From Kitasatospora cineracea (GTDB lineage: Bacteria > Actinomycetota > Actinomycetes > Streptomycetales > Streptomycetaceae), in NCBI RefSeq assembly GCF_003751605.1, contig NZ_RJVJ01000002.1, positions 744,001 to 808,000 of the forward strand: DNA of 64,000 bases. The letters run 5' to 3'. A program made the translations under genes and the position numbers. Shown here in pieces: positions 1 through 64,000 of this stretch (position 1 is the first letter of the stretch; every line of letters begins with the position of its first letter). The notes under the pieces are model-generated. The model worked only from the letters and a program-made list of their open reading frames with translations, did no database searches and was not told where the DNA came from.

Positions 1-349
1 GGCCGGTGTTGCCGCGGCCCATCATCACGTCGACCCGGCCCTCGGCGAGGTGCTGGAGCATCGCGAAGTCCTCGGCGATCTTCACCGGGTCGTTGGTGGT
101 GATCAGCGTGGTGGAGGTCGAGAGGATCAGCTTCTCGGTCCGGGCCGCGACGTAGCCGAGCATGGTGGTGGGCGAGGACGGGACGAACGGCGGGTTGTGG
201 TGCTCGCCGGTGGCGAACACGTCCAGCCCGACCTCCTCGGCCTTGAGCGCGATGGCCACCATGGCCTTGATCCGCTCGTGCTCGGTCGGGGTCCGCCCGG
301 TGGTGGGGTCGGTGGTCACGTCGCCGACGCTGAAGATGCCGAACTGCAC
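1..349 (-). CDS. LLM-class flavin-dependent oxidoreductase, N-terminal part (runs off the window)
   Basis: The visible 116 residues begin (V/M)QFGIFSVGDV and carry the bacterial luciferase-like barrel start. They include the segment TGEHHNPPFVPSSPT and the helix AEDFAMLQHLAEGRVDVMMG, typical of flavin (FMN or F420) monooxygenase-like proteins. The start is a GTG at 349 because GAAGGAG lies about 8 bases upstream. The substrate cannot be told. A PadR regulator ends 66 bases upstream on the same strand, so the two may be co-transcribed. The C-terminus lies outside the window. Family confidence is good; reaction unknown. Confidence 0.85.
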   Translation of the reverse strand, partial: MQFGIFSVGDVTTDPTTGRTPTEHERIKAMVAIALKAEEVGLDVFATGEHHNPPFVPSSPTTMLGYVAARTEKLILSTSTTLITTNDPVKIAEDFAMLQHLAEGRVDVMMGRGNTG

Positions 350-415
350 CGTTCTCAACTCCTTCGAGGTTGATTCAACATTCAACCACCTGCGACAACG
401 GCACGCCACTCCGCC

Positions 416-973
416 CTATTCCCCGCCCTCCGGCCCGCCCCCGGCCCCGCTCCCGGCCTCTTCGAGCGCCTCGTCCAGCCAGGCCAGCCAGAACGACTCC
501 AGCTGGATGCCGCCGCGCAGCACCAGGTGCTGCAACCGGTTCTCCCCGGCCGCCGCCTCCGGCGGGAAGTCCCGCCGCTCGATCTCCAGGTACTCCGCCA
601 GTTGCGCCCGGTGCAGCGCCCGGTGCCGGGCCAGCTCCTCCTCCAGCCCGTCCAGGCCCAGCACGGCGGCGGCCCGCAGCCGCAGCAGCAGCGGGTCCCG
701 GACCGGCTTGGGGTCCTGCGCGAGGCCGGTCCAGCGGGCCAGTTCGGCCCGCCCGTCCGGCAGCACCTCGTACTCCTTGCGCTGCCCGCGCCCCGTCGCC
801 GGCCCGGACGCCCGGACCAGGCCCTCGCGCTCCAGCCGCCCCAGCTCGCGGTAGATCTGCTGGTGGGTGGCCGACCAGAAGAACCCGATCGACCGGTCGA
901 ACCGCCGGGTCAACTCCAGCCCCGAGGACGGCTTCTCCAGCAGGGCGGTGAGGATCGCGTGCGGCAGTGACAT
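416..973 (-). CDS. PadR-family transcriptional regulator
   Basis: This 185-residue protein starts MSLPHAILTALLEKPSSGLEL and continues with a winged-helix domain (THQQIYRELGRLEREGLV), followed by the long C-terminal helical region of the PadR subfamily with Vir_act_alpha_C-like sequence. The ATG at 973 is chosen because the winged helix begins directly there; upstream in-frame sequence is Arg/Pro-rich and non-protein-like. No strong ribosome site is visible. It probably represses itself and the adjacent flavin oxidoreductase in response to a small ligand, but no operator was identified. Confidence 0.88.
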   Translation of the reverse strand: MSLPHAILTALLEKPSSGLELTRRFDRSIGFFWSATHQQIYRELGRLEREGLVRASGPATGRGQRKEYEVLPDGRAELARWTGLAQDPKPVRDPLLLRLRAAAVLGLDGLEEELARHRALHRAQLAEYLEIERRDFPPEAAAGENRLQHLVLRGGIQLESFWLAWLDEALEEAGSGAGGGPEGGE

Positions 974-1279
974 GCGGCGATCGTACGGGCCGCCCCGTCC
1001 GGGCCCCCGCCGACCGGCCCGTCCCGGCCGGGGCGGCCTCCGGGCCCCGCGATCCGCCGGAGCTTCAATTCCCGTGCTTTGACGGGGCTTTGACGATCTA
1101 TCACCCGGACAGAAAGCGCTTACCGGGTCTTGCGCAGCTCCGCCGGATGTCCGCATACTCCCGAATAGCGCCTGTCAGGATCAGATCAAAACCGGCCCAT
1201 CAGGCCGGCCCGGTCCGTGCCTGCCCGCGCCTCACGGCCCCTACCCCAGGGCCTCTCCCACTCCCCCAGGAGGAGATCT
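974..1279. other. Divergent intergenic region (306 bp) before the protease gene
   Basis: No gene is seen here. It holds the promoters of the PadR gene and the secreted protease. Two exact copies of GCTTTGACG lie at 1076-1084 and 1087-1095, 11 bp apart. One copy offers a TTGACG -35-like hexamer, but I see no convincing -10 partner. Which gene they serve is not known. Confidence 0.5.
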
Positions 1280-2155
1280 GTGAGGACCACGCGCACCACT
1301 TCCCGTCCGCGCCGCACCGGCGGCCGCCTGCTCGCCGTGGCCGCCGCCCTCGCGGCCGCGACCGCCCTCGCGGTGCCCGCCGCCGGGGCCGCCACCGCGG
1401 CGCCCGACGCCGCCACCCTGGCCCGGGTCAGCGACTCGGTCCAGCTCAGCGGCGTCAACGGCATCGCCTGGCACACCGACCCGGCCGACGGGCGGGTCGT
1501 CGTGACGGCCGACAGCACGGTCACCCCGGCCGCGCTCGCCCGGCTCACCAAGGCCGCCGGGGCGGACGCCGCCCGGCTCAAGGTCGAGCGCACCTCCGGC
1601 GCCTTCACCCCGCTGCTGTCGGCGGGCGCCGCGATCTACGGTGGCGGCTACCGCTGCTCGCTGGGCTTCAACGTGGTCAAGGGCAGCACGTACTACTTCC
1701 TGACCGCCGGCCACTGCGGCAACATCGCGAGCACCTGGTACACCAACTCCGGCCAGAGCACGGTGGCCGGCACCACCGCCGGCTCCAGCTTCCCCGGCAA
1801 CGACTACGCCCTGGTCCGCTACACCAACACCTCGCTCAGCCACCCCGGCGGCTACACGGCCGCCAACGCCTACGTCGGCGAGGCGGTCAAGCGCACCGGC
1901 TCCACCACCGGCACCCACAGCGGCAAGGTCACCGCCCTGAACGCCACCGTCCGCTACTCCGACGGCGGCACCGTCAGCGGCCTGATCCAGACCACCGTCT
2001 GCGCCGAGGGCGGCGACTCCGGCGGCCCGCTCTACGACGGCAGCAAGGCCCTCGGCCTGACCTCCGGCGGCAGCGGCAACTGCACCACCGGCGGCACCAC
2101 CTTCTTCCAGCCCGTCACCGAGGCCCTCTCCGCCTACGGGGTCTCGATCTACTGA
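1280..2155 (+). CDS. Secreted streptogrisin-like serine protease (S1 family) with propeptide
   Basis: A 291-residue preproprotease. Residues 1-40 form a signal peptide (Arg-rich start, Ala/Leu core). About 70 residues of propeptide follow ([19 protein letters not shown]...). The mature chymotrypsin-fold enzyme begins near residue 113 at [18 protein letters not shown]. The catalytic triad is visible as His145 (TAGHC), Asp175 (GNDYALV) and Ser247 (GDSGGP). Four cysteines are placed for the two family disulfides. The GTG at 1280 is preferred because AGGAGGAG precedes it. A perfect hairpin follows the stop. It is presumably an extracellular nutrient-scavenging protease. Cleavage preference is not read from sequence. 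Confidence 0.93.
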
Positions 2156-2172
2156 CCCGCCCCGCCCCCACA

Positions 2173-2214
2173 GGTGCCCACCGGAGCTCCCCGACCACGG
2201 CTCCGGTGGGCACC
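2173..2214 (+). terminator. Hairpin terminator after the protease gene
   Basis: The arms GGTGCCCACCGGAGC (2173-2187) and GCTCCGGTGGGCACC (2200-2214) pair perfectly over 15 bp around a 12-base loop, 17 bases after the protease stop. No U-run follows, as is usual in streptomycetes. Confidence 0.85.
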
Positions 2215-2331
2215 GGCGCGCTGTCGGCGGGTCAGCGGATCGAGACCCCGCGGGCTTCGCCGCGATGTACCTGCGGGCGGCCCAGCACTGCCTGCGCCGG
2301 GGCTGCCCGCTCAGCTACTGCTGACGCCCGC

Positions 2332-4350
<2,019 letters not shown>

Positions 4351-4392
4351 TCAGGATTTGTTACCCAACGGTAGGGCGCGGCGGACCAGCTG

Positions 4393-4406
4393 TGCAACTA
4401 GTTGCA
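4393..4406. promoter_or_regulatory. 14-bp perfect palindrome, possible MarR-type operator
   Basis: TGCAACTAGTTGCA is a perfect palindrome lying between the divergent fadH and S4-protein genes, 29 bp before the S4 ATG and 55 bp before the fadH ATG. Its size and symmetry are those of MarR-family operators. No MarR gene occurs in the window, so the regulator is unknown. Confidence 0.5.
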
Positions 4407-4434
4407 AAAACGTGAGCGGGACTACAGTCGTGCC

Positions 4435-4827
4435 ATGAGTACGGACGAGGCGAGCGTGCGGATCGACAGCTGGATCTGGGCGATCCGGCTGATCAAGACC
4501 CGCTCGGCAGCGGGCGCGGCCTGCCGGGCCGGGCACGTCAAGGTGAACGGGGCCACCGCGAAGCCCGCGCAGCACGTCAAGCCGGGCGACGACGTCCGGG
4601 TCCGGGTCGAGGGCCGGGAGCGGATCGTCCAGGTGGTCCGCCCGATCGCCAAGCGGGTCGGCGCCCCCGTCGCCGAGACCTGCTACGTCGACCACAGCCC
4701 CCCGCCGCCGCCCCGCACCGAGCGCCCGGCCGCCGTCGCCCAGCGCGACCGCGGCGCCGGGCGCCCGACCAAGCGCGAGCGGCGCGACCTCGACAAGCTC
4801 AAGGACGGCTACCGCCCCTACTTCTGA
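4435..4827 (+). CDS. Hsp15-like RNA-binding S4 domain protein
   Basis: A 130-residue basic protein. The S4 RNA-binding fold spans residues 8-75 (VRIDSWIWAIRLIKTRSAA, GHVKVNGATAKPAQ, GDDVRVR). The C-terminal tail GRPTKRERRDLDKLKDG matches the tail of E. coli Hsp15 (HslR). Hsp15 binds stalled 50S subunits that carry nascent-chain tRNA, so a role in ribosome rescue after stress is likely. A Pro-rich linker (SPPPPPPR) separates the two parts. The ATG at 4435 is supported by the start of homology. The gene is divergent from fadH. Confidence 0.88.
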   Translation: MSTDEASVRIDSWIWAIRLIKTRSAAGAACRAGHVKVNGATAKPAQHVKPGDDVRVRVEGRERIVQVVRPIAKRVGAPVAETCYVDHSPPPPPRTERPAAVAQRDRGAGRPTKRERRDLDKLKDGYRPYF

Positions 4828-4865
4828 CCGCCCGCACTTCTGACCGCCCGCACTTCTGACCGCCC
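4821..4865. repeat. 16-bp tandem repeat, 2.8 copies, over a stop codon
   Basis: The unit CTTCTGACCGCCCGCA occurs at 4821-4836 and 4837-4852, then partly at 4853-4865. The first copy contains the stop codon of the S4 gene. Because the unit is 16 bp, successive TGA codons fall in all three frames. Confidence 0.9.
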
Positions 4866-4890
4866 CCGGCCCGCCGCCCCCGGTTGCCGC

Positions 4891-5385
4891 CTACGCCTCG
4901 GCGGCCTTCTCCTTGGCGATCCGCACCTGCTCGGCGAACTGCTCGGCGGAGATCCGCTCCACCGAGGCCCCGTACTTCGCGGCCAGTTCGTCGGCGGGCC
5001 CGGCCTGGTGCTCGACCAGGTCGACCACCAGCAGCGCCCGGCCGTTGCCGACCCGCGAGGAGAGCACGATCAGGCCCGCGCCGCCGTCGGTGATCTCGGC
5101 CTGCTCGGCCGCGTTGCCGATCGCCGCGCCCGCCGCGAAGCCCAGCAGCACGCCGATCGGCCCGCCGAGCAGCCCGACCAGGCCGCCGACCAGGCCGGAG
5201 CCGACGGTGGGGACGCCCGCGCCGCGGATGTGGCTCTCCGGGATGTCGACGATGCCCTGCTCGTCGCGCTCCAGCACCGCGACCTGCCGGAGTCCGGGCA
5301 GGTGCATCGCGTCCTCGTAGGCCAGGCGGCACTGCGCCCGGTCGTCGAAGCCGAGCAGCAGCACGTTGTGGTGGTGGTCGCTCAT
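4891..5385 (-). CDS. DUF1269-like protein with glycine-zipper segment
   Basis: A 164-residue protein starting MSDHHHNVLLLGFDDRAQCR. It has an alpha/beta start with a two-strand pattern (RQVAVLERDEQGIV), then a glycine/leucine-rich segment at about residues 50-95 (GLVGGLVGLLGGPIGVLLGF) able to insert in a membrane. A second soluble part follows (GLIVLSSRVGNGRALLVVDLV). This order matches DUF1269 proteins, whose function is unknown. The start at 5385 is chosen because upstream in-frame sequence is low-complexity Arg/Ala. It converges with the S4 gene. Confidence 0.75.
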   Translation of the reverse strand: MSDHHHNVLLLGFDDRAQCRLAYEDAMHLPGLRQVAVLERDEQGIVDIPESHIRGAGVPTVGSGLVGGLVGLLGGPIGVLLGFAAGAAIGNAAEQAEITDGGAGLIVLSSRVGNGRALLVVDLVEHQAGPADELAAKYGASVERISAEQFAEQVRIAKEKAAEA

Positions 5386-5552
5386 CGCGGTTCCCTTCGC
5401 CCTCGCCGACGGTCGTCCCGCCCCGGCGCCGCACCGGACGCGGCACGCGCCCATCCTGCCCGCGCCGCCCGGACCCATGCCCGCGCCGCGCCGCGGGGCC
5501 CGGGCGGAGGCGGCCGGCCGCACCGCCGGGCCGGGGCGCCGGGCGCGCGATA

Positions 5553-5975
5553 ATGGACCCCATGGCCCGCCGACGCACCCCCGCCCCCGCCGCCCCCGCC
5601 GACTGCCCGTGCGGCCTGCCCGCCCGGTACGCCGACTGCTGCGGCCGCCTGCACCGCGGCGAGGCCGCCGCGGGCAGCGCCGAGCAGCTGATGCGCTCCC
5701 GGTTCAGCGCCTTCGCGGTGCGCGACGAGCCGTACCTGCTGCGCTCCTGGCACCCGGACACCCGGCCCGCCGAGGTGGACTTCGACCCGGCGCTGCGCTG
5801 GGAGCGGCTGGAGATCCTCGGCGCGGGCGAGGGCGGCCCGTTCCACACCGAGGGCACCGTCGAGTTCCGCGCCCACTACCGGGAGGGCGGCCGGGCCGGC
5901 TCCCTGCACGAGCACAGCCGGTTCGTCCGCCACCAGGGCGAGTGGGTCTACCTGGACGGCGACGTCAAGTCCTGA
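5553..5975 (+). CDS. YchJ-family (UPF0225) zinc-motif protein
   Basis: A 140-residue protein with an N-terminal SEC-C-like cysteine cluster (CPCGLPARYADCC) followed by the NTF2-like YchJ domain (EQLMRSRFSAFAVRDEPYLL, SWHPDTRP, HEHSRFVRHQGEWVYLDG). The E. coli homologue has a second SEC-C at the C-terminus, absent here. Starts at 5553 or 5562 are both possible (ATG-GAC-CCC-ATG). The family's molecular role is not established. Confidence 0.88.
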   Translation: MDPMARRRTPAPAAPADCPCGLPARYADCCGRLHRGEAAAGSAEQLMRSRFSAFAVRDEPYLLRSWHPDTRPAEVDFDPALRWERLEILGAGEGGPFHTEGTVEFRAHYREGGRAGSLHEHSRFVRHQGEWVYLDGDVKS

Positions 5976-6032
5976 CGCCCCGTCAACTCGCCTCCACCGG
6001 GCGGCGGTCGGGCTTCGACGGGCGGCCGGCCG

Positions 6033-7052
6033 TCAGGGGGCGACGTCCACCAGGACCTTGCCCACCGCGCGGCCCTCGACCGCCCGGTGCGCGTCGGCGG
6101 TGCGGTCGAGGGGGAAGCGGACCAGCGGGAGGCCGTGCTCCTCGCCGACCGGCAGGGCGCCGTCGCGCACCGCGGCGGCGACGTCCTCGACGGCCGCGGC
6201 CCGCGCCCGGGGTCCGGCCGTGTAGAGCACCAGGAACTGGAGGCGCGCGTTCAGCACCATGGTCCGCGGCACGTCCAGTTCGACCGGCCGGCCGCCGTCG
6301 TTGGCGTAGGTGGAGATCGTGCCGCGGGTCCGCAGGACGGCCAGGTCGAGGGCGAGGTTCGCGCCCAGGGCCACCTCCGCGACGAGGTCGACGCCCTGCG
6401 GGGCGATCCGGCGGATCTCGGCGGCCGGGTCGCCCCGGCGGTAGTCGACCACGTGGTGGGCCCCGGCGGCGGTGGCCAGCCCGGCCTTCGCCGGGCTGCT
6501 GACCGTGCCGACCACGGTGGCACCGGCCCATCGGGCGAGCTGGATCACCGCGTGCCCGACCGCTCCGGCCCCGCCCGCGGCGAGCACCACCTTCCCCTCC
6601 AGCGCCCCGGGCCGCAGCCGGTCCGGCCCGTCCTCGGCGACGGTGAGCGCGCGGTGCGCGGTCAGCGCGGGGACGCCGAGCGCGGCGCCGAGGTCGAACC
6701 CGGCCCCGTCGGGCAGCGGCACGGCCTGTTCGGCGGGCACGACGGTGAACTCGGCGGCGGTCCCGGTGGGGCGCCCGGCGGCGGCCATGAACAGCCAGAC
6801 CCGCTGGCCGACCCGGCCGCGGTCGACGCCCTCGCCGACGGCGTCGACCGTGCCGGCCCCGTCGAGGTGCGGGGTGACCTCGGCGAAGCGCTTGGGGTGG
6901 CCGATGCCGGAACGCGCCTGCCAGTCGGTCGGGTTGACCCCGGAGACGGCGACGCGCACCCGGACCTCGCCCGGGCCGGGCTCGGGCCGGTCGCGGTCGA
7001 CGAGCCGGAGGACGTCGGGGGCACCGGTGTCGCGGTAGACGATGGCTTTCAT
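6033..7052 (-). CDS. Zinc-independent quinone oxidoreductase (MDR superfamily)
   Basis: A 339-residue NADPH-dependent alcohol dehydrogenase-like protein (MKAIVYRDTGAPDVLRL, GEVRVRVAVSGVNPTDW) with a Rossmann motif AAGGAGAVGHAVIQLARWAG near residue 160. It lacks the catalytic-zinc residues of true alcohol dehydrogenases, like quinone reductase/zeta-crystallin proteins. It lies 55 bases after the aldo/keto reductase gene in the same orientation and is probably the last gene of a TetR-controlled redox operon, perhaps for reactive carbonyls or quinones. The inducer is unknown. Confidence 0.9.
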   Translation of the reverse strand: MKAIVYRDTGAPDVLRLVDRDRPEPGPGEVRVRVAVSGVNPTDWQARSGIGHPKRFAEVTPHLDGAGTVDAVGEGVDRGRVGQRVWLFMAAAGRPTGTAAEFTVVPAEQAVPLPDGAGFDLGAALGVPALTAHRALTVAEDGPDRLRPGALEGKVVLAAGGAGAVGHAVIQLARWAGATVVGTVSSPAKAGLATAAGAHHVVDYRRGDPAAEIRRIAPQGVDLVAEVALGANLALDLAVLRTRGTISTYANDGGRPVELDVPRTMVLNARLQFLVLYTAGPRARAAAVEDVAAAVRDGALPVGEEHGLPLVRFPLDRTADAHRAVEGRAVGKVLVDVAP

Positions 7053-7107
7053 GATCCGTCCTGGGGAGCTGGTCCAGCGGGGCAGGGGGCGGCCGGGTCG
7101 GTTCCGG

Positions 7108-8001
7108 TCAGCCGATGGGCACGTCGGTGGAGCGGGACGCGATGCCGTCGAGGGCGGCGAGGGCCGCGGCGTCGAGGGTGATCGCGCCGACCGCGAGGTT
7201 GGCCTCCAGGTGGGCGGCGTCGGCGGTACCGGGGATCAGCAGGACGTTCGGGGCGCGGTGCAGCAGCCAGGCGAGGCCGACCTGGGACGGCGTGACGCCC
7301 AGGGACTCGGCCACGGCGTGCACCGCCGGCTCGTCGGTCGCCTTGGGCAGGCCGGGGAAGGACCCGCCGAGGGGGAAGAACGGCACCCAGGCGATGTTCT
7401 CGGCCGTGCACAACCGCAGCAGGTCCTCGTCCTGCCGGGAGACGAGGCTGTAGGCGTTCTGCACGCAGACGACGCCGGCGGGCAGGGCGCGGCGCAGGCC
7501 GTCGAGGGTCACGCTGCTCAGGCCGATCGCGCCGATCTTGCCCTCGTCGCGCAGCGCGGTCATCACCGCGAGCTGGTCGTCGAGGTCGACGACCTGGTCC
7601 CCGTCGGGGCGCAGTCCGGGGCCGGTGTCCAGCCGGCGCAGGTTGACGACCTCCAGCCGGTCGGTGCCGAGGCTGCGCAGGTTGTCCTCGACGCTGGCGC
7701 GCAGTTGCTCGGGGCGCTGCGCCAGGCGCAGCGGCAGGCGCCCGCCCGGGTCGGGGTCGGCCCCCACCTTCGTGACGACCAGGACGCCGTCCTCGGGGCG
7801 CAGCGCCTCGCGGATCACCTCGTTGGCGAACCCGAAGCCGTAGAACTCGGCGGTGTCCACGTGGTCGACGCCCAGCTCGACCGCCCGGCGCAGCAGCGCG
7901 ACGGCCTCGTCGCGGCGGCCGTGCAGGCGCTCCAACTGCAGGGCGCCGTAGCCGATCCGGGAAACGGTGCGGGTGGCGAACCGGGCGGTCCCGATGGTCA
8001 T
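7108..8001 (-). CDS. Aldo/keto reductase
   Basis: A 297-residue TIM-barrel oxidoreductase. Catalytic Asp and Tyr are visible in HVDTAEFYG and Lys in VVTKVG. The usual catalytic His position (…L-H-R…) reads VVNLRRLD, so the tetrad is D-Y-K-R; I recall this Arg variant from actinobacterial aldo/keto reductases. The C-terminal NADPH-binding segment (LLIPGTADAAHLEANL) is present. Its ATG overlaps the TetR stop (ATGA), showing translational coupling, and the quinone reductase follows. It likely reduces a small carbonyl compound. Confidence 0.9.
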   Translation of the reverse strand: MTIGTARFATRTVSRIGYGALQLERLHGRRDEAVALLRRAVELGVDHVDTAEFYGFGFANEVIREALRPEDGVLVVTKVGADPDPGGRLPLRLAQRPEQLRASVEDNLRSLGTDRLEVVNLRRLDTGPGLRPDGDQVVDLDDQLAVMTALRDEGKIGAIGLSSVTLDGLRRALPAGVVCVQNAYSLVSRQDEDLLRLCTAENIAWVPFFPLGGSFPGLPKATDEPAVHAVAESLGVTPSQVGLAWLLHRAPNVLLIPGTADAAHLEANLAVGAITLDAAALAALDGIASRSTDVPIG

Positions 8002-8555
8002 GACGCCGTCTCCTCGTCCGTGGTGCGCAGGGCGGTGTACAGCAGTTCGGCCTGGTAGAGCGCCATGACCCGGTGGGCGATCGGCGCGGCGAGCTCGCGG
8101 GCCCGGTCCGGCTCGTGGTGCTCGACCTTGACGAGCCAGGCCGTGACGCAGTCGTGCAGCATCGTGCGCATCCGGTCGGTCGCGTCGACGATGATGTCGC
8201 GGACGGCCGGGTCGGTGGTCGCCTCGCTCCAGGTCTGCACGCCGACCCGGGCCTCGGCGGGGTCGATCGCGGCGGTCAGGCGGGAGAGCAGCTCGTCGGG
8301 GCCGGGCGGGACGTCGGCCGCGGCGTACTCGCCGATGGTTCCGGCCCGTCTGGAGAGCATCTCGCGGGCGGCGGCCCGGACCAGTTCGGCCTTGTTGCGG
8401 TAGTGCGCGTAGATCGAGCCGACCGACAGCCCGGACTCGGCGGTGATGTCGGCGATCGAGGTCCGTTCCAGGCCGTTGCGGCTGAAGCAGCGCACGGCGG
8501 CCTCGGCGATCTGGGTACGCCGGAGTTCCTTGCGCGCGTCGGTGAGCCGGGGCAC
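7998..8555 (-). CDS. TetR-family repressor of the aldo/keto reductase operon
   Basis: A 185-residue regulator. The N-terminal helix-turn-helix spans residues 10-50 (RRTQIAEAAVRCFSRNG, TSIADITAESGLSVGSIYAHY). The ligand-binding helical domain follows, with a TetR_C pattern (TDPAVRDIIVDATDRMR). The start is GTG 8555, preceded by GGGAGG; the longer frame is Ser/Arg-rich. Three matching inverted repeats lie just upstream (8572-8650), so autoregulation of tetR-akr-qor is likely. Its stop overlaps the next ATG. Confidence 0.92.
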   Translation of the reverse strand: MPRLTDARKELRRTQIAEAAVRCFSRNGLERTSIADITAESGLSVGSIYAHYRNKAELVRAAAREMLSRRAGTIGEYAAADVPPGPDELLSRLTAAIDPAEARVGVQTWSEATTDPAVRDIIVDATDRMRTMLHDCVTAWLVKVEHHEPDRARELAAPIAHRVMALYQAELLYTALRTTDEETAS

Positions 8556-8571
8556 CGCGCCTCCCACAAAA

Positions 8572-8650
8572 AGAATGACGGTTCTGCTTGCACCGCAGAC
8601 ACTAGCAGAACCGCTGTTCTTTTTGCGCTCGCTAGGAGAACTGAGGTTCT
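8572..8650. promoter_or_regulatory. Three operator-like boxes AGAAY-N4-GTTCT upstream of tetR
   Basis: Three 14-bp inverted repeats of the form AGAAYNNNNGTTCT lie at 8572-8585 (AGAATGACGGTTCT), 8607-8620 (AGAACCGCTGTTCT) and 8637-8650 (AGAACTGAGGTTCT). The centres are 35 and 30 bp apart, about three helical turns. Boxes 1 and 2 also sit inside a larger inverted repeat with 20-base arms (17 of 20 positions matching). They precede the tetR GTG by 17-95 bases. Box 3 overlaps the end of the neighbouring acetyltransferase gene. Confidence 0.8.
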
Positions 8651-9705
8651 CTTTGTGCCGGAGGAGCCCCGCCCGCCAGCCGGTGTTTGAGGGCGAGCAG
8701 CGCCCCGCCCGGGCCGCGCGGCCGCAGCCAGCCGGTGTCGGTCCGGTCGACCGCCCCGAACCGGTACTTGTACGGTTCGGCACCGCGCAGGAAGTCGAAG
8801 GTGCGCACGCCCTCGGCCGCGCAGTCGCGGAGCGCCGCGTCGACCAGCGCGGTGCCCAGCGAGTCGGCGGCGAACCGCGGGTCCCAGCCGGTCTGGTAGT
8901 AGGCGAACCGGTCGGCCCAGCGGAAGCCGTACAGCACGCCGACCACCTCGCCGCGGCAGCGGGCGAGCTGGAAGGCCGGGCCGCGGCCGGGCGCGGCGCC
9001 CTGCACCAGCAGGCGGTGCAGCGGCAGCCGGTCGGCCCCGAAGCTGCTGGCCCCGCCCGCGGCGGCCGCCCGGCGCAGCCGGTGCAGTCGCAGCAGTTCG
9101 TCCAACAGCCCGGCCGCCAGGGCGGGTTCGGTGCTGCCGGGCGGCAGCCAGTGGAAGTCGACCCCGGCGGCGGCGAGCCGCCGGCGGGCCCGCCGGTTGG
9201 CGGCCCGGAAGTCCCGCGAGCCGAGCCGGTCGGGCCCGTCGGCCAGGTCCGCGCGCGGGCAGGCGGACCGGGCGACGGGGCGGGCGCCGACCGGCGGCAG
9301 GTCCGCGTGCGCGGCGTCCAGGTTCGGCAGCCAGAGCGTCTCGCGCCGGGCCCGGCCGGCCAGCCAGGCGGCCACCTCGGCCCGCCGGTGCGGGCGGACG
9401 GCGGGCCCGCAGTGGTCGGCGGCCCCGGGCCCGGACCCGAGCAGGGTGAGCACCGGCAGCTCGACCGGCACCCGCCGGTGCACCCGCAGCCGGGCCGCCC
9501 CGAGCGGCAGCACCGCCTCGGCCCGCCCGTCCGGGCCCCGCCACACCGCGATCTCCCCGGCCTGCCCGACCCCCAGCGTCCGCCACCAGGCGAGCACCCA
9601 GTCCGGCCCGGCGAACCACGATCCGTCCGGGTCCTGGGCCACCAACTCCCGCCAGTCGTGCACGAGTTCGCCGTCCAGCTCGGGTGTGCGATGGATCTCC
9701 GGCAC
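8632..9705 (-). CDS. CelD/BcsL-type GNAT acetyltransferase
   Basis: A 357-residue protein with the GNAT_6 (CelD-like) fold. The N-terminal part is ELVAQDPDGSWFAGPDWVLAWW, and the C-terminal acetyl-CoA-binding part is AFQLARCRGEVVGVLYGF ... YYQTGWDPRF and FDFLRGAEPYKYRFGA. Members modify extracellular polysaccharides or capsule precursors. The start GTG 9705 follows a G-rich ribosome site. It lies 29 bases after the polysaccharide deacetylase gene, so the pair probably acts on one surface glycan. The stop overlaps a TetR-operator-like box. The acceptor is unknown. Confidence 0.82.
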   Translation of the reverse strand: MPEIHRTPELDGELVHDWRELVAQDPDGSWFAGPDWVLAWWRTLGVGQAGEIAVWRGPDGRAEAVLPLGAARLRVHRRVPVELPVLTLLGSGPGAADHCGPAVRPHRRAEVAAWLAGRARRETLWLPNLDAAHADLPPVGARPVARSACPRADLADGPDRLGSRDFRAANRRARRRLAAAGVDFHWLPPGSTEPALAAGLLDELLRLHRLRRAAAAGGASSFGADRLPLHRLLVQGAAPGRGPAFQLARCRGEVVGVLYGFRWADRFAYYQTGWDPRFAADSLGTALVDAALRDCAAEGVRTFDFLRGAEPYKYRFGAVDRTDTGWLRPRGPGGALLALKHRLAGGAPPAQREPQFS

Positions 9706-9734
9706 TTCCCCGCCCCCTCTCGTCCCGGTGCCGT

Positions 9735-10670
9735 TCAGCTGCCGCCGCGCAGCCGGTGCACGGCCGGGTGCAGTCCGGACAGGATGGTGTCGAAGCGGTC
9801 CCGGCCGGTGTGCGAGTTGACCCGCAGGCGGCTGATCCGCAGCCGGTGGGCCGGGGCCAGGTCGGCGTGCCGGTGGTCGAAGAGGAACCCGGTGCGGTAG
9901 CCGAGGGTGCGCAGCACCCGGTCGGCGCGCGGGTCGTAGTTGCCGTTCGGGTAGGCGAAGGAGGTCGGCGGGCGGCCGGTCAGTCCGGTCAAGCTGTCGT
10001 GAGCGCCGACGAGTTGGGCGTCGAGGTCGGCGTCGGTGCAGCGGTCCAGGCAGGGGTGCGAGGCGGTGTGGCTGCCGATCGCCAGCCCGGCGTCGGCCAG
10101 GGTCCGCAGTTCGGTGCCGCTCAACTGCCGCTGCCGGGGCGCCGGCCGGGCCGCGGTGGCACGCAACTCGGCGAGGGCGCGCCGCCGTTCGGGGTCGGTC
10201 AGCGACTTGAGGCGGCGGACGGCGGCGGTCGGGCCGAGCCCGCGCAGCGGTTCGGCGCGGGCGCCGTGCGCGACCAGGTGGGCGGCCTCGGTCCACCAGT
10301 ACGGGTGGTCGCTGTCGATCAGGTCGGTGATCACGTAGACGGCGGCGGGGATGCCGAGCCGGGCCAGGACGGGCAGCGCCTCGGTGAGCACGGTGCGGTC
10401 GCCGTCGTCGAAGGTCACCAGCACGCTGCGGGCGGGCAGCGGGCGGCGGTGCTCGGCGGCCCGGGCGACCTCCTCCAGCCCGACCGGGCGGGCGGTGCGG
10501 GCCAGGCGCTCCATCTGGGCCCGGAAGGCCGCCGGGTCGTCGATGCCGTGGTAGCCGAGGACGGCGAGGCGGCGGGCGGCGCGGGCCCGGAACACCGGCT
10601 GGAGCGGGGAGCGCCGCAGTAGGGCGTCGAGGTTCCGCCGCCGCGCGGTGGCACGGTCCGTGGTCGGCAT
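9735..10670 (-). CDS. Polysaccharide deacetylase (NodB/CE4)
   Basis: A 311-residue CE4 enzyme. The NodB motifs are TFDDG (residues 86-90; metal and base Asp residues) and SHTASHP (200-206; the two metal-binding His), with later RLRVNSH-like sequence. There is no clear signal peptide, so it may act on a lipid-linked or cytoplasmic intermediate, or be exported otherwise. The ATG at 10670 is chosen for its GGAGGGGGAG; a longer start at 10703 exists. It forms a two-gene unit with the GNAT gene and is divergent from clp. Confidence 0.88.
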   Translation of the reverse strand: MPTTDRATARRRNLDALLRRSPLQPVFRARAARRLAVLGYHGIDDPAAFRAQMERLARTARPVGLEEVARAAEHRRPLPARSVLVTFDDGDRTVLTEALPVLARLGIPAAVYVITDLIDSDHPYWWTEAAHLVAHGARAEPLRGLGPTAAVRRLKSLTDPERRRALAELRATAARPAPRQRQLSGTELRTLADAGLAIGSHTASHPCLDRCTDADLDAQLVGAHDSLTGLTGRPPTSFAYPNGNYDPRADRVLRTLGYRTGFLFDHRHADLAPAHRLRISRLRVNSHTGRDRFDTILSGLHPAVHRLRGGS

Positions 10671-10903
10671 GGCCGCTCCCCCTCCGGTGGCGCACGCGGG
10701 CACCGCGGGCGGTCGGCCCGGGGTGCCCGCTGGAGTTCCAGGTCATCAGAGTCCCATGAACGGGTAATGACTGTCCCAAATTCTCCGAAGCCCGCCGCCC
10801 GGCGGGCGCCACCTGTCCGGATCACACCGCTTAGCGGCCGATATCACGCATTGGCATAGTTCGGGGGGACCGCTGCCCGCCCGCCCATGGGAGTGCCCGC
10901 ACG

Positions 10904-13393
10904 ATGACCATGCCCGGCTTCGGCTCCTTCGGCTCCGACGACGCCTTCTCGGAGCTGCTCAACCGCTTCTTCGGCCTCAACCCGGCCGCCTCCCCGCCCG
11001 CCGTCCAGCGCGTCCCGATCGGACGGCTGCTCACCGAGTCCGCCCGCGACCTGATCGCCCGCGCCGAGCTGCGCGCCCAGGAGGACGGCAGCACCGACCT
11101 GGACACCCCGCACCTGCTGTGGGCCGCCACCCAGGTCGACCCGTCCCGCGGCCTGCTCGCCCAGGCCGGCGCCGACCCGGACAAGCTGGCCGCCGCGATC
11201 GAGCGCAGCCTGCCGGCCGGCGCGGCCGACCCGTCCGTCGACCCCGGCCTCACCCCGGCCGCCAAGCGCGTGCTGATCGGCGCGCACGCCCGCTCGCAGG
11301 CCGCCGGCGTCTCCTACATCGGCCCCGAGCACGTCCTGGCCGCCCTGCTGGACGACCCCGACTCGGCGGCCGGCCGCCTGCTCGGCGCGCAGGGCGCCGA
11401 CGCCTCCCGCCTCCAGCGCGGCGCCGAGGCCGCCGCCCGGGGCGAGCGCGGCCCGGCCAAGGCCGAGAGCCGGACCCCGACCCTGGACGAGTACGGCCGC
11501 GACCTCACCGAGGACGCCAAGCTCGGCAGGCTGGACCCGGTGGTCGGCCGGGCCGAGGAGATCGAGCAGACCGTCGAGATCCTCTCCCGCCGCTCCAAGA
11601 ACAACCCGGTGCTGATCGGCGAGCCCGGCGTCGGCAAGACCGCCATCGTCGAGGGCCTGGCCCAGCGGATCGTCTCCGGCGACGTCCCCGCCACCCTGAA
11701 GGACCGGCAGGTGGTCTCGCTCGACCTGTCCGGGCTGGTCGCGGGCTCCAAGTACCGCGGCGAGTTCGAGGAGCGGCTGAAGAACGTCATCGACGAGGTC
11801 CGCGAGGCCGCCGACTCCACCGTCCTGTTCATCGACGAACTGCACACCGTGGTCGGCGCGGGCGCCGGCGGCGAGGGCGCGATGGACGCCGGCAACATGC
11901 TCAAGCCCGCGCTGGCCCGCGGCGAGCTGCACGTCATCGGCGCCACCACCATCGACGAGTACCGCAAGCACATCGAGAAGGACCCGGCGCTGGAGCGCCG
12001 CTTCCAGCCGGTGCTGATCCCCGAGCCCTCGGTCGAGGAGACCGTGCAGATCCTGGAGGGCCTGCGCGACTCCTACGAGGCCCACCACCAGGTCCGCTTC
12101 ACCGACGAGGCGCTGCGCGCCGCCGCCGACCTCTCCGACCGGTACGTCTCCGACCGCTTCCTGCCGGACAAGGCCATCGACCTGATCGACCAGGCCGGCG
12201 CCCGGGTCCGGCTGCGCGGCCTGGGCCGCTCCACCGAGGTGATCGGCCGCGAGGACGAACTCGCCAAGCTGCGCCGCGAGAAGGACGAGGCGGTGGCCGC
12301 CGAGGACTTCTCCCGCGCCTCCGAGCTGAAGACCCGGATCGCCGACCTGGAGGCGCAGACCGCCGAGATCGAGGAGCGCCGCGAGGGCGTGGTCTCGGTG
12401 ACCGTCGACGACGTCGCCGACGTGCTCTCCCGGCAGACCGGCATCCCGGTCTCCCAGCTCACCGAGGACGAGAAGGCCCGGCTGCTCAAGCTGGAGGACG
12501 ACCTGCACGACCGGGTGATCGGCCAGGACCGGGCGGTGGTCGCGGTCTCCGAGGCGGTCCGCCGCAGCCGGGCCGGCATGGCCGACCCGAACCGCCCGGT
12601 CGGCTCCTTCCTCTTCCTCGGCCCCACCGGCGTCGGCAAGACCGAACTCGCCAAGGCCCTGGCCGAGTTGATCTTCGGCGACGAGGACCGGCTGGTCCGC
12701 TTCGACATGAGCGAGTTCCAGGAGAAGCACACCGTCTCCCGCCTGGTCGGCGCCCCGCCCGGGTACGTCGGCTACGACGAGGCCGGGCAGCTCACCGAGG
12801 CGGTCCGCCGCCGCCCGTACAGCGTGCTGCTGTTCGACGAGGTCGAGAAGGCCCACCCGGACGTCTTCAACGCGCTGCTGCAGGTCCTCGACGACGGGCG
12901 GCTGACCGACGCGCAGGGCCGCACCGTCGACTTCCGCAACACCGTGGTGATCATGACCTCCAACATCGGCTCGCAGCTGATCCTGGCCCACAAGGGCGAG
13001 ACCGAGGAGATCCGCGACCGGCTGATGGAGGAGCTGCGCGGGCGCTTCCTGCCCGAGTTCCTCAACCGGATCGACGACATCATCGTCTTCGACGCGCTGG
13101 ACGCCGAGGACCTGCTGCGGATCGTCGACCTGATGCTGGCCAACTCCGAACGCCGGGTGAAGGCCCAGGGGATGGAGCTGGAGGTCACCGCCGCCGCCAA
13201 GGACTGGCTGGTCGACAAGGGCCACCAGCCCGAGTTCGGCGCCCGCCCGCTGCGCCGCACCATCCAGACCCAGCTCGACAACCGCCTCGCCACCATGCTG
13301 CTCGGCGGCGACCTCCGCCCGGGCGACACCATCGTCGCGGACGCGAAGGACGGCGAGCTGATCTGCTCGATCGGCCGCCCCGACCCCTCCTGA
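10904..13393 (+). CDS. ClpC-like Hsp100 AAA+ unfoldase without a visible ClpP loop
   Basis: An 829-residue Hsp100 protein. An N-terminal Clp_N double repeat spans about 40-180. AAA-1 has Walker A GEPGVGKT near 239 and Walker [10 protein letters not shown] short UVR-containing middle domain follows near 450-490 ([19 protein letters not shown]). AAA-2 has Walker A GPTGVGKT near 572, and a C-terminal D2-small domain ends the protein. The short middle domain makes it ClpC-like rather than ClpB-like. However, the segment between SNIGSQLI and [11 protein letters not shown] is short and lacks the (I/L/V)-G-F tripeptide that docks ClpP. It may therefore work as a disaggregase or use another partner. 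A strong hairpin follows. Confidence 0.93.
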
Positions 13394-13400
13394 GCCCCCC

Positions 13401-13443
13401 GCCGGAGCCCCGTCCGCAGGCACCCCGCCGACGGGGCTCCGGC
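13401..13443 (+). terminator. Hairpin terminator after the clp gene
   Basis: GCCGGAGCCCCGTC (13401-13414) and GACGGGGCTCCGGC (13430-13443) pair perfectly over 14 bp, 7 bases after the clp stop codon. Confidence 0.85.
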
Positions 13444-13480
13444 GCGTCCGCCGACAGTGCCTCCTGGCAGACTCCCGCCC

Positions 13481-14122
13481 ATGAACATCACTGCCGCGCC
13501 CACGAGTTGGGACGCATGCGTCGCACTCTTCGACTCCCGCGCCCTGCCCGTCTCCAGCTACGAGAACCTCTACGACGAGTCGTACGACGTCCACTCCGGC
13601 GCGCTGACCCTCCCCGGCCCGCTCGACCTGGACGCACTGGACCTGGACGGCACCGGGCTGGTCGTCGACGGCGACCTGACGGTGACGGGCGCGGTCCTCA
13701 ACGCGGACGACGGCTGCCCGGCCCTGGTCGTCCTCGGCGACCTGACGGCGGACGCCGTCCACCTGGAGGGCGACGCCAAGCTCCTGGTGCGCGGGAACGT
13801 CCGGGTCGGCGCGTTCGTCGGCCACATGACCGACAAGCTGGTGATGATCGGCGGCGACCTGGCCGCCGGGGTGACGGTCCTCTCCGCCGGCTTCTTCCCC
13901 GACCTGGTCGGCGGCGCCCTGACCGGCCCCGTCCTGGCACCGCCGTACGCGCTGGCCGAGCTCGACCACGAGGTGAGCGCCCCGCCCGCCGCCGAGGTCC
14001 TCGTCCCCGAGGTCCTGCTCGCCGACGGCGAGCAGGAGGAGGAGAGCTGCTTCGACGCCCCGGGCATCCACGGCGACCGCCTGTACGACCACCTGGCGGC
14101 GGGGCGCCCCGTGCTGCGCTAG
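13481..14122 (+). CDS. Beta-helix-like protein of unknown function
   Basis: A 213-residue acidic protein not assigned to a named family. Its middle (about residues 45-150) has regularly spaced hydrophobic strands and Gly-Asp turns (GLVVDGDLTVTGAVLNADDG, LVVLGDLTADAVHLEGDAKL, LLVRGNVRVGAF, LVMIGGDLAAGVTVL), the look of a right-handed beta-helix as in bactofilin-like or polymer-forming proteins. The C-terminus is Glu/Asp-rich. The ATG at 13481 is chosen because it begins normal-looking sequence. Function is unknown; a scaffold or immunity-type role is only a guess. Confidence 0.75.
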   Translation: MNITAAPTSWDACVALFDSRALPVSSYENLYDESYDVHSGALTLPGPLDLDALDLDGTGLVVDGDLTVTGAVLNADDGCPALVVLGDLTADAVHLEGDAKLLVRGNVRVGAFVGHMTDKLVMIGGDLAAGVTVLSAGFFPDLVGGALTGPVLAPPYALAELDHEVSAPPAAEVLVPEVLLADGEQEEESCFDAPGIHGDRLYDHLAAGRPVLR

Positions 14123-14231
14123 TGCTCCGGCCGACGACGTCCACCGGGTCGCCGGGCCTGCCGGCCGGTCCGGGTCGCTGCGACAGTCCACCGTCGCCGA
14201 CCCGCACCACCGGGATCGTCAGCAGGACGGG

Positions 14232-14378
14232 CTACCCGGTGAGCCGGACAGCCAGCAGCCCGAGGACGTGGAGGAACGCGACGAACCCGCCCGCGCAGAC
14301 GACCGGCATCGAGACCGCGGCGACCAGGGGCGCGCCCATCACTGCCAGTTGCCTACGCTGGCCGTCCGGACTCGACAT
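14232..14378 (-). CDS. Small single-span membrane protein (48 aa)
   Basis: An ATG at 14378 follows GGGAGGGACG. The 48-residue product has a polar start (MSSPDGQRRQ) and one long hydrophobic stretch (LAVMGAPLVAAVSMPVVCAG onward), ending VRLTG. The good ribosome site and clean hydrophobic pattern support it as a real gene. No family is recognised. Its promoter would lie opposite that of the NADH dehydrogenase gene. Confidence 0.6.
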   Translation of the reverse strand: MSSPDGQRRQLAVMGAPLVAAVSMPVVCAGGFVAFLHVLGLLAVRLTG

Positions 14379-14601
14379 CGTCCCTCCCGGGATCGACCGG
14401 CGGGGACCGGAGCGTCGCCCCGCCAGACGATCTCGCAGTACGCCGGTGTGGCACAAGACCTCGCGGGGCGGTGCCCGACCCGGCGAGCCTTCCCGGTCGA
14501 AGCACCGGGCCCTGTCCGGCGGCCGGTCGAGGTGCGGGGCGGCGGGGGCGCTGCCAGCATGAACCGCGTCCCCTCCCCCACCGCCGGCCCGGAGTGTGCC
14601 C

Positions 14602-15918
14602 ATGCCCCGTCCCCGAGTCCTCGTCATCGGCGCCGGCTTCGCCGGCGTGGAGTGCCTGCACCGGCTGGAGCGGATGCTCAAGCCGGAGGAGGCGGAGCTG
14701 GTGGTGGTCTCCCCGCACGACTACCAGCTCTACCTGCCGCTGCTGCCGCACGTGGCGGCGGGCGTCGTCACCCCGCAGTCGGTGGCGGTGTCACTGCGGC
14801 GGCGGCTGCGCCGCACCCGCTACGTGCCGGGGTTCGCCCTGGGGGTGGACACCCGGCGGCGGCAGGTGACCGTGCGCACCGTCGAGGGCGCCGAGTGGGA
14901 GATCGGCTACGACCACCTGGTGCTGGCCGCGGGCAGCACCACCCGGCTGTTCGACATCCCGGGCGTCACCGAGCACGCGCTCGGGATGAAGACCCTCGCC
15001 CAGGCCGCGTACCTGCGCGACCACGTGATCGGCCAACTGAACGCGGCCGCGGTCACCAACGACCCCGAGGAGCGGGCCGAGCGCCTGTGCTTCGTGGTGG
15101 TGGGCGGGGGCTACGCGGGCACCGAGACGGCCGCCTCCCTGGAACTGCTCACCCGGGAGGCGATCCGGCGCTTCCCGCACGTGGACCCGGCCCTGCTCAG
15201 CTGGCACCTGGTGGACATCGCGCCGCGGCTGCTGCCGGAGATCGGCGAGCGGCTCGGCGCGGCCGCGATGGCGGTCCTGCGCGGCCGCGGCCTCGAGTTC
15301 AGCCTGAACACCAGCGTGACCCGGGTGACCCCCCGGACGGTGGAGCTCACCGACGGCCGGACGCTGCGCACCCGGACCCTGGTGTGGACGGCCGGCGTGG
15401 CGGCCAGCCCGCTGGTGCACACCGTCGACACCGACCTGGTGCGGGGCCGGCTGGCGACCACCGCGGAGCTGACCGTGCCCGGCGCGGACGACGTGTTCGC
15501 GGTCGGGGACGCCGCCGCCGTCCCGGACCTCGCCAAGGCGGACGGCAGCATCACCCCGCCCACCGCGCAGCACTCGCAGCGCCAGGGCAAGGCAGTGGCC
15601 TTCAACGTGGCCGCGCGGCTGCGGGGCACCGCGATGCGGCCGTACTTCCACCGCGACCTGGGGCTGGTGGTGGACCTGGGCGGCGGCTACGCGGTCTCCC
15701 GGCCGCTGGGCGTGGAGCTGAGCGGCCTCCCGGGGCAGGCGGTGGCCCGCGGCTACCACCTGATGGCGCTGCCGACCGTCACGGCCCGCACCCGGGTGCT
15801 GGTCAACTGGGCGCTGAACGCCACCACCGGCAGCGACTTCGTCAGCACCGGCTTCCAGCACGGCCGCCCGGCCACCCTGCCCGACTTCGAGCACACCGAC
15901 GTCTACCGCCCGGCCTGA
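14602..15918 (+). CDS. Type II NADH dehydrogenase-like FAD oxidoreductase
   Basis: A 438-residue two-dinucleotide-binding-domain flavoprotein. FAD motif VLVIGAGFAGVECLHRLERM is at the start, the NAD(P)H motif FVVVGGGYAGTETAASLELL near 160, and the ATG-like VFAVGDAAAVPDL near 297. The C-terminal region (TGSDFVSTGFQHGRP) includes a short amphipathic stretch for peripheral membrane contact. NDH-2 enzymes pass electrons from NADH to quinone without pumping protons. The ATG at 14602 is preferred, with GGAG 7 bases upstream; GTG 14596 is also in frame. A terminator follows. Confidence 0.9.
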   Translation: MPRPRVLVIGAGFAGVECLHRLERMLKPEEAELVVVSPHDYQLYLPLLPHVAAGVVTPQSVAVSLRRRLRRTRYVPGFALGVDTRRRQVTVRTVEGAEWEIGYDHLVLAAGSTTRLFDIPGVTEHALGMKTLAQAAYLRDHVIGQLNAAAVTNDPEERAERLCFVVVGGGYAGTETAASLELLTREAIRRFPHVDPALLSWHLVDIAPRLLPEIGERLGAAAMAVLRGRGLEFSLNTSVTRVTPRTVELTDGRTLRTRTLVWTAGVAASPLVHTVDTDLVRGRLATTAELTVPGADDVFAVGDAAAVPDLAKADGSITPPTAQHSQRQGKAVAFNVAARLRGTAMRPYFHRDLGLVVDLGGGYAVSRPLGVELSGLPGQAVARGYHLMALPTVTARTRVLVNWALNATTGSDFVSTGFQHGRPATLPDFEHTDVYRPA

Positions 15919-15934
15919 CCCCGCCCCCGCCCGA

Positions 15935-15964
15935 GGGCCCGCCCCGCACCCGCGGGGTGGGCCC
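15935..15964 (+). terminator. Hairpin terminator after the NADH dehydrogenase gene
   Basis: GGGCCCGCCCCGC (15935-15947) and GCGGGGTGGGCCC (15952-15964) pair over 13 bp with one G-U pair and a 4-base loop, followed by TTCC. It is also close to the end of the convergent small gene and may serve both. Confidence 0.8.
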
Positions 15965-15981
15965 TTCCGTGCGGCAGGTGG

Positions 15982-16149
15982 CTAGCGCGGCGCGGAGTGC
16001 CTGTTGCGGCCCATCCGCATGCCCGTCACCAGCAGGGCGCCGACGAACAGCACCGCGCCGATGACCAGCAGCCACAGCAGGCCCTTCACCAGCACGCCGA
16101 CGAACCCGCACACCACGGCGATCAGCACGATGAGCAGCAGCCACGCCAT
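15982..16149 (-). CDS. Small hydrophobic membrane protein (55 aa)
   Basis: A 55-residue product with an almost continuous hydrophobic core (MAWLLLIVLIAVVCGFVGVL, then VKGLLWLLVIGAVLFVGALL) and a basic tail (MRMGRNRHSAPR). It probably crosses the membrane twice, with the basic tail inside. GGGAGG lies 5 bases before the ATG. It resembles the short 'hydrophobic proteins' common in streptomycetes, which have no known role. A strong hairpin separates it from the DUF2382 gene upstream. Confidence 0.75.
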   Translation of the reverse strand: MAWLLLIVLIAVVCGFVGVLVKGLLWLLVIGAVLFVGALLVTGMRMGRNRHSAPR

Positions 16150-16173
16150 GTCGGCCTCCCTGGGTCGGTTCCG

Positions 16174-16209
16174 CCTGCGGGGCCCGGCCGGAGGGCCGGG
16201 CCCCGCAGG
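16174..16209 (-). terminator. Hairpin terminator after the PRC-barrel/DUF2382 gene
   Basis: CCTGCGGGGCCCGGCC (16174-16189) and its exact complement (16194-16209) form a perfect 16-bp stem with a 4-base loop, 6 bases beyond the stop codon. Confidence 0.88.
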
Positions 16210-16215
16210 GGGGTG

Positions 16216-17409
16216 TTACCGGTGGCGCCCCTGGCCGGGGGTGTCCTTGCCGGTGTTCTTCGGCGGCAACTTCGCCTTGCCCTCGGGCAGTTCGGCTTCG
16301 ATGCGCTCCTTGCGCACCTCGCCGGTGACGGTCCGCTCCTCGACGTGCTCCTCGGTCACCAGCCGCACCCGCTCGACCGGGACGGCCTCGGTGCGCACGA
16401 CCGGACGCTCCCCGTGCAGGGTCACGTCGTACTCGGCCTCCGAGATCGGCTCGCCGGACAGCGCCTCGTGCCGGTTCGCCTCGGTGATCGGCTCGCGCTC
16501 GACCCGGACCTCCTCGTGCCGCACCGGCACGGTCTTCTGCTCCTCCTCCGTGACGACGTACTTGCGCAGCCGGGCGTGCCCGGTCTCGTACCGTTCGACG
16601 CCGACGTGCATCCGCTCCTCCGAGCGGGTCATCGCGTCGTCGTCCCGCTCCGGCCGGCCGGTGCCCCGGACGGCGGGGCCGGGCGCGGCGGCCGCGGAGC
16701 CGGTGCGGGCGTCCTGCCGGCCGCCCGCCGTGGCGCCGGCGGCTCCGGCCGTACCCGCCAGGCCGGCGGTCCCGGCCATGCCGGCGGTCCCGACCGTGCC
16801 GCTGGTTCCGGCGGCCTTGGTGCCGGTGGTTCCGGCGGCCTTGGTGCCGGTGGTTCCGGCGGCCTTGGTGCCGGTGGTTCCGGCGGCCTTGGTGCCGGAG
16901 GGGCCGGTACCGGCGGAACCGCCCGTCATCGGCCTGGTCGTCGACGTTCCGGCCGCACCCGCGGTGCCCGCCGCCCCGGCGGCCCCGGCGGCACCCGCCG
17001 CTCCGGCCGCGCCCGCCGCGGTGCCCGTTCCGCTCTCCCGGTGGGCCCAGCCGCCCTCACCGGGCTGGTTGGCGGCCTTCCAGGCGTCGTCCCAGGCGAT
17101 GCCGTAGTGGCGGTAGAGCCGGCGCTCCTCCTGCTCGGAGAGGTGTCCGCCGCTGTCCACGTCCACGTTCGGCGCGTCCTTGACCTTGTCCTTGTCGTAG
17201 GGCACCTGGAGGTGCCCGTCGATCACGTGGGCCTCCCGGACCGGGACGAACGACTCACTCGAACCGAACCATCCGGTCTTCACGCTGACCCACTCGGGCT
17301 TCCCGGTGGCGTCGTCGAGGAAGAGGTGGTCGGCCTTGCCGATCTTGTTGCCCTGGGCGTCGTGGACAGGGTGGTGCAGCATGGAACGGATCTGCTGTTC
17401 GGTGATCAT
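16216..17409 (-). CDS. PRC-barrel and DUF2382 (YsnF-like) protein with Ala/Gly/Thr repeat linker
   Basis: A 397-residue protein in three parts. A PRC-barrel spans residues 5-85 (VHDAQGNKIGKADHLFLDDA, FVPVREAHV). A low-complexity Ala-Gly-Thr linker spans about 130-240 with four GTKAAGTT repeats. A C-terminal DUF2382 domain spans about 270-380 (EERMHVGVERYETGHARLRK, HEEVRVEREPI, VRLVTEEHVEERTVTGEVRK). DUF2382 proteins such as YsnF are stress-associated. The linker repeat is encoded by a 24-bp DNA tandem and so may vary in length between strains. The role is unknown beyond general stress. Confidence 0.88.
   Translation of the reverse strand: MITEQQIRSMLHHPVHDAQGNKIGKADHLFLDDATGKPEWVSVKTGWFGSSESFVPVREAHVIDGHLQVPYDKDKVKDAPNVDVDSGGHLSEQEERRLYRHYGIAWDDAWKAANQPGEGGWAHRESGTGTAAGAAGAAGAAGAAGAAGTAGAAGTSTTRPMTGGSAGTGPSGTKAAGTTGTKAAGTTGTKAAGTTGTKAAGTSGTVGTAGMAGTAGLAGTAGAAGATAGGRQDARTGSAAAAPGPAVRGTGRPERDDDAMTRSEERMHVGVERYETGHARLRKYVVTEEEQKTVPVRHEEVRVEREPITEANRHEALSGEPISEAEYDVTLHGERPVVRTEAVPVERVRLVTEEHVEERTVTGEVRKERIEAELPEGKAKLPPKNTGKDTPGQGRHR
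16804..16899. repeat. Four tandem copies of a 24-bp unit inside the DUF2382 gene
   Basis: Four consecutive 24-bp units start at 16804, 16828, 16852 and 16876 with near-identical sequence. Each begins GGTTCCGGCGGCC on the + strand and codes for an eight-residue GTKAAGTT-type repeat on the - strand. The unit is a multiple of 3, so copy-number change keeps the frame. Confidence 0.9.
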
Positions 17410-17599
17410 TGCTCACGCCTCCTTCACATTCCGGCACTGAGGCGCGTGGCCAGCTCGGCCGGGCTGAAACGCCTTCCGGGGAGACATTCACCCACCGTGA
17501 CGGAGATCGGCCGAACTCGACGGATCCGCTCACGCTGCGTCCCCGGATCGGCATATGCCACACCGGGGACGCCATGTGACGTGCACACAGGAGAACGGG

Positions 17600-17794
17600 C
17601 TACACCGCGCCGTCCCCGTCCCCGTCGCCGTCACCGTCGCCTTCACCCTCGGGGTCCGGGTCCAGGCCGACCTCCGCGCGGTCCTCCTCGGTGCGCTCCT
17701 CCAGTTCGCTCTCGTCGGGCCGCCGCGGCAGGCCGCCGCCGTGGCCGGTGTCCGGGTCGCCCTCGACCGCCTTGTTCGACTTGTGGTGGGTCAC
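17600..17794 (-). CDS. Small acidic protein (64 aa) with Asp-Gly tail
   Basis: A GTG at 17794 with GGAGG 5 bases upstream opens a 64-residue, highly acidic, hydrophilic product (MTHHKSNKAVEGDPDTGHGG, then ESELEERTEEDRAEVG) ending in a (Asp-Gly)n run. No transmembrane segment or family is seen. The ribosome site argues for translation. It stands alone, 80 bases downstream of the DUF2252 gene and in the same orientation. The role is unknown. Confidence 0.6.
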   Translation of the reverse strand: MTHHKSNKAVEGDPDTGHGGGLPRRPDESELEERTEEDRAEVGLDPDPEGEGDGDGDGDGDGAV

Positions 17795-17873
17795 GGTTGC
17801 CTCCGGCAGTGGTGCGGATGTTCGCTGCCTCCATCACCCCCCGGGGCGGGGCGGGGCGCAAACGGGGGGCGGG

Positions 17874-19226
17874 TCAGGCGTCCTCGGACTGCACCTCGCC
17901 GGCGGCGATGGCGGCGGCGAGGCGGGCGTGGTCGGCGGTGTTGAGCTCCGCGTAGTGGTGGGCGAAGGCGGCGACCGCCCGGTCGAAGGTGTCGGCGCGG
18001 CCCAGGTAGGCGGCGATGGCGATCCGGTCGCCGGAGCGGGCGTGGGCCCGGGCCAGGGCGGCGCCGCACAGGGCCGCGTAGGCGCGCAGGCCGCGGGTGG
18101 TCATCTCGCCGACCTCGGCGGAGCCCTTCATGTCGCGCAGCTGGCGCCAGTAGAAGTGCCGGCCGGCGGGGCCGGTCATCCAGCCGAGGAAGATGTCGCT
18201 CGCGGCCTGGGTGAGCCGTTGCCCGGCGACCACCCGCTGCCCGTGGTGGGAGTACCGGCCGGGCCCGGCGTAGGGCTCCAGGACGGACGCCTGGGCCTCC
18301 TTGACCTGCAGCACCAGCGGGTCGTCGGCGTCCCGGCCCTGGAGCAGGACGACGAAGCAGCGGGTGCCGACGCTGCCGACGCCGACCACCTTGCGGGCGG
18401 TGTCGACGTACCGGTAGCGGTCGAGCAGCCGGCCGCGCTCCTCGGGGAGGGTGGCCCGGTAGTCGGCGAGCAGCGAGCGGACCTCGTCGGTGTCGAAGCC
18501 GACGTGCTCGATCAGCGGGGGCTGGTCCTTGAAGCGGTGGCGCCCGTTGGCGGTGGTCTCGGTGAGCTTGCCGGCGGCCTGCAGGCTGTCGCGGCGGCGG
18601 GCGGCGGCGAGGTCGGCCTCGATCCGCTGCCGGGGCTTGCCCCTGAGGCTGGTGAGCAGTTCGCCGGCGTCGATCCGCCGGTACCAGACCGGGAGTTCGC
18701 CGAGCCCGGCGAGCTGCCGGATCCGTTCGCGGTAGGCGCGGACGGCCTCCAGCACCACCCGGTGGGCGTCCTCGGGGCCCTCGCCGTTCTCCCGGGCGGC
18801 GACGGCGAGGCTGGCGGCGAGGCGCTGGACGTCCCACTCGAACGGGCCGGGCAGCGTCTCGTCGAAGTCGTTCAGGTCGAACAGCAGGGCGCGTTCGGGC
18901 GAGGCGAACAGCCCGAAGTTGACCAGGTGAGCGTCCCCGCAGAGCTGGACGGTCAGGCCGCTGTCGGGGGCGGTGGCGAGGTCGCCGGCCATCACGGCGG
19001 CCGCGCCGCGCAGGAAGGCGAACGGGGAGGCGGCCATCCGGCCGTTGCGGATCGGCACCAGGTCGGGGACGCGGCTCTCCGCCTGGGCGCGCAGCACCGC
19101 GAGCGGGTCGGGGCGGTCGGCGGCGGGCCGCCAGTGCCCGGCGGTGGAGCGCGGGGCGCGCTTGCGGGCGGCGCGGCCCGCCTCGGTGCGTTCCGCGACG
19201 GTCAGGTAGGGGGCGGGGGTGTCCAT
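17874..19226 (-). CDS. DUF2252 family protein
   Basis: A 450-residue protein with the DUF2252 core. Kinase-like signatures include VQLCGDAHLVNFGLFASPER, FDLNDFDETLPGPFEWDVQR, RKVVGVGSVGTRCFVVLLQG and a terminal histidine-rich helix (AFAHHYAELNTADHARL). The HxDxH-like and NDFDET segments resemble phosphotransferase active sites, but the activity of the family is not known. The ATG at 19226 is the natural start. A terminator-like hairpin lies upstream, before lpdA, so it has its own promoter. Confidence 0.9.
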   Translation of the reverse strand: MDTPAPYLTVAERTEAGRAARKRAPRSTAGHWRPAADRPDPLAVLRAQAESRVPDLVPIRNGRMAASPFAFLRGAAAVMAGDLATAPDSGLTVQLCGDAHLVNFGLFASPERALLFDLNDFDETLPGPFEWDVQRLAASLAVAARENGEGPEDAHRVVLEAVRAYRERIRQLAGLGELPVWYRRIDAGELLTSLRGKPRQRIEADLAAARRRDSLQAAGKLTETTANGRHRFKDQPPLIEHVGFDTDEVRSLLADYRATLPEERGRLLDRYRYVDTARKVVGVGSVGTRCFVVLLQGRDADDPLVLQVKEAQASVLEPYAGPGRYSHHGQRVVAGQRLTQAASDIFLGWMTGPAGRHFYWRQLRDMKGSAEVGEMTTRGLRAYAALCGAALARAHARSGDRIAIAAYLGRADTFDRAVAAFAHHYAELNTADHARLAAAIAAGEVQSEDA

Positions 19227-19264
19227 CGGGCGGGCTCCTCACGGCGTCGGGGCCGGAAGACGTA

Positions 19265-19307
19265 CCGCCCCGGTGCGCCGCCGTACCAGCGGCGGGCACC
19301 GGGGCGG
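19265..19307 (-). terminator. Hairpin terminator after the pls-peptidase-lpd operon
   Basis: CCGCCCCGGTGC (19265-19276) and GCACCGGGGCGG (19296-19307) pair perfectly over 12 bp, with further GCCGC/GCGGC pairing inside the loop. It sits 24 bases after the lpdA stop and ends that transcription unit. Confidence 0.85.
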
Positions 19308-19331
19308 CGGTCGCTCACCCGAAGGGCCGCA

Positions 19332-20738
19332 CTACATGTTGATCATGTGCCCGGCCAGGCCGTGGACGGCCTCCTTGACGGCCTCGCCCAGCGTCGGGTG
19401 GGCGTGCACGTTGCGGCCCACCTCGTGCACCGTGAGGTCCCACTGCTGGGCCAGCGTCAGTTCCGGCAGCAGCTCGGTGACCTCGGGGCCGATCAGGTGG
19501 GCGCCGAGCAGCTCGCCGTGGGTCTCGTCGCAGATCACCTTGACGAAGCCGACCGGGTGCCCGAGGCCGTGCGCCTTGCCGTTCGCGGTGAACGGGAACT
19601 TGGCGACCTTGACCGCGTACCCCTGCTCCCGGGCCTGCGCCTCGGTGTACCCGAAGCTGGCGACCTGCGGCTGGCAGTAGGTGGCGCGCGGGACCATCAC
19701 GAAGTCGATCTCCATGGTCTCCGCCCCGGCGATGGTCTCGGCGGCGATCACGGCCATCGCCTCGGCGGCGTGCGCGAGCATCAGCTTCGCGGTGACGTCG
19801 CCGATCGCGAAGATGTGCCCGACGCTGGTGCGGCCCCGCCCGTCCACGGCGATCGCGCCGCGCTCGGTGAGCTGCACGCCGGTGGCCTCCAGGCCGTAGC
19901 CCTGCACCCGCGGCACGAAGCCGATCGCCTGGAGCACCTTGTCGGCCTCCAGCACCTCCTGCTTGCCGTCCCGGGTGACGGTGACCCTCACCGGCTTGTT
20001 CGGGTCGGAGTCGTCGATCGCGTCGACCCGGGTGGAGGTGAGCACCTGGATGCCCAGCTTGCGGTACTGCTTGGCGAGTTCGGCGGACACCTCGGCGTCC
20101 TCCAGCGGCACCATCCGGTCCAGGAACTCGACGATGGTGACCTTCACGCCGTAGTTGTGCAGCACGTACGCGAACTCGACGCCGATCGCGCCGGCGCCCG
20201 CGATGACGATCGACTCCGGCAGCTGCTCGGTGAGGATCTGCTCCTCGTAGGTGACGACCCGTTCGCTGAGCGAAGTGCCGGGCAGCAGCCGGGTGGTGGC
20301 GCCGGCCGCGACGACGCAGTGGTCGAAGGTGACCATCTCGAAGCCGCCCGAGGCGAGCTTGACCTGCAGCGTGTGGTCGTCGACGAAGGTGCCCCAGCCG
20401 TCGTACTCGGTGATGCCGTTCTTCTTCATCAGGTAGTGGACGCCCTTGACCCGGCCGTCGGCGACCTGCCGGGAGCGGCTGAACGCCTTGCCGTAGTCGA
20501 AGGACACCTTGCCGTCGACCTCGATGCCGTACAGCCCGGCCTCGTTCAGCACGGTGTGCGCGAGCTCGGCGTTGCGCAGCAGGGCCTTCGAGGGGATGCA
20601 GCCGACGTTGAGGCAGACGCCGCCCCAGTACTTGCCCTCGATCACGGCGGTGCGCAGGCCGAGCTGGGCGGAGCGGACGGCGGCGGTGTAGCCGCCGGGG
20701 CCGGCGCCCAGGACGACCACGTCGTAGTGCGTGCTCAT
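19332..20738 (-). CDS. lpdA: Dihydrolipoyl dehydrogenase
   Basis: A 468-residue pyridine nucleotide-disulfide oxidoreductase. The FAD site is [20 protein letters not shown]. The redox-active disulfide Cys42/Cys47 is in [15 protein letters not shown]. The NAD site is [20 protein letters not shown], and the His447/Glu452 dyad lies in [10 protein letters not shown]. It reoxidises dihydrolipoamide of 2-oxoacid dehydrogenase complexes. It is unusual to find it translationally coupled (ATGA overlap) behind an M1 aminopeptidase and a Pls-type NRPS; no E1/E2 genes are nearby. A metabolic link to lysine polymer formation is not obvious. Confidence 0.95.
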
Positions 20739-22144
20739 GTTCCTCGTTCCTTCAGGAAGCGACGGACGGCCTCGCGGCCCGTGCCTCCCAGTACACCAGG
20801 CCGGGCGGCGGGAGAAGGTTCCGGCACCGGCAGGTCGGGCAGCGCGCCCCGGTGCAGCCAGGCGTCGAGCAGCGGGCCGAGCGGGCGGTCGGTGTAGCGG
20901 GCGGCGTGCGCGGCGAAGTCGGCGGTGGTGACGACGGCGTGCCGGTAGGCGGTGGCCCAGTCGCGCAGCAGCCGGAAGAACTCGGTGTCGCCGAGGGCGC
21001 AGCGCAGCGCGTGCACGGTCAGGCCGCCGCGCTCGTAGACCCGGTCGTCGAACATGTGCCGCTTGCCGGGGTCGCCGATCGCCAGGTCCTGCGGCAGGCC
21101 GCGCAGTTGCAGGTGGGCGTCGGCGGCCTTGCGTTGGGCGGTGGGGCCGCCGGTGCGCTCGGACCACAGCCACTCGGCGTACTTGGCCAGGCCCTCGTTG
21201 AGCCAGATGTGCCGCCAGTCGGCGACGGTGACGCTGTTGCCGAACCACTGGTGGGCGAGCTCGTGCGCGACCAGGCGCTCCCAGCCGCGCCGCCCGTCGA
21301 CGTGGTTGCGGCCGAAGGTGGCCATGCCCTGCGCCTCGACGGGCACGTCCAGGTCCTCGTCGACCACGGCGACGGTGTACCCGTCGAACGGGTACGGGCC
21401 GAACAGCTCCTCGAACAGGCGCATCATCTGCGGCTGCCGGGCGAAGTCGTGCTCGAACCGGGCGGTCAGCGGCTGCGGCACCCAGCCGCTCTGCGGCACG
21501 GTGCCGGGGGCCCGCTCGGTCAGCGGGACCTGGCGCAGCGGGGCGATCGCCAGCCCGACCAGGTAGGGCGCGGTCGGGGCGGGCTGCTCGTACACCCAGG
21601 TGGTGGCGGAGGAGCGGGTGGTGCGGCTGAGCAGGCGGCCGCCGGTGACCACGGCGTAGGGGGTGGCGGTGGTGACGGTCAGCTGGTAGGCGGCCTTGTC
21701 GGCGGGGCGGTCGTTGCAGGGGTACCAGGACGGGGCGCCGGTGGGCTGGGAGGCGACCAGGGCGCCGTCGGTGATCTCCTCGAAGCCGAGGCCGCCCCAG
21801 GGGCTGCGCACCGGGCGCGGGTTGCCGGACCAGTGCACCTCGCAGGTGAACACCGCCCCGGCGGCGGGGGCCTTGGCGGGCTTGATCCGCAGCTTGCCGT
21901 CCCGGTGCGTCCAGTGCGCGGGCTTCCCGTCGACCAGCACCTTGCCGATCCGGAAGGCCGCCAGGTCGAGGGCGAACTCGCGCAGCGGCTCGGGCCCGGC
22001 GATGGCGGCGATCCGGGCGGAGGCGGCCAGCCGGTTGGGGCCGGGCCGGTAGTCGAGCGCGATCTCGTAGCGGTGGGCGCGGTAGCGCGGGTCCCCGTGC
22101 CGGGGGAAGTACGGGTCGGCGGCGGGGGCCTGCTCGGTGCTCAA
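20735..22144 (-). CDS. M1-family zinc aminopeptidase, likely polymer-degrading partner of the Pls enzyme
   Basis: A 469-residue gluzincin peptidase. An N-terminal beta-rich domain covers about 1-200. The zinc motif HELAHQW is followed by the zinc Glu in [11 protein letters not shown]. The usual GAMEN exopeptidase motif is replaced by EAQGMATF. There is no signal peptide. The start is probably TTG 22144, because AGGAGG lies 10 bases upstream and no ATG/GTG fits; it follows the NRPS stop by 17 bases. In Streptomyces albulus the pls gene is followed by an M1-type enzyme (Pld) that degrades epsilon-poly-lysine, so the same role is inferred: self-protection or chain trimming. It overlaps lpdA by 4 bases. 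Confidence 0.88.
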
Positions 22145-22161
22145 CGCGGGGGTTCCTCCTG

Positions 22162-25100
22162 TTACTGCTGCCAGGCTTCGATGGGGTTGCCGAGCCAGCG
22201 GGTGTCGGCGGGCACCGTCTCGGCGCGCATCACCAGGGAGGCCGGGCCGAGGGTGGAGCGCTCGCCGACGGTGCTGCCGGGCAGCACGATCCCGCCCGGG
22301 CCGAGGGTGGCGCCCGCGCGGAGCTCCACAGTATCCAGTCGCATGATCCGGTCGTGGAAGAGGTGGGTCTGCAGCACGCTGCCGCGGTTGACGCTGACGC
22401 CGTCGCCGAGGGTGACCAGGTCGGCCTCGGGCAGCCAGTAGCTCTCGCACCACACGCCGCGGCCGATCCTCGCGCCGAGCGCGCGCAGCCACAGGTTCAT
22501 CAGCGGGGTGCCGGCGGTGCGGCCGACCAGCCAGGGCACGGCGAGGACCTCGGTGAAGGTGTCGGCGAGCTCGTTGCGCCACACGAAGCCGGACCACAGC
22601 GGGTGCTCGACGGCCCGGAACCGGCCGACCAGCAGCCACTTGGCGGCGGCCGAGACCAGGCAGGCCGCCAGGCCCGCGCCGAGCAGCACGAAGCCCGACA
22701 GCAGCGGCTGCCCGAGCGCGCACAGCGCGGCGGCGGTGAGCACGGCCAGCGCGGCGGAGGCGAGCACCGGGACGATCCGGGCCAGTTCGGTCAGGCCGCG
22801 GGCCCAGCGCAGCCGGGCGGGCGGCTCGTAGGTGAGGGCGAGGTCGGCGGTGTCGGCGGCCCGGGGCAGCTTGACCGGCGGCATGCCCAGGTAGGAGCTG
22901 CCGCGCTTGGCCTTCTTCGGCGTCGCGGAGAGCACGCCGACCAGGCCCCGGTCGGGGACGGCCCGGCCGGGCGCGGTCATCCCGGAGTTGCCGAGGAAGG
23001 CCCGCTCGCCGATCTCGGCCCGCCCGATCCGCACCCAGCCGCCGCCCAGCTCGTACGGGGCGATCAGGGTGTCGTCGGCGAGGAACGCGCCGTCGCCGAC
23101 CTTGGTCAGGCTGGGCAGCGCCAGCACGGTGGAGACCTCGGCGCCCTTGCCGATCCGCATGCCGAGCAGCCGCAGCCACACCGGGGTGATCAGTCCGGCG
23201 TACAGCGGGAACAGCGTCTCGCGGGCCAGGTCCATCAGCTGGCTGACCGTCCACGCCTGCCAGCCGACCCGGCCGTGCAGCGGGTGGTAGCCGGTGCGCA
23301 GGCCGAGCGAGAGCAGCCGGACGCCCGCCAGGACGAGCGCGGCGTAGGCCAGCCCGTAGGCGAGGGTGGCGGGGACGAGGGCGGTCAGGGCGCCGCGCAG
23401 GGCCTGGGCGAGGCCGTCTCCGGGGTGGACGAACCGCCCGGCGATCAGCAGCGCGGGCAGGGCGGCGAGCAGCGGCAGCAGGGTGAGGGCGAAGCCGGTG
23501 GCGCCGTAGGCGGCGGCCCAGCGGGGGGTGCGCGGCGGGCGCTGCTTGGGCCAGCCGCGTTCGGCCTTGCCGGTCTTGACGGCGGGGGCGCCGGCCCAGC
23601 GCTGGCCGGTGGGGACGGAGCCGGTGACGCCGGAGCCGGGGGCGATCTCGGCGCGCTTGCCGATCTTGGCGCCGGGCAGCAGGGTCGAGCGGGTGCCGAC
23701 CACGGCTCCGGCGCCGATCCGCAGCGCGCCGATCTCCAGCCGGTCGCCGTCCAGCCAGTAGCCGGACAGGTCGACCTCGTTCTCGACGGCGCAGCCCTTG
23801 CCCAGGCGCAGCAGGCCGGTGACGGGCGGCAGGGCGTGCAGGTCGACGTCGGGGGCGACCCGGCAGCCGAGCGCCCGGGCGTAGCGGATGAGCCAGGAGC
23901 CGGAGAGTTCGACCGCGCCGGTGGCTTCGGCGAGCCGTTCGGCGGTCCACAGCCGCAGGTGGACGGAGCCGCCGCGCGGGTACGTGCCGGGGCCGGTGCC
24001 GCGCAGCAGCAGCCGGGCGCCGCCCGCGGCGAGCGCCAGGCGGCCGGGCGCGGAGTACAGCAGGACGGCGCCGGCGGCCAGCAGCCACCAGGGGGCGGTG
24101 GGGGCCCAGGGGTGGTCGCCGAGCAGGTTCAGCAGGGTGCCGAGGACGCCGAGGGCGAGGCTCCAGCGCAGGCCGGTGAGGGTGGCCAGCGGCAGCATCA
24201 GCAGCAGTTGCAGGGTCTGGGCGCGGCGGGGCGTGGGGGCGACGGTGCGGGCCGGGCCCTCGGTCTGGGCGGACTTCTCCAGCAGCCGGGCGAGCTTGCG
24301 CAGGGTGGGCTGCTGGTAGATGTCGAGGACGGAGGCGGCCGGGTAGCGGGTGCGCAGCAGGGTGGTGAGCCGGGCGGCGGCCAGCGAGCCGCCGCCGATC
24401 GCGAAGAAGTCGTCGCCCGCGCCGCGGACCCGGGTGCCGAGGATCTGCGCCCACTGCTCGGCCAGCCAGGCCTCGGTGCCGTAGAGCTGCTCGGCGGGGC
24501 CGGAGGTCTCCAGGTCGGGCAGCGGCCAGGGCAGCGCGTCCCGGTCGACCTTGCCGGAGGTGCGGGTGGGCAGGTGGTCGACGGTGGCGAGCAGCGGGAC
24601 GAGGGCGGCGGGCAGTTCGGCGCGCAGCCGGGCGACGGCGGCGTCCCGGTCGAAGCCGTCCTGGGCGACCAGGTAGCCGACCAGCAGCTGGTTGCCGCCG
24701 CGGGCGGTGCGCACGGCGGCGGCGGCGCCGGAGACGGCGGGCAGCGCCTGGAGGGCCGCGTCGACCTCGCCGAGCTCGATCCGCCGTCCGCCGAGCTTGA
24801 TCTGCTCGTCGGCGCGGCCGAGGAAGACCAGGCCCTCGGGTTCGGCGCGGACCAGGTCGCCGGAGCGGTAGGCGCGCTCCCAGCCGAGGGATTCCAGCGG
24901 GGCGTACTTCTCGGCGTCCTTGGCCGGGTCGAGGTAGCGGGCCAGGCCGACGCCGCCGATCACCAGTTGGCCGCTGGCGCCCATCGGGACCACCTCGCCC
25001 GCCTCGTCGACGACGGCGAGCTCCCAGCCGTCCAGCGGCAGGCCGATCCGGATCGGGGCCCGCCCGGTCATCAGGGCGCCGCAGGCGACCACGGTGGCCT

Positions 25101-25980
25101 CGGTGGGGCCGTAGGTGTTCCACACCTCGCGGCCCTCGGTGACCAGGCGCTCGGCGAGTTCGGGCGGGCAGGCCTCGCCGCCGAAGATCAGCAGCCGGAC
25201 CTCGTCCAGCGCCTCGGCGGGCCAGAGCGCGGCCAGCGTGGGGACGGTGGAGATCACGGTGATCTCCTGCTCGGCCAGCCACGGGCCGAGGTCGGCGCCG
25301 GAGCGGACCTGGGAGCGCGGGACGGGCACCAGGCAGGCGCCGTGCCGCCAGGCCAGCCACATCTCCTCGCAGGAGGCGTCGAAGGCCACCGACAGCCCGG
25401 CCATCACCCGGTCTCCGGGCCCGATCGGCTCGTCCTGGAGGAACATCGCGGCCTCGGCGTCGACGAACGCGGCGGCGCTGCGGTGGCTGACGGCGACGCC
25501 CTTGGGCCTGCCGGTGGAGCCGGAGGTGAAGATGATCCAGGCGTCCTGCTCGGGGCCGGGCGCCTGCGCCTCGTGGCCGGACGGCTTGACCCGGTCGAGG
25601 GCGTAGTCGGCGCCGATCACCGCGTTGACGTCGGCCTCGCCGAAGACCAGCTCGGCCCGCTCGTCGGGGTCCTCGAAGTCGACGGGCACGTAGGCGGCGC
25701 CCGCGGCGAGCACCGCCAGGATCGCCACGTACAGCTGGTTGCCGCCGGAGGGGACCCGGATGCCGACCCGGTCGCCGAGGCCGACGCCCGCCTCGGCGAG
25801 GCGGCGGCGGACCTTCTCGACCTCGGCGAGCAGCGCCGCGTAGCCGAGCGTCTCGCGTCCGTCGTCCAGCGCCGGCTCCTGCGGGTGGGCGGCTGCGGTG
25901 GCCGCGAGCACGTCGACCAGGGTGCGCGGTCCGGGTGCGGCCTGGGCGCGGAACAGCGCGGTGGCGGGGGCGGTGATCAT
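22162..25980 (-). CDS. Pls/PosA-type membrane NRPS, predicted epsilon-poly-lysine synthetase-like
   Basis: A 1272-residue protein with the architecture of S. albulus Pls. The adenylation domain spans about 15-500 ([39 protein letters not shown]). The carrier domain has Ser near 531 ([11 protein letters not shown]). From about 590, six hydrophobic segments alternate with three tandem hexapeptide-repeat-like condensation domains ([60 protein letters not shown]). There is no thioesterase. By eye-alignment to GrsA the pocket reads D-A-E-S-I-G-T-V-V-K, close to the lysine code DAESIGSVCK of BacB. It should join one amino acid repeatedly at the membrane. It heads an operon with the M1 peptidase and lpdA. 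Confidence 0.92.
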
Positions 25981-26290
25981 GGCTGCAACGGTCCTCGTCC
26001 TGGGTTCCCCGGCAGTCAACCGAAGGCGTCGAAAGCGCGACAACCTGGGCAAGTTTACCGGTCAGGGCGGGTGGACGGCCGGAGGCGAGGGCGCCCGGGG
26101 CCGCCGGGCGGCCGGTGCGCGGGGGGCGGTGCGAGCCGACGGATCATCAGCTCGCACCGCTGCGGGGCAGGTTGCGGGGGTCGGCCGGGCGTCCCGGCTG
26201 ACGGCGGGTCAGACTCCCGACACGCCGGTGTATTCCGGGAGTTCACCCACTGTTCACGCATCCGCCTTCTTCGCTTGGCCGCCCGGTCGG
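25981..26290. other. Intergenic region (310 bp) upstream of the NRPS with two hairpins
   Basis: This holds the NRPS promoter and the end of the permease transcript. GCGGTGCGAGC (26126-26136) pairs perfectly with GCTCGCACCGC (26150-26160) around a 13-base loop. A smaller CTCCCG/CGGGAG pair lies at 26214-26219/26236-26241. Both are downstream of the permease stop (26291) and may terminate it. A TTGACT hexamer is present on the - strand about 40 bases before the NRPS ATG, without a clear -10. No other gene seen. Confidence 0.5.
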
Positions 26291-28297
26291 TCAGCGGCCC
26301 CGGGTGGGTTCGCCGCGGCGGACGGCGCCGGGGGCCCGGCGGGCCGGGCGGTCGGCGTGCCCGGCCGAAGTCAGCTGCCAGGGCACCGAGATGACCATCA
26401 CGCCGGGGGTGAACAGCAGGCGGCTCTTGAGCCACAGCGCGGACTGGTTGTGCAGCAGGTTCTCCCACCAGTGGCCGACCACGTACTCGGGGATGAAGAC
26501 CGCCACCGCGTCGCCGGGCCGAGCGGACGTCAGCTCCCGGACGTGCGCGACGACCGGCTTGGTGATCTCCCGGAACGGCGAGTCGAGCACCCGCAGCGGC
26601 ACGTCCAGGCCGCTGCCGTCCCACCGGGCGCGCAGGTCGGCGGTGGCCTCGGGCTCGACGTCCGCGGTGACGGCCTCCAGCGTGTCGGGCCGGAACGCCT
26701 GTGCGTAGCCGATCGCCCGCAGGGTGGGCCGGTGCAGCTTGGAGACCAGCACCACGGCGTGCACCTGCCGGGGGCGGGGCGCCGGTTCCTCGTCCTCCGC
26801 CGCCAGTTCGGCGGCGACGGCGTCGTAGTGGCGGCGGATGCCGCGCATGGTCAGCCAGAGCAGCAGGGCGGCGACCACGGCCAGCCAGGCGCCCTGGGTG
26901 AACTTGGTGATCAGCACGATGACCAGTACCAGCGCGGTGGTGACGGCGCCCAGCCCGTTGATCACCCGGGAGCGCCGGGCGGCGGAGCGGGCGGCCGGGT
27001 CGGGCCCGGCGGCCAGGGCGCGGTTCCAGTGCCGGACCATGCCGATCTGGGAGAGCGTGAAGGAGGTGAACACGCCCAGGATGTACAGGTGGATCAGGCT
27101 GGTGACGTCCGCCTCGTAGAACCACAGCAGCGCCCCGGCCACCACGGCGAGCGCGACGATGCCGTTGGAGAACGCCAGCCGGTCGCCGCGGGTGTGCAGC
27201 TGCCGGGGCAGGTAGCGGTGCTGGGCGAGGATCGAGGAGAGCAGCGGGAAGCCGTTGAAGGCGGTGTTCGCGGCCAGGATCAGCACCAGCGCGGTGACCG
27301 CCTGGACGAAGTAGAACAGCACGCTGTCGGAGCCGCCGAAGACGCTCGCGGCGAGCTGGGCGATCACGGTCTGCTGGGTGTACGCGTGGCAGTCCCCGGC
27401 CAGGCCGGTCAACTGGCAGGCGTCCTCGACGTAGTGGACGTGCGAGGTGAGCGCGAGCAGCGTGACGCCGGCGAACATCACCACCGCGACGACGCCCATC
27501 ACCGCCATGGTGGCGGCCGCGTTGCGGGACTTCGGGGCCCGGAACGCGGGCACCCCGTTGGAGATCGCCTCGACGCCGGTCAGCGCGGTGCAGCCGGAGG
27601 CGAAGGCGCGCAGGCCCAGCATCAGCAGGCCCAGGCCCTGCAGGGCGTCCTTGCCGTGCTCGGCGGCGACGCCCAGGTGCGCGGTCGGCGCCTGCGGGCC
27701 GTCGCCGAACGCGAGCCGGACCAGGCCGGTGACCACCATCAGCAGGATTCCGCCGATGAACAGGTAGGTCGGCGCGGCGAACGCCCGCCCCGACTCGCGC
27801 ACGCCGCGCAGGTTGACCGCGGTCAGCAGCGCCACGAAGCCGAGCGCCAGCGCCACCCGGTGGTCGGCCAGCGAGCCGAACGCGGAGATGATGTTGTCCA
27901 CCCCGGAGGCCACCGAGACCGCCACCGTCATCACGTAGTCGACCAGCAGCGAGGCGGCCACCACCAGCCCCGGGTTGGCCCCGAGGTTGCGCGAGACCAC
28001 CTCGTACGAGCCGCCGCCGCTCGGGTAGGCGTGCACCACCTGCCGGTAGGACAGCACCACCACGGCCATCAGGGCGACCACGCCCAGGGCGATCCACGGC
28101 GTCAGGTACAGGAACGCGGTGCCGCCGACGGTGAGCACCAGCAGGATCTCGCCGGTCGCGTACGCCACCGAGGAGAGCGGGTCGGAGGCGAAGATCGGCA
28201 GCGCCAGCCGCTTGGGCAGCAGCGTCTCGCCGAGTTCCTCGCTGCGCATGGCGCGGCCGATCACGAGGCGCTTGAGCGCCTGGGGGAGGTTGAACAC
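26291..28297 (-). CDS. KimA/YdaO-like APC-superfamily permease
   Basis: A 668-residue transporter. About 12 membrane helices fill residues 40-480, and a roughly 170-residue cytoplasmic C-terminal domain follows (VHAVVLVSKLHRPTLRAIGY, AVAVFIPEYVVGHWWENLLH). The signature FASDPLSSVAYATGEIL near residue 37 matches KimA (YdaO), the c-di-AMP-controlled potassium importer of Bacillus; other members are amino acid permeases. Potassium uptake is the better guess, but amino acid transport for the adjacent NRPS cannot be excluded. The start GTG 28297 has a weak ribosome site. A 310-bp gap and hairpins separate it from the NRPS gene. Confidence 0.85.
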   Translation of the reverse strand: MFNLPQALKRLVIGRAMRSEELGETLLPKRLALPIFASDPLSSVAYATGEILLVLTVGGTAFLYLTPWIALGVVALMAVVVLSYRQVVHAYPSGGGSYEVVSRNLGANPGLVVAASLLVDYVMTVAVSVASGVDNIISAFGSLADHRVALALGFVALLTAVNLRGVRESGRAFAAPTYLFIGGILLMVVTGLVRLAFGDGPQAPTAHLGVAAEHGKDALQGLGLLMLGLRAFASGCTALTGVEAISNGVPAFRAPKSRNAAATMAVMGVVAVVMFAGVTLLALTSHVHYVEDACQLTGLAGDCHAYTQQTVIAQLAASVFGGSDSVLFYFVQAVTALVLILAANTAFNGFPLLSSILAQHRYLPRQLHTRGDRLAFSNGIVALAVVAGALLWFYEADVTSLIHLYILGVFTSFTLSQIGMVRHWNRALAAGPDPAARSAARRSRVINGLGAVTTALVLVIVLITKFTQGAWLAVVAALLLWLTMRGIRRHYDAVAAELAAEDEEPAPRPRQVHAVVLVSKLHRPTLRAIGYAQAFRPDTLEAVTADVEPEATADLRARWDGSGLDVPLRVLDSPFREITKPVVAHVRELTSARPGDAVAVFIPEYVVGHWWENLLHNQSALWLKSRLLFTPGVMVISVPWQLTSAGHADRPARRAPGAVRRGEPTRGR

Positions 28298-28320
28298 AGC
28301 ACGGCAGCGTATGCGCCGCC

Positions 28321-28338
28321 GCTGATCGGCCGATCAGC
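28321..28338. promoter_or_regulatory. 18-bp perfect palindrome upstream of the KimA-like permease
   Basis: GCTGATCGGCCGATCAGC is perfectly self-complementary and lies 24-41 bases before the permease start codon. It could be a dimeric repressor site or an RNA hairpin near the ribosome site. No candidate regulator is adjacent. Confidence 0.5.
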
Positions 28339-28408
28339 CTGTCAGACTGTCGGATTTCTTGCGTTCTAGCAGGTCAGGGGCGGTTTCTTTGATCGAATCG
28401 AAGGCTCG

Positions 28409-28423
28409 GGCCCGAAACGGGCC
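28409..28423 (-). terminator. Short hairpin after the DUF421 gene
   Basis: GGCCCG (28409-28414) and CGGGCC (28418-28423) with an AAA loop lie 17 bases beyond the DUF421 stop codon. The stem is only 6 bp. Confidence 0.45.
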
Positions 28424-28439
28424 TGCCGTTAAGGATTCG

Positions 28440-29009
28440 TCAATATCCGCGCGGCCCGGCGGGCAGCCGGGCCTCGATCGCCGCCAGCGCGGCCCGGAGC
28501 GCCGCCACGTCGGCCTTGTCCGCGACCTGGTCGCCCTCCTTGAGCTTCACCAGCAGCGTCCCGCCGGGCTCCAGCACGATCAGCGAGGTCTCCCCGATCG
28601 CGTCACCGCCCTGGTGCCGGACCGCCACGTCCAGGTCGGCCACCCGGATGCCCTGCCGGGCGATCGTCCGCCGGTCGTACACCCCGTCCCGGGCCAGCAC
28701 CGTCGGCGTCCCGTCCAGCAGCCGGTTGAACCAGTTCCAGCGCGCCGCCTGCCGCACCAGCACCCAGTCGGTGGCCAGCAGCACCAGCGCCCCGTACAGG
28801 CCGCCGGTCACCGAGTCGTCGTTCCCGATCACCGCGTTCTGCACCACGTTGGACAGCAGCAGCATGACCACCAGGTCGAAGGTGTTCAGCTGGGCCAGCC
28901 CGCGCTTGCCGATCACCCGCAGCAGCACCAGCAGCGCCAGGTAGACCAGCACCGTACGGAGGGTCTTCTCGCCGTACGAGATGCCCGCGTCGAACATGTC
29001 CTGCCACAT
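28440..29009 (-). CDS. DUF421 (YetF-like) membrane protein
   Basis: A 189-residue protein. Three hydrophobic helices lie in the first 90 residues (TVLVYLALLVLLRVIGKRGL, NTFDLVVMLLLSNVVQNAVI, YGALVLLATDWVLV). The characteristic cytoplasmic YetF domain follows (LLDGTPTVLARDGVYDRRTI, LEPGGTLLVKLKEGDQ). The signature KRGLAQLNTFDLVVMLLLSN is typical. The function of the family is unknown, though some members are sporulation- or stress-linked. The ATG at 29009 is preferred over upstream in-frame codons because the family begins about there. Confidence 0.88.
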   Translation of the reverse strand: MWQDMFDAGISYGEKTLRTVLVYLALLVLLRVIGKRGLAQLNTFDLVVMLLLSNVVQNAVIGNDDSVTGGLYGALVLLATDWVLVRQAARWNWFNRLLDGTPTVLARDGVYDRRTIARQGIRVADLDVAVRHQGGDAIGETSLIVLEPGGTLLVKLKEGDQVADKADVAALRAALAAIEARLPAGPRGY

Positions 29010-29094
29010 GGCGGCCACCGTAGGCGCCGGTGCGATCACCGCACCGGCGCCCACGCCAGCGGTCACCCGGGCGGCCCACCCGGGGCCGGGGCGG

Positions 29095-29673
29095 CTACGG
29101 GCGGCGGGTGGCCAGCAGCAGGCCGGAGGAGCAGTCCAGGCGGGTGGCGTGCAGTCGGGGGTCGGTGGTCAGCCGCTCGACCAGGGCGGCGACCGCCGGG
29201 GCGTGGCCGGCCGGCCAGGTCGGCTGCGGCAGCAGGTCGTCGACCAGGTACAGGCCGCCCGGGGCGAGCAGCTGCAGCGCCCGGTCGAGGTGGTGGAACT
29301 TGCCGGGCCAGGTGTCCGCGAAGACCAGGTCGAGGCTGCCGGGCGCCAGCGCGTCGATCAGCTCCGCCCCGTCCCCCACCACCAGCCGCAGCCGCGGGTC
29401 CGCCCCCAGGTGCTCGGCGGCGACGGCCGCGACCGCCGCGTCCTGCTCGACGCTCACCAGCGTCGCCGCCGCGTCCATCCCGCTCAGCAGCCAGCTCGTC
29501 CCCGCCCCGGCGCCGGTGCCCAGCTCCAGCACCCGGCCCCCGGGGCGGGCCGCCGCCAGCGTCCGCAGCAGCTGCCCCGTGGTCGCGTCGCAGGACATCG
29601 CGAAGCCGAGCGCCGCGCACCCCCGCTCGATCGCGGCCAGCACGGCGGGGTGGGAATCGGTGGTGAGCGTCAT
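29095..29673 (-). CDS. SAM-dependent O-methyltransferase (class I)
   Basis: A 192-residue Rossmann-fold methyltransferase. Motif I is VLELGTGAGAGTSWLL, the acidic ribose-binding residue is in LVSVEQD, motif IV is LDLVFADTWPGKFHHLDRAL, and motif post-IV is GGLYLVDDLLPQPTW. It resembles the O-methyltransferase family 3 (CCoAOMT-like). GGAGG precedes the ATG at 29673. The substrate is unknown, and it lies alone between DUF421 and a divergent phosphatase gene. Confidence 0.88.
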   Translation of the reverse strand: MTLTTDSHPAVLAAIERGCAALGFAMSCDATTGQLLRTLAAARPGGRVLELGTGAGAGTSWLLSGMDAAATLVSVEQDAAVAAVAAEHLGADPRLRLVVGDGAELIDALAPGSLDLVFADTWPGKFHHLDRALQLLAPGGLYLVDDLLPQPTWPAGHAPAVAALVERLTTDPRLHATRLDCSSGLLLATRRP

Positions 29674-29761
29674 GGCGCGGCCTCCGGGAGTGGATGGGGT
29701 CCGTCGGTGAGCGCGACACGCTAGCGGCGGGGCCGGGGAGCGCACCGGGAATTCCGCTCCG

Positions 29762-29801
29762 CGGACGGGCGGTGCGGGCCCCGGACGGGCGGTGCGGGCC
29801 C
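29762..29801. repeat. 20-bp direct tandem repeat, two copies
   Basis: CGGACGGGCGGTGCGGGCCC occurs at 29762-29781 and again at 29782-29801, followed by a diverged third unit. It lies in the divergent promoter region between the methyltransferase and the MFS-PP2C gene. Confidence 0.85.
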
Positions 29802-29943
29802 CGGGCGGGCGGAGTCGGGCGGGGTGGGTGCTTGGCAGGCGCGGCGCGAGCGATAAATATGACTTAAGTGACCTTTTTCCCTTCTGGGTGGATGTGGGTG
29901 TTTGAAAGCCTTGCTCTCGTCCGACCTGCCGAAGGAGACCCCC

Positions 29944-32181
29944 GTGACCGGCACCCCCCGGCGCGCCGTCCGTCTGCTGCTCATGGCTGCCGCCTCGCTG
30001 TGCGTGCTGCTGCCGCTGCTGCGCGGCGCCACCACGGCCGGGGCGATCACCGAGTTCGGGGTCGGGCGGGACGTCGCGGTGGCCGCCCAGCTGGGGTCGG
30101 CGCTGGCGATGCTGACGGCGCTGCTGGTGTCCGGCCGGCTGGTGGACGCCTGGGGGTGGCCGCGGGTGCTGCGCTGGTCGCTGGGGGCGATGGCGGCCGG
30201 GGGCGCCGTCGCGGTCACCGCCGGACACCCCTGGACGTACCTGGCGGGGCGGGCCGTGGAGGACGCCGGCTCGGCCGGGGTGCTGATCGCCGCCCTGGCC
30301 TCCGTCCCCGTGCTGAACCTGCCCGGCCGGATCACCCGGGTGGTCGGCGGGGCGGTCGCCGGGGTCGCCGTGGTCTTCGTGCTCGGCGCGAACGTCGCCG
30401 TGCGGATCGACACCGCGGCCGGCTGGCGGCTCGGCGAGTCGGTGGTCCCGGCCGCCGCCGCGCTGCTGCTGCTCGCCGCACTGCGCCTGCTGCCGCGCGA
30501 CCGGCTGCCCCGCGCCGGCCCCCGGCCGGCCCCCGTCTGCGGCCCCGGCGTCGCGGCGGCCGCCCTGCTGGCCGTCGCGGGCCTGGAACTGGGCCCGCTG
30601 CGCGACTGGTCGGACCCGCTGGTCGGCGGGCTGCTGGGCGCCGCCGCGGTGCTGCTCGCGGCCTGCCGGGCCCGGACCGTGCTGCCGGCCCGCCGCCGGC
30701 CCGCCCCCGCCCCGCCCGGGGTGCCGGCCCGGGCCGCGGCCGGGGCGATCACCGCGGGCGCGACGCTCGGCTTCACCCAGCTCGCGCTGACCGCCGCCGT
30801 CCCCGTGCTGCTGCTCCAGCGCGGCGTGACGGTGGCCCACGTGACGCTGTCGATGTCCGGCTACGGGCTGGGCATGCTGGCGGCCGGGTTGACCGCCCGG
30901 CGCTGGCGGCTCACCCCGCTGACCAGCTCCTCGCTCGGCCTGCCGCTGGCCGCCGTCGGCCTGGCCTCGCTGCACTTCCTGCCCGCCGGGGCCGGGCAGG
31001 CCGCCCTGGTCGCGGGCGCGGTCGCGGTGCTGGTCGGCTTCGGCCTGGTGGTCACGCAGATCCCCTACCTGGCCGGTTTCCTGGCCGCGCTCCCCCGGCA
31101 GCGGCGGGCGGCCGCCTCCGCGCTCTACCCGGTGGCGATCCTGTTCGGCGGGGTACTGGCGCAGACCGTCCCGGGCAGCTCGGCCCTGCTCACCGTTGGG
31201 GGCGACGCCCGCGCGCTGAGCACCGTGCTCTGGGTGGCCTGCGGGGCGGTCGCCCTGGTGGCGATGGTGCTGGGCCGCCCCGTGGTGTCGCTGACCGTCG
31301 CCGCGGCCGCCGGACTCCAGCACCTGCTGCTGGTCGCACTGGCCGGCGGGAGCGTCGCCGGCCGCCCCGGCGCCGCCACCGCCGCGCTCGCGGTCGGCGC
31401 GGCGATGGGGCTGGTCGCCTGGGGCCGCCGCCAGCAGTCGGAGCGGCTGGCCCGCGTCCGGGCCAACGAGATCGCCCTGCAACAGGCCGTGCTGCACCCG
31501 ATCCCGGCCCGGCTCGGCGAACTGCGGCTGACCGGCCACTACCAGCCCGCGACGGCCGGCACCGGCGTCGGCGGCGACTTCTTCGAGGCGGTGCGCACCC
31601 CGCACGGCACCCGGCTGCTGATCGGCGACGTCCGCGGCAAGGGCCTGCAGGCCGTCCAGACCGTCACCGACCTGCTCGGCTGCTTCCGCTCCCAGGCGCA
31701 CGAGACCGCCGACCTCGGCGAACTCGCGGCCCGGCTGGACCGCCAGCTGGCCCGGCTGGCGGCGGCCCGCGGCGACGAGGAACTGTTCGCCACCGCGCTG
31801 CTGCTCCAGCACCGGGACGGCATCGACCAGGTCGAGGTGGTCAACTGCGGGCACCTCGCCCCGCTCCGGATCGGCCCGGACGGCGTCCGCGCCACCCCCG
31901 TCCCCGCCCTGCTGCCGCTCGGCCTCGGCGCGCTCGGCCTCGGCCCCGCCCCCGCCCCCACCCCGCTGGCCCTGCCCGGCGGCTCGGCCCTGCTGCTGCA
32001 CACGGACGGGCTCAGCGAGGCCCGCAACTCCTCCGGCGAGTTCTACCCCCTGGGCGAACGCCTCTCCGTCCTGCGCGCCACCGACCCCGGCCGCCTGATC
32101 GCCGGCCTCGCCTCCGACGTCCGCGACTGGACGCACCAGCTCTCGGACGACATCGCCCTGATCGCCCTGACCCGGGCCTAG
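29944..32181 (+). CDS. Fusion of an MFS-like membrane domain with a PP2C/SpoIIE phosphatase
   Basis: A 745-residue protein. Residues 1-490 hold about 14 hydrophobic segments with an MFS-14-TM drug-transporter layout (LGSALAMLTALLVSGRLVDA, then YGLGMLAAGLTARRW and YPVAILFGGVLAQTVPGSSA). Residues 515-745 are a SpoIIE/RsbU PP2C domain with metal Asp motifs (GVGGDFFEAV, LIGDVRGKGLQA, CGHLAPL, LSDDIALIALT). The phosphatase half is expected to act on an anti-sigma-factor antagonist. The membrane half may sense rather than transport. The GTG at 29944 follows GAAGGAGA. An AT-richer stretch near 29850-29880 probably holds the promoter. Confidence 0.88.
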   Translation: MTGTPRRAVRLLLMAAASLCVLLPLLRGATTAGAITEFGVGRDVAVAAQLGSALAMLTALLVSGRLVDAWGWPRVLRWSLGAMAAGGAVAVTAGHPWTYLAGRAVEDAGSAGVLIAALASVPVLNLPGRITRVVGGAVAGVAVVFVLGANVAVRIDTAAGWRLGESVVPAAAALLLLAALRLLPRDRLPRAGPRPAPVCGPGVAAAALLAVAGLELGPLRDWSDPLVGGLLGAAAVLLAACRARTVLPARRRPAPAPPGVPARAAAGAITAGATLGFTQLALTAAVPVLLLQRGVTVAHVTLSMSGYGLGMLAAGLTARRWRLTPLTSSSLGLPLAAVGLASLHFLPAGAGQAALVAGAVAVLVGFGLVVTQIPYLAGFLAALPRQRRAAASALYPVAILFGGVLAQTVPGSSALLTVGGDARALSTVLWVACGAVALVAMVLGRPVVSLTVAAAAGLQHLLLVALAGGSVAGRPGAATAALAVGAAMGLVAWGRRQQSERLARVRANEIALQQAVLHPIPARLGELRLTGHYQPATAGTGVGGDFFEAVRTPHGTRLLIGDVRGKGLQAVQTVTDLLGCFRSQAHETADLGELAARLDRQLARLAAARGDEELFATALLLQHRDGIDQVEVVNCGHLAPLRIGPDGVRATPVPALLPLGLGALGLGPAPAPTPLALPGGSALLLHTDGLSEARNSSGEFYPLGERLSVLRATDPGRLIAGLASDVRDWTHQLSDDIALIALTRA

Positions 32182-32391
32182 CCGGTGGGGGCGGAACCGC
32201 GGAGAGGAGGGAGGGGCGGGAGCGGGGACGGGCGCGGGCTGGGGGCGGGGACAGGGATGGGGGAAAGAGGGGCGGGGAGCGGGGACCGGGCGGGTGCGGG
32301 AGGGGTGTGTCCCGGTGGCGGATTCGGGGTGGCGCCGGGAGGGTGGCTGGCGGGGGGCGCAGCGGATTTCCTGAACCGGAAAGAGCGAGAG
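32182..32391 (+). other. G-rich intergenic strand (210 bp)
   Basis: No gene is seen. The + strand is strongly G-rich (repeated GGGG and GGAG runs), with many possible four-G-tract quadruplexes on the non-template strand of the following VOC gene. GGAAAGAG near 32379 serves as its ribosome site. Confidence 0.55.
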
Positions 32392-33174
32392 ATGCCCGAA
32401 GTCACCACCCCGTACGCGACCGGCACCCCGTGCTGGGTCGATCTGATGGCGAAGGACCAGCAGGCGGCGCTGGACTTCTACCGCGACCTGCTCGGCTGGC
32501 AGGGCAAGCCCGGCCCGGCCGAGTTCGGCGGCTACGCGGTCTGCGAGCTGGACGGCCGGGCCGTCGCCGGGATCGGCCCGGCGATGGCGCCCGAGGGGAT
32601 GCCGGAGCCGCCGACCGTCTGGACCGGCTACCTGGCCAGCACCGACGCCCAGGCCACCCAGGAGGCGATCGTCTCCGCGGGCGGCACGCTGCTCGTCCCG
32701 GCCATGGACGTCGGCGACCTGGGCCGGATGCTGGTCGCGGCGGACCCGCAGGGTGCGGTGTTCGGCGTGTGGCAGCCCGGCGAGTTCTTCGGCGCGAAGG
32801 TCGTCAACGAGCCCGGCGCGCTGACCTGGAACGAGCTGCACACCAGTGACGTGCCGGCCGCCACCGCGTTCTACGGCGAGGCGTTCGGCATCGAGATCGA
32901 GCCGCTGGACGGCGCGGACTCGTACTGGGAGCTGCGGGTCGGCGGCCGGGCGGTCGGCGGGGTCACCCTGCTGGCCAACGACCCGCCCGGCACCCCGGCG
33001 CACTGGCTGACGTACTTCTCCGTCGACGACGTGGACTCCACCGTGGACGCGCTGGTCAAGCGGGGCGGCACGGTGCTCGCGCCGCCGTTCGACATGATGG
33101 CGGGCCGGATGACGGTGGTCGCCGACCCGCAGGGCGCGCCGTTCGCCATGATCAGGCCGCAGCCGCTGGCGTGA
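32392..33174 (+). CDS. Two-domain VOC (glyoxalase/bleomycin-resistance-like) protein
   Basis: A 260-residue protein made of two VOC modules: residues 8-125 (PCWVDLMAKDQQAALDFYRD, ending DPQGAVFGVWQPG) and 135-258 (LTWNELHTSDVPAATAFYGE, ending DPQGAPFAMIRPQ). This matches the CFP30B-like actinobacterial family. Metal-binding positions are not clearly complete. The function could be dioxygenase-, lyase- or resistance-like. The ATG at 32392 is preferred because upstream sequence is low-complexity. A terminator follows. Confidence 0.88.
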   Translation: MPEVTTPYATGTPCWVDLMAKDQQAALDFYRDLLGWQGKPGPAEFGGYAVCELDGRAVAGIGPAMAPEGMPEPPTVWTGYLASTDAQATQEAIVSAGGTLLVPAMDVGDLGRMLVAADPQGAVFGVWQPGEFFGAKVVNEPGALTWNELHTSDVPAATAFYGEAFGIEIEPLDGADSYWELRVGGRAVGGVTLLANDPPGTPAHWLTYFSVDDVDSTVDALVKRGGTVLAPPFDMMAGRMTVVADPQGAPFAMIRPQPLA

Positions 33175-33190
33175 CGCCACGGGTGCCCGC

Positions 33191-33228
33191 GCACCGCCCG
33201 TCCCGGTTCGGTCCGGGGCGGGCGGTGC
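33191..33228 (+). terminator. Hairpin terminator between the VOC and M56 genes
   Basis: GCACCGCCCG (33191-33200) and CGGGCGGTGC (33219-33228) pair perfectly, with further C/G pairing inside. The two genes converge here, so it may work in both directions. Confidence 0.78.
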
Positions 33229-33247
33229 GGTGCTGTCGGGGCGGGGG

Positions 33248-34150
33248 TCAGGGGAGGATGGGGCCGCAGGTGACCAGGAGGGGGAGGACCGGGGCGGCGG
33301 CCGAGGCGAGGGTGGCGGCGGCGCGGAGGGCGGGGTGGGGGGCGGGGGCGGGGGCGAGGAGGCGGCGGACGCGGAGGAGGGCGGCGGGGCCTCCGGCGGC
33401 GAAGGCGGTGCGGGGGACCTGGCCGTCGGCGACCCGGTACATGGCGGCGGCGAGGACGGCGCGCGGGTGGCGGCGGACGGCGCGGTCGTCGGCGGCCATC
33501 TCCAGTAGCAACGGCGTCTCGCGGGCGGCGAGGCGGGCCAGGGGCAGGAACGGGAAGGCGGCGGCGAGGGCGTCCGCGGCGGTGCGGGCCAGGTGGTGGC
33601 GGCCGGTGACGTGGGCGCGTTCGTGGGCCAGGACGGCGGCCAGTTGCCGGTCGGTGAGGAGTTCGAGGGCGCCGCGGGTGAGCACGATCCGGGAGCGCCG
33701 GCCGGGCAGGCAGTACGCGGCGGGGGTGTCGTGGTCCAGGACGTGCGCGCCGAGGTCGCGGTCGCGGGCGGCGACCAGGTCGAGGACGGCGCGGTGCCGG
33801 CGGCGGTGCCGGGCGGTGCGGGCCAGGGCGGCGGTGAACCGTCCGAGCGGCCAGAGCGCGACGGCTGCGGGCAGCAGCAGGCGCCAGTTGCCGCCGGCCG
33901 CCAGGCCGCCGGGGTGGTCGACGCCGCAGACGTGCATCAGCCCGGCCAGTCCGAGGTGCAGGTGGACGCCCGGCACGGCGAGGTGGTGGACGGCCAGCAC
34001 CAGGGCGGTGACGAAGGACAGGGCGAGCGCCTGCCAGAGCGCGACGGCCAGCCGGGGCGCGCGGTGCGTCCAGCCGGCCCGGGCCAGCGGCAGCGGGGCG
34101 AGCACGCCGACCAGCAGGGCGTAGCCGAGCAGGGCGAGGGCGGCCGTCAC
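33248..34150 (-). CDS. M56-family membrane metallopeptidase (BlaR1/MecR1-like, no sensor domain)
   Basis: A 300-residue membrane protease. About four membrane helices are visible (LALLGYALLVGVLAPLPLAR, LWQALALSFVTALVLAVHHL and two more). The zinc motif HERAH is near residue 180 (LAAVLAHERAHVTGRHHL), and a third ligand candidate lies in LLLEMAADDRAV. It lacks the penicillin-binding sensor of BlaR1. Its GTG overlaps the BlaI stop by 4 bases, so the pair is translationally coupled. It likely cleaves the repressor or itself in response to an envelope signal. Confidence 0.88.
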   Translation of the reverse strand: MTAALALLGYALLVGVLAPLPLARAGWTHRAPRLAVALWQALALSFVTALVLAVHHLAVPGVHLHLGLAGLMHVCGVDHPGGLAAGGNWRLLLPAAVALWPLGRFTAALARTARHRRRHRAVLDLVAARDRDLGAHVLDHDTPAAYCLPGRRSRIVLTRGALELLTDRQLAAVLAHERAHVTGRHHLARTAADALAAAFPFLPLARLAARETPLLLEMAADDRAVRRHPRAVLAAAMYRVADGQVPRTAFAAGGPAALLRVRRLLAPAPAPHPALRAAATLASAAAPVLPLLVTCGPILP

Positions 34151-34578
34151 CGGGGGTCCGCCCCGGGTCGGCGGGGGTCGCGGTCGGTGGTGTCGACGGA
34201 GTCGATGGCGGTGCGCAGGGCGGCGAGTTCCTCGGGGGTGAGCTGCTCGACCAGGTGGGCCAGGGCGCCGGTGGGGTTGGGGCTCTCGCCGAGCACGTCG
34301 CGCATCAGGGCGGCGCTGTACGCCTCGCGGCTGCAGGCGGGGCGGTAGCTCCAGGCCCGGCCGGACTTCTCGCGGCGCAGCAGGCCCTTGCGGTGCAGGA
34401 TGTCGGCGACCGTCATCACGGTGGTGTAGGCGAGCGGCCGGGTGCGGTTGAGGTCGTCGACGATCTCCCGGACGGTGGCCGGGCGGTCCCAGGTCCACAG
34501 GCGGTCCATGATCTCCGCCTCCAGGTCGCCGAGTCTGCGCACCGCCCGTTCCGCCTTCCTTGTCGTCCCGGCGCTCAT
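34147..34578 (-). CDS. BlaI/MecI-family repressor
   Basis: A 143-residue winged-helix repressor with the family's start RRLGDLEAEIMDRLWTWDRP, the recognition helix TVREIVDDLNRTRPLAYTTV and the wing LHRKGLLRREKSGRAW. The C-terminal dimer/cleavage helix follows (LVEQLTPEELAALRTAI). It precedes and overlaps the M56 protease gene, the classic BlaI-BlaR pair. It probably controls its own operon and possibly the divergent NlpC/P60 hydrolase 117 bases away. Confidence 0.93.
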   Translation of the reverse strand: MSAGTTRKAERAVRRLGDLEAEIMDRLWTWDRPATVREIVDDLNRTRPLAYTTVMTVADILHRKGLLRREKSGRAWSYRPACSREAYSAALMRDVLGESPNPTGALAHLVEQLTPEELAALRTAIDSVDTTDRDPRRPGADPR

Positions 34579-34610
34579 CGTAGTGGGCGGGGGCGGGTTG
34601 CCCGACTTTC

Positions 34611-34638
34611 TACTGAACTACTAAGTTGTCTCGTAGTG
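34611..34638. promoter_or_regulatory. Possible BlaI operator in an AT-richer island
   Basis: In the divergent blaI/nlpC promoter region, ACTAC (34617-34621) and GTAGT (34633-34637) form a dyad with 11 bases between, and another GTAGT abuts the blaI start (34580-34584). BlaI/MecI proteins bind TAC/GTA-type dyads. The match is short and the call is tentative. Confidence 0.35.
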
Positions 34639-34695
34639 ATGGCCCGGACGTCGCCCGGACGACGGGTGCCCGACCTTGGGGAGAGAGCGCAGCCG

Positions 34696-35718
34696 ATGGG
34701 AACGCACCGACGGCCCCGACCGGCCGGACGCACCAGGACCGCCGTGCTCGGCGCGGCCGCCGGCGCCGCCGTCCTGCTGCCCGCCACCGGCGCCAACGCC
34801 GAACCGGCGCCCGGCATCGACCAGGTGAAGGCCCAGGTCGACGGCCTGTACGAACAGGCCGAGGCCGCCACCGAGCAGTACAACAAGGTCGACGAACGCG
34901 CCGAGCAGCTCCAGGACGAGGCCGGCAGGCTCCAGGACCGGCTGGCCGGACAGCAGGCCCGGATCATCGCCCACCAGGAGGCCCTGGGGGCGCTGGCCGC
35001 CGAGCAGTACCGCAGCGGCGGCATCGACCCGAGCGTGCGGCTGATGCTCAGCTCCTCCCCCGACGAGTACCTCCGGCAGGCCGGACTCCAGGACCTGGCG
35101 GGCAGCCGGCAGGCCGACGCCCTGCGCGACGCGCTGCGGCTGCAGCAGTCGATCGACCAGGCCCGCTCGGAGACCGCCGCGAAGCTCGCCGAACTGGAGC
35201 AGGCCCGCACCATCCTGGGCAGCAAGAAGGCCGAGGTGCAGGACAAACTCGCCGAGGCCGGCCGCGTCCTGGCCGGGCTGAAGGCCGCCGACCGGGCCCG
35301 CGTCCTCGGCGACGACACCCCGGCCGCGTCCCGGAGTTCGGCCCGCGGCGGGACCTACGACGGACCCGCCACCGGGCAGACCAAGGCCGTCCTCGACTAC
35401 GCCTACGCCCAGCTCGGCAAGCCCTACCGGTGGGGCGGCGCCGGGCCCGACTCCTTCGACTGCTCCGGCCTGACGCAGATGGCCTACCGGGCCGGCGGCG
35501 TCAGCCTCCCCCGCGTCACCCAGGACCAGTGGAACGCGGGCAAGCACGTCGCCCGCGCCGACCTCCGGCCCGGCGACCTGGTCTTCTACTACAGCGACCT
35601 GCACCACGTCGGCATCTACGTCGGCAACGGCAAGCTGCTGCACGCCCCGCGCACCGGCAAGAACATCCAGATCGTCGACCTGGACGTGATGCCCTACGTC
35701 GGAGCGGTCCGGCCCTGA
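34696..35718 (+). CDS. Secreted NlpC/P60 peptidoglycan hydrolase with coiled coil
   Basis: A 340-residue exported hydrolase. The signal peptide is residues 1-36 (RTRTAVLGAAAGAAVLLPAT, cut near NAEPAP). A long alpha-helical coiled coil spans 45-215 (QVKAQVDGLYEQAEAATEQY, AEQLQDEAGRLQDRLAGQQA). The NlpC/P60 catalytic domain spans 228-340, with Cys in DSFDCSGLTQMAY and His in LHHVGIYVGNG and the third residue in LLHAP. This is the RipA-like layout that cleaves D-Glu-diaminopimelate bonds. The ATG at 34696 with GGGGAGAG upstream is chosen; ATG 34639 is alternative. Confidence 0.93.
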   Translation: MGTHRRPRPAGRTRTAVLGAAAGAAVLLPATGANAEPAPGIDQVKAQVDGLYEQAEAATEQYNKVDERAEQLQDEAGRLQDRLAGQQARIIAHQEALGALAAEQYRSGGIDPSVRLMLSSSPDEYLRQAGLQDLAGSRQADALRDALRLQQSIDQARSETAAKLAELEQARTILGSKKAEVQDKLAEAGRVLAGLKAADRARVLGDDTPAASRSSARGGTYDGPATGQTKAVLDYAYAQLGKPYRWGGAGPDSFDCSGLTQMAYRAGGVSLPRVTQDQWNAGKHVARADLRPGDLVFYYSDLHHVGIYVGNGKLLHAPRTGKNIQIVDLDVMPYVGAVRP

Positions 35719-35768
35719 CGCCGGGCGGGGGGCTGCCCGCGGGGGCGGTGCGGCGGTACAACGGGGGC

Positions 35769-35936
35769 ATGGGAAAGCAGTGGGTCACCGTGCTGTACGT
35801 GCTCGCGATGGCGGCCGTCGTGGTCGGTGTGGACGTCCTGTTCTTCCGCGACCGCTTCTGGGAGCGGCTGGCGGTGAACGTCGGGATCGTGCTGATGTTC
35901 CTGGCGTTCTACCTGCGCTTCCTGAAGCACTCGTGA
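35769..35936 (+). CDS. Small two-helix membrane protein (55 aa)
   Basis: MGKQWVTVLYVLAMAAVVVG begins a 55-residue product with two hydrophobic helices (10-26 and 37-51) joined by a charged turn (FFRDRFWERLAVN), ending FLKHS. GGGGGC lies just before the ATG. The family is common in streptomycetes as a hypothetical protein. It follows the NlpC gene by 50 bases and may be co-transcribed. A hairpin follows. Confidence 0.75.
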   Translation: MGKQWVTVLYVLAMAAVVVGVDVLFFRDRFWERLAVNVGIVLMFLAFYLRFLKHS

Positions 35937-35938
35937 GG

Positions 35939-35973
35939 CCGGCCGGGCGGCGGGTGGGCCGCCGCCCGGCCGG
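35939..35973. terminator. Bidirectional hairpin terminator
   Basis: CCGGCCGGGCGGC (35939-35951) pairs perfectly with GCCGCCCGGCCGG (35961-35973) around a 9-base loop, between two convergent genes. Confidence 0.85.
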
Positions 35974-35981
35974 GGCGCGGG

Positions 35982-36374
35982 TCAGCGGACGGTGACGCAG
36001 GGGCGGCCCAGCGAGCGGCCGTTGAGGTAGCCCTGGCCGCAGACGACGGAGCCGGAGCTGACCGTGTGGCCGATCAGGTCGAAGCGCCAGACGCCGCTCC
36101 GGCCCGAGTGGTCGGGGACGCCGTTCAGGCCGGGGCCCTCGATGCTGAAGCGGTCGATGGCGAAGTGGCCGTCGGTGGAGACGGTGGCGTCGTGCAGGAT
36201 GCCGCCGTCGTGCGAGACCGCCAGGAAGATCTGGCCGTCGTGGCCGCCGTCGATCACCGCGCCCGCCGGGTCGGCGGCCGCCAGGGCCAGGGTGCAGGCG
36301 GCGGCCAGGGCCAGGACGGCGCGCAGGGGACGGCGCGGGGCCGGGATGGTCGGCGGTCGGAGCTGCTGGAACAT
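35982..36374 (-). CDS. Small secreted protein of unknown function
   Basis: A 130-residue precursor. Residues 1-39 are a signal peptide (RRPLRAVLALAAACTLALAA, cleavage near PAGA-V). The mature part (IDGGHDGQIFLAVSHDGGIL, FAIDRFSIEGPGLNGVPDHS) has a beta-rich pattern and two cysteines (VVCGQG and GRPCV) that could form a disulfide. No family is recognised. The start is ATG 36374; upstream in-frame sequence is a long shadow frame. Confidence 0.7.
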   Translation of the reverse strand: MFQQLRPPTIPAPRRPLRAVLALAAACTLALAAADPAGAVIDGGHDGQIFLAVSHDGGILHDATVSTDGHFAIDRFSIEGPGLNGVPDHSGRSGVWRFDLIGHTVSSGSVVCGQGYLNGRSLGRPCVTVR

Positions 36375-36764
36375 GCAGGGGTCCTCGTTCTCGGTCGGCG
36401 ACCCTCCCAGGGACAGGTCGGGTCGTGTGCGATCCAGTGGGGCCAGGATGGCGGGCGGGCCGCCCCGTTCCCCGGCGGCGCAACCGGGAGCCACCCGAAC
36501 GGGTGAGGGTTGGCGAGAGGTGCCCGGCGGGAGGGTGGGCAAGAGGTGCCCCGGCGGGTGGGGCGAGGGCGGGGCGAAGGGCGTTCCGGCGGGCGGGGGC
36601 GGGCGCGGGGCGGCGCGGCTGGCCGGGACGGTGGCGGGCCGAGGCGGCGCGGCGCGGCGCGGCGGGCGGGGGTGCCCCGGCGGTGGGGGGCGGTGAGGGC
36701 TGTGCCAGGATCTGCGCAGTTCATCGGGGTGGTGTCGCCCCGGACCGGATCGGAGGGAACAGCC
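36375..36764. other. G-rich intergenic region (390 bp)
   Basis: No convincing gene. It contains an imperfect duplication of AGAGGTGCCC(C)GGCGGG near 36517 and 36543, a run of GGCGC units near 36645-36665, and long G tracts on the + strand. It holds divergent promoters for the secreted protein and the aminotransferase. GGAGGG at 36752 is the ribosome site of the latter. Confidence 0.5.
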
Positions 36765-37976
36765 GTGGCCGACCTCGTCGCACCCCAGCCCCTGCTGCTG
36801 CGGGACGGGCGCCCCGCCGCCGCCGGGTGGTCGCTCGATCCGGGGATGCGGCACCTGAACCACGGCTCGTTCGGGGCGGTGCCGCTGGTCGCGCAGCGCG
36901 AGCAGCAGCGGCTGCGCGAGGAGATGGACGCCTCGCCGGTGGTGTGGTTCCCCGGGCTGCCCCGGCGGGTGGCCGCCGCGCGGGCCGCGATCGCCGCATT
37001 CCTGCGGGTGCCGGCCGAGTTCACCGCGCTGGTGCCGAACGCCAGCGCCGGGGCGAGCGCCGTCTACGGCAGCCTGCCGCACCGGGACGGCGGGGAGGTG
37101 CTGGTCACCGACCACGGCTACGGGGCGGTCACCATGGGCGCGGCCCGGCTGGCCCGGCGCTGGGGCGGGGCGGTGCGCACCGTGCACGTGCCGCTGGCGG
37201 CGGGGCCGGCCGAGGCCGCGGCGGCGGTGACCGGGGCGGTGACGGAGCGGACGGCGCTGATCGTGCTGGACCGGATCACCTCGGCGACCGCCCGCTACCT
37301 GCCGGTCGACCTGGTCGGGGCGTTCGCCCGCGAGCGCGGCATCCCGCTGCTGGTCGACGCCGCGCACGTGCCCGGCCTGGACGAGGACCCGCTGGCCGGG
37401 GCGGACTGCGACGCCTGGGTCGGCAACCTGCACAAGTTCGGCTGCGCGCCGCGCGGCACCGCCGCGCTCGTCGCCCGCGGCGAACTCCGGCACGCCCTCC
37501 ACCCGTTGATCGACTCATGGGGCGCGGAGGAGCCGTTCCCGGAGCGCTTCGACACCCAGGGCACGCTGGACGTCACCGGCTACCTGGCCGCGCCCACCGC
37601 GCTCGACTTCGTTGCCGGGCAGTGGGGTTGGGCCGAGGCCCGCCGCTACATGAGCGAACTCGCCGACTACGCCGAGCAGTTGATCGGCGACGCGATCGCC
37701 GCCGCGACCGGGGAGCCGGCCGCGGCGGACGTCGGCATGCCGGTGAACGCCCTGCGGCTGGTCAGGCTCCCGGCCGGGCTGGGCCGCACCCGCCTGGAGG
37801 CCGACGGCCTGCGCGACCGGCTGGCCGCCGAGTTCGGCGTCGAGGCGGCGTTCACCAGCTTCGGCGGGACGGGGTACTTCCGGCTGTCCACGCACGCGTA
37901 CAACACGGCGGAGGACTACGAGTACTTCGCGGAGCGGTGCGTGCCGGTGCTGTGCGGGTGGGCCCGGGAGCGGTGA
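36765..37976 (+). CDS. Class V PLP-dependent aminotransferase (isopenicillin-N epimerase-like)
   Basis: A 403-residue fold-type I PLP enzyme. It starts near MRHLNHGSFGAVPLVAQREQ and carries the cofactor Asp/His region PLLVDAAHVPGLDEDPLAGA. The PLP Lys is in NLHKFGCAPRGTAAL, with a C-terminal domain STHAYNTAEDYEYFAE. This layout matches CefD-like and cysteine desulfurase-like class V enzymes. The substrate is unknown; no beta-lactam genes are nearby. The start GTG 36765 follows GGAGGG. The terminator hairpin overlaps its stop codon. Confidence 0.9.
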   Translation: MADLVAPQPLLLRDGRPAAAGWSLDPGMRHLNHGSFGAVPLVAQREQQRLREEMDASPVVWFPGLPRRVAAARAAIAAFLRVPAEFTALVPNASAGASAVYGSLPHRDGGEVLVTDHGYGAVTMGAARLARRWGGAVRTVHVPLAAGPAEAAAAVTGAVTERTALIVLDRITSATARYLPVDLVGAFARERGIPLLVDAAHVPGLDEDPLAGADCDAWVGNLHKFGCAPRGTAALVARGELRHALHPLIDSWGAEEPFPERFDTQGTLDVTGYLAAPTALDFVAGQWGWAEARRYMSELADYAEQLIGDAIAAATGEPAAADVGMPVNALRLVRLPAGLGRTRLEADGLRDRLAAEFGVEAAFTSFGGTGYFRLSTHAYNTAEDYEYFAERCVPVLCGWARER

Positions 37977-37989
37977 CCGGGCCCACCCG
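37955..37989. terminator. Bidirectional terminator overlapping the aminotransferase stop
   Basis: CGGGTGGGCCCGG (37955-37967) and CCGGGCCCACCCG (37977-37989) pair perfectly over 13 bp. The 9-base loop holds the TGA stop of the aminotransferase gene, and the convergent DUF3224 gene ends 3 bases beyond the hairpin. Confidence 0.85.
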
Positions 37990-37991
37990 GG

Positions 37992-38402
37992 TCATTCGGC
38001 GGGGAGTCGGTAGTCGAACCGGATGCGGTGGGTGCCGTCCTCGTCGACCGTGATGGCGCCGGTCCCGGTGATGCCCGTCAGGCCGGCGGTGCCGCTGCCG
38101 GGGACGACGACGAAGTACTCGCCGTCGCGGCCGGTGCCCAGGGTGGTGGCGGAGTGCGCGAAGTTGAAGGTGCCCTCGGCGCCGTGCAGGGTGCCGGCGA
38201 AGGACTCCATGGCGAGGTAGGTGCCCACGCCGGCGGCCTGGTCGTAGGCGGCGGTGAACAGGGTGTCGGCCCGGCCCTCCACCTCGCCGTGGAACTCCTT
38301 GCGCATGGTGGCGACGCCGACCCCCGCGGCGGTCCGGATCCCGCTCTCCGGGACGGGCGCGGGGGTGAACTCGTGGACGGTGAAGGTTCCCGATGCTCGC
38401 AT
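37992..38402 (-). CDS. DUF3224 family protein
   Basis: A 136-residue beta-barrel-like protein (MRASGTFTVHEFTPAPVPES, KEFHGEVEGRADTLFTAAYD, GTYLAMESFAGTLHGAEGTF, GITGTGAITVDEDGTHRIRF). The pattern of short strands and the closing GTGxxxVDxDGTHRI matches DUF3224 (allene-oxide-cyclase-barrel-like) proteins of unknown function. The ATG at 38402 begins the homologous part; upstream in-frame sequence is non-coding shadow. Confidence 0.85.
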   Translation of the reverse strand: MRASGTFTVHEFTPAPVPESGIRTAAGVGVATMRKEFHGEVEGRADTLFTAAYDQAAGVGTYLAMESFAGTLHGAEGTFNFAHSATTLGTGRDGEYFVVVPGSGTAGLTGITGTGAITVDEDGTHRIRFDYRLPAE

Positions 38403-38461
38403 GGGCGCGATGGTAGGCGGCCGCACCGACAACCCGGCGCGGGCCGGGAGGTGACGCGGGG

Positions 38462-39127
38462 TCAGGGCGTGCGGTCGAGGACCCAGGCCGGGTAGCCGCC
38501 GGTGGGGGCGGCGGCCGGGGCGGCGCGCCGACGGCGGCGGGCCAGCAGGGCGAGCAGCAGGGAGACCGGGAGGAAGGGCAGGCCGGCCAGGAAGAGGGCG
38601 CCGACCGTCACCAGCGCGGCGGAGCCCCGGCTGTCGCGGCCGGACACGGTGCCGAGCGGGACGCTGTCCCACTGCCGGGAGTCGACGGAGTTGGCGCGGT
38701 GGTCGCCCAGCACGAACATCCGGCCCGCCGGGACGGTGACGTCGAAGCAGCGGAAGCCGTTCGGGGTGCCGCCCCGGAGGTAGGGCTCGTCGAGCGGGGC
38801 ACCGTTCAACTGGACCGGCTGGTCGCCGCACTGGGAGACGTGGTCGCCGCCGAGGGCGATCACCCGCTTGAAGTGCGTCCGGTTCGGGTCGCCGGAATCG
38901 GTGGCGTACGAGAACACCACGGCGTCGCCGCGCCGGACGTCCTGCGGGGCGACCGCGAAGGTGGTGATCCGCTGGCCGGGGCGGTAGGTCGGGGACATGT
39001 CGCCGGCGCCCAGGGTGTACACGTGCGGCTTGAGGTACAGCGCGAGGCCGACCCCGGCGGCCGGGAGCAGCAGCCCCAGGACCAGGGTCACCAGCGCGGC
39101 CTTGCCGAGCCCGCTCCACCGTTGCAT
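38462..39127 (-). CDS. Type I signal peptidase homologue with Asp in place of the Ser nucleophile
   Basis: A 221-residue S26-family protein with an N-terminal membrane helix (9-32) and a C-terminal one (about 178-200). Box D with the general-base Lys87 (THFKRVIALGGD) and box E (GDHRANSVDSR) are intact. Box B reads G-D-M-S-P-T-Y where family members have G-S-M-x-P-T, so residue 43, the nucleophile position, is Asp, and a Ser sits two places later. It could be inactive, use Ser45, or process atypically. The ATG at 39127 is chosen from the start of homology. It is not next to other secretion genes. Confidence 0.85.
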   Translation of the reverse strand: MQRWSGLGKAALVTLVLGLLLPAAGVGLALYLKPHVYTLGAGDMSPTYRPGQRITTFAVAPQDVRRGDAVVFSYATDSGDPNRTHFKRVIALGGDHVSQCGDQPVQLNGAPLDEPYLRGGTPNGFRCFDVTVPAGRMFVLGDHRANSVDSRQWDSVPLGTVSGRDSRGSAALVTVGALFLAGLPFLPVSLLLALLARRRRRAAPAAAPTGGYPAWVLDRTP

Positions 39128-39288
39128 GCCGTCCTGCCTCCGTCGCCCGTCCGCCCGTCCACCCGTCCACCCGTCCACCCGTCCGCGCCCCGCGGCCGCG
39201 GCGTTCGCGCGGGGTGGAGCGGAGCAGACCGGGAGTGTAGCGGGCGGCTCGAACGTCTGTCGGTCCCGGTCGGGCCGGACTGCTGCCG

Positions 39289-40512
39289 CTACCGGTCGAG
39301 GTCGTCCGGTTCGAGGTCGTCCGGCTGCGGGGCGGGCGGCTTGGGGTCGGCCACCCAGCCGGCGGCCAGGACCAGGCGGGAGGTGCGGTGGACGGCGAGG
39401 AAGGCGAACGGGCGGTCGAAGGTGGCGGTGATCCGGCGGACCGCGTACGGGGGCCGGGTCGCGGCGGCACCGACGGCGAGGCCGAACGCGGTGACGGCGG
39501 CGGCCCGGAAACCGCGCGGGCCGAAGACGGCGGTGGCGGACTGCCGGGCGGCGGTGACGGCGAGCGGGTCGGGGCTGATGCCGGGGAAGTGGCCGGTGCC
39601 GGTGTCGGTGGCGGTGCGCAGGCCGAACAGGTCGGGGCGGTGGAGCAGGTCGTGGTCGTCCGCCAGGTCGAACTCGACCGTCCGGGCCAGGAGTAGGGGC
39701 TCGCGGGTGTAGCTGCGCACCCAGCCGGCCTCCAGGCCGGGGCCGGGCGCGCCGTCGGGGAGGGCGGTGCCGGGGCGCAGCCGGGCGGGGTGTTCGGCGG
39801 TGCGGACGGCGGCGGCGAGCACCGCCCCGGGGGCGGCGTCCTCGGGGCCCAGGCAGAGGTGGACGTCGACGCCCTGCAGGCCGAGCACCTTGAGCACGGT
39901 GAGCGGACCGGCCGCGGTGTCGGCGACGCCGACCCGGTCGAGCAGGCCGGTGACGCGGTACAGGCCGGCGACGGTGCGGCCCCGCCAGGCGCCGGCCTCG
40001 GGCCGCTCGTCGTAGGACTGGAAGCGGCGGATCCAGTCGGTGCGGACGGTGAGCGCACCGGCCAGCACGAGTTCGGTGTCCGGGGTGGTCCCGACGGGCA
40101 TCCGGGGGATCTGCCCGGCCGTCCGGTCGGCGGCCCAGGCGTCGAGCGCGGCCCGGTCCGCGTCCGGGTCGCCGGTGATCCGGCCGAGGCTGTACGGGGG
40201 CAGGGCGGCGGTCCAGGCCGGTTCGAGCGGGAGCCGGTCCCTGGTCCAGACGCCGAGGGCCGAGCTGACGCCGGGCGTGCGGTCGAGGGCGGCGAGCAGT
40301 TCGCGTCCGGCGCCGGCGGCCTCTCCGGTCGGGACGCCGAGGGCGTCGGCGAGTTCGCGGGCGGCGGGGCCGGCCGATCCGGCGGCGAGCAGGGCGAGCG
40401 GGGCCCAGGCGCCGGGGCCGCTGAAGGCGGCGTTCCGCCCGGCGGCCGGGGCCTGCCGCGCCCAGCGGGCGGTCAGGTCGTTGACGGCTCGGACGGTGCG
40501 GTACATCGGCAC
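39289..40512 (-). CDS. Serpin-like protein
   Basis: A 407-residue protein with divergent serpin features. The N-terminal hB-like segment is FSGPGAWAPLALLAAGSAGP-AARELADALGV, the mid-barrel LVLAGALTVRTDWIRRF recalls LVLANAxxFKGxW, and the C-terminal FDRPFAFLAVHRTSRLVLAA matches the conserved FxxDRPFxFxIxxxxxxxxLFxG closing strand. There is no signal peptide. The hinge/reactive-loop region is poorly conserved (Ala-rich FRAAAVTAFGLAVGAAATRP), so inhibitory function is uncertain. The start is GTG 40512 with GGGGGAG upstream; ATG 40506 is possible. Confidence 0.75.
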   Translation of the reverse strand: MPMYRTVRAVNDLTARWARQAPAAGRNAAFSGPGAWAPLALLAAGSAGPAARELADALGVPTGEAAGAGRELLAALDRTPGVSSALGVWTRDRLPLEPAWTAALPPYSLGRITGDPDADRAALDAWAADRTAGQIPRMPVGTTPDTELVLAGALTVRTDWIRRFQSYDERPEAGAWRGRTVAGLYRVTGLLDRVGVADTAAGPLTVLKVLGLQGVDVHLCLGPEDAAPGAVLAAAVRTAEHPARLRPGTALPDGAPGPGLEAGWVRSYTREPLLLARTVEFDLADDHDLLHRPDLFGLRTATDTGTGHFPGISPDPLAVTAARQSATAVFGPRGFRAAAVTAFGLAVGAAATRPPYAVRRITATFDRPFAFLAVHRTSRLVLAAGWVADPKPPAPQPDDLEPDDLDR

Positions 40513-40592
40513 GGCGCGGTTCTCCCCCGGGGTCGGTCCCGGGCCGGATCGTAGGGGTTCGGCGCGGGCGGGGGCGAGTGGTTAACGAGCGG

Positions 40593-41039
40593 TCAGGCGG
40601 TGCCGGGGGCGTCGGCGGAGGTCTCGGCGGGGGTGGCTTCGGGGGCGTCGGCGGTCTCGGCGTCGAGCCAGGCGAGGTAGTCGGGGGCTCCGGTGGTGAC
40701 CGGGACGGCGATCGCCTCGGGGGTGTCGTAGCCGTGCAGTTCGCCGATCCGGGCGACGAGGCGGTCGGCGAGGGCGGCCCGGGTCTTGAGGTCGACGCGC
40801 CACTCGGGGGCGTCCTGGACCTCGCCGCCCCACCAGTACACCGAGCGGATGGGGTGGACCTGCGCACAGGCGGCGAGGCGTTCGCGGACCAGGGCGGTGG
40901 CGAGGGCGCGGGCGGCGGCCTCGTCCTCGTGGGTGGTCGTCACCACCACGTGCTGGTGCGGGTGTTCGGTCGGACGGTCGTGCGGACCGCCGTCCGGACG
41001 GTCGTGCGGACGGTCGTGCGGGTGCTGCGGCTCGGTCAT
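40593..41039 (-). CDS. cutA: CutA divalent-cation tolerance protein with His-rich N-terminal extension
   Basis: A 148-residue protein. The CutA fold spans residues 31-125 (VVVTTTHEDEAAARALATAL, RLAACAQVHPIRSVYWWGGE, EWRVDLKTRAAL, YDTPEAIAVPV). Before it lies a 30-residue His/Asp/Pro extension (PHDRPHDRP, GPHDRPTEHPHQH) not found in E. coli CutA. An acidic Ala/Glu tail follows. CutA forms trimers and is linked to copper tolerance, though its real function is unsettled. The His-rich arm may bind metal. Confidence 0.92.
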   Translation of the reverse strand: MTEPQHPHDRPHDRPDGGPHDRPTEHPHQHVVVTTTHEDEAAARALATALVRERLAACAQVHPIRSVYWWGGEVQDAPEWRVDLKTRAALADRLVARIGELHGYDTPEAIAVPVTTGAPDYLAWLDAETADAPEATPAETSADAPGTA

Positions 41040-41339
41040 GGGCCGAGCGTACGGGGGGCGGGAGCGGCGGGAGCGGCGGGAGGGAAGACGGGGCGGGGGG
41101 CGGGGTTCCGGCGGGATCCGGTGGATCGGGAGGGAAGACGGGGCGGGGACGGGATCCGGTGGGGCGCCATGACGGCCCGGGCACCCCGCGCTCGGGCCGT
41201 CATGACGCTCGGCAGGCGCGGCCCCGGTCTCCCGGTTTTCCCCTCCCGGGGAGTGGGGCCGTGCCGCCGCTTCGGGTGGCTGACGCCGCTGACCGCCCGC
41301 GTGGGGGTGGGGTCGGTCAGCGACGGGACCGGGGGCCGG
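41040..41339. other. Intergenic region with two hairpins and duplicated G-rich blocks
   Basis: No gene. CGCTGACCG (41287-41295) pairs with CGGTCAGCG (41314-41322), 18 bases after the dioxygenase stop. CATGACGGCCCG (41168-41179) pairs perfectly with CGGGCCGTCATG (41193-41204). Both act as terminator candidates for the dioxygenase gene. A 20-bp G-rich block at 41078-41097 is repeated exactly at 41128-41147, and GGGATCCGGTGG occurs twice (41113 and 41150). Confidence 0.65.
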
Positions 41340-42218
41340 TCAGCGGCGCTGCCAGAGGGCCGGGACGTTCGGCGGCTCCCAGCCGGCGTACGCGATGTGG
41401 CCCTGGATGCAGACGTAGCTGACGCCGTTGTAGGTGACGACGTCACCGGCCTTGTAGCTGGCGCCGACCGTCCAGGTGGTGGAGCCGCCGCCCGTGTTGC
41501 TCGGGCTGGGGCTCGGCGAGCCCGGGTTGGAGCTGCTGGGGCTGGGGCTGGGCGAGCCGGTGCCGTTGACGTTGAGCACGAAGTCGAAGCTGGCTTCGCT
41601 GCCGTTGCCGACCTGGCGGACCGTCATCAGCAGGGCCGGGTCGTAGATGGTGTCGGTGGCGTTGCGCGGCTCGTTCGGGAAGTACAGCTGGGTGGTGAGG
41701 ATCGGCTGGTTGGGCGCCTGCACCTTGACGTGGATGTGCCGGGTGCGGCCCGGGTAGAGGCCCGGGATGATCGTGGTCAGCGAGTACGCGCCGTTGGCGG
41801 CGCTGAACTGGTGGCCGCGGAAGGTGTAGCCGGAGTTGTCGTAGTTGCCGTTGGTGTCGGCCTGCCAGAAGTCCAGCAGGGCACCGGAGATCGGTACGCA
41901 GTTCCGGCCGAAGACGTAGCCGCTGACGGTCAGCGGGGTGCCCTGGGTGCCCGGGGTGACCAGGTTGGTGCGCAGCGGGGAGCCCGGCTTGAAGTACGGG
42001 CCCTCGATCTGCTCGCCGGTGACGTGCCCGTCGCTGCACTGGGGGGTGAGCGGGGCCGGGACGTCGGCGGCGACCGCGTCGCGGGCCAGCGCGACTCCGC
42101 TGCCGATCAGGACCGGCGCGGCGCCGGCCAGGGCGGCGGCCTTGAGCAGGCCCTTGCGGCTGATCTTGCGATCGGCCAGGTCGCCCAGGCCGTCCAGCGG
42201 GTTGTGGGGGGTGGACAT
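41340..42218 (-). CDS. Secreted intradiol ring-cleavage dioxygenase with C-terminal CBM5/12
   Basis: A 292-residue exported enzyme. A twin-arginine-like leader (DRKISRKGLLKAAALAGAA) is followed by an intradiol dioxygenase domain (about 60-220). The Fe(III) ligands are Tyr in EGPYFK, Tyr in GLYPGRTRHIH and the two His of RHIHVKV. A Ser/Pro linker follows (SPSPSPSSSNPGSPSPSPS), then a carbohydrate-binding module 5/12 (WTVGASYKAGDVVTYNGVSY ... WEPPNVPALW). This is the layout described for SACTE_2871 of Streptomyces sp. SirexAA-E, which cleaves catechols from lignin. The start is ATG 42218 with GGAGAG upstream. Confidence 0.92.
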   Translation of the reverse strand: MSTPHNPLDGLGDLADRKISRKGLLKAAALAGAAPVLIGSGVALARDAVAADVPAPLTPQCSDGHVTGEQIEGPYFKPGSPLRTNLVTPGTQGTPLTVSGYVFGRNCVPISGALLDFWQADTNGNYDNSGYTFRGHQFSAANGAYSLTTIIPGLYPGRTRHIHVKVQAPNQPILTTQLYFPNEPRNATDTIYDPALLMTVRQVGNGSEASFDFVLNVNGTGSPSPSPSSSNPGSPSPSPSNTGGGSTTWTVGASYKAGDVVTYNGVSYVCIQGHIAYAGWEPPNVPALWQRR

Positions 42219-42560
42219 GGCTCTCCGTTCGACTGCTTCGTGGGTCGCCGCACGCCCGGATTCCGTTGGATGGGACATGACACCTGGAGAGGTCGGGTCT
42301 CCCGACACGGCGGCGCGGTGGGGTGCCTCAGACGCTAGGCCCTGCCCGCCCGGGCCGTCGATGGACGGGGGCGGCGGGACGTGGTGCATTCCTCAGGCTC
42401 CGCCACGCGGTGTTCGACGGAGCGTCAGCAGGGCTTCGCGCGCAGCTCGCCGGGCGTGTACCCGCGGGGCCGTGCCGGGGCCGCGGTGAGGGGTGCCGGG
42501 GCCGCGATGGGGGTGCCGGGGCTGCGGCGGGCGGTGGGCGGCGGGCGGCGGGCGGCGGGG

Positions 42561-43421
42561 TCAGCTCGCCTTCTCGCGGAACTCGCCCGGGGTGCGGCCC
42601 ACTTCGCGGCGGAAGAAGCGGCAGAAGTAGGCCGGGTCGGAGAAGCCGGCCGCCGCCGATACCTGACGGATCGTCATGTCCGTGGTGGTGAGGAGGCGTT
42701 TGGCCTCCAGGGTCTGCTGCTCGCGGACCAGCCGGGCCGGGGTGCGGCCGGTGGCCTCCTTCACCACCTCGTGCAAGTAGCCTGCGGAGACGCCGAGTTC
42801 GCGGGCCAGCGCGAGGACCGAGCGGTCGGTGCGGTCGGCGTCGGTGATCATCCGGACGAACCGGTCGGCCAGCGGGTGGCCCGCCGTCCGGGGGGCGGCC
42901 GGGGCGCCGCGGCCGCGCGCCACCCGCAGCGCGCGCACCAGCAGGACGTGCAGCAGCGCCTGCAGCACGCCCAGCGCACCGTCCAGGCCGCCCTCGTGCT
43001 CGGCCACCAACTCCCGCAGCATTCCGGTGAGTTCGCGGTGCTCGCGGCGGTCCGGTCGGAGTGCCGGGCCGGTGGCCAGCGAGCGCAGCAGGGCCAGGTC
43101 CTCCGGGTGCCGGTGCAGGAAGTCCTCGTTGAACAGCAGCACCCAGCCGTCCAGCCGGCCCGCCCCGCGCCAGCGGTGCACCTGGCCGGGCAGCACCGCG
43201 TACAGCGTGGGCGGCTGGATCCGGTGCTCGGCCAGGTCGATGACGTGGGTGCCGCTGCCCGCCGTGACGTAGGCCAGCTCGTAGAACGAGTGCCGGTGCG
43301 GGAAGTCCGCCCGGGAGAGCGGCCCGATGCCGTCGAAGCTGCCCGCCGCGAATGGCAGCAGCCCCGGGTCGGGCACGTCCAGATCGTGCAGTTCCAGGCC
43401 GGTGGCCGGTCGGAGACTCAT
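42561..43421 (-). CDS. AraC-family transcriptional regulator
   Basis: A 286-residue regulator. The N-terminal cupin sensing domain is FPHRHSFYELAYVTAGSGTH, LYAVLPGQVHRWRGAGRLDG. The C-terminal pair of helix-turn-helix motifs is LALARELGVSAGYLHEVVKE and RQVSAAAGFSDPAYFCRFFR with the PGEFRE closing motif. The cupin type usually senses sugars or small organics. It is upstream of the intradiol dioxygenase in the same orientation, 340 bases away, so control of that gene is possible but not shown. G-rich tracts flank both ends. Confidence 0.92.
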   Translation of the reverse strand: MSLRPATGLELHDLDVPDPGLLPFAAGSFDGIGPLSRADFPHRHSFYELAYVTAGSGTHVIDLAEHRIQPPTLYAVLPGQVHRWRGAGRLDGWVLLFNEDFLHRHPEDLALLRSLATGPALRPDRREHRELTGMLRELVAEHEGGLDGALGVLQALLHVLLVRALRVARGRGAPAAPRTAGHPLADRFVRMITDADRTDRSVLALARELGVSAGYLHEVVKEATGRTPARLVREQQTLEAKRLLTTTDMTIRQVSAAAGFSDPAYFCRFFRREVGRTPGEFREKAS

Positions 43422-43670
43422 CGCGCCAGTGTGCGCAAACGGCCCCGGCTCCGTCCAGTGGTCCAGACCAAGTGGCACGTACCGGCAAGCGGCGGGGCGG
43501 GGGCGGGTGGTGGTGGGTGGCGGGAGAGCGGTGGGTGAGGGCGGGGAGGTGGGTGGAGGACGGGGGGTGGTGGGTGGTGGTGGCCGGTGCGGGACGGTAG
43601 GGGAAAGTCGACCATCGGGTCTCCACCTGGGCGTCATGACCGGGTTCGGCTGCCGTACTGGAATGGGGGT

Positions 43671-44978
43671 GTGATCGACCAATGCCTCCGGTCCGGCTAC
43701 CGGGTTCCGGAACGACGCCTGTGGTGGTGTGCGGGTTGGGTGGGCTGCGCCGGGTGGGCGGGGCTGTTCCCGCTGGTTTCGGGGCTCGGGCCGCACCGGG
43801 GCTGGGGGGCCGTAGCCGCGGTCGGGTACCTGCTGGCCGCGGGCGTGGCGCTGCTGCCGCGCGGGGTCGCTCGTGCGGGTGGGGTCGGGCTGTCCGCGTT
43901 GACGGCGTTCGGCGGGGCCGTGCTGGTACCGGGGGTGCTGCTGGTCGGGCGGGGCAGCGGGCAGAGTGAGGTGACGGTGCTGGCCCGGGCCGGGGACCTG
44001 CTGCTGGCGCACGGTTCGCCGTACCTGGCCGCGCCGGCGGGCCCCGCCGAGGTGACGCCCTACCTGCCCGGGATGGCCCTGTTCGGGCTGCCGCACGCGC
44101 TGTTCCGGGGCGGTGGCGGGCCGGTGGCCGATCCGCGGGTCTGGTGCGCGGTCGCGTTCCTGGCCGCCGGGTGGGCCGCGTGGCGGGCGCTGCCCGTGCG
44201 GGTCGGGGCGCGGCCGGTGGTGCGGTCGGCGGTGCGGGAGCGGGAGCGGGAGCGGGTGCTGGTCGGGGCGGGGTGGGGGGCCGGGCCGCTGCCGGGGACC
44301 GGGGCGGGGGCTGACGTGCCGTCGGGGACGGCGGACGCGGGGGCCGGGGTGGTGGCGCTGGTGGCGTCGCCGCCGGTGGCGCTGGCGTTGGCGGCCAGCG
44401 GGGTCGACCTGCCGCTGACCGGGCTGCTCTGCCTGGCCCTGGCGTTCGGCGCGGCCGGGCGGCCGACCGGGGCGGGGCTGGCGCTGGCCGCCGCGGGCGC
44501 GCTCAAGTGGACGGCCTGGCCCGCCGTCGCCGTGGTGGTGGCGCTGCTCGCGGCGACCGCCGGGCGGCGGGCGGCGCTGCGCTGCGCCGGGCTCGCGGCG
44601 GCCGGGACGGCGCTGCTGGTGCTGCCGTGGCTGCTTCGCGCGCCGGGGCCGATGCTGCGCCAGGTCTTCGCGTTCCCGCTCGGCCGGGGCCCGTGGCCCA
44701 CCCCGGCGGCCAGCCCGCTGCCGGGCCGACTGCTCGCGGACCTCGGCCCGGCCGGGTGGGGTGCGGCCGTCGGGCTGCTGCTGCTCGGCGGGGCGGTGGT
44801 GGGGCTCTCCCTGCTGCTCCGGCCGCCCCGCTGCGCGGTAGCGGCCGCCGACCGGCTGGCGGCCGGGCTGGCGCTGGCCTTCCTGCTCGCCCCCGCCGGG
44901 CGCTTCGGCTACCTGGCGCTGCCGCTGTTCCTGTCCGCCTTCGTCCGCCTCGCGGCCCGGCGGCACCCGCCCGCCTGA
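43671..44978 (+). CDS. Polytopic membrane glycosyltransferase, DUF2029/GT87-like
   Basis: A 435-residue protein with at least nine hydrophobic helices. The loop after the third helix contains the acidic/sugar-binding region VLARAGDLLLAHGSPYLAAP typical of GT-C-like DUF2029 proteins (mannosyltransferases that use polyprenyl-phosphate sugars). A later segment GALKWTAWPA resembles the conserved KxxP region. An unusual Arg-Glu run (RERERERV) lies near residue 185. The start is GTG 43671 after GGGGG. It precedes a GT4 glycosyltransferase by 165 bases, so both may build one membrane glycoconjugate, for example a phosphatidylinositol mannoside. Confidence 0.75.
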   Translation: MIDQCLRSGYRVPERRLWWCAGWVGCAGWAGLFPLVSGLGPHRGWGAVAAVGYLLAAGVALLPRGVARAGGVGLSALTAFGGAVLVPGVLLVGRGSGQSEVTVLARAGDLLLAHGSPYLAAPAGPAEVTPYLPGMALFGLPHALFRGGGGPVADPRVWCAVAFLAAGWAAWRALPVRVGARPVVRSAVRERERERVLVGAGWGAGPLPGTGAGADVPSGTADAGAGVVALVASPPVALALAASGVDLPLTGLLCLALAFGAAGRPTGAGLALAAAGALKWTAWPAVAVVVALLAATAGRRAALRCAGLAAAGTALLVLPWLLRAPGPMLRQVFAFPLGRGPWPTPAASPLPGRLLADLGPAGWGAAVGLLLLGGAVVGLSLLLRPPRCAVAAADRLAAGLALAFLLAPAGRFGYLALPLFLSAFVRLAARRHPPA

Positions 44979-45143
44979 GCCCCGCCCCCCGGTCCGCCCC
45001 TCCGGCCGGACCCTCTCGTCCGAGCCCTGGTCCGCGGTCCGGCCGCTCCCCCGTCGGGTGCGCGGCCGCGCTGCCGCCTGCCCGCAACACCCCTGCCCTG
45101 AAGGGAATTTACTGCTTTGTCGACTCTTGAAGAGGACGCCTCC

Positions 45144-46334
45144 GTGGGCACCACCCTGATCGTCACCAACGACTTCCCGCCCCGGCAGGGCGGCATCGAG
45201 ACCTTCGTGCACGCGATGGCCGTCCGGCTGGCCGGGCAGGGGGTGGTGGTGCTGACCTCGGCCGAGCCGGGGGCGGCGGCGTTCGACGCGGGGCTGCCGT
45301 TCCCGGTGGTGCGGGAGCCGGTGCGGATGCTGCTGCCGACGGCGCGGACGACCCGGCGGGCGGTGGAGCTGGCGGCCGAGCACGGGTGCGACCGGGTCTG
45401 GTTCGGGGCGGCGGCGCCGCTCGCGGCGATGGCCCCGGCGCTGGCCCCGGCGCTGCGGCGGGCCGGGAACGGAGCTGGGAACGGAGCTGGGAACGGAGCT
45501 GGGAACGGAGTTGGGGCGGGGCGGCTGGTGGCGACCACGCACGGGCACGAGGTGTGGTGGGCCCGGGCCCCGTTGGCGCGCCGGGTGCTGCGCCGGGTCG
45601 GTGCGTCCTGCGACACCGTCACGTACCTCGGCGAGTACACCCGGCGCCGGATCGCACCCGCGCTGGGGCCGGGGGCGGTACTGGAGCGGCTGGTGCCGGG
45701 GGTGGACCCGGCGGTGTTCCGGCCCTCGGCGGCGGACCGGCGGGCGGTGCGCGAACGGTACGGGCTGGGGCGGCGGCCGGTGGTGCTGTGCGTGGCCCGG
45801 CTGGTACCGCGCAAGGGGCAGGACGTGCTGATCCGGGCGCTGCCGCTGATCCGCCGTCACATACCGGACGCCGTGCTGCTGCTGGTGGGCGACGGACCGG
45901 ACGGGGCGCGGCTGCGGCGGCTGGCCCGGCGCTGCCCGCCGGACGCGGTGGTGTTCGCGGGCGGGCACGGGCACCCGGACACCGCCCGGTTCTACGCGGC
46001 GGCGGACGTCTTCGCCATGCCGTGCCGGACCCGGCGGGCGGGGCTGGAGGCGGAGGGCCTGGGCATCGTCTTCCTGGAGGCGTCGGCGAGCGGGCTGCCG
46101 GTGGTCGCCGGGCGTTCGGGCGGCGCGCCGGACGCGGTGCTGCCGGGCCGGACCGGGACGGTGGTCGACGGGCGGCAGGCCGGAGAGGTCGCCGAGGCGG
46201 TGCTGGAGTTCCTCCAGGACCCTTCCCGGGCCCGGGAGTTCGGGCGGGCCGGGCGGGAGTGGGTGACCCGGGAGTGGTCCTGGGACGCCTCGGCCCGGCG
46301 GCTGGCGGGGATGCTGGCGGGGCGGGACGGCTAG
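45144..46334 (+). CDS. GT4 glycosyltransferase (PimB-like) whose stop lies in an IS target site
   Basis: A 396-residue GT-B enzyme. The N-terminal fold is TLIVTNDFPPRQGGIETFVH, the hinge is VVLCVARLVPRKGQDVLIRA, and the catalytic donor-binding EX7E region is GLGIVFLEASASGLPVVAGR. The family includes PimB-type mannosyltransferases. Residues about 108-123 are four Gly-Asn-Gly-Ala repeats coded by a 12-bp tandem. The start is GTG 45144 with GAGG upstream; TTG 45117 is also in frame. The stop TAG is part of the CTAG at 46331-46334 where the IS chain begins. Confidence 0.88.
   Translation: MGTTLIVTNDFPPRQGGIETFVHAMAVRLAGQGVVVLTSAEPGAAAFDAGLPFPVVREPVRMLLPTARTTRRAVELAAEHGCDRVWFGAAAPLAAMAPALAPALRRAGNGAGNGAGNGAGNGVGAGRLVATTHGHEVWWARAPLARRVLRRVGASCDTVTYLGEYTRRRIAPALGPGAVLERLVPGVDPAVFRPSAADRRAVRERYGLGRRPVVLCVARLVPRKGQDVLIRALPLIRRHIPDAVLLLVGDGPDGARLRRLARRCPPDAVVFAGGHGHPDTARFYAAADVFAMPCRTRRAGLEAEGLGIVFLEASASGLPVVAGRSGGAPDAVLPGRTGTVVDGRQAGEVAEAVLEFLQDPSRAREFGRAGREWVTREWSWDASARRLAGMLAGRDG
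45465..45512. repeat. Four tandem copies of a 12-bp unit inside the GT4 gene
   Basis: GGGAACGGAGCT is repeated at 45465, 45477, 45489 and 45501 (last copy one base different). It encodes Gly-Asn-Gly-Ala units in a loop of the N-terminal domain. The frame is preserved, so copy number can change by slippage. Confidence 0.92.
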
Positions 46335-46370
46335 GCCGTTTCTTTCAGACCATCCGATTGCTGGTTGGTG

Positions 46371-46465
46371 TGTCATTGGCTGACGCGCGGTGGGCGCGGA
46401 TGGAGCCGTTGCTGCCGGATCGGACGCCGAGGTAGGGCGAGTGGTGGCGGGATTACCGGAGGCCG
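46371..46465 (+). pseudogene. IS5-family transposase, 5' fragment (left copy)
   Basis: The + strand encodes VSLADARWARMEPLLPDRTP, then an early stop, then EWWRDYRRP in the same region of similarity. This is the conserved N-terminus of Streptomyces IS5-type transposases (SLTDAQWARIEPLLPDRTP...). The remainder of the gene is absent and the similarity fades near 46465. Confidence 0.75.
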
Positions 46466-46573
46466 CGCGCTACGGTGAAGTCCGTCGCAGGGGACCCGGT
46501 CCGGTGAAGTCGTGAAAATCGCTGGATGCGATGTCGATCCGCCCTCTACCTTCGCACGGTGAGCCACTATGCG

Positions 46574-47083
46574 ATGTCAGCCGAGGATGCACTCGCGCTT
46601 CTGGCGCGGCTCCGCGCCCACGGCGTAGATGCGTGTGTGGGTGGTGGGTGGAGCGTGGATGCACTGCTCGGGGAGCAGACGAGAGATCATTCCGACCTCG
46701 ATCTATGGGTGCCGGCCGTACATCTTGACCGGCTGTTCGTTGCGTTCGGGGAGGCCGGCGTCGACCGAATCTTCCCGTGGCCTGGTGACAGGCCGTGGAA
46801 CTTCGTTCTGCACGACGGCGTGGGCTTGCGGGTCGACTTGCACCTCTACGAGTCTCTTGCGGATGGATCGCTGCACTACGGATCCGTGGTGGACGGCGAC
46901 GCCTTTCCGGCTGAGGCACTCGCCGGACACGGTTTCATCGCCGGGACCGCGGTGCGTTGCGAGTCGGCCGAGTGGGCGGTGCGCTGCCATACGGGATACC
47001 CGGCTCGTGATGTCGATCGCCATGATGTCCCCCTGCTGTGCCGGAAGTTCGGGATCCCGCTGCCTGAGAGTTTCGAGCCCTGA
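46574..47083 (+). CDS. Lincosamide/aminoglycoside nucleotidyltransferase-like protein
   Basis: A 169-residue protein with the nucleotidyltransferase signature GGWSVDALLGEQTRDHSDLD, in which G-G-W...D-x-D form the nucleotide/metal site as in LnuA-type lincosamide nucleotidyltransferases. The second half (WNFVLHDGVGLRVDLHLYES, GTAVRCESAEWAVRCHTGYP) is also family-like. The ATG at 46574 is preferred; GTG 46559 is in frame. Its codon use is less GC3-biased than the neighbours, and it lies between two inverted IS remnants, suggesting transfer. It may give resistance to a lincosamide-like drug, but the substrate is inferred only. Confidence 0.82.
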   Translation: MSAEDALALLARLRAHGVDACVGGGWSVDALLGEQTRDHSDLDLWVPAVHLDRLFVAFGEAGVDRIFPWPGDRPWNFVLHDGVGLRVDLHLYESLADGSLHYGSVVDGDAFPAEALAGHGFIAGTAVRCESAEWAVRCHTGYPARDVDRHDVPLLCRKFGIPLPESFEP

Positions 47084-47107
47084 GTCCCCCAAACCATTTC
47101 ATTGGGA

Positions 47108-47430
47108 TCACCTGGCTGACCAAATGAAGACGGCGGCGAGGTAGGAGGTGGCGGTTTTGTCGTAGCGGGTGGCCGGGCCGCGCCATTGCTTGAGCTTGTC
47201 GACCGCGACGACCCAGTCGAGGTCTCCTTCGGCATCCGCCTGAGCGAGCAGGGCGGTGAAGGCCTTTTCCCATGTGCCGTCGACCGCCCGCATCCGCAGC
47301 CGGTTGTGGGCGCCCTTCCACGGCCCGAAGCGCTCGGGTAGATCCATCCACGGCGTGCCGGTGCGGTACTTGTGTCCCGCGCCCGCTGCGCGTCAGTCAA
47401 CGACACACCAACCAACGATCAGATGATCTG
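47108..47430 (-). pseudogene. IS5-family transposase remnant with frameshift and internal deletion (right copy)
   Basis: Read on the - strand, VGVSLTDAQRA starts the gene. A frame change leads to MDLPERFGPWKGAHNRLRMR and TALLAQADAEGDLDWVVAVD, which jumps at about 47199 directly to LKQWRGPATRYDKTATSYLA and the normal C-terminus IWSAR. The catalytic core between the first Asp and the C-terminal helix is deleted, so it is inactive. Confidence 0.82.
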
Positions 47431-47445
47431 AAAGAAACGGCCTAG

Positions 47446-48541
47446 GGGGCGTATCGGGTTGTGATCAATCTGTGGGTTTCGCCCTCGTGGTAGCGCCCGA
47501 TCCGATAGACCGTACTGTGTGACGCGAGTTCAACTTACTGACGGCGAGTGGGAGTTCATTGAGCCGTATCTGCCGGTCGGCGAGTACGGCCCGTACCCCG
47601 AGCGGCTGCGCCGGCAGTTCGAGGGCGTGATCTGGCGGTTCCGGACGGGCAGCCAGTGGAGGGAGATGCCGGGCGAGTTCGGGGCCTGGTCAACAGTCCA
47701 CAACCGCTTCCGGCAGTGGAGGGACGCCGGGGTCTTCGAGGCTCTGCTGGAAGGCTCGATCGCGGAGGCCGCGAAGCGGGGCGAGGTGGACCTGTCGCTG
47801 GTCAGCGTGGATTCCACCACCGTCCGAGCCCACCACGACGCCGCCGGGATGCACCTCGACCCCGACACGCTCGCCGACCTGGAGAAGGCCGCCGAGGAGG
47901 CGGAGAAGGCCCGGCAAAAGGGGGCCACCCGAAGGAACAAGACGGGCAGGACACCACAGACGACCCGGAACGGAACGAGCGACGACGCGTCCGACACAGA
48001 CACAGACTCCGACTGAAGGCGGCCCTGCTCGGACGCTCCAGAGGCGGGCAGACCAGCAAGGTTCACATCGCCGGCGAACGCAAGTGCCGCCCGCTTGCCA
48101 TCATCCTGACCGAGGGACAGGCCGCCGACAGCCCGCAGTTCATCCCCGTGCTGGCGAGGGTCCGGGTCCGCGGCCCCATCGGCCGCCCCCGCACCCGGCC
48201 CGACGCGGTCGCCGCAGACAAGGCCTACTCCTCCCGCGACAACCGCAACCACCTGCGCAAACGCGGCATCAAAGCGGTCATCCCGGAGAAGCGGGACCAG
48301 GCCGCCAACCGAAAGAAGAAGGGCAGCAGGGGCGGCCGGCCCGTCGGCCACGACACCGAGCTCTACAAGGAGCGGAACACTGTCGAGCGCCTGATCAACA
48401 GGCTGAAGGCCTGGCGAGGCATCGCCACCAGGTTCGACAAGACATCCGAGAGCTACCTCGCCGGCCTCCACCTCCGCGCCTCGATGATCTGGATCAAGGA
48501 CCTCACCAAGCCCACCCCTTGATCACGACCGAATACGCTCC
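47446..48541 (+). mobile_element. IS5-family insertion sequence, complete
   Basis: The ends are imperfect inverted repeats of 21 bp (17 matches): GGGGCGTATCGGGTTGTGATC at 47446-47466 against the complement of 48521-48541. CTAG flanks both sides (47442-47445 and 48542-48545). The 1096-bp element contains one transposase gene split over two frames. Confidence 0.88.
47519..48522 (+). CDS. IS5-family transposase in two frames (-1 shift at 47917-47923)
   Basis: The first frame (47519-48016) carries VQLTDGEWEFIEPYLPVGEY and the first catalytic Asp (SVDSTTVRAHHDAAG). The second frame, in the -1 register, carries LLGRSRGGQTSKVHIAGERK, the second Asp (DAVAADKAYSSRDNR) and the Glu region (ELYKERNTVERLINRLKAWR), ending at 48522. 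They overlap across a canonical slippery heptamer A_AAG_GGG. A shift there gives a continuous product of about 334 residues. It could be programmed frameshifting or a decay mutation. Confidence 0.85.
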
Positions 48542-48545
48542 CTAG

Positions 48546-49949
48546 TACTGCAACGGTGCTTAGGGTGACGAGGTTTCAGCTCTTGGGCTGTGGCCTCGTC
48601 TCTTGTAGTGGCTGGTCCGGGCCTGGTGTTGGCGTCGGCGGCGCCAGCGGGACCAGTGCAGGACGTGGTCGATGCTGCGGCGGGCAGGCCGGGTGAGGCC
48701 GGTGATCAGTCGGCGGATCTCGGGGAGGGTGAGGGGTATCAGGTCTGGCGTTCGATCTGGTCCGGCCCCTTTTCGAGCTGCTGGGCCCGCAGGACGGTCA
48801 GGTAGGCGTGGGCGGCCATGGCCAGGGTGATGTGCCGGTACCAGCCCGGGTGGCGGCGGACCTGGTAGTCGTCCAGGCCGCACTGGCCCTTCGCGGTCTG
48901 GAAGCACTCCTCGATCGCCCAGCGGGCACCCGCGACGGCGATCAGCTCGTTCAGTGTGGCCTCGGCGGGCGCGTAGGCGATGTAGTAGGCGATCTTCGCC
49001 GGGTCGGTGATGCTGCGGCGGGCCAGGACCCAGTGCCTGCGGTCGGGGCGGTGCCAGGGCCGGACCTCCACACGCGCCCAGTCGTAGATCCGCAGGCCGT
49101 GGGCGCCGTCGCCGCAGGATCGGCGCTTCCACTTCTGCCGGGGCAGATCGGCCATCAGGTCGTGCAGCCGGTGGTCCAGGGCCCGCCGGGTGACGACGGT
49201 GTCGTGCCGGGTGGTGGCCACGACGTGGAAGACGTCGGCCTGCTCCAACTCGGTCCGCCAGCCCTTGCTGCAGCCGTAGCCGGCATCCGCGGTCACCCAG
49301 CGGAACGGGATCCGGTCGTCGATCGCACGGCGGACCATCGCCCGCGCGAGCTGGACCTTGGTCGCGAACTCGACCTCGTCACCGATCCCGGCCGCCCGGC
49401 AGCGCTCGCGGTCGTCCGTCCAGGACTTCGGCAGGTAGAGCGCCCGGTCGATCAACGTCCGGCCCAACTTGCCCGAGTAGGCGAGGAACACTCCGACCTG
49501 GCAGGTCTCAGTCCGGCCGGCGGTGCCGGAGTACTGCCGCTGGACGCCGGCCGACCGCACGCCCTTCTTCAGGAACCCGGTGTCGTCCACGATCAGCACG
49601 CCGCCCGGGTCCGCCAGGTGCTCGACCACGTACCCGCGCACGTCGTCGAGCACCCCGTCGGCGTCCCAGTCGATCCGGTTCAGCAGCCGCTGGATCCGGT
49701 CCGGCCCGCCGTGACCTGCCTCCTCCGCCACCGTCCAGCCGTTCTTGCGCTCCAACGGCGCCAGCAGGCCACGCATGTAGGCCATTGCCGACTCGCGCGA
49801 CTCGCTCCGCGCGAACCGATGAGCAAACCGCTCATGCAACCCGGCCAGCCCATCCGACCAGCGACGAGCATCGACCTCGGATATGTCCCCACCCATGAAC
49901 AGCCCAACGAACGAACCCAACAACCGACACGATAAGCACCGTTGCAGTA
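48546..49949 (-). mobile_element. IS701-family insertion sequence
   Basis: Perfect 17-bp terminal inverted repeats TACTGCAACGGTGCTTA lie at 48546-48562 and, reversed, at 49933-49949. CTAG flanks both sides (48542-48545, 49950-49953), matching the 4-bp YTAR-type target of IS701 elements. Length 1404 bp. Confidence 0.92.
48560..49896 (-). CDS. IS701-family transposase, C-terminus in -1 frame
   Basis: The main frame (ATG 49896 to stop 48739) encodes the IS701/DDE_5 transposase with ADAGYGCSKGWRTELEQADV and WAIEECFQTAKGQCGLDDYQ containing catalytic Asp and Glu, and VLIVDDTGFLKKG with the first Asp. It ends early at QIERQT. The usual C-terminal tail (LIPLTLPEIRRLITGLTRPA and HVLHWSRWRRRRQHQARTSH) continues in the -1 frame to 48560. 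The overlap contains the slippery heptamer A_AAG_GGG (48772-48766). The fused product would be about 445 residues. Confidence 0.88.
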
Positions 49950-49953
49950 CTAG

Positions 49954-51019
49954 GTGTTCTGACCACGGAGGTTGGTGACGGGGTTCACGGTGTGGTGATC
50001 TTGAAATGAGTGAGGGCCTTCTGGCTCGGTGTGGATTGCGACATCTACCCGGCGACCAGAAAGGCCCTCATGCCGCACTCTAATGCACCGCTGACCGAGA
50101 CCGGCCGCCTGCGTCTGGCCCGGTGCGTGGTCGAGGACGGCTGGCCGCTTCGCCGGGCCGCCGAGCGCTTCCAGGTCTCGCCGACCACGGCCAAGCGCTG
50201 GGCCGACCGCTACCGCGCCCTCGGAGAGGCCGGCATGAGCGACCTTTCCAGCCGCCCGCACCACAGCCCGCGCCGGACCCCGACCCGTACCGAGCGGCGC
50301 ATCATCAAGGTCCGCGTCCTGCGGAGATGGGGACCAGCCCGCATCGCCTACCTGCTGCGGTTGAACCCGGCCACCGTGCACCGCGTGCTGACCCGCTACC
50401 GGCTTGCCCGCCTGAACCACCTCGACCGGGCAACCGGCCGAGTGATCCGACGCTACGAGCACCACTCGCCGGGCGAGTTGGTCCACGTCGACATCAAAAA
50501 GCTCGGCAACATCCCCGACGGCGGAGGCCACAAGACCCTCGGACGCGCGGCCGGGCGCAAGACCCGTGCCGGGGCCGGCTACAGCTACCTGCACAACGCC
50601 GTCGACGACCACTCCCGCCTGGCCTACAGCGAGATCCTGCCCGACGAGCGCAAGGACACCGCCGCCGCGTTCTGGACCCGAGCACACGAGTTCTTCGCCC
50701 AGGCCGGCATCACTGTCCGGCGCGTCCTGACCGACAACGGCTCCTGCTACAAGTCCCACCCCTGGCGCGACGCCCTGGCCCGGACCGGGACCACCCACAA
50801 GCGCACCCGGCCCTACCGGCCCCAGACCAACGGCAAGGTCGAACGCTTCAACCGCACCCTGCTCGACGAATGGGCCTACGCCAAGCCCTACCGAACTGAG
50901 CAGGAACGACGCGACGCCTACCCCGAATGGCTCCACACCTACAATCACCACCGCGGACACACCGCACTCGCAGGCAAGCCACCCGCCAGCCGCGTCCCCA
51001 ACCTCACGGGTCAGAACAC
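49954..51019 (+). mobile_element. IS481-family insertion sequence
   Basis: The terminal repeats start GTGTTCTGACC at 49954 and at 51019 (reverse), with similarity continuing for about 25 bp (…GAGGTTGG.GAC). CTAG borders both ends (49950-49953, 51020-51023). IS481 elements are known to choose CTAG. The element's own transposase gene takes its stop codon from the right-hand CTAG. Confidence 0.9.
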
Positions 51020-51023
51020 CTAG
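50070..51023 (+). CDS. IS481-family transposase
   Basis: A 317-residue DDE recombinase. The N-terminal helix-turn-helix is GWPLRRAAERFQVSPTTAKR. The rve integrase core shows its catalytic triad as Asp in LVHVDIKKLG, Asp in RVLTDNGSCYKS and Glu in NGKVERFNRTL. The C-terminus is NHHRGHTALAGKPPASRVPN. The frame is open without damage, so it may be active. The stop TAG lies in the CTAG target sequence, not in the element itself. Confidence 0.92.
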   Translation: MPHSNAPLTETGRLRLARCVVEDGWPLRRAAERFQVSPTTAKRWADRYRALGEAGMSDLSSRPHHSPRRTPTRTERRIIKVRVLRRWGPARIAYLLRLNPATVHRVLTRYRLARLNHLDRATGRVIRRYEHHSPGELVHVDIKKLGNIPDGGGHKTLGRAAGRKTRAGAGYSYLHNAVDDHSRLAYSEILPDERKDTAAAFWTRAHEFFAQAGITVRRVLTDNGSCYKSHPWRDALARTGTTHKRTRPYRPQTNGKVERFNRTLLDEWAYAKPYRTEQERRDAYPEWLHTYNHHRGHTALAGKPPASRVPNLTGQNT

Positions 51024-52023
51024 ACGAGTAGTTCCGAAGTCGGGTGTCTTTGGCTGTTCTGCTTCGGACATGCGGGGAGGGTGTCCAGGCTTCGGGTTGT
51101 GACGACCGAAGAGCTGGACACCCTCCTGACGGCACTCTACGTGTGGATCGATGATCATCTGCCTCGAACGCGCTGGTTGGGGCGCCCGCCGCGGCTGACG
51201 GACTCGGAACTGGTGTGCCTGGCCGTGGCCCAGGTGCTGCTGGGCTTCCACTCCGAGGCCCGCTGGATCCGCTTCGCCCGCGCCCGCCTGCGCGGCATGT
51301 TCCCGCACCTGCCCGAACGCCCCGGTTACAACAAGCGCCTGCGCGCCGCGCGCCCGCTGCTCCAGCAGGCGATCCGCGACCTGGCCCGGGACACCGACCT
51401 GTGGGCGGACCCGGTGTGGATCACCGACTCCACACCCGTGGAGTGCGGGCGCTCCCGCGACACCGTGCGCCGCTCGGCCCTGGCCGGGTGGGCCGGCTAC
51501 GGCTACAGCCGCTCGCACTCACGCTGGTTCTGGGGCCTGAAACTGCACCTGGTCTGCACCCCGGCCGGACTCCCCGTCACCTGGGCCCTGGCCAGTCCGA
51601 AGGTCGACGAGCGCGAGGTGTTGGCCGCGCTCGTCGAAACCGAACCGGAGCTGGCCCGCGAGCGGCCCGGCCTGCTGATCCTCGCCGACAAGGGCTACGT
51701 CTCCGCCGAACTCGACCGCTTCCTCGAACAGCACGGCGCCCAACTGCTGCGACCGTCCTACCGCAACCGAACCCCACGCCCCGGGGAAGGGCTGCTGAAG
51801 TCCGTCCGCCAGCTGATCGAGTCCGTCAACGACACCCTCAAGGGCCAACTCGGCCTCGAACAGCACGGCGGCCGCACCATCGAGGGCCTCGGCGCCCGAG
51901 TCGGCCAACGGCTACTCGCAATGACCTGCGCGATCTGGCACAACCGGGCCACCGGCCAACCCGTCACACGCTCGTTGATCGCCTACGACCACTGACCGAC
52001 TAACCGACTTCGGAACTACTCGT
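51024..52023 (+). mobile_element. IS982-family insertion sequence
   Basis: Perfect 20-bp terminal inverted repeats ACGAGTAGTTCCGAAGTCGG lie at 51024-51043 and, reversed, at 52004-52023. CTAG borders both ends (51020-51023, 52024-52027). Length 1000 bp, with one intact transposase gene. Confidence 0.92.
51099..51995 (+). CDS. IS982-family transposase
   Basis: A 298-residue DDE transposase. It starts VTTEELDTLLTALYVWIDDH and has ITDSTPVECGRSRDTVRRSA with the first Asp, LLILADKGYVSAELDRFLEQ with the second, and the Glu in RQLIESVNDTLKGQLGLEQH. These are IS982 hallmarks. GTG 51099 is chosen from family alignment; GTG 51081 is too close to the GGGGAGG. The frame is uninterrupted, so the element may be active. 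Confidence 0.9.
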   Translation: MTTEELDTLLTALYVWIDDHLPRTRWLGRPPRLTDSELVCLAVAQVLLGFHSEARWIRFARARLRGMFPHLPERPGYNKRLRAARPLLQQAIRDLARDTDLWADPVWITDSTPVECGRSRDTVRRSALAGWAGYGYSRSHSRWFWGLKLHLVCTPAGLPVTWALASPKVDEREVLAALVETEPELARERPGLLILADKGYVSAELDRFLEQHGAQLLRPSYRNRTPRPGEGLLKSVRQLIESVNDTLKGQLGLEQHGGRTIEGLGARVGQRLLAMTCAIWHNRATGQPVTRSLIAYDH

Positions 52024-52094
52024 CTAGGCCCTGTCCGCGTCCGCTGCCGCGGGGGCACGCGGGGGACGGCGCCGGGGGTGCCGGCTTCGGCCGG

Positions 52095-52766
52095 TCAACT
52101 GTCCGCTGCGGCGACGTGGTTGAGGTGGGCGAGGACCGCCAGGACCCGGCGGTTGCCCTCGGCCGGGTCCAGGTCGAGCTTCATGAAGATGTTCCCGGCG
52201 TGCTTGACCACGGACGCCTCGGTGACGGTCAGCCGCTGGGCGATGGCCTGGTTGTTCCAGCCCTCGGCCATCAGGCCCAGCACCTCCCGCTCGCGCGGGG
52301 TGAGGCGGCGCAGCGGGTCGTCGGCGGTGTGCCGGGCGAGCAGGATGCGCACCACCTCGGGGTCGATGACGGTCTGCCCGGCGGCGACCCGTTCCAGCGC
52401 GTCGAGGAAGTCGCCGACCTCGAGCACCCGGTCCTTGAGCAGGTAGCCGAGCCCGCCGCGGTCGGCGGAGCCCGCGCCGAGCAGCCGGGTGGCGTACGCG
52501 GTGGCCACGTACTGGGAGAGCACCAGGACCGGCAGGCCGGGGTGGCGTCCGCGCAACTCCAGTGCGGCGCGCAGTCCTTCGTCGCGGTGGCCGGGCGGCA
52601 TCCGGACGTCGGTAACGACCGCGTCGGGGCGTTCGGCGTCGACGGCGCGGACCAGGGCGGTGGCGTCGCCGATGGCGGCCGGCACCCGGTGGCCGACCCG
52701 TTCGAGGAGTTCGACCAGGCCGGCCCGGAGCAGGACGGCGTCCTCGGCGATCACGATCTTCAGCAC
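52095..52766 (-). CDS. NarL/LuxR-type response regulator
   Basis: A 223-residue regulator. The receiver domain has the acidic pair in IVIAEDAVLLRAGL, the phosphorylated Asp in VVTDVRMPPGHRDEG and the Lys in GYLLKDRV. The C-terminal LuxR helix-turn-helix is LTPREREVLGLMAEGWNNQA, VTEASVVKHAGNIFMKL. Start GTG 52766 follows GGAGG and overlaps the kinase gene by 7 bases, so the two are co-translated. Targets are unknown. Confidence 0.95.
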   Translation of the reverse strand: MLKIVIAEDAVLLRAGLVELLERVGHRVPAAIGDATALVRAVDAERPDAVVTDVRMPPGHRDEGLRAALELRGRHPGLPVLVLSQYVATAYATRLLGAGSADRGGLGYLLKDRVLEVGDFLDALERVAAGQTVIDPEVVRILLARHTADDPLRRLTPREREVLGLMAEGWNNQAIAQRLTVTEASVVKHAGNIFMKLDLDPAEGNRRVLAVLAHLNHVAAADS

Positions 52767-54016
52767 GGGACCTCCAGTTCGAGGCGGGTGGGCCCGCCGG
52801 GCGGGCTGGTCACGGTGAGCCGCCCGTCCAGGACGGCGAGCCGGTCGGCGAGCCCCTGCAGGCCGGCCCCGGCGCCGGGGTCGGCGCCGCCGCGGCCGTT
52901 GTCGGTGACGGACAGCCGCAGCGCGCCCGCGTCGAGGGTGCCGCGGACGGTGATCCCGTCCGCGCCGCTGTGCTTGGCGGCGTTGGTGAGCGCCTCGCTG
53001 ACGGTGAAGTAGGCGGCGCTCTCCACCGGGCCGGGCAGCCGCCGCGGCAGGTGCAGGTCGACCAGCACCGGGACGGGGTGCCGGGCCGCCAACTCGGCGA
53101 CCGCGGACGGGAGTCCGTGGTCGGTGAGGACCTGCGGGTGGATGCCGCGGACCAGGGTGCGCAGCTGCTCCAGGGCGAGCTTCGCCTCGCCGCGGGCCCG
53201 GGCGACCAGGGCCGTGGCGGGGGTGTCCCGGCCGCGCAGTTCGAGCTCGACCAGACCCAACGTCATGCCCAGGGCGACGAGTTGCTGCTGCGCGCCGTCG
53301 TGCAGGTCGCGCTCGATCCGGCGGCGCTCGGCCTCGAAGGCGTCCGCCAACCGGGCCCGGGAGCGGGTGAGTTCGACCACCCGGACGCCCAGGTCGGTGT
53401 CCCGCAGGCCCAACAGCTGCTGGGCGAGCCGCACTTGGGCTCCGGCGAGCAGGGCGCCGCTGTACGCCAGGACGACCAGGCCGAGCAGACCGGCGGCGCT
53501 CGCCGCGAAGCCGTCCAGCGGGCCGGAGACGGGCCGTCCGGGCCACAGCATCACCGTGTCCGGGCTGACCGCCAGGATGAACACCGGGGCGGAGAGCAGC
53601 AGCAGGCAGAACGCCAGCGCGGCGGCGAACAGCAGCCCGGCGGCGGCGAACACGGTGGACTGGACGAGTGCGTAGGCGAGTTCGCGCCGGCTCGCCCGCT
53701 CCCGCAGCCGCCCGCGCAGCCCGCGGGCCGCACTGCGGTGCGGGTCGGGCAGCCGCTCCGGTTCGACCAGGCGCAGCCGCCACCGCTCCAGCGCGCCGAC
53801 CGGCACCCCGAGCAGCGCCGTCCACCCGAGCACCAGCACCCCGACGCCGAGCACCGACAGCCCGACCCCGACCAGCAGCCCGGCCGCCAGCGCGACCAGC
53901 ACCACCGCCCCCTGCACCGCGCCCGTCACCAGCAGCGCCCACCCCCGCCACGGCCACCACGACACCAGGAACCGCACCGGCCGCCGCCGCACCGCCGCCC
54001 ACACCGCGACACCCAT
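52760..54016 (-). CDS. NarL-family sensor histidine kinase
   Basis: A 418-residue kinase. Four to five membrane helices in residues 20-200 form a sensor of the YfiJ/DesK-like type, with hydrophobic runs LLVTGAVQGAVVLVALAAGL, STVFAAAGLLFAAALAFCLL and AASAAGLLGLVVLAYSGALL. HisKA_3 is RRIERDLHDGAQQQLVALGM with the phospho-His. The HATPase domain has EALTNAAKHSGAD and VTDNGRGGADPGAGAGLQGL. It is paired with the overlapping response regulator. The stimulus is not predictable; membrane or envelope state is likely for this class. Confidence 0.93.
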   Translation of the reverse strand: MGVAVWAAVRRRPVRFLVSWWPWRGWALLVTGAVQGAVVLVALAAGLLVGVGLSVLGVGVLVLGWTALLGVPVGALERWRLRLVEPERLPDPHRSAARGLRGRLRERASRRELAYALVQSTVFAAAGLLFAAALAFCLLLLSAPVFILAVSPDTVMLWPGRPVSGPLDGFAASAAGLLGLVVLAYSGALLAGAQVRLAQQLLGLRDTDLGVRVVELTRSRARLADAFEAERRRIERDLHDGAQQQLVALGMTLGLVELELRGRDTPATALVARARGEAKLALEQLRTLVRGIHPQVLTDHGLPSAVAELAARHPVPVLVDLHLPRRLPGPVESAAYFTVSEALTNAAKHSGADGITVRGTLDAGALRLSVTDNGRGGADPGAGAGLQGLADRLAVLDGRLTVTSPPGGPTRLELEVPC

Positions 54017-54122
54017 CCGTCCACCCCCTCCGCGGTCCCGACCCTATAACCGGTGGAGGGGACGGCCGTGGCGGAGTGCGGTGCGACGGTCGCGTCCCGG
54101 GTTGAGCGGGGACGGGCGGGGC

Positions 54123-54905
54123 TCAGACGAGCAGGAGGGCGCCGCAGGATTCGGTGAGGACGGCCTGGGCCTCGGCGGGGAGGGCCTGGTCGGTGATGAA
54201 GCAGTCGAGGTCGGTGAGGGCGGCGAAGCTGCTGAGGCCGACGATGCCCCACTTGGTGTGGTCGGCGACGGCGACGGTGCGGTGGGCGGAGGCGATCAGG
54301 GCGCGGTTGGTCTGGGCCTCGGCGAGGTTGGGGGTGGTGAGGCCGGCGCGTTCGCTGACGCCGTGGGCGCCGATGATCAGGAGGTCGACGTGCAGGGAGC
54401 GGATGGCCTGGTCGGCGAGCGGGCCGACCAGGGCGGCGGAGCGGGTGGGGGCGCCGCCGGTGAGCAGGAGGGCGGGACCGTTGTCGCCGCGGGTGCGGAC
54501 GAGTTCGGCGACCGGGAGGGAGTTGGTGACGATGGTGAGGCCCGGGACGTCGAGCAGGCGGGCGGCGACCGCGTAGGCGGTGGTGCCGGCCGAGACGGCG
54601 ACCACGGTGCCCGGCTGGACCTGGGCGGCGGCGGCCTCGGCGAGGGCGGCCTTGGTCTCGGGCGCCAGGGCGGACTTGGTCTCGAAGGCGGGTTCGTCGG
54701 CGGCGGCGGTGCGGGCGACGGCCCCGCCGTAGACCTTGCGGACCGCGCCGGTGCGGGCGAGGGCGTCCAGGTCGCGGCGGACCGTCATGTCGGAGACCCC
54801 GAGCTGGTCGACCAGTTCGGCGACCTTGACCGCCCCGTCCCGGCGGACCAGGTCGAGGATCAGGGCCCGGCGCTGGTCGGCGAGCAGTCCGCCGTCGGTG
54901 GTCAC
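54123..54905 (-). CDS. DeoR-family sugar regulator beside galK
   Basis: A 260-residue regulator. The DeoR helix-turn-helix is LVDQLGVSDMTVRRDLDALA (residues about 31-50). The phosphosugar-binding domain follows (VVAVSAGTTAYAVAARLLDV, LTIVTNSLPVAELVR, LIIGAHGVSERAGLTTPNLA). It probably senses a sugar phosphate such as galactose-1-phosphate or tagatose phosphate. It is divergent from galK with 158 bases between, where direct repeats and a dyad lie. Start GTG 54905 has GGAGG upstream. Confidence 0.93.
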   Translation of the reverse strand: MTTDGGLLADQRRALILDLVRRDGAVKVAELVDQLGVSDMTVRRDLDALARTGAVRKVYGGAVARTAAADEPAFETKSALAPETKAALAEAAAAQVQPGTVVAVSAGTTAYAVAARLLDVPGLTIVTNSLPVAELVRTRGDNGPALLLTGGAPTRSAALVGPLADQAIRSLHVDLLIIGAHGVSERAGLTTPNLAEAQTNRALIASAHRTVAVADHTKWGIVGLSSFAALTDLDCFITDQALPAEAQAVLTESCGALLLV

Positions 54906-54962
54906 TGTGGTCCTCCACGAGGGTGGGAGCGGGAGAGCGGGCAGGAGAGTGCCTCAGCATAG

Positions 54963-55018
54963 TTCGGCGGTGGCCGAACGGGGCCTGTTTGGATGTGGGG
55001 TTGTGTGTTTGAATGTGT
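54963..55018. promoter_or_regulatory. Candidate DeoR operators between deoR and galK
   Basis: Two copies of GTTTGRATGTG lie at 54988-54998 and 55008-55018, 20 bp apart (two helical turns on one face). A perfect dyad GTTCGGC-N4-GCCGAAC is at 54963-54980. DeoR-family proteins commonly bind direct repeats of this spacing. Which site is real is not known. Confidence 0.5.
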
Positions 55019-55063
55019 TGACTATGTCACCTGCTCGTCCGTGAACGCCTGCTGGAGCGCCCG

Positions 55064-56209
55064 ATGACCACCGATACCGCCGCCGTTTTCGCCTCCGCCT
55101 TCGGCGACTCCCCCGACGGCATCTGGGCCGCCCCCGGCCGGATCAACCTGATCGGCGAGCACACCGACTACAACGAGGGCTTCGTGCTGCCCGCCGCGCT
55201 CCCGCACGCCACCCGGGTCGCGGCCCGCCGCCGCTCGGACGGCCTGGTGCGGCTGGTCAGCGCGCAGGGCGACGGCGGGGTGGTGGAGTTCGCCCTGGAC
55301 GGGCTGGCCCCCGGGTCGGTGCCCGGCTGGGCGGCGTACCCCGCCGGGGTGTTCTGGGCGCTGGCCGAGGCCGGGCACCCGGTGGGCGGGGCCGACCTGG
55401 CGTTCGCCTCGGACGTGCCGACCGGGGCCGGCCTGTCCTCGTCCGCCGCGCTGGAGTGCGCCACCGCTCTCGCCCTGGACGAGCTGTACGGCCTCGGCCT
55501 GGACGCCCCCGGCCGGGCGCTGCTCGCCCAGCGCGCCGAGAACGCCTACGTCGGGGTGCCGTGCGGCGCGCTCGACCAGATGGCGTCCAGCTGCTGCGTC
55601 GCGGGCCACGCCTACTTCCTGGACACCCGGACGCTCACCGGCCGCCAGGTGCCGCTGGACCTGCCCGCGGTCGGCCTGTCCCTGCTGGTGATCGACACCC
55701 GGGTCAAGCACGACCTCGGCGACGGCGCGTACGCGGACCTGCGGGCGGGCTGCGAGCGGGCCGCCGACCTGCTGGGGGTGCGGGCGCTGCGCGACGTCGA
55801 GGCCGGGGAGCTGGCCGCGGCGGAGGAGAAGCTGCCGGCCGAACTGCGCCCGCTGCTGCGGCACGTGGTGACGGAGGACCGGCGCGTGCTGGACGCCGTC
55901 GCGCTGCTGGACGCGGGCGACCCGCGGGCGCTGGGGCCGGTGCTGACCGCCGGGCACGCCTCGCTGCGCGACGACTACCGGGTCTCCTGCCCCGAGACGG
56001 ACCTGGCGGTGGCCACCGCCAACGCGGCGGGCGCGCTGGGCGCCCGGATGATGGGCGGCGGCTTCGGCGGCTCGGTGCTCGTCCTGGTGGAGACCGGGCG
56101 GCTGGCGGAGGTCGAGCAGGCCGTCCGGGAGGCGTTCGAGGCGGCCGGGTACGGCGCCCCGCACGCGTTCCCGGCGGTGCCCTCGCAGGGCGCGCACCGG
56201 GTGCAGTAG
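55064..56209 (+). CDS. galK: Galactokinase
   Basis: A 381-residue GHMP kinase that phosphorylates galactose to galactose-1-phosphate. The galactokinase signature GRINLIGEHTDYNEGFVLPA is near residue 25, the ATP-binding loop PTGAGLSSSAALE near 122, and the third motif GARMMGGGFGGSVL near 328. The start ATG 55064 has GGAG upstream. It is divergent from a DeoR regulator and convergent with a damaged galT. Adjacent pgm would complete entry of galactose carbon into glycolysis. Confidence 0.97.
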   Translation: MTTDTAAVFASAFGDSPDGIWAAPGRINLIGEHTDYNEGFVLPAALPHATRVAARRRSDGLVRLVSAQGDGGVVEFALDGLAPGSVPGWAAYPAGVFWALAEAGHPVGGADLAFASDVPTGAGLSSSAALECATALALDELYGLGLDAPGRALLAQRAENAYVGVPCGALDQMASSCCVAGHAYFLDTRTLTGRQVPLDLPAVGLSLLVIDTRVKHDLGDGAYADLRAGCERAADLLGVRALRDVEAGELAAAEEKLPAELRPLLRHVVTEDRRVLDAVALLDAGDPRALGPVLTAGHASLRDDYRVSCPETDLAVATANAAGALGARMMGGGFGGSVLVLVETGRLAEVEQAVREAFEAAGYGAPHAFPAVPSQGAHRVQ

Positions 56210-56334
56210 GGGGCTGGAGGGTCGAGGGCCCGTTCGGGAGGTTTCCCGGGCGGGCTCTTCGCGTGCGGCGGGGGAAAGAGGGAGGGAAGGGAAAGAGGGA
56301 GGGAGGGGCGAGACGGGGGGCGGGGGCGGAAAGG

Positions 56335-56365
56335 GAGAACCCGCCCGGGGGTCGGGCGGGTTCTC
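56335..56365. terminator. Bidirectional terminator between galK and galT
   Basis: GAGAACCCGCCCG (56335-56347) and CGGGCGGGTTCTC (56353-56365) pair perfectly over 13 bp around a 5-base loop, in the convergent gap. On the + strand the hairpin is preceded by a purine-rich stretch of some 70 bases. Confidence 0.88.
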
Positions 56366-56398
56366 GGCGCAGGGGGCGGGCGGGGTGCGGCGGGGGGA

Positions 56399-57480
56399 TT
56401 ACAGCTCGCGGAGGGTGCGGGCGGCGGTTTCGGGGTTGATGTCGTTCATGAAGGCGCCCATGCCGGATTCGGTGCCGGCCAGGTACTTGAGCTTGTCGCC
56501 GGTGCGGCGCAGGGTGAACAGCTCGAGGTGGAGGGCGAGTTCGGTGGGGGCGGAGCGGGGGGTCTGGTGCCAGGCGGCGATGTAGGGGCGGGGACGGGGA
56601 AGAGGCGGTCGAAGCGGCGCAGCAGGTCGAGGTAGACGCGGGGGAACTCGGCGCGGGCGTCGGCGTCGAGGGTGGTGAGGTCGGTGGTGCGGCGGTTGGG
56701 GTAGAGGTGGACCTCGTAGGGCCAGCGGGCGGCGAACGGGACGAAGGCGGTCCAGTGCTCGCCGGCCAGGACGACCCGGGAGTCGGGCTTGCCGGCGGTG
56801 GCGCGTTCGGCGGCGAGGACGTCGTCGTACAGGTTGCGGCCGGTGGCGGCGAGGTGGGCGGCGGCGCGGTCGAGGGCGAGGGAGGTGCGCGGGGTGGTGA
56901 ACGGGAAGGCGTAGATCTGGCCGTGCGGGTGGCCGAGGGTGACGCCGATGTCGGCGCCGCGGTTCTCGAAGCAGTAGACCTGGCGGACGCCGGGGCGGGC
57001 GTACAGCTCGGCGGTGCGGTCGGTCCAGGCGTCCAGGACGAGGCGGGCGCGCTCTTCGGTGAGGTCGGCGAAGGCGGCGTCGTGGTCGGAGGTGAAGCAG
57101 ACCACCTCGCAGCGTCCGGTGCCGGGGGTGAGCGCGTAGGGGCCGTCGGACCAGGGGGCGACGTGGGCGGTGGAGGAGTCGGCGAGGGACGGGAAGCGGT
57201 TCTCGAAGACCGCGACCTGGTAGTCGGCGGCCGGGATCTCGCTGAGCCGCCCGTCCCGGGACGGGCAGAGCGGGCACTCGTCGGCCGGCGGGTGGTAGGT
57301 GCGGCCCTGGCGGTGCGCGGCGATGGTGACCGCGTCGCCGGTGAGCGGGTCGATCCGGACCTCTGAGGCGCTCGCGGCCGGTTCCAGCGGGCGCCGGTCG
57401 ACGGCGTCGCGGGGGGTGGGCGCGGCGTCGTAGTAGATCAGTTCGCGGCCGTCGGCCAGTTCGGTCACCGTCTTGTGCAC
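56399..57480 (-). pseudogene. galT: Galactose-1-phosphate uridylyltransferase, frameshifted near its C-terminus
   Basis: Start GTG 57480 (HKTVTELADGRELIYYDAAP) with AGGAG upstream. Typical GalT features are present: zinc-binding CPLCPSRDGRLSEIP, the nucleophile HPHGQIYAFPF near residue 180, and VHLYPNRRTTDL. The frame fails after RRFDRLFPVPAP. The expected YIAAWHQTPR and the conserved LHLELFTLRRTGDKLKYLAG and ESGMGAFMND continue in the next frame to 56399. One base is missing in the C-rich run at 56585-56592. The truncated product would carry an aberrant Pro/Ser tail. This may be a real mutation or a homopolymer sequencing error. Confidence 0.85.
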
Positions 57481-57580
57481 GGCGGCACACTCCTCGTGGT
57501 TCGCGTCGCGGCTCGGGGCAGGGCGGGCTGGGTGAGCCGACACAACGAACATCTTCGAACATAGGGCATCACAATGCAAC

Positions 57581-57609
57581 ACCCCTCCGGTCCGTCGGAC
57601 CGGAGGGGT
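57581..57609 (-). terminator. Hairpin terminator after pgm
   Basis: ACCCCTCCGGTCC (57581-57593) and GGACCGGAGGGGT (57597-57609) pair perfectly over 13 bp with a 3-base loop, 40 bases past the pgm stop codon and upstream of galT. Confidence 0.88.
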
Positions 57610-57648
57610 GGCGGCATGGGGAGGCCGGACGGGCCGCGACGGGGCCGA

Positions 57649-59292
<1,644 letters not shown>

Positions 59293-59338
59293 CGTGGTTC
59301 TTCCCCTCGGTCGGTACGGCAAGGATGCCCGTCGACCA

Positions 59339-59777
59339 TCATGCGGGCCACAGTGCGTCAACTGCGGGAACGCCGTGGAACGTGTGACCGACGGCGCACC
59401 GGCGGACGCGTACCGGCGCCGGGCACCGAGAAGCCCCGCGCCTCGGGAGTCGACGCGGACCCTGGCGAACGTTGCCCCCGTGGAGATCGACTCGGCCATC
59501 GGCCGCGGTGGACTCGTCGGAGCCCTCCAGGAAGCTGGAGTGCGCCACCTGGCGCCGGAGCTCCCGGGACAGGCCGCCGGTGCGCCGGCCCGGATTGGGC
59601 CTGCCGGTGCTCTGGGCGGTGCGCTGTTGGGGCTGGGCCTTGGACTTCTTCGGGTTGGACGGGCGGCGCTGTTCCTCGGCGGCGGGTTCGGCGGCGCCGG
59701 TAGCGGGCGGCGAGGTCACCGGTGTTGATGGCGGGGCCGAGTTGGGTGTGCAGCCGGGCGAGGACCGCGGGATCCAC
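59339..59777 (-). pseudogene. Hypothetical gene in two frames, possible frameshift
   Basis: From GTG 59777 (AGGACACCC upstream) the frame reads VDPAVLARLHTQLGPAINTG then DLAARYR with high GC3. From about 59695 the coding bias moves to the +1 frame, which reads [20 protein letters not shown] and [20 protein letters not shown]. Each half alone looks coding while the other frames do not, so one base may have been gained in the GCC-rich run near 59690. No family is recognised. It follows the TPR regulator by 60 bases. Confidence 0.4.
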
Positions 59778-59837
59778 GGGTGTCCTGCCGGCGATGTGGC
59801 GGACCGGCCCCGAGGTGGTCGGGGGCGGGCGGCTGCG

Positions 59838-61205
59838 TCATGCACGTCGCAGTGCGGCGGCGCGGCGGTGCAGCTCTGCGGCCCCTCGGATGCGGCGGCT
59901 GGTGTAGAGGCGCAGGGCGGAGCTCATGGTGTCGAGTTCCACGGTGGCGCGATCGGAGGCGACGCCTTCCATGAGGTCCAGGGCCTGTGCCCAGAGGGTG
60001 ACGGCTTCTTCGTGGCGGTGCTGGGCGGCGACGGTCTTGGCGAGGTTGGCCAGGGTGAGGGCCCGGCCTCGCCGGTAGGTGCCGGGTACTCGGTGCTGGA
60101 CGGCGGCGCGGTAGTGGCGTTCGGCGGCGGCGTGGTCCTTCATCGCGGTGAGCGTCTTGCCGGTGTGGGAGGCGACGGTAGCGGCGACGGGCCCGGAGGC
60201 CGCGGCGTAGGCAGGGGGCGGTTCGGCGGCGGCGAGCATCGCGTTCTCGGCGGCCAGGATCAGCTTCGCGGCGGCGGCCCGGTTGCCGGAGGCTCCGTTG
60301 GCGCGGGCGGCGGTGATGAGCAGCAGGGCCTCGGTGCTCGGGTCGACGCGCCCGCGGGTGCGGTGAAGGGCAGCATCGGCGAGGGCGGCGGTGCCGGTGT
60401 GGTGGCCGAGGTCGAGGGCCTGGTGGGCGAGGGCGCGCATCGCCCAGGCGGCGCGGCCCGCCGGGTCGGCCTCGCAGGCGAACTGGTAGGCGAGGAGGTA
60501 GAACCGCTGGGCCGCGCCGTCGCTGCCGTGGTCGTGGAGTTTCCAACCGATCAGGGTGGCGAGTTCGGCGGCCGCGCCGAACGCCTCGGTGCGGACGGCG
60601 CTGTCGGGGAAGGCGCCCTTGAGCATCGGGGTGACGACGTCGGTGAGGTAGGAAGTGATGGCGACCAGGCCGTGGCCGCCGCCGAGGCGTTCGTCGGCGG
60701 TGCGGAACATCTCGGTGAACTGCCGGACGACGGCGATCTCGCCGGGCCCGATCCGGCGGCTGCCGGCGGCGGCGCTGAGCGCGGCCGCGGCGGCCTGGTG
60801 GTCGTAGGCCAGCGGCAGGCCGACCGCGGCGGCGGAGAAGGTGGTGGCGAGGAAGTCGCGGCGGCGCAGCATGATGAGCCTTCCGAGGTCGGCGGCGGCG
60901 GCGAGGGGGTCGAGGGGCAGCGCCCGGGTGGTGTCCTCGACGGGTTCGGAGCCTAGACCGATCTCGGCCGGCGTGACGGTGCGTCGGAGCCTGCGGCTGA
61001 GCGCTTCGGCGATGTAGAGCGGTGTCCTGCCCGCCGGTCTGGTCCCGTTGACGACCCAGTGGTGGACGGCCGCCTTCGAGGTGCGCAGTTCGACCCGGGA
61101 CTCGGCGGCGACGGCCCGCACCGCTCTGGCCAGGGCTTCGTAGGTCCACCCGGCCTCGTCCAGGACGGCTGCCAGGTGCCGGTTCGGTTCGGCGCTGGGG
61201 TTCAC
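59838..61205 (-). CDS. NsdA-like transcriptional regulator with TPR repeats
   Basis: A 455-residue protein. An N-terminal helix-turn-helix (VLDEAGWTYEALARAVRAVA, VHHWVVNGTRPAGRTPLYIA) is followed by a hydrophobic Tat-like segment inside the chain (MLRRRDFLATTFSAAAVGLP, near residue 110). A helical repeat region then runs from about 150 to 440 (FYLLAYQFACEADPAGRAAW, KTLTAMKDHAAAERHYRAAV, RALTLANLAKTVAAQHRHEE). This layout occurs in streptomycete regulators often labelled Tat-pathway proteins or NsdA-like developmental regulators. Start GTG 61205 with AGGGAG. It is divergent from the epimerase gene. Confidence 0.82.
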   Translation of the reverse strand: MNPSAEPNRHLAAVLDEAGWTYEALARAVRAVAAESRVELRTSKAAVHHWVVNGTRPAGRTPLYIAEALSRRLRRTVTPAEIGLGSEPVEDTTRALPLDPLAAAADLGRLIMLRRRDFLATTFSAAAVGLPLAYDHQAAAAALSAAAGSRRIGPGEIAVVRQFTEMFRTADERLGGGHGLVAITSYLTDVVTPMLKGAFPDSAVRTEAFGAAAELATLIGWKLHDHGSDGAAQRFYLLAYQFACEADPAGRAAWAMRALAHQALDLGHHTGTAALADAALHRTRGRVDPSTEALLLITAARANGASGNRAAAAKLILAAENAMLAAAEPPPAYAAASGPVAATVASHTGKTLTAMKDHAAAERHYRAAVQHRVPGTYRRGRALTLANLAKTVAAQHRHEEAVTLWAQALDLMEGVASDRATVELDTMSSALRLYTSRRIRGAAELHRRAAALRRA

Positions 61206-61342
61206 TTCGCTCCCTGGGACGACCGCGCGTTGATCATGAACGGGATTAACCAGGAGGGGGAGCGAACACGGTACCGCCGCCCGGGCCCCGGAGGCTTCAC
61301 TTTCAGGCATCCACCCGACTCCGAACAGAGGTGTAGATCAAC

Positions 61343-62395
61343 ATGATTGACGCAAAGTCAGCTGTGACCGTTCAGCTCGCGGGCGCGACGGTGCTGGTGA
61401 CCGGGGGCGGCGGCCTGGTCGGCAGCCGCGTCGTCGCCCAGCTCGCCGCCGCCGGGGCCCGCCCGCTGGTCCTGGACCGGTTCGACGCCTATCCGCACCC
61501 GGTGCGCGAGCGCTTCGGCGTGGACCTGAACGCGGCCGAGGTCGTGCTCGGCGACGTCCGGGAGCGCGCCACGGTGCGCTCCCTCGTCGAGCGCTGCGAC
61601 TACGTGATCCACGCCGCCGCGTACGCGGACGTCGCCGCCTGCACCCGCCACCCGCGCACCGCGTTCGCCAGCAACCTGGCTGGCACCCAGAGTGTGCTGG
61701 ACGCGGTGGCCGGCTCGGCGGTGAGGCGGCTGGTGTTCGTCTCCTCCGCGTCCGTCTACGGCCACGGCGGCACCGCCGCCGACGGCCCCGCGGTCTTCAC
61801 CGAAGCGCAGCCGCTGGACCCGGTCTCCGTCTACGCGAACACCAAGGCGTGGGGCGAGCAGCAGACCCGGCTGATGCTGGACGGTTCCGGCACGCAGCAC
61901 GCGATCGTCCGGTACTTCTCCGTCTACGGGGAGCCGCAGGTCCCCAAGCCCGGCTCGCACTCGTGGATGGTCCCGTGGATGGCCATGTCCGCGCACACCG
62001 GCCGCCCGATCCGGCTCAACGGCGGCGGCACGCAGGTACGGGACATGGTGCACGTCGAGGACGTCGCCCGCGCCACGATCCTCGTGCTGGTCGCCGAACG
62101 GATGGCGGGCCGGACGGTCAACGTCGGCACCGGCGTGCCGACCATGGTGCGCCGCATCGGCGAGCTGATCGCCGCCCGCTACCCCGGCGCCCGCTTCGAG
62201 CACGCCCCGATGCCCGCCGGGGACCCGCTCGGCGGCTACGCCGACACCAGCCTGGCCACCGAACTCCTCGGCTGGACGCCCGCCATCGGCCTCACCGAAG
62301 GCATCGACCGGTACGTCACCTGGCTGCGCTCCACCCCCGGCGCCGTCCCCGACTGGTTCACCGCCGACGGTCCCCCGGCCGCCCTGGCCGCCTGA
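61343..62395 (+). CDS. NAD-dependent epimerase/dehydratase (extended SDR)
   Basis: A 350-residue nucleotide-sugar-type SDR. The NAD motif is VLVTGGGGLVGSRVVAQLAA, VIHAAAYADVAA follows, and the active-site Ser is in FVSSASVYG and the Tyr-Lys pair in VYANTKAWGE. The C-terminal sugar-binding domain has RYFSVYGEPQVPKPGSHSWM and a closing YADTSLATELLGWTP. It resembles UDP-glucose 4-epimerase-like enzymes, but substrate residues cannot be assigned. It is preceded by a divergent regulator and followed by a convergent family-2 glycosyltransferase, suggesting a small glycan cluster. Confidence 0.9.
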   Translation: MIDAKSAVTVQLAGATVLVTGGGGLVGSRVVAQLAAAGARPLVLDRFDAYPHPVRERFGVDLNAAEVVLGDVRERATVRSLVERCDYVIHAAAYADVAACTRHPRTAFASNLAGTQSVLDAVAGSAVRRLVFVSSASVYGHGGTAADGPAVFTEAQPLDPVSVYANTKAWGEQQTRLMLDGSGTQHAIVRYFSVYGEPQVPKPGSHSWMVPWMAMSAHTGRPIRLNGGGTQVRDMVHVEDVARATILVLVAERMAGRTVNVGTGVPTMVRRIGELIAARYPGARFEHAPMPAGDPLGGYADTSLATELLGWTPAIGLTEGIDRYVTWLRSTPGAVPDWFTADGPPAALAA

Positions 62396-62409
62396 ACCCG
62401 CCCCGGCCG

Positions 62410-62447
62410 GGCCGGGCTGGGCCCGGCTGGGCTCGGCTGGGTCTGGC
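62410..62447. repeat. Short tandem repeats of CGGCTGGG-type units
   Basis: Between the epimerase and GT2 genes, GGGCTGGGCCCGGCTGGGCT and further CTCGGCTGGGTCTGG units form four degenerate 10-bp repeats. They lie between convergent genes, so may act in transcript ends. No clean hairpin was found. Confidence 0.55.
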
Positions 62448-62449
62448 CG

Positions 62450-63328
62450 TCAGAAGATCGGCGGCCGGCCCAGCTGCGCCATCCGGCGCACCGTGCTCCA
62501 CCGCATCGGCCGGCGCGGCGGGCACGCCACCCGCACCCCCTCGAAGAACCCGCCCCACCACGCCTTCAAGCCGGCCAGCGGCGGGCGGCGCAGCAGGGTG
62601 TAGCCGATCCAGGAGGCGAGGTAGACCGGCACCAGGGGTGCGGGGAGGTGGCGCTTGGCCAGCCAGACCCGGTTGCGGGCGGTCATCCGGTAGTAGGCGG
62701 CGTGCCGGGCCGGGTCGGTGCGCGGGTGCTGGAGCACCAGGTCGGCACGGTAGTCGATGCCCCAGCCGGCGTCCAGCGCCCGCCAGGCGAAGTCGGTCTC
62801 CTCGTGCGCGTAGAAGAACTCGGCCGGGAACAGGCCGACTTGGTCGATCACGGACATCCGGATGGCGTGGCCGCCGCCGAGGAACGTGGTCACCGGCCCG
62901 GACCGCATCGGGTCGGACTTGCCCAGGCGGGGTACGTGGCGGCGCTGGGTGAAGCCGGTCTCGTCCGCGATCCGGAACGAGGCGATGCCGAGCTTCGGGT
63001 CCTGCTCGAACGCCTCCCGGACCAGCCGGAAGGTGTCGGCGCGCGGCAGCAGCCCGTCGTCGTCCAGCACCACCAGCACGTCCGTGCCGCCCAGTTCGCG
63101 CAGCCGCTCCACGCCGGCGTTGCGCCCGCCCGGGATCCCCAGGTTCTCCGGCAGCTCCACCGCGTCCACCCACCCCGGGAGTTCGGGCAGCTCGATGCCC
63201 TGCCCGAGCACCACCGTGCGCACCCCGGACTCCGAGCCCTCCTGCGCCCGCACCGACTCCAGCAGCGCCACCAGCTCGGCGGGCCGGTTCCCCATCGTCA
63301 GCACCACTACGCCCAGCGTGACGCCCAT
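62450..63328 (-). CDS. Family-2 glycosyltransferase
   Basis: A 292-residue GT-A enzyme. The nucleotide-binding start is TLGVVVLTMGNRPAELVALL, NLGIPGGRNAGVERLRELGG follows, and the metal-binding DxD is in VLVVLDDDGLLPRADTFRLV. The acceptor-side motif FFYAHEETDFAWRALDAGWG is the usual ED motif. The C-terminal part (AYYRMTARNRVWLAKRHLPA, GLKAWWGGFFEGVRVACP) is rhamnosyltransferase-like. Start ATG 63328. It is divergent from the HD-domain gene with only 26 bases between start codons. Confidence 0.9.
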   Translation of the reverse strand: MGVTLGVVVLTMGNRPAELVALLESVRAQEGSESGVRTVVLGQGIELPELPGWVDAVELPENLGIPGGRNAGVERLRELGGTDVLVVLDDDGLLPRADTFRLVREAFEQDPKLGIASFRIADETGFTQRRHVPRLGKSDPMRSGPVTTFLGGGHAIRMSVIDQVGLFPAEFFYAHEETDFAWRALDAGWGIDYRADLVLQHPRTDPARHAAYYRMTARNRVWLAKRHLPAPLVPVYLASWIGYTLLRRPPLAGLKAWWGGFFEGVRVACPPRRPMRWSTVRRMAQLGRPPIF

Positions 63329-63354
63329 GTCCGACCCGACCCTTCGAGGACTCG

Positions 63355-64000
63355 ATGAACTCTCCACCCACACCCCACGACGCAGGCCGGCTGCCGCTGC
63401 ACGAGTCGGCGGCCGCGGGCCGCCTGCCCGACCACCAGGTGATGGACCGGCCGACCCTCGCGTGGATCGCCGGCCAGCGGCCGGGCGGTCCGGGTGCGCG
63501 GCCCAGACTGCCACACCCCGCGACCCCGCTGGTACCGGATCCGTCCTGGTTCGCCCGGCCGGAGACCGCGACCTCCCTGCACGGCGTGCTGCACGGCGCC
63601 CGCGTCGCCGTCCTCGTCCAGTTCCTCGCCGTCGGCCTCGGCCCCGACCGGGTGCTCGCGCTCGCCGCCGCGGCGGCCTGCCACGACTGCCGCCGCCACG
63701 ACGACCGCACCGACCCCGGCCACGGCGCCCGTGCGGCCCACTGGCTCACCCAGCACCCCACCTGTCTCAGCTCCGCGTTCGGCCACGTGCCCGGCCCCGA
63801 GGCGGTCACCGCCGTCGCCCTCCACGACGTCCCCCACCACGCCTTCACCGCCGACCAGCGCGCCACCTACCACCGGCACCGCACGGCCGTCGACGTACTC
63901 AAGGCCGCCGACGCCCTCGACCGCTACCGCCTGCCCGCCACCCGCTGGTGGCCCGACCTGCACCTGCTGCGCCTCCAGGTCCCCGCCTGGGCCCCGCTCC
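63355..64000 (+). CDS. HD-domain protein (runs off the window)
   Basis: From ATG 63355 (GAGG upstream) the frame stays open to the window end, 215 residues so far. The HD phosphohydrolase pattern is visible: His in SLHGVLHGARVAVLVQFL, the His-Asp pair in AAAACHDCRRHDDRTDPGHG, and a later Asp in LKAADALDRYRLP. It probably hydrolyses a phosphoester or nucleotide. With the epimerase and glycosyltransferase nearby it may belong to the same small cluster. The stop lies beyond 64000. Confidence 0.75.
   Translation, partial: MNSPPTPHDAGRLPLHESAAAGRLPDHQVMDRPTLAWIAGQRPGGPGARPRLPHPATPLVPDPSWFARPETATSLHGVLHGARVAVLVQFLAVGLGPDRVLALAAAAACHDCRRHDDRTDPGHGARAAHWLTQHPTCLSSAFGHVPGPEAVTAVALHDVPHHAFTADQRATYHRHRTAVDVLKAADALDRYRLPATRWWPDLHLLRLQVPAWAPL

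Follow-up and report, generated by a model that had tools for sequence, protein, structure and literature searches.

A DHA2-type transporter unit fused to a SpoIIE/RsbU-type phosphatase in Kitasatospora cineracea, a candidate pump-derived membrane receptor

PPM phosphatases of the SpoIIE/RsbU type, represented by SpoIIE and RsbU of B. subtilis, Rv1364c of M. tuberculosis and SiaA and RssB of P. aeruginosa, carry a C-terminal PP2C domain to which diverse sensors signal via coiled-coil linkers; PAS, response-receiver, GAF and HAMP domains are the sensors named for them in PMC12143880. Transporter folds that share one chain with a cytoplasmic signalling enzyme are described for the SLC5-histidine kinase transceptors CbrA and CrbS (PMC13022988, PMC7918813). 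In the available text of the publications found by our literature searches, no MFS-based receptor with a phosphatase output was encountered, and the terms MFS, major facilitator and transporter are absent from the main text of the PP2C survey PMC12088040.

The gene described here is located in a 64,000-nucleotide stretch of the K. cineracea genome (contig NZ_RJVJ01000002.1, positions 744,001 to 808,000), referred to as the window (Table 1). Its product shares the C-terminal PP2C domain, the metal aspartates, the fold and, according to a structural model, a helical linker towards the switch region with the SpoIIE/RsbU-type phosphatases, but has a DHA2-type MFS module as its regulatory unit. Compared to CbrA and CrbS it contains an MFS and a phosphatase instead of an SLC5 and a histidine kinase part and no STAC domain detectable by Pfam; it may work in analogy to the SLC5-STAC transceptors without belonging to them. 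The MFS part collinearly matches the profiles of the 14-helix DHA2 exporters NorC (7d5p), EfpA (8x6x) and Rv1410c (8pnl) and keeps most of motif A; the fusion differs from such exporters by the phosphatase and, judged against stand-alone relatives of its own genome, by lacking both the TM1 Asp and motif C. The sister group in the phosphatase tree is formed by short membrane PP2Cs found in Kitasatospora and related actinomycetes (such as G000:C1:3131144, a 458-aa frame), the best matches of which are about 45–52% identical to the fusion from residue ~437 on, but which possess about 3–5 predicted helices and no MFS unit.

Table 1. Features of the fusion gene and its 5' region (window coordinates).
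Feature	Position	Strand	Basis
AT-rich block 5' of the fusion gene, conserved; possible promoter or operator	29850..29888	+	aligned 5' regions
Ribosome-binding site AAGGAG	29932..29937	+	invariant in 9/9 aligned 5' regions
Fusion CDS, 745 aa: DHA2-type MFS unit, two TM, helical linker, PP2C (SpoIIE/RsbU-type) phosphatase	29944..32181	+	start: conserved ribosome-binding site
MFS unit TM1-TM14 (residues 1-443)	29944..31272	+	Pfam MFS_1, GES hydropathy, profile hits on solved MFS chains
MFS motif A (residues 64-76), GRLVDAWGWPRVL, partly retained	30133..30171	+	conserved positions in fusions
TM15-TM16 (residues 448-494), probable origin in a short membrane PP2C	31285..31425	+	hydropathy, alignment
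Cytoplasmic linker helix (residues 495-516), TM16 towards phosphatase switch region	31426..31491	+	helix in AlphaFold2 model of 485-745
D545, SpoIIE Asp610 equivalent, putative metal 2 ligand	31576..31578	+	invariant in 22/22; equivalence by motif
PP2C/SpoIIE domain (Pfam residues 553-744)	31600..32175	+	Pfam; fold match to Rv1364c RsbU domain, RssB, SiaA, SpoIIE
D562, SpoIIE Asp628 equivalent	31627..31629	+	invariant in 22/22; equivalence by motif
D688, SpoIIE Asp746 equivalent	32005..32007	+	invariant in 22/22; equivalence by motif
D735-D736, equivalents of SpoIIE Asp795 and the residue after it	32146..32151	+	invariant in 22/22; equivalence by motif

An earlier note on this DNA had read one frame with an MFS-like and a PP2C domain, and both were recovered above the Pfam cut-offs: MFS_1 at residues 35–406 with 48.5 bits (cut-off 33.4) and SpoIIE with 121.8 bits (cut-off 25), no other family being found at E-values up to 1. 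Both domains also match (E ≤ 0.01) in each of the 22 aligned fusions, an alignment that comprises 22 of the 23 full-length fusions (L083 is present in the tree only) and in which some rows begin at the BLAST match rather than at the start codon. The frame has a GC content of 0.98 at third positions vs 0.57 at second positions and is free of stops in the translations of eight orthologs; GTG is taken as the start codon because the preceding AAGGAG is conserved in all nine 5' regions. A chance frame or annotation artefact was rejected on the basis of the orthologs, the conserved ribosome-binding site and purifying selection, and an assembly or read-through artefact on the basis of 19 fused frames without internal stop in 10 of 70 genus genomes. 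A consensus scan found neither promoter nor terminator.

The MFS half most closely resembles 14-helix DHA2 exporters. When searched alone against solved structures, its matches were weak and mixed (7d5p, 8.8e-4; 8pnl, 0.0016; EfpA, 0.013), and the human SLC22A6 chains ranking after 7d5p cover its first third only. With the MFS_1 match in every aligned fusion, the possibility that the N-terminal half is a sensor unrelated to MFS proteins can be set aside. An MFS_1 search of the own genome, in which 140 of 193 candidates were scored, did not list a paralogous fusion which matches MFS_1 when scanned alone. The earlier count of about 14 hydrophobic segments is reproduced on the Kyte-Doolittle scale at 1.4, which misses segments 80–98 and 300–318 and makes the DHA2 layout less sure, whereas 16 segments precede the phosphatase on the GES scale. 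We favour 16, predicted as a 14-helix DHA2-type MFS unit plus two phosphatase-derived helices, because segments 448–466 and 476–494 align with the anchor helices of the short membrane phosphatases. Fold and helix count of this half rest on profiles and hydropathy, since the AlphaFold2 model of the whole protein (five closely related rows) was poor (mean pLDDT 32.5) and was used for no fold claim.

The SpoIIE metal ligands Asp610, Asp628, Asp746 and Asp795 (PMC3517971) have counterparts in D545, D562, D688 and D735 of every aligned fusion. An AlphaFold2 model of residues 485–745 (13 rows; pLDDT 82, pTM 0.82), which alone was used for the fold search, superimposes best on the Rv1364c RsbU domain (Z = 23.2), RssB (22.9), SiaA (22.7) and SpoIIE (20.9), in agreement with a PPM fold. 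The PP2C domain is therefore as complete as initially stated, and the fusion is predicted to carry a metal-dependent serine/threonine phosphatase with intact active-site motifs. TM15 and TM16 probably came with this phosphatase from a short membrane PP2C: in hhalign comparisons with the short PP2Cs this pair gave P = 0.003 (probability 4%), seven other TM pairs gave P = 0.2–0.8, and the homology is weak by itself, the hhalign probabilities running low on such short stretches.

Whether the MFS unit might still operate as a pump was approached by comparing the 22 fusions with 27 stand-alone MFS proteins encoded in the same genome, which we classed as DHA2 by similarity to one seed and which lean towards canonical proteins because they derive from the 30 best MFS_1 matches of that one genome. 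Motif A, between TM2 and TM3, is largely kept (G64 in 21, D68 in 21 and G71 in 22 of 22 fusions; the Asp is present in 26/27 stand-alone proteins), with W72-P73 of the window copy and its orthologs departing from the usual R-R/K. In contrast, the TM1 acid (motif D1) is an Asp in 26/27 stand-alone proteins vs 0/22 fusions, and the antiporter motif of TM5, motif C (G..GP..GG), is lost: its first Gly is found in 27/27 vs 10/22, its Pro in 19/27 vs 0/22 and the two Gly of its GG in 26/27 and 27/27 vs 0/22 each. The Pro of TM6 likewise occurs in 27/27 stand-alone proteins and in no fusion. D224, present in 21/22 fusions, sits on the border of a predicted segment. Otherwise, none of the acidic residues within the predicted helices occurs in half or more of the 22 rows; Glu is found there at position 215 in nine rows and at position 459 in eight. 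That motif A was retained and the TM1 Asp and motif C were not lends indirect support to the initial suggestion of a sensor instead of a pump, as does the distribution of the subfamily: all 19 strong MFS-half matches (≤ 1e-164) in the 70 genus genomes belong to fused frames of at least 754 aa, and the next three (1.5e-19 to 7.9e-18) belong to frames of 352–511 aa.

The lost residues are, however, compatible with transport by another coupling, and the MFS unit might be part of a true transceptor which moves its substrate by uniport or an unusual coupling mechanism while the phosphatase reads transport, as proposed for CbrA. Besides the largely preserved motif A, purifying selection on the MFS unit of a strength near that on the neighbouring permease speaks for such a function, and CbrA, with its transporter domain and signalling output, is described to bind histidine in a pocket and to run through a transport cycle (PMC13022988). 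Given that the TM1 acid and motif C of the stand-alone relatives are lost in all fusions and that D224 is the only widely conserved acidic residue of the helices, we regard this scenario as rather unlikely, though worth keeping in mind. Less plausible still is a large membrane anchor or localiser, with regulation originating elsewhere, from a partner protein or the expression level. Purifying selection acts on both halves, and the MFS half evolves faster (dN/dS 0.29–0.38) than the phosphatase (0.09–0.24; seven orthologs), as expected for an anchor, and the closest short relatives manage with about three to five helices; yet a conserved 14-helix unit is needless for plain anchoring, and the fusion-specific MFS residues P127-G128-R129, R181, W222 and G276-F277 are invariant in 22/22 rows from three genera. 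A decaying MFS relic was rejected, since the adjacent amino-acid permease, found in three of four loci, has a similar dN/dS (0.21–0.34).

We therefore prefer, with somewhat better than even confidence, to view the fusion as a single-chain membrane receptor that derives from a pump and controls a PP2C phosphatase, for which a STAS protein would be the likeliest substrate. In this scenario, the 14-helix MFS unit, a relative of drug/proton antiporters, would bind a small molecule or read the membrane state and change its conformation. The ligand could be antibiotic-like or lipid-like, of the kind handled by DHA2 pumps. The change might be relayed via TM15-TM16 and the continuous cytoplasmic helix to the switch helices of the PP2C domain and would so determine how active this metal-dependent serine/threonine phosphatase is; probably the phosphatase domains would be positioned within a dimer, a mechanism published for both RsbU and SpoIIE. 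Receptor function, dimer switch and STAS substrate are inferred; the most likely substrate would be a STAS-domain anti-anti-sigma factor in its phosphorylated form, the gene for which would lie elsewhere in the genome. If this is correct, a pump-derived receptor would broaden the range of signals read by RsbU/SpoIIE-type phosphatases, especially towards small molecules that reside in the membrane or pass through it.

Conserved neighbours encoding anti-sigma antagonists, which would have spoken for the control of partner-switching sigma regulation suggested in the earlier note, did not turn up among the frames scanned. Neither a STAS nor an RsbW-like HATPase_c_2 protein was found among 21 other window frames scanned (four without Pfam match), nor a STAS or RsbW-type product among nine frames beside three paralog loci (one without match). 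The STAS scan covered these window frames and paralog neighbours and the HATPase_c_2 search the whole genome, in which the nearest above-cut-off match is situated ~36 kb from the fusion gene; a weak match below the cut-off lies at 52871–53005 inside a 427-aa frame of the window. The divergent upstream gene (29095–29670) encodes a methyltransferase. This neighbourhood is compatible with partner switching, because the partners can be encoded elsewhere. The earlier interpretation is supported in part: the MFS unit, the complete PP2C domain and, within the reach of our searches, the rarity hold up, and the control of sigma regulation is putative. That the phosphatase instead targets a transporter or other membrane protein, or its own chain, and that the fusion would act on transport and not on transcription, might be read from the physical linkage of the two parts and the missing sigma-regulator products among the scanned neighbours, but is highly improbable for a catalytic domain of the SpoIIE/RsbU branch, for which STAS proteins are the characterised targets (PMC11418112), linked to an MFS unit devoid of transporter hallmarks.

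The 23 full-length fusions found fall into a single clade in the phosphatase tree (support 100/100) beside the short membrane PP2Cs, and several independent origins among the fusions found were therefore rejected. It is conceivable, though we would put it at somewhat under an even chance, that a drug-exporter fold became a dedicated small-molecule receptor once, in the Streptomycetaceae, and sets a sigma-factor switch via the phosphatase. The combination is uncommon, as anticipated, within the reach of our searches, in which scoring covered the 7 to 26 top candidates of each genome (up to about 140 in first looks) and the top seven of a class-wide search; unrelated MFS-PP2C fusions may therefore exist elsewhere. 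Among the best 30 of 51 SpoIIE loci of the own genome, none has more than five predicted helices within up to ~500 upstream residues. Proteins combining MFS_1 and SpoIIE probably exist as architecture entries of InterPro/Pfam, and no first sighting is claimed for that reason. In one and the same genome, stand-alone relatives of the MFS unit, short membrane phosphatases that lack it and two paralogous fusions occur together. They make up a natural before/after set in a soil bacterium, with which part swaps could be used to dissect how a transporter may have turned into a receptor. A plasmid-borne family was rejected, as 46 plasmid records match but none over more than 80% of the query; among the 25 plasmid matches listed, the similarity extends only from residue 495 on and covers 31–34% of the query.

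Pfam places both MFS_1 (residues 35–406, 48.5 bits against a cut-off of 33.4) and SpoIIE (residues 553–744, 121.8 bits against a cut-off of 25) in one frame of 745 residues, which bears out the earlier note's claim of an MFS-like unit joined to a PP2C domain; no third Pfam family appears at E values up to 1, and nothing in NCBIfam approaches any cut-off. The GTG is taken as the start because AAGGAG is conserved in front of it; the TTG at 29902, which the ORF finder lists, lies 5′ of this site. An AT-rich block (29850–29888), 55–95 bases 5′ of the start and conserved in nine aligned 5′ regions, is a possible promoter or operator. In several copies it starts with an inverted repeat, ATAAG-N12-CTTAT, which is broken in the window copy.

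Features of the fusion gene and of the surrounding window
Feature	Window position	Strand	Basis
Fusion CDS, 745 residues, GTG to stop	29944–32181	+	ORF reading
Ribosome-binding site AAGGAG	29932–29937	+	invariant in 9/9 aligned 5′ regions
Large NRPS-like protein (AMP-binding, carrier, hexapeptide-repeat domains)	22162–26052	-	Pfam
Serpin-like frame	39289–40512	-	Pfam
Dioxygenase-domain protein with carbohydrate-binding module CBM_5_12	41340–42389	-	Pfam
DDE-type transposase frame	48739–49923	-	Pfam

The "about 14" hydrophobic segments first noticed are reproduced on the Kyte-Doolittle scale at 1.4, which misses 80–98 and 300–318, whereas the GES scale gives 16 before the phosphatase. Segments 1 to 14 are, in our reading, an MFS unit of the DHA2 drug-exporter type. 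Solved MFS chains were searched twice. The whole-family profile matched 8pnl, a putative triacylglyceride transporter which we take to be Rv1410c (6.6e-9), 7d5p, a drug transporter and presumably NorC (5.7e-6), and EfpA (8.3e-4), all collinearly across most of the MFS unit, as well as the MFS transporter 3wdo (7.6e-4, first half only); the MFS half alone gave weaker matches, among them human SLC22A6, confined to the first third. The last two segments (448–466 and 476–494) align without gaps with the final two helices of short membrane PP2Cs, relatives lacking the MFS unit, and the alignment continues through linker and phosphatase. Their hhalign score is 16.7 (P 0.003), compared with 2–7 (P 0.2–0.8) for seven other helix pairs; since the probability is 4%, this kinship is supported rather than proven.

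The phosphatase half appears complete, as the earlier note had proposed. PMC3517971 lists Asp610, Asp628, Gly629, Asp746 and Asp795 as metal ligands of SpoIIE; the aspartates correspond by motif to D545, D562, D688 and D735, invariant in all 22 aligned fusions, while the Gly629 position is occupied by V563. A model of residues 485–745 (13-row alignment, pLDDT 82, pTM 0.82) superimposes on the RsbU domain of Rv1364c (Z 23.2, 215 residues, rmsd 3.0), RssB (Z 22.9, 222 residues, rmsd 3.2), SiaA (Z 22.7, 237 residues, rmsd 3.2) and SpoIIE (Z 20.9, 210 residues, rmsd 3.4), and Rv1364c (3e-6) is the sole solved chain matched by the single protein sequence at E ≤ 0.1. In this model a helix (495–516) leads from the last membrane segment into the PP2C domain.

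Pump machinery was compared by aligning the 22 fusions with 27 MFS proteins that stand alone in the same genome. These come from its 30 best MFS_1 loci, three being dropped with at most 330 residues matched to the seed. Motif names are those used for DHA2 pumps, in which the TM1 acid has a role in proton coupling. Motif A is kept (stand-alone versus fusions: G64 and D68, 26/27 and 21/22 each; G71, 26/27 and 22/22), as is the TM4 arginine (27/27 and 20/22). In contrast, no fusion retains the TM1 aspartate (26/27 stand-alone), the TM6 asparagine (25/27) and proline (27/27) or the glutamine at 290 (25/27). Motif C is lost as well: its proline (19/27 stand-alone) and GG glycines (26/27 and 27/27) occur in none of the 22 fusions, and its first glycine (27/27) in 10. 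Partly kept are Asp196 (10/22) and Trp161 (14/22), each present in 27/27 stand-alone proteins. The fusions have their own invariant residues (P127-G128-R129, R181, W222, G276-F277) and well-conserved polar ones (N150, Q279, Q407), with position 459 being Gln in 14 and Glu in 8; apart from D224 at a segment edge (21/22), no acidic residue within the predicted helices occurs in at least half of the 22.

Our best reading is that the fusion is a pump-derived receptor with a phosphatase output, because the continuation of the TM16 helix into the PP2C domain fits RsbU-type linker activation and because CbrA offers a precedent. In PMC12143880, ordering of a helical linker lets the RsbU phosphatase domains dimerise and engages two switch helices, and related linkers are argued to serve diverse sensors; the SpoIIE switch is described in PMC5468089. 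CbrA, termed a rare transceptor in PMC13022988, combines transporter and signalling output in one protein. We infer that a signal would pass from the MFS receptor through the TM16–PP2C helix into the dimer switch, and that the phosphatase would act on a STAS protein. Alternatively, the MFS unit might be a mere membrane anchor, which is also fitted by its somewhat weaker constraint: against seven orthologs, dN/dS is 0.29–0.38 for the MFS half and 0.09–0.24 for the phosphatase half. A decaying MFS half is rejected, as the adjacent amino-acid permease, found at three of four loci, has 0.21–0.34. No MFS–PP2C fusion was found in the literature searched, mainly non-subscription full texts with best matches judged by title and abstract start.

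The synonymous divergence of the fusion gene (29944–32178) from its orthologs in four other strains (L061–L064) is 0.24–0.33. Between the same strains most neighbouring genes differ only about half as much (0.10–0.21), as would be expected if the fusion gene had been swapped with that of more distant relatives or evolves faster.

The combination proved as uncommon as the earlier note supposed: among the best candidates scored, fusions occur only in Kitasatospora and two other genera. The protein is found in three K. phosalacinea strains and Kitasatospora sp. SolWspMP-SS2h (86–90% identity), records equal over the match to proteins of four genomes in our genus survey. This survey of 70 genomes yielded 19 full-length fusions in 10 genomes, nine of the window type including the window copy (the others 82–91% identical to it) and ten paralogs (50–54%); the 8.76-Mb genome itself carries one of each, the paralog at G000:C1:4804207–4806381. 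A family draw of 121 genomes (E ≤ 1e-70) added four fusions in three genomes of the two other genera. Among the best candidates scored from 118 further genomes of the order, no fusion reached E ≤ 1e-60, and those from 147 further genomes of the class included no full-length one. With the MFS-half profile (best 22 candidates per genome), 19 matches in the genus reach 1e-164 or better, and every one of them sits in a frame of at least 754 residues; the next three (1.5e-19 to 7.9e-18, frames of 352–511 residues) are presumably ordinary MFS proteins. In 59 other genomes of the order (best 26 candidates scored per genome) nothing reached 1e-25, and the best stand-alone match in the small set of 30 own-genome MFS loci was 3e-13; within the reach of these searches, the MFS subfamily therefore exists only in fused form. 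In a midpoint-rooted tree of 71 phosphatase domains, with some long branches elsewhere, the 23 fusions form one clade (support 100/100) joined with 26 short membrane PP2Cs (94/83), most simply explained by a single fusion event with duplication afterwards.

The gene is flanked 5′ by a divergent methyltransferase, a YetF-like protein, the permease and the NRPS-like protein, and 3′ by a VOC (glyoxalase-like) protein, an M48-type peptidase, a BlaI-type repressor and an NlpC/P60 protein. The neighbouring anti-sigma antagonists envisaged earlier did not materialise: Pfam detects neither STAS nor HATPase_c_2 in the 21 window frames scanned (four without any match) or in nine frames flanking three paralog loci (one without match). 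The closest HATPase_c_2 match above cut-off genome-wide is about 36 kb away, and the genome has 51 SpoIIE and 74 HATPase_c_2 matches, the latter including other ATPases; the fusion gene is probably an orphan with its partner encoded elsewhere. MFS_1 matches number 143, and some of these genome-wide matches are pieces of one gene. At G000:C2:1605737–1606317, SpoIIE is split into neighbouring pieces in different frames (profile 4–108 and 114–191), possibly a broken phosphatase gene. At L074, the own-genome short membrane PP2C closest to the fusions (7695–9068, + strand) and an MFS gene on the opposite strand (13846–15798) are separated by about 5 kb, a proximity that may be due to chance.
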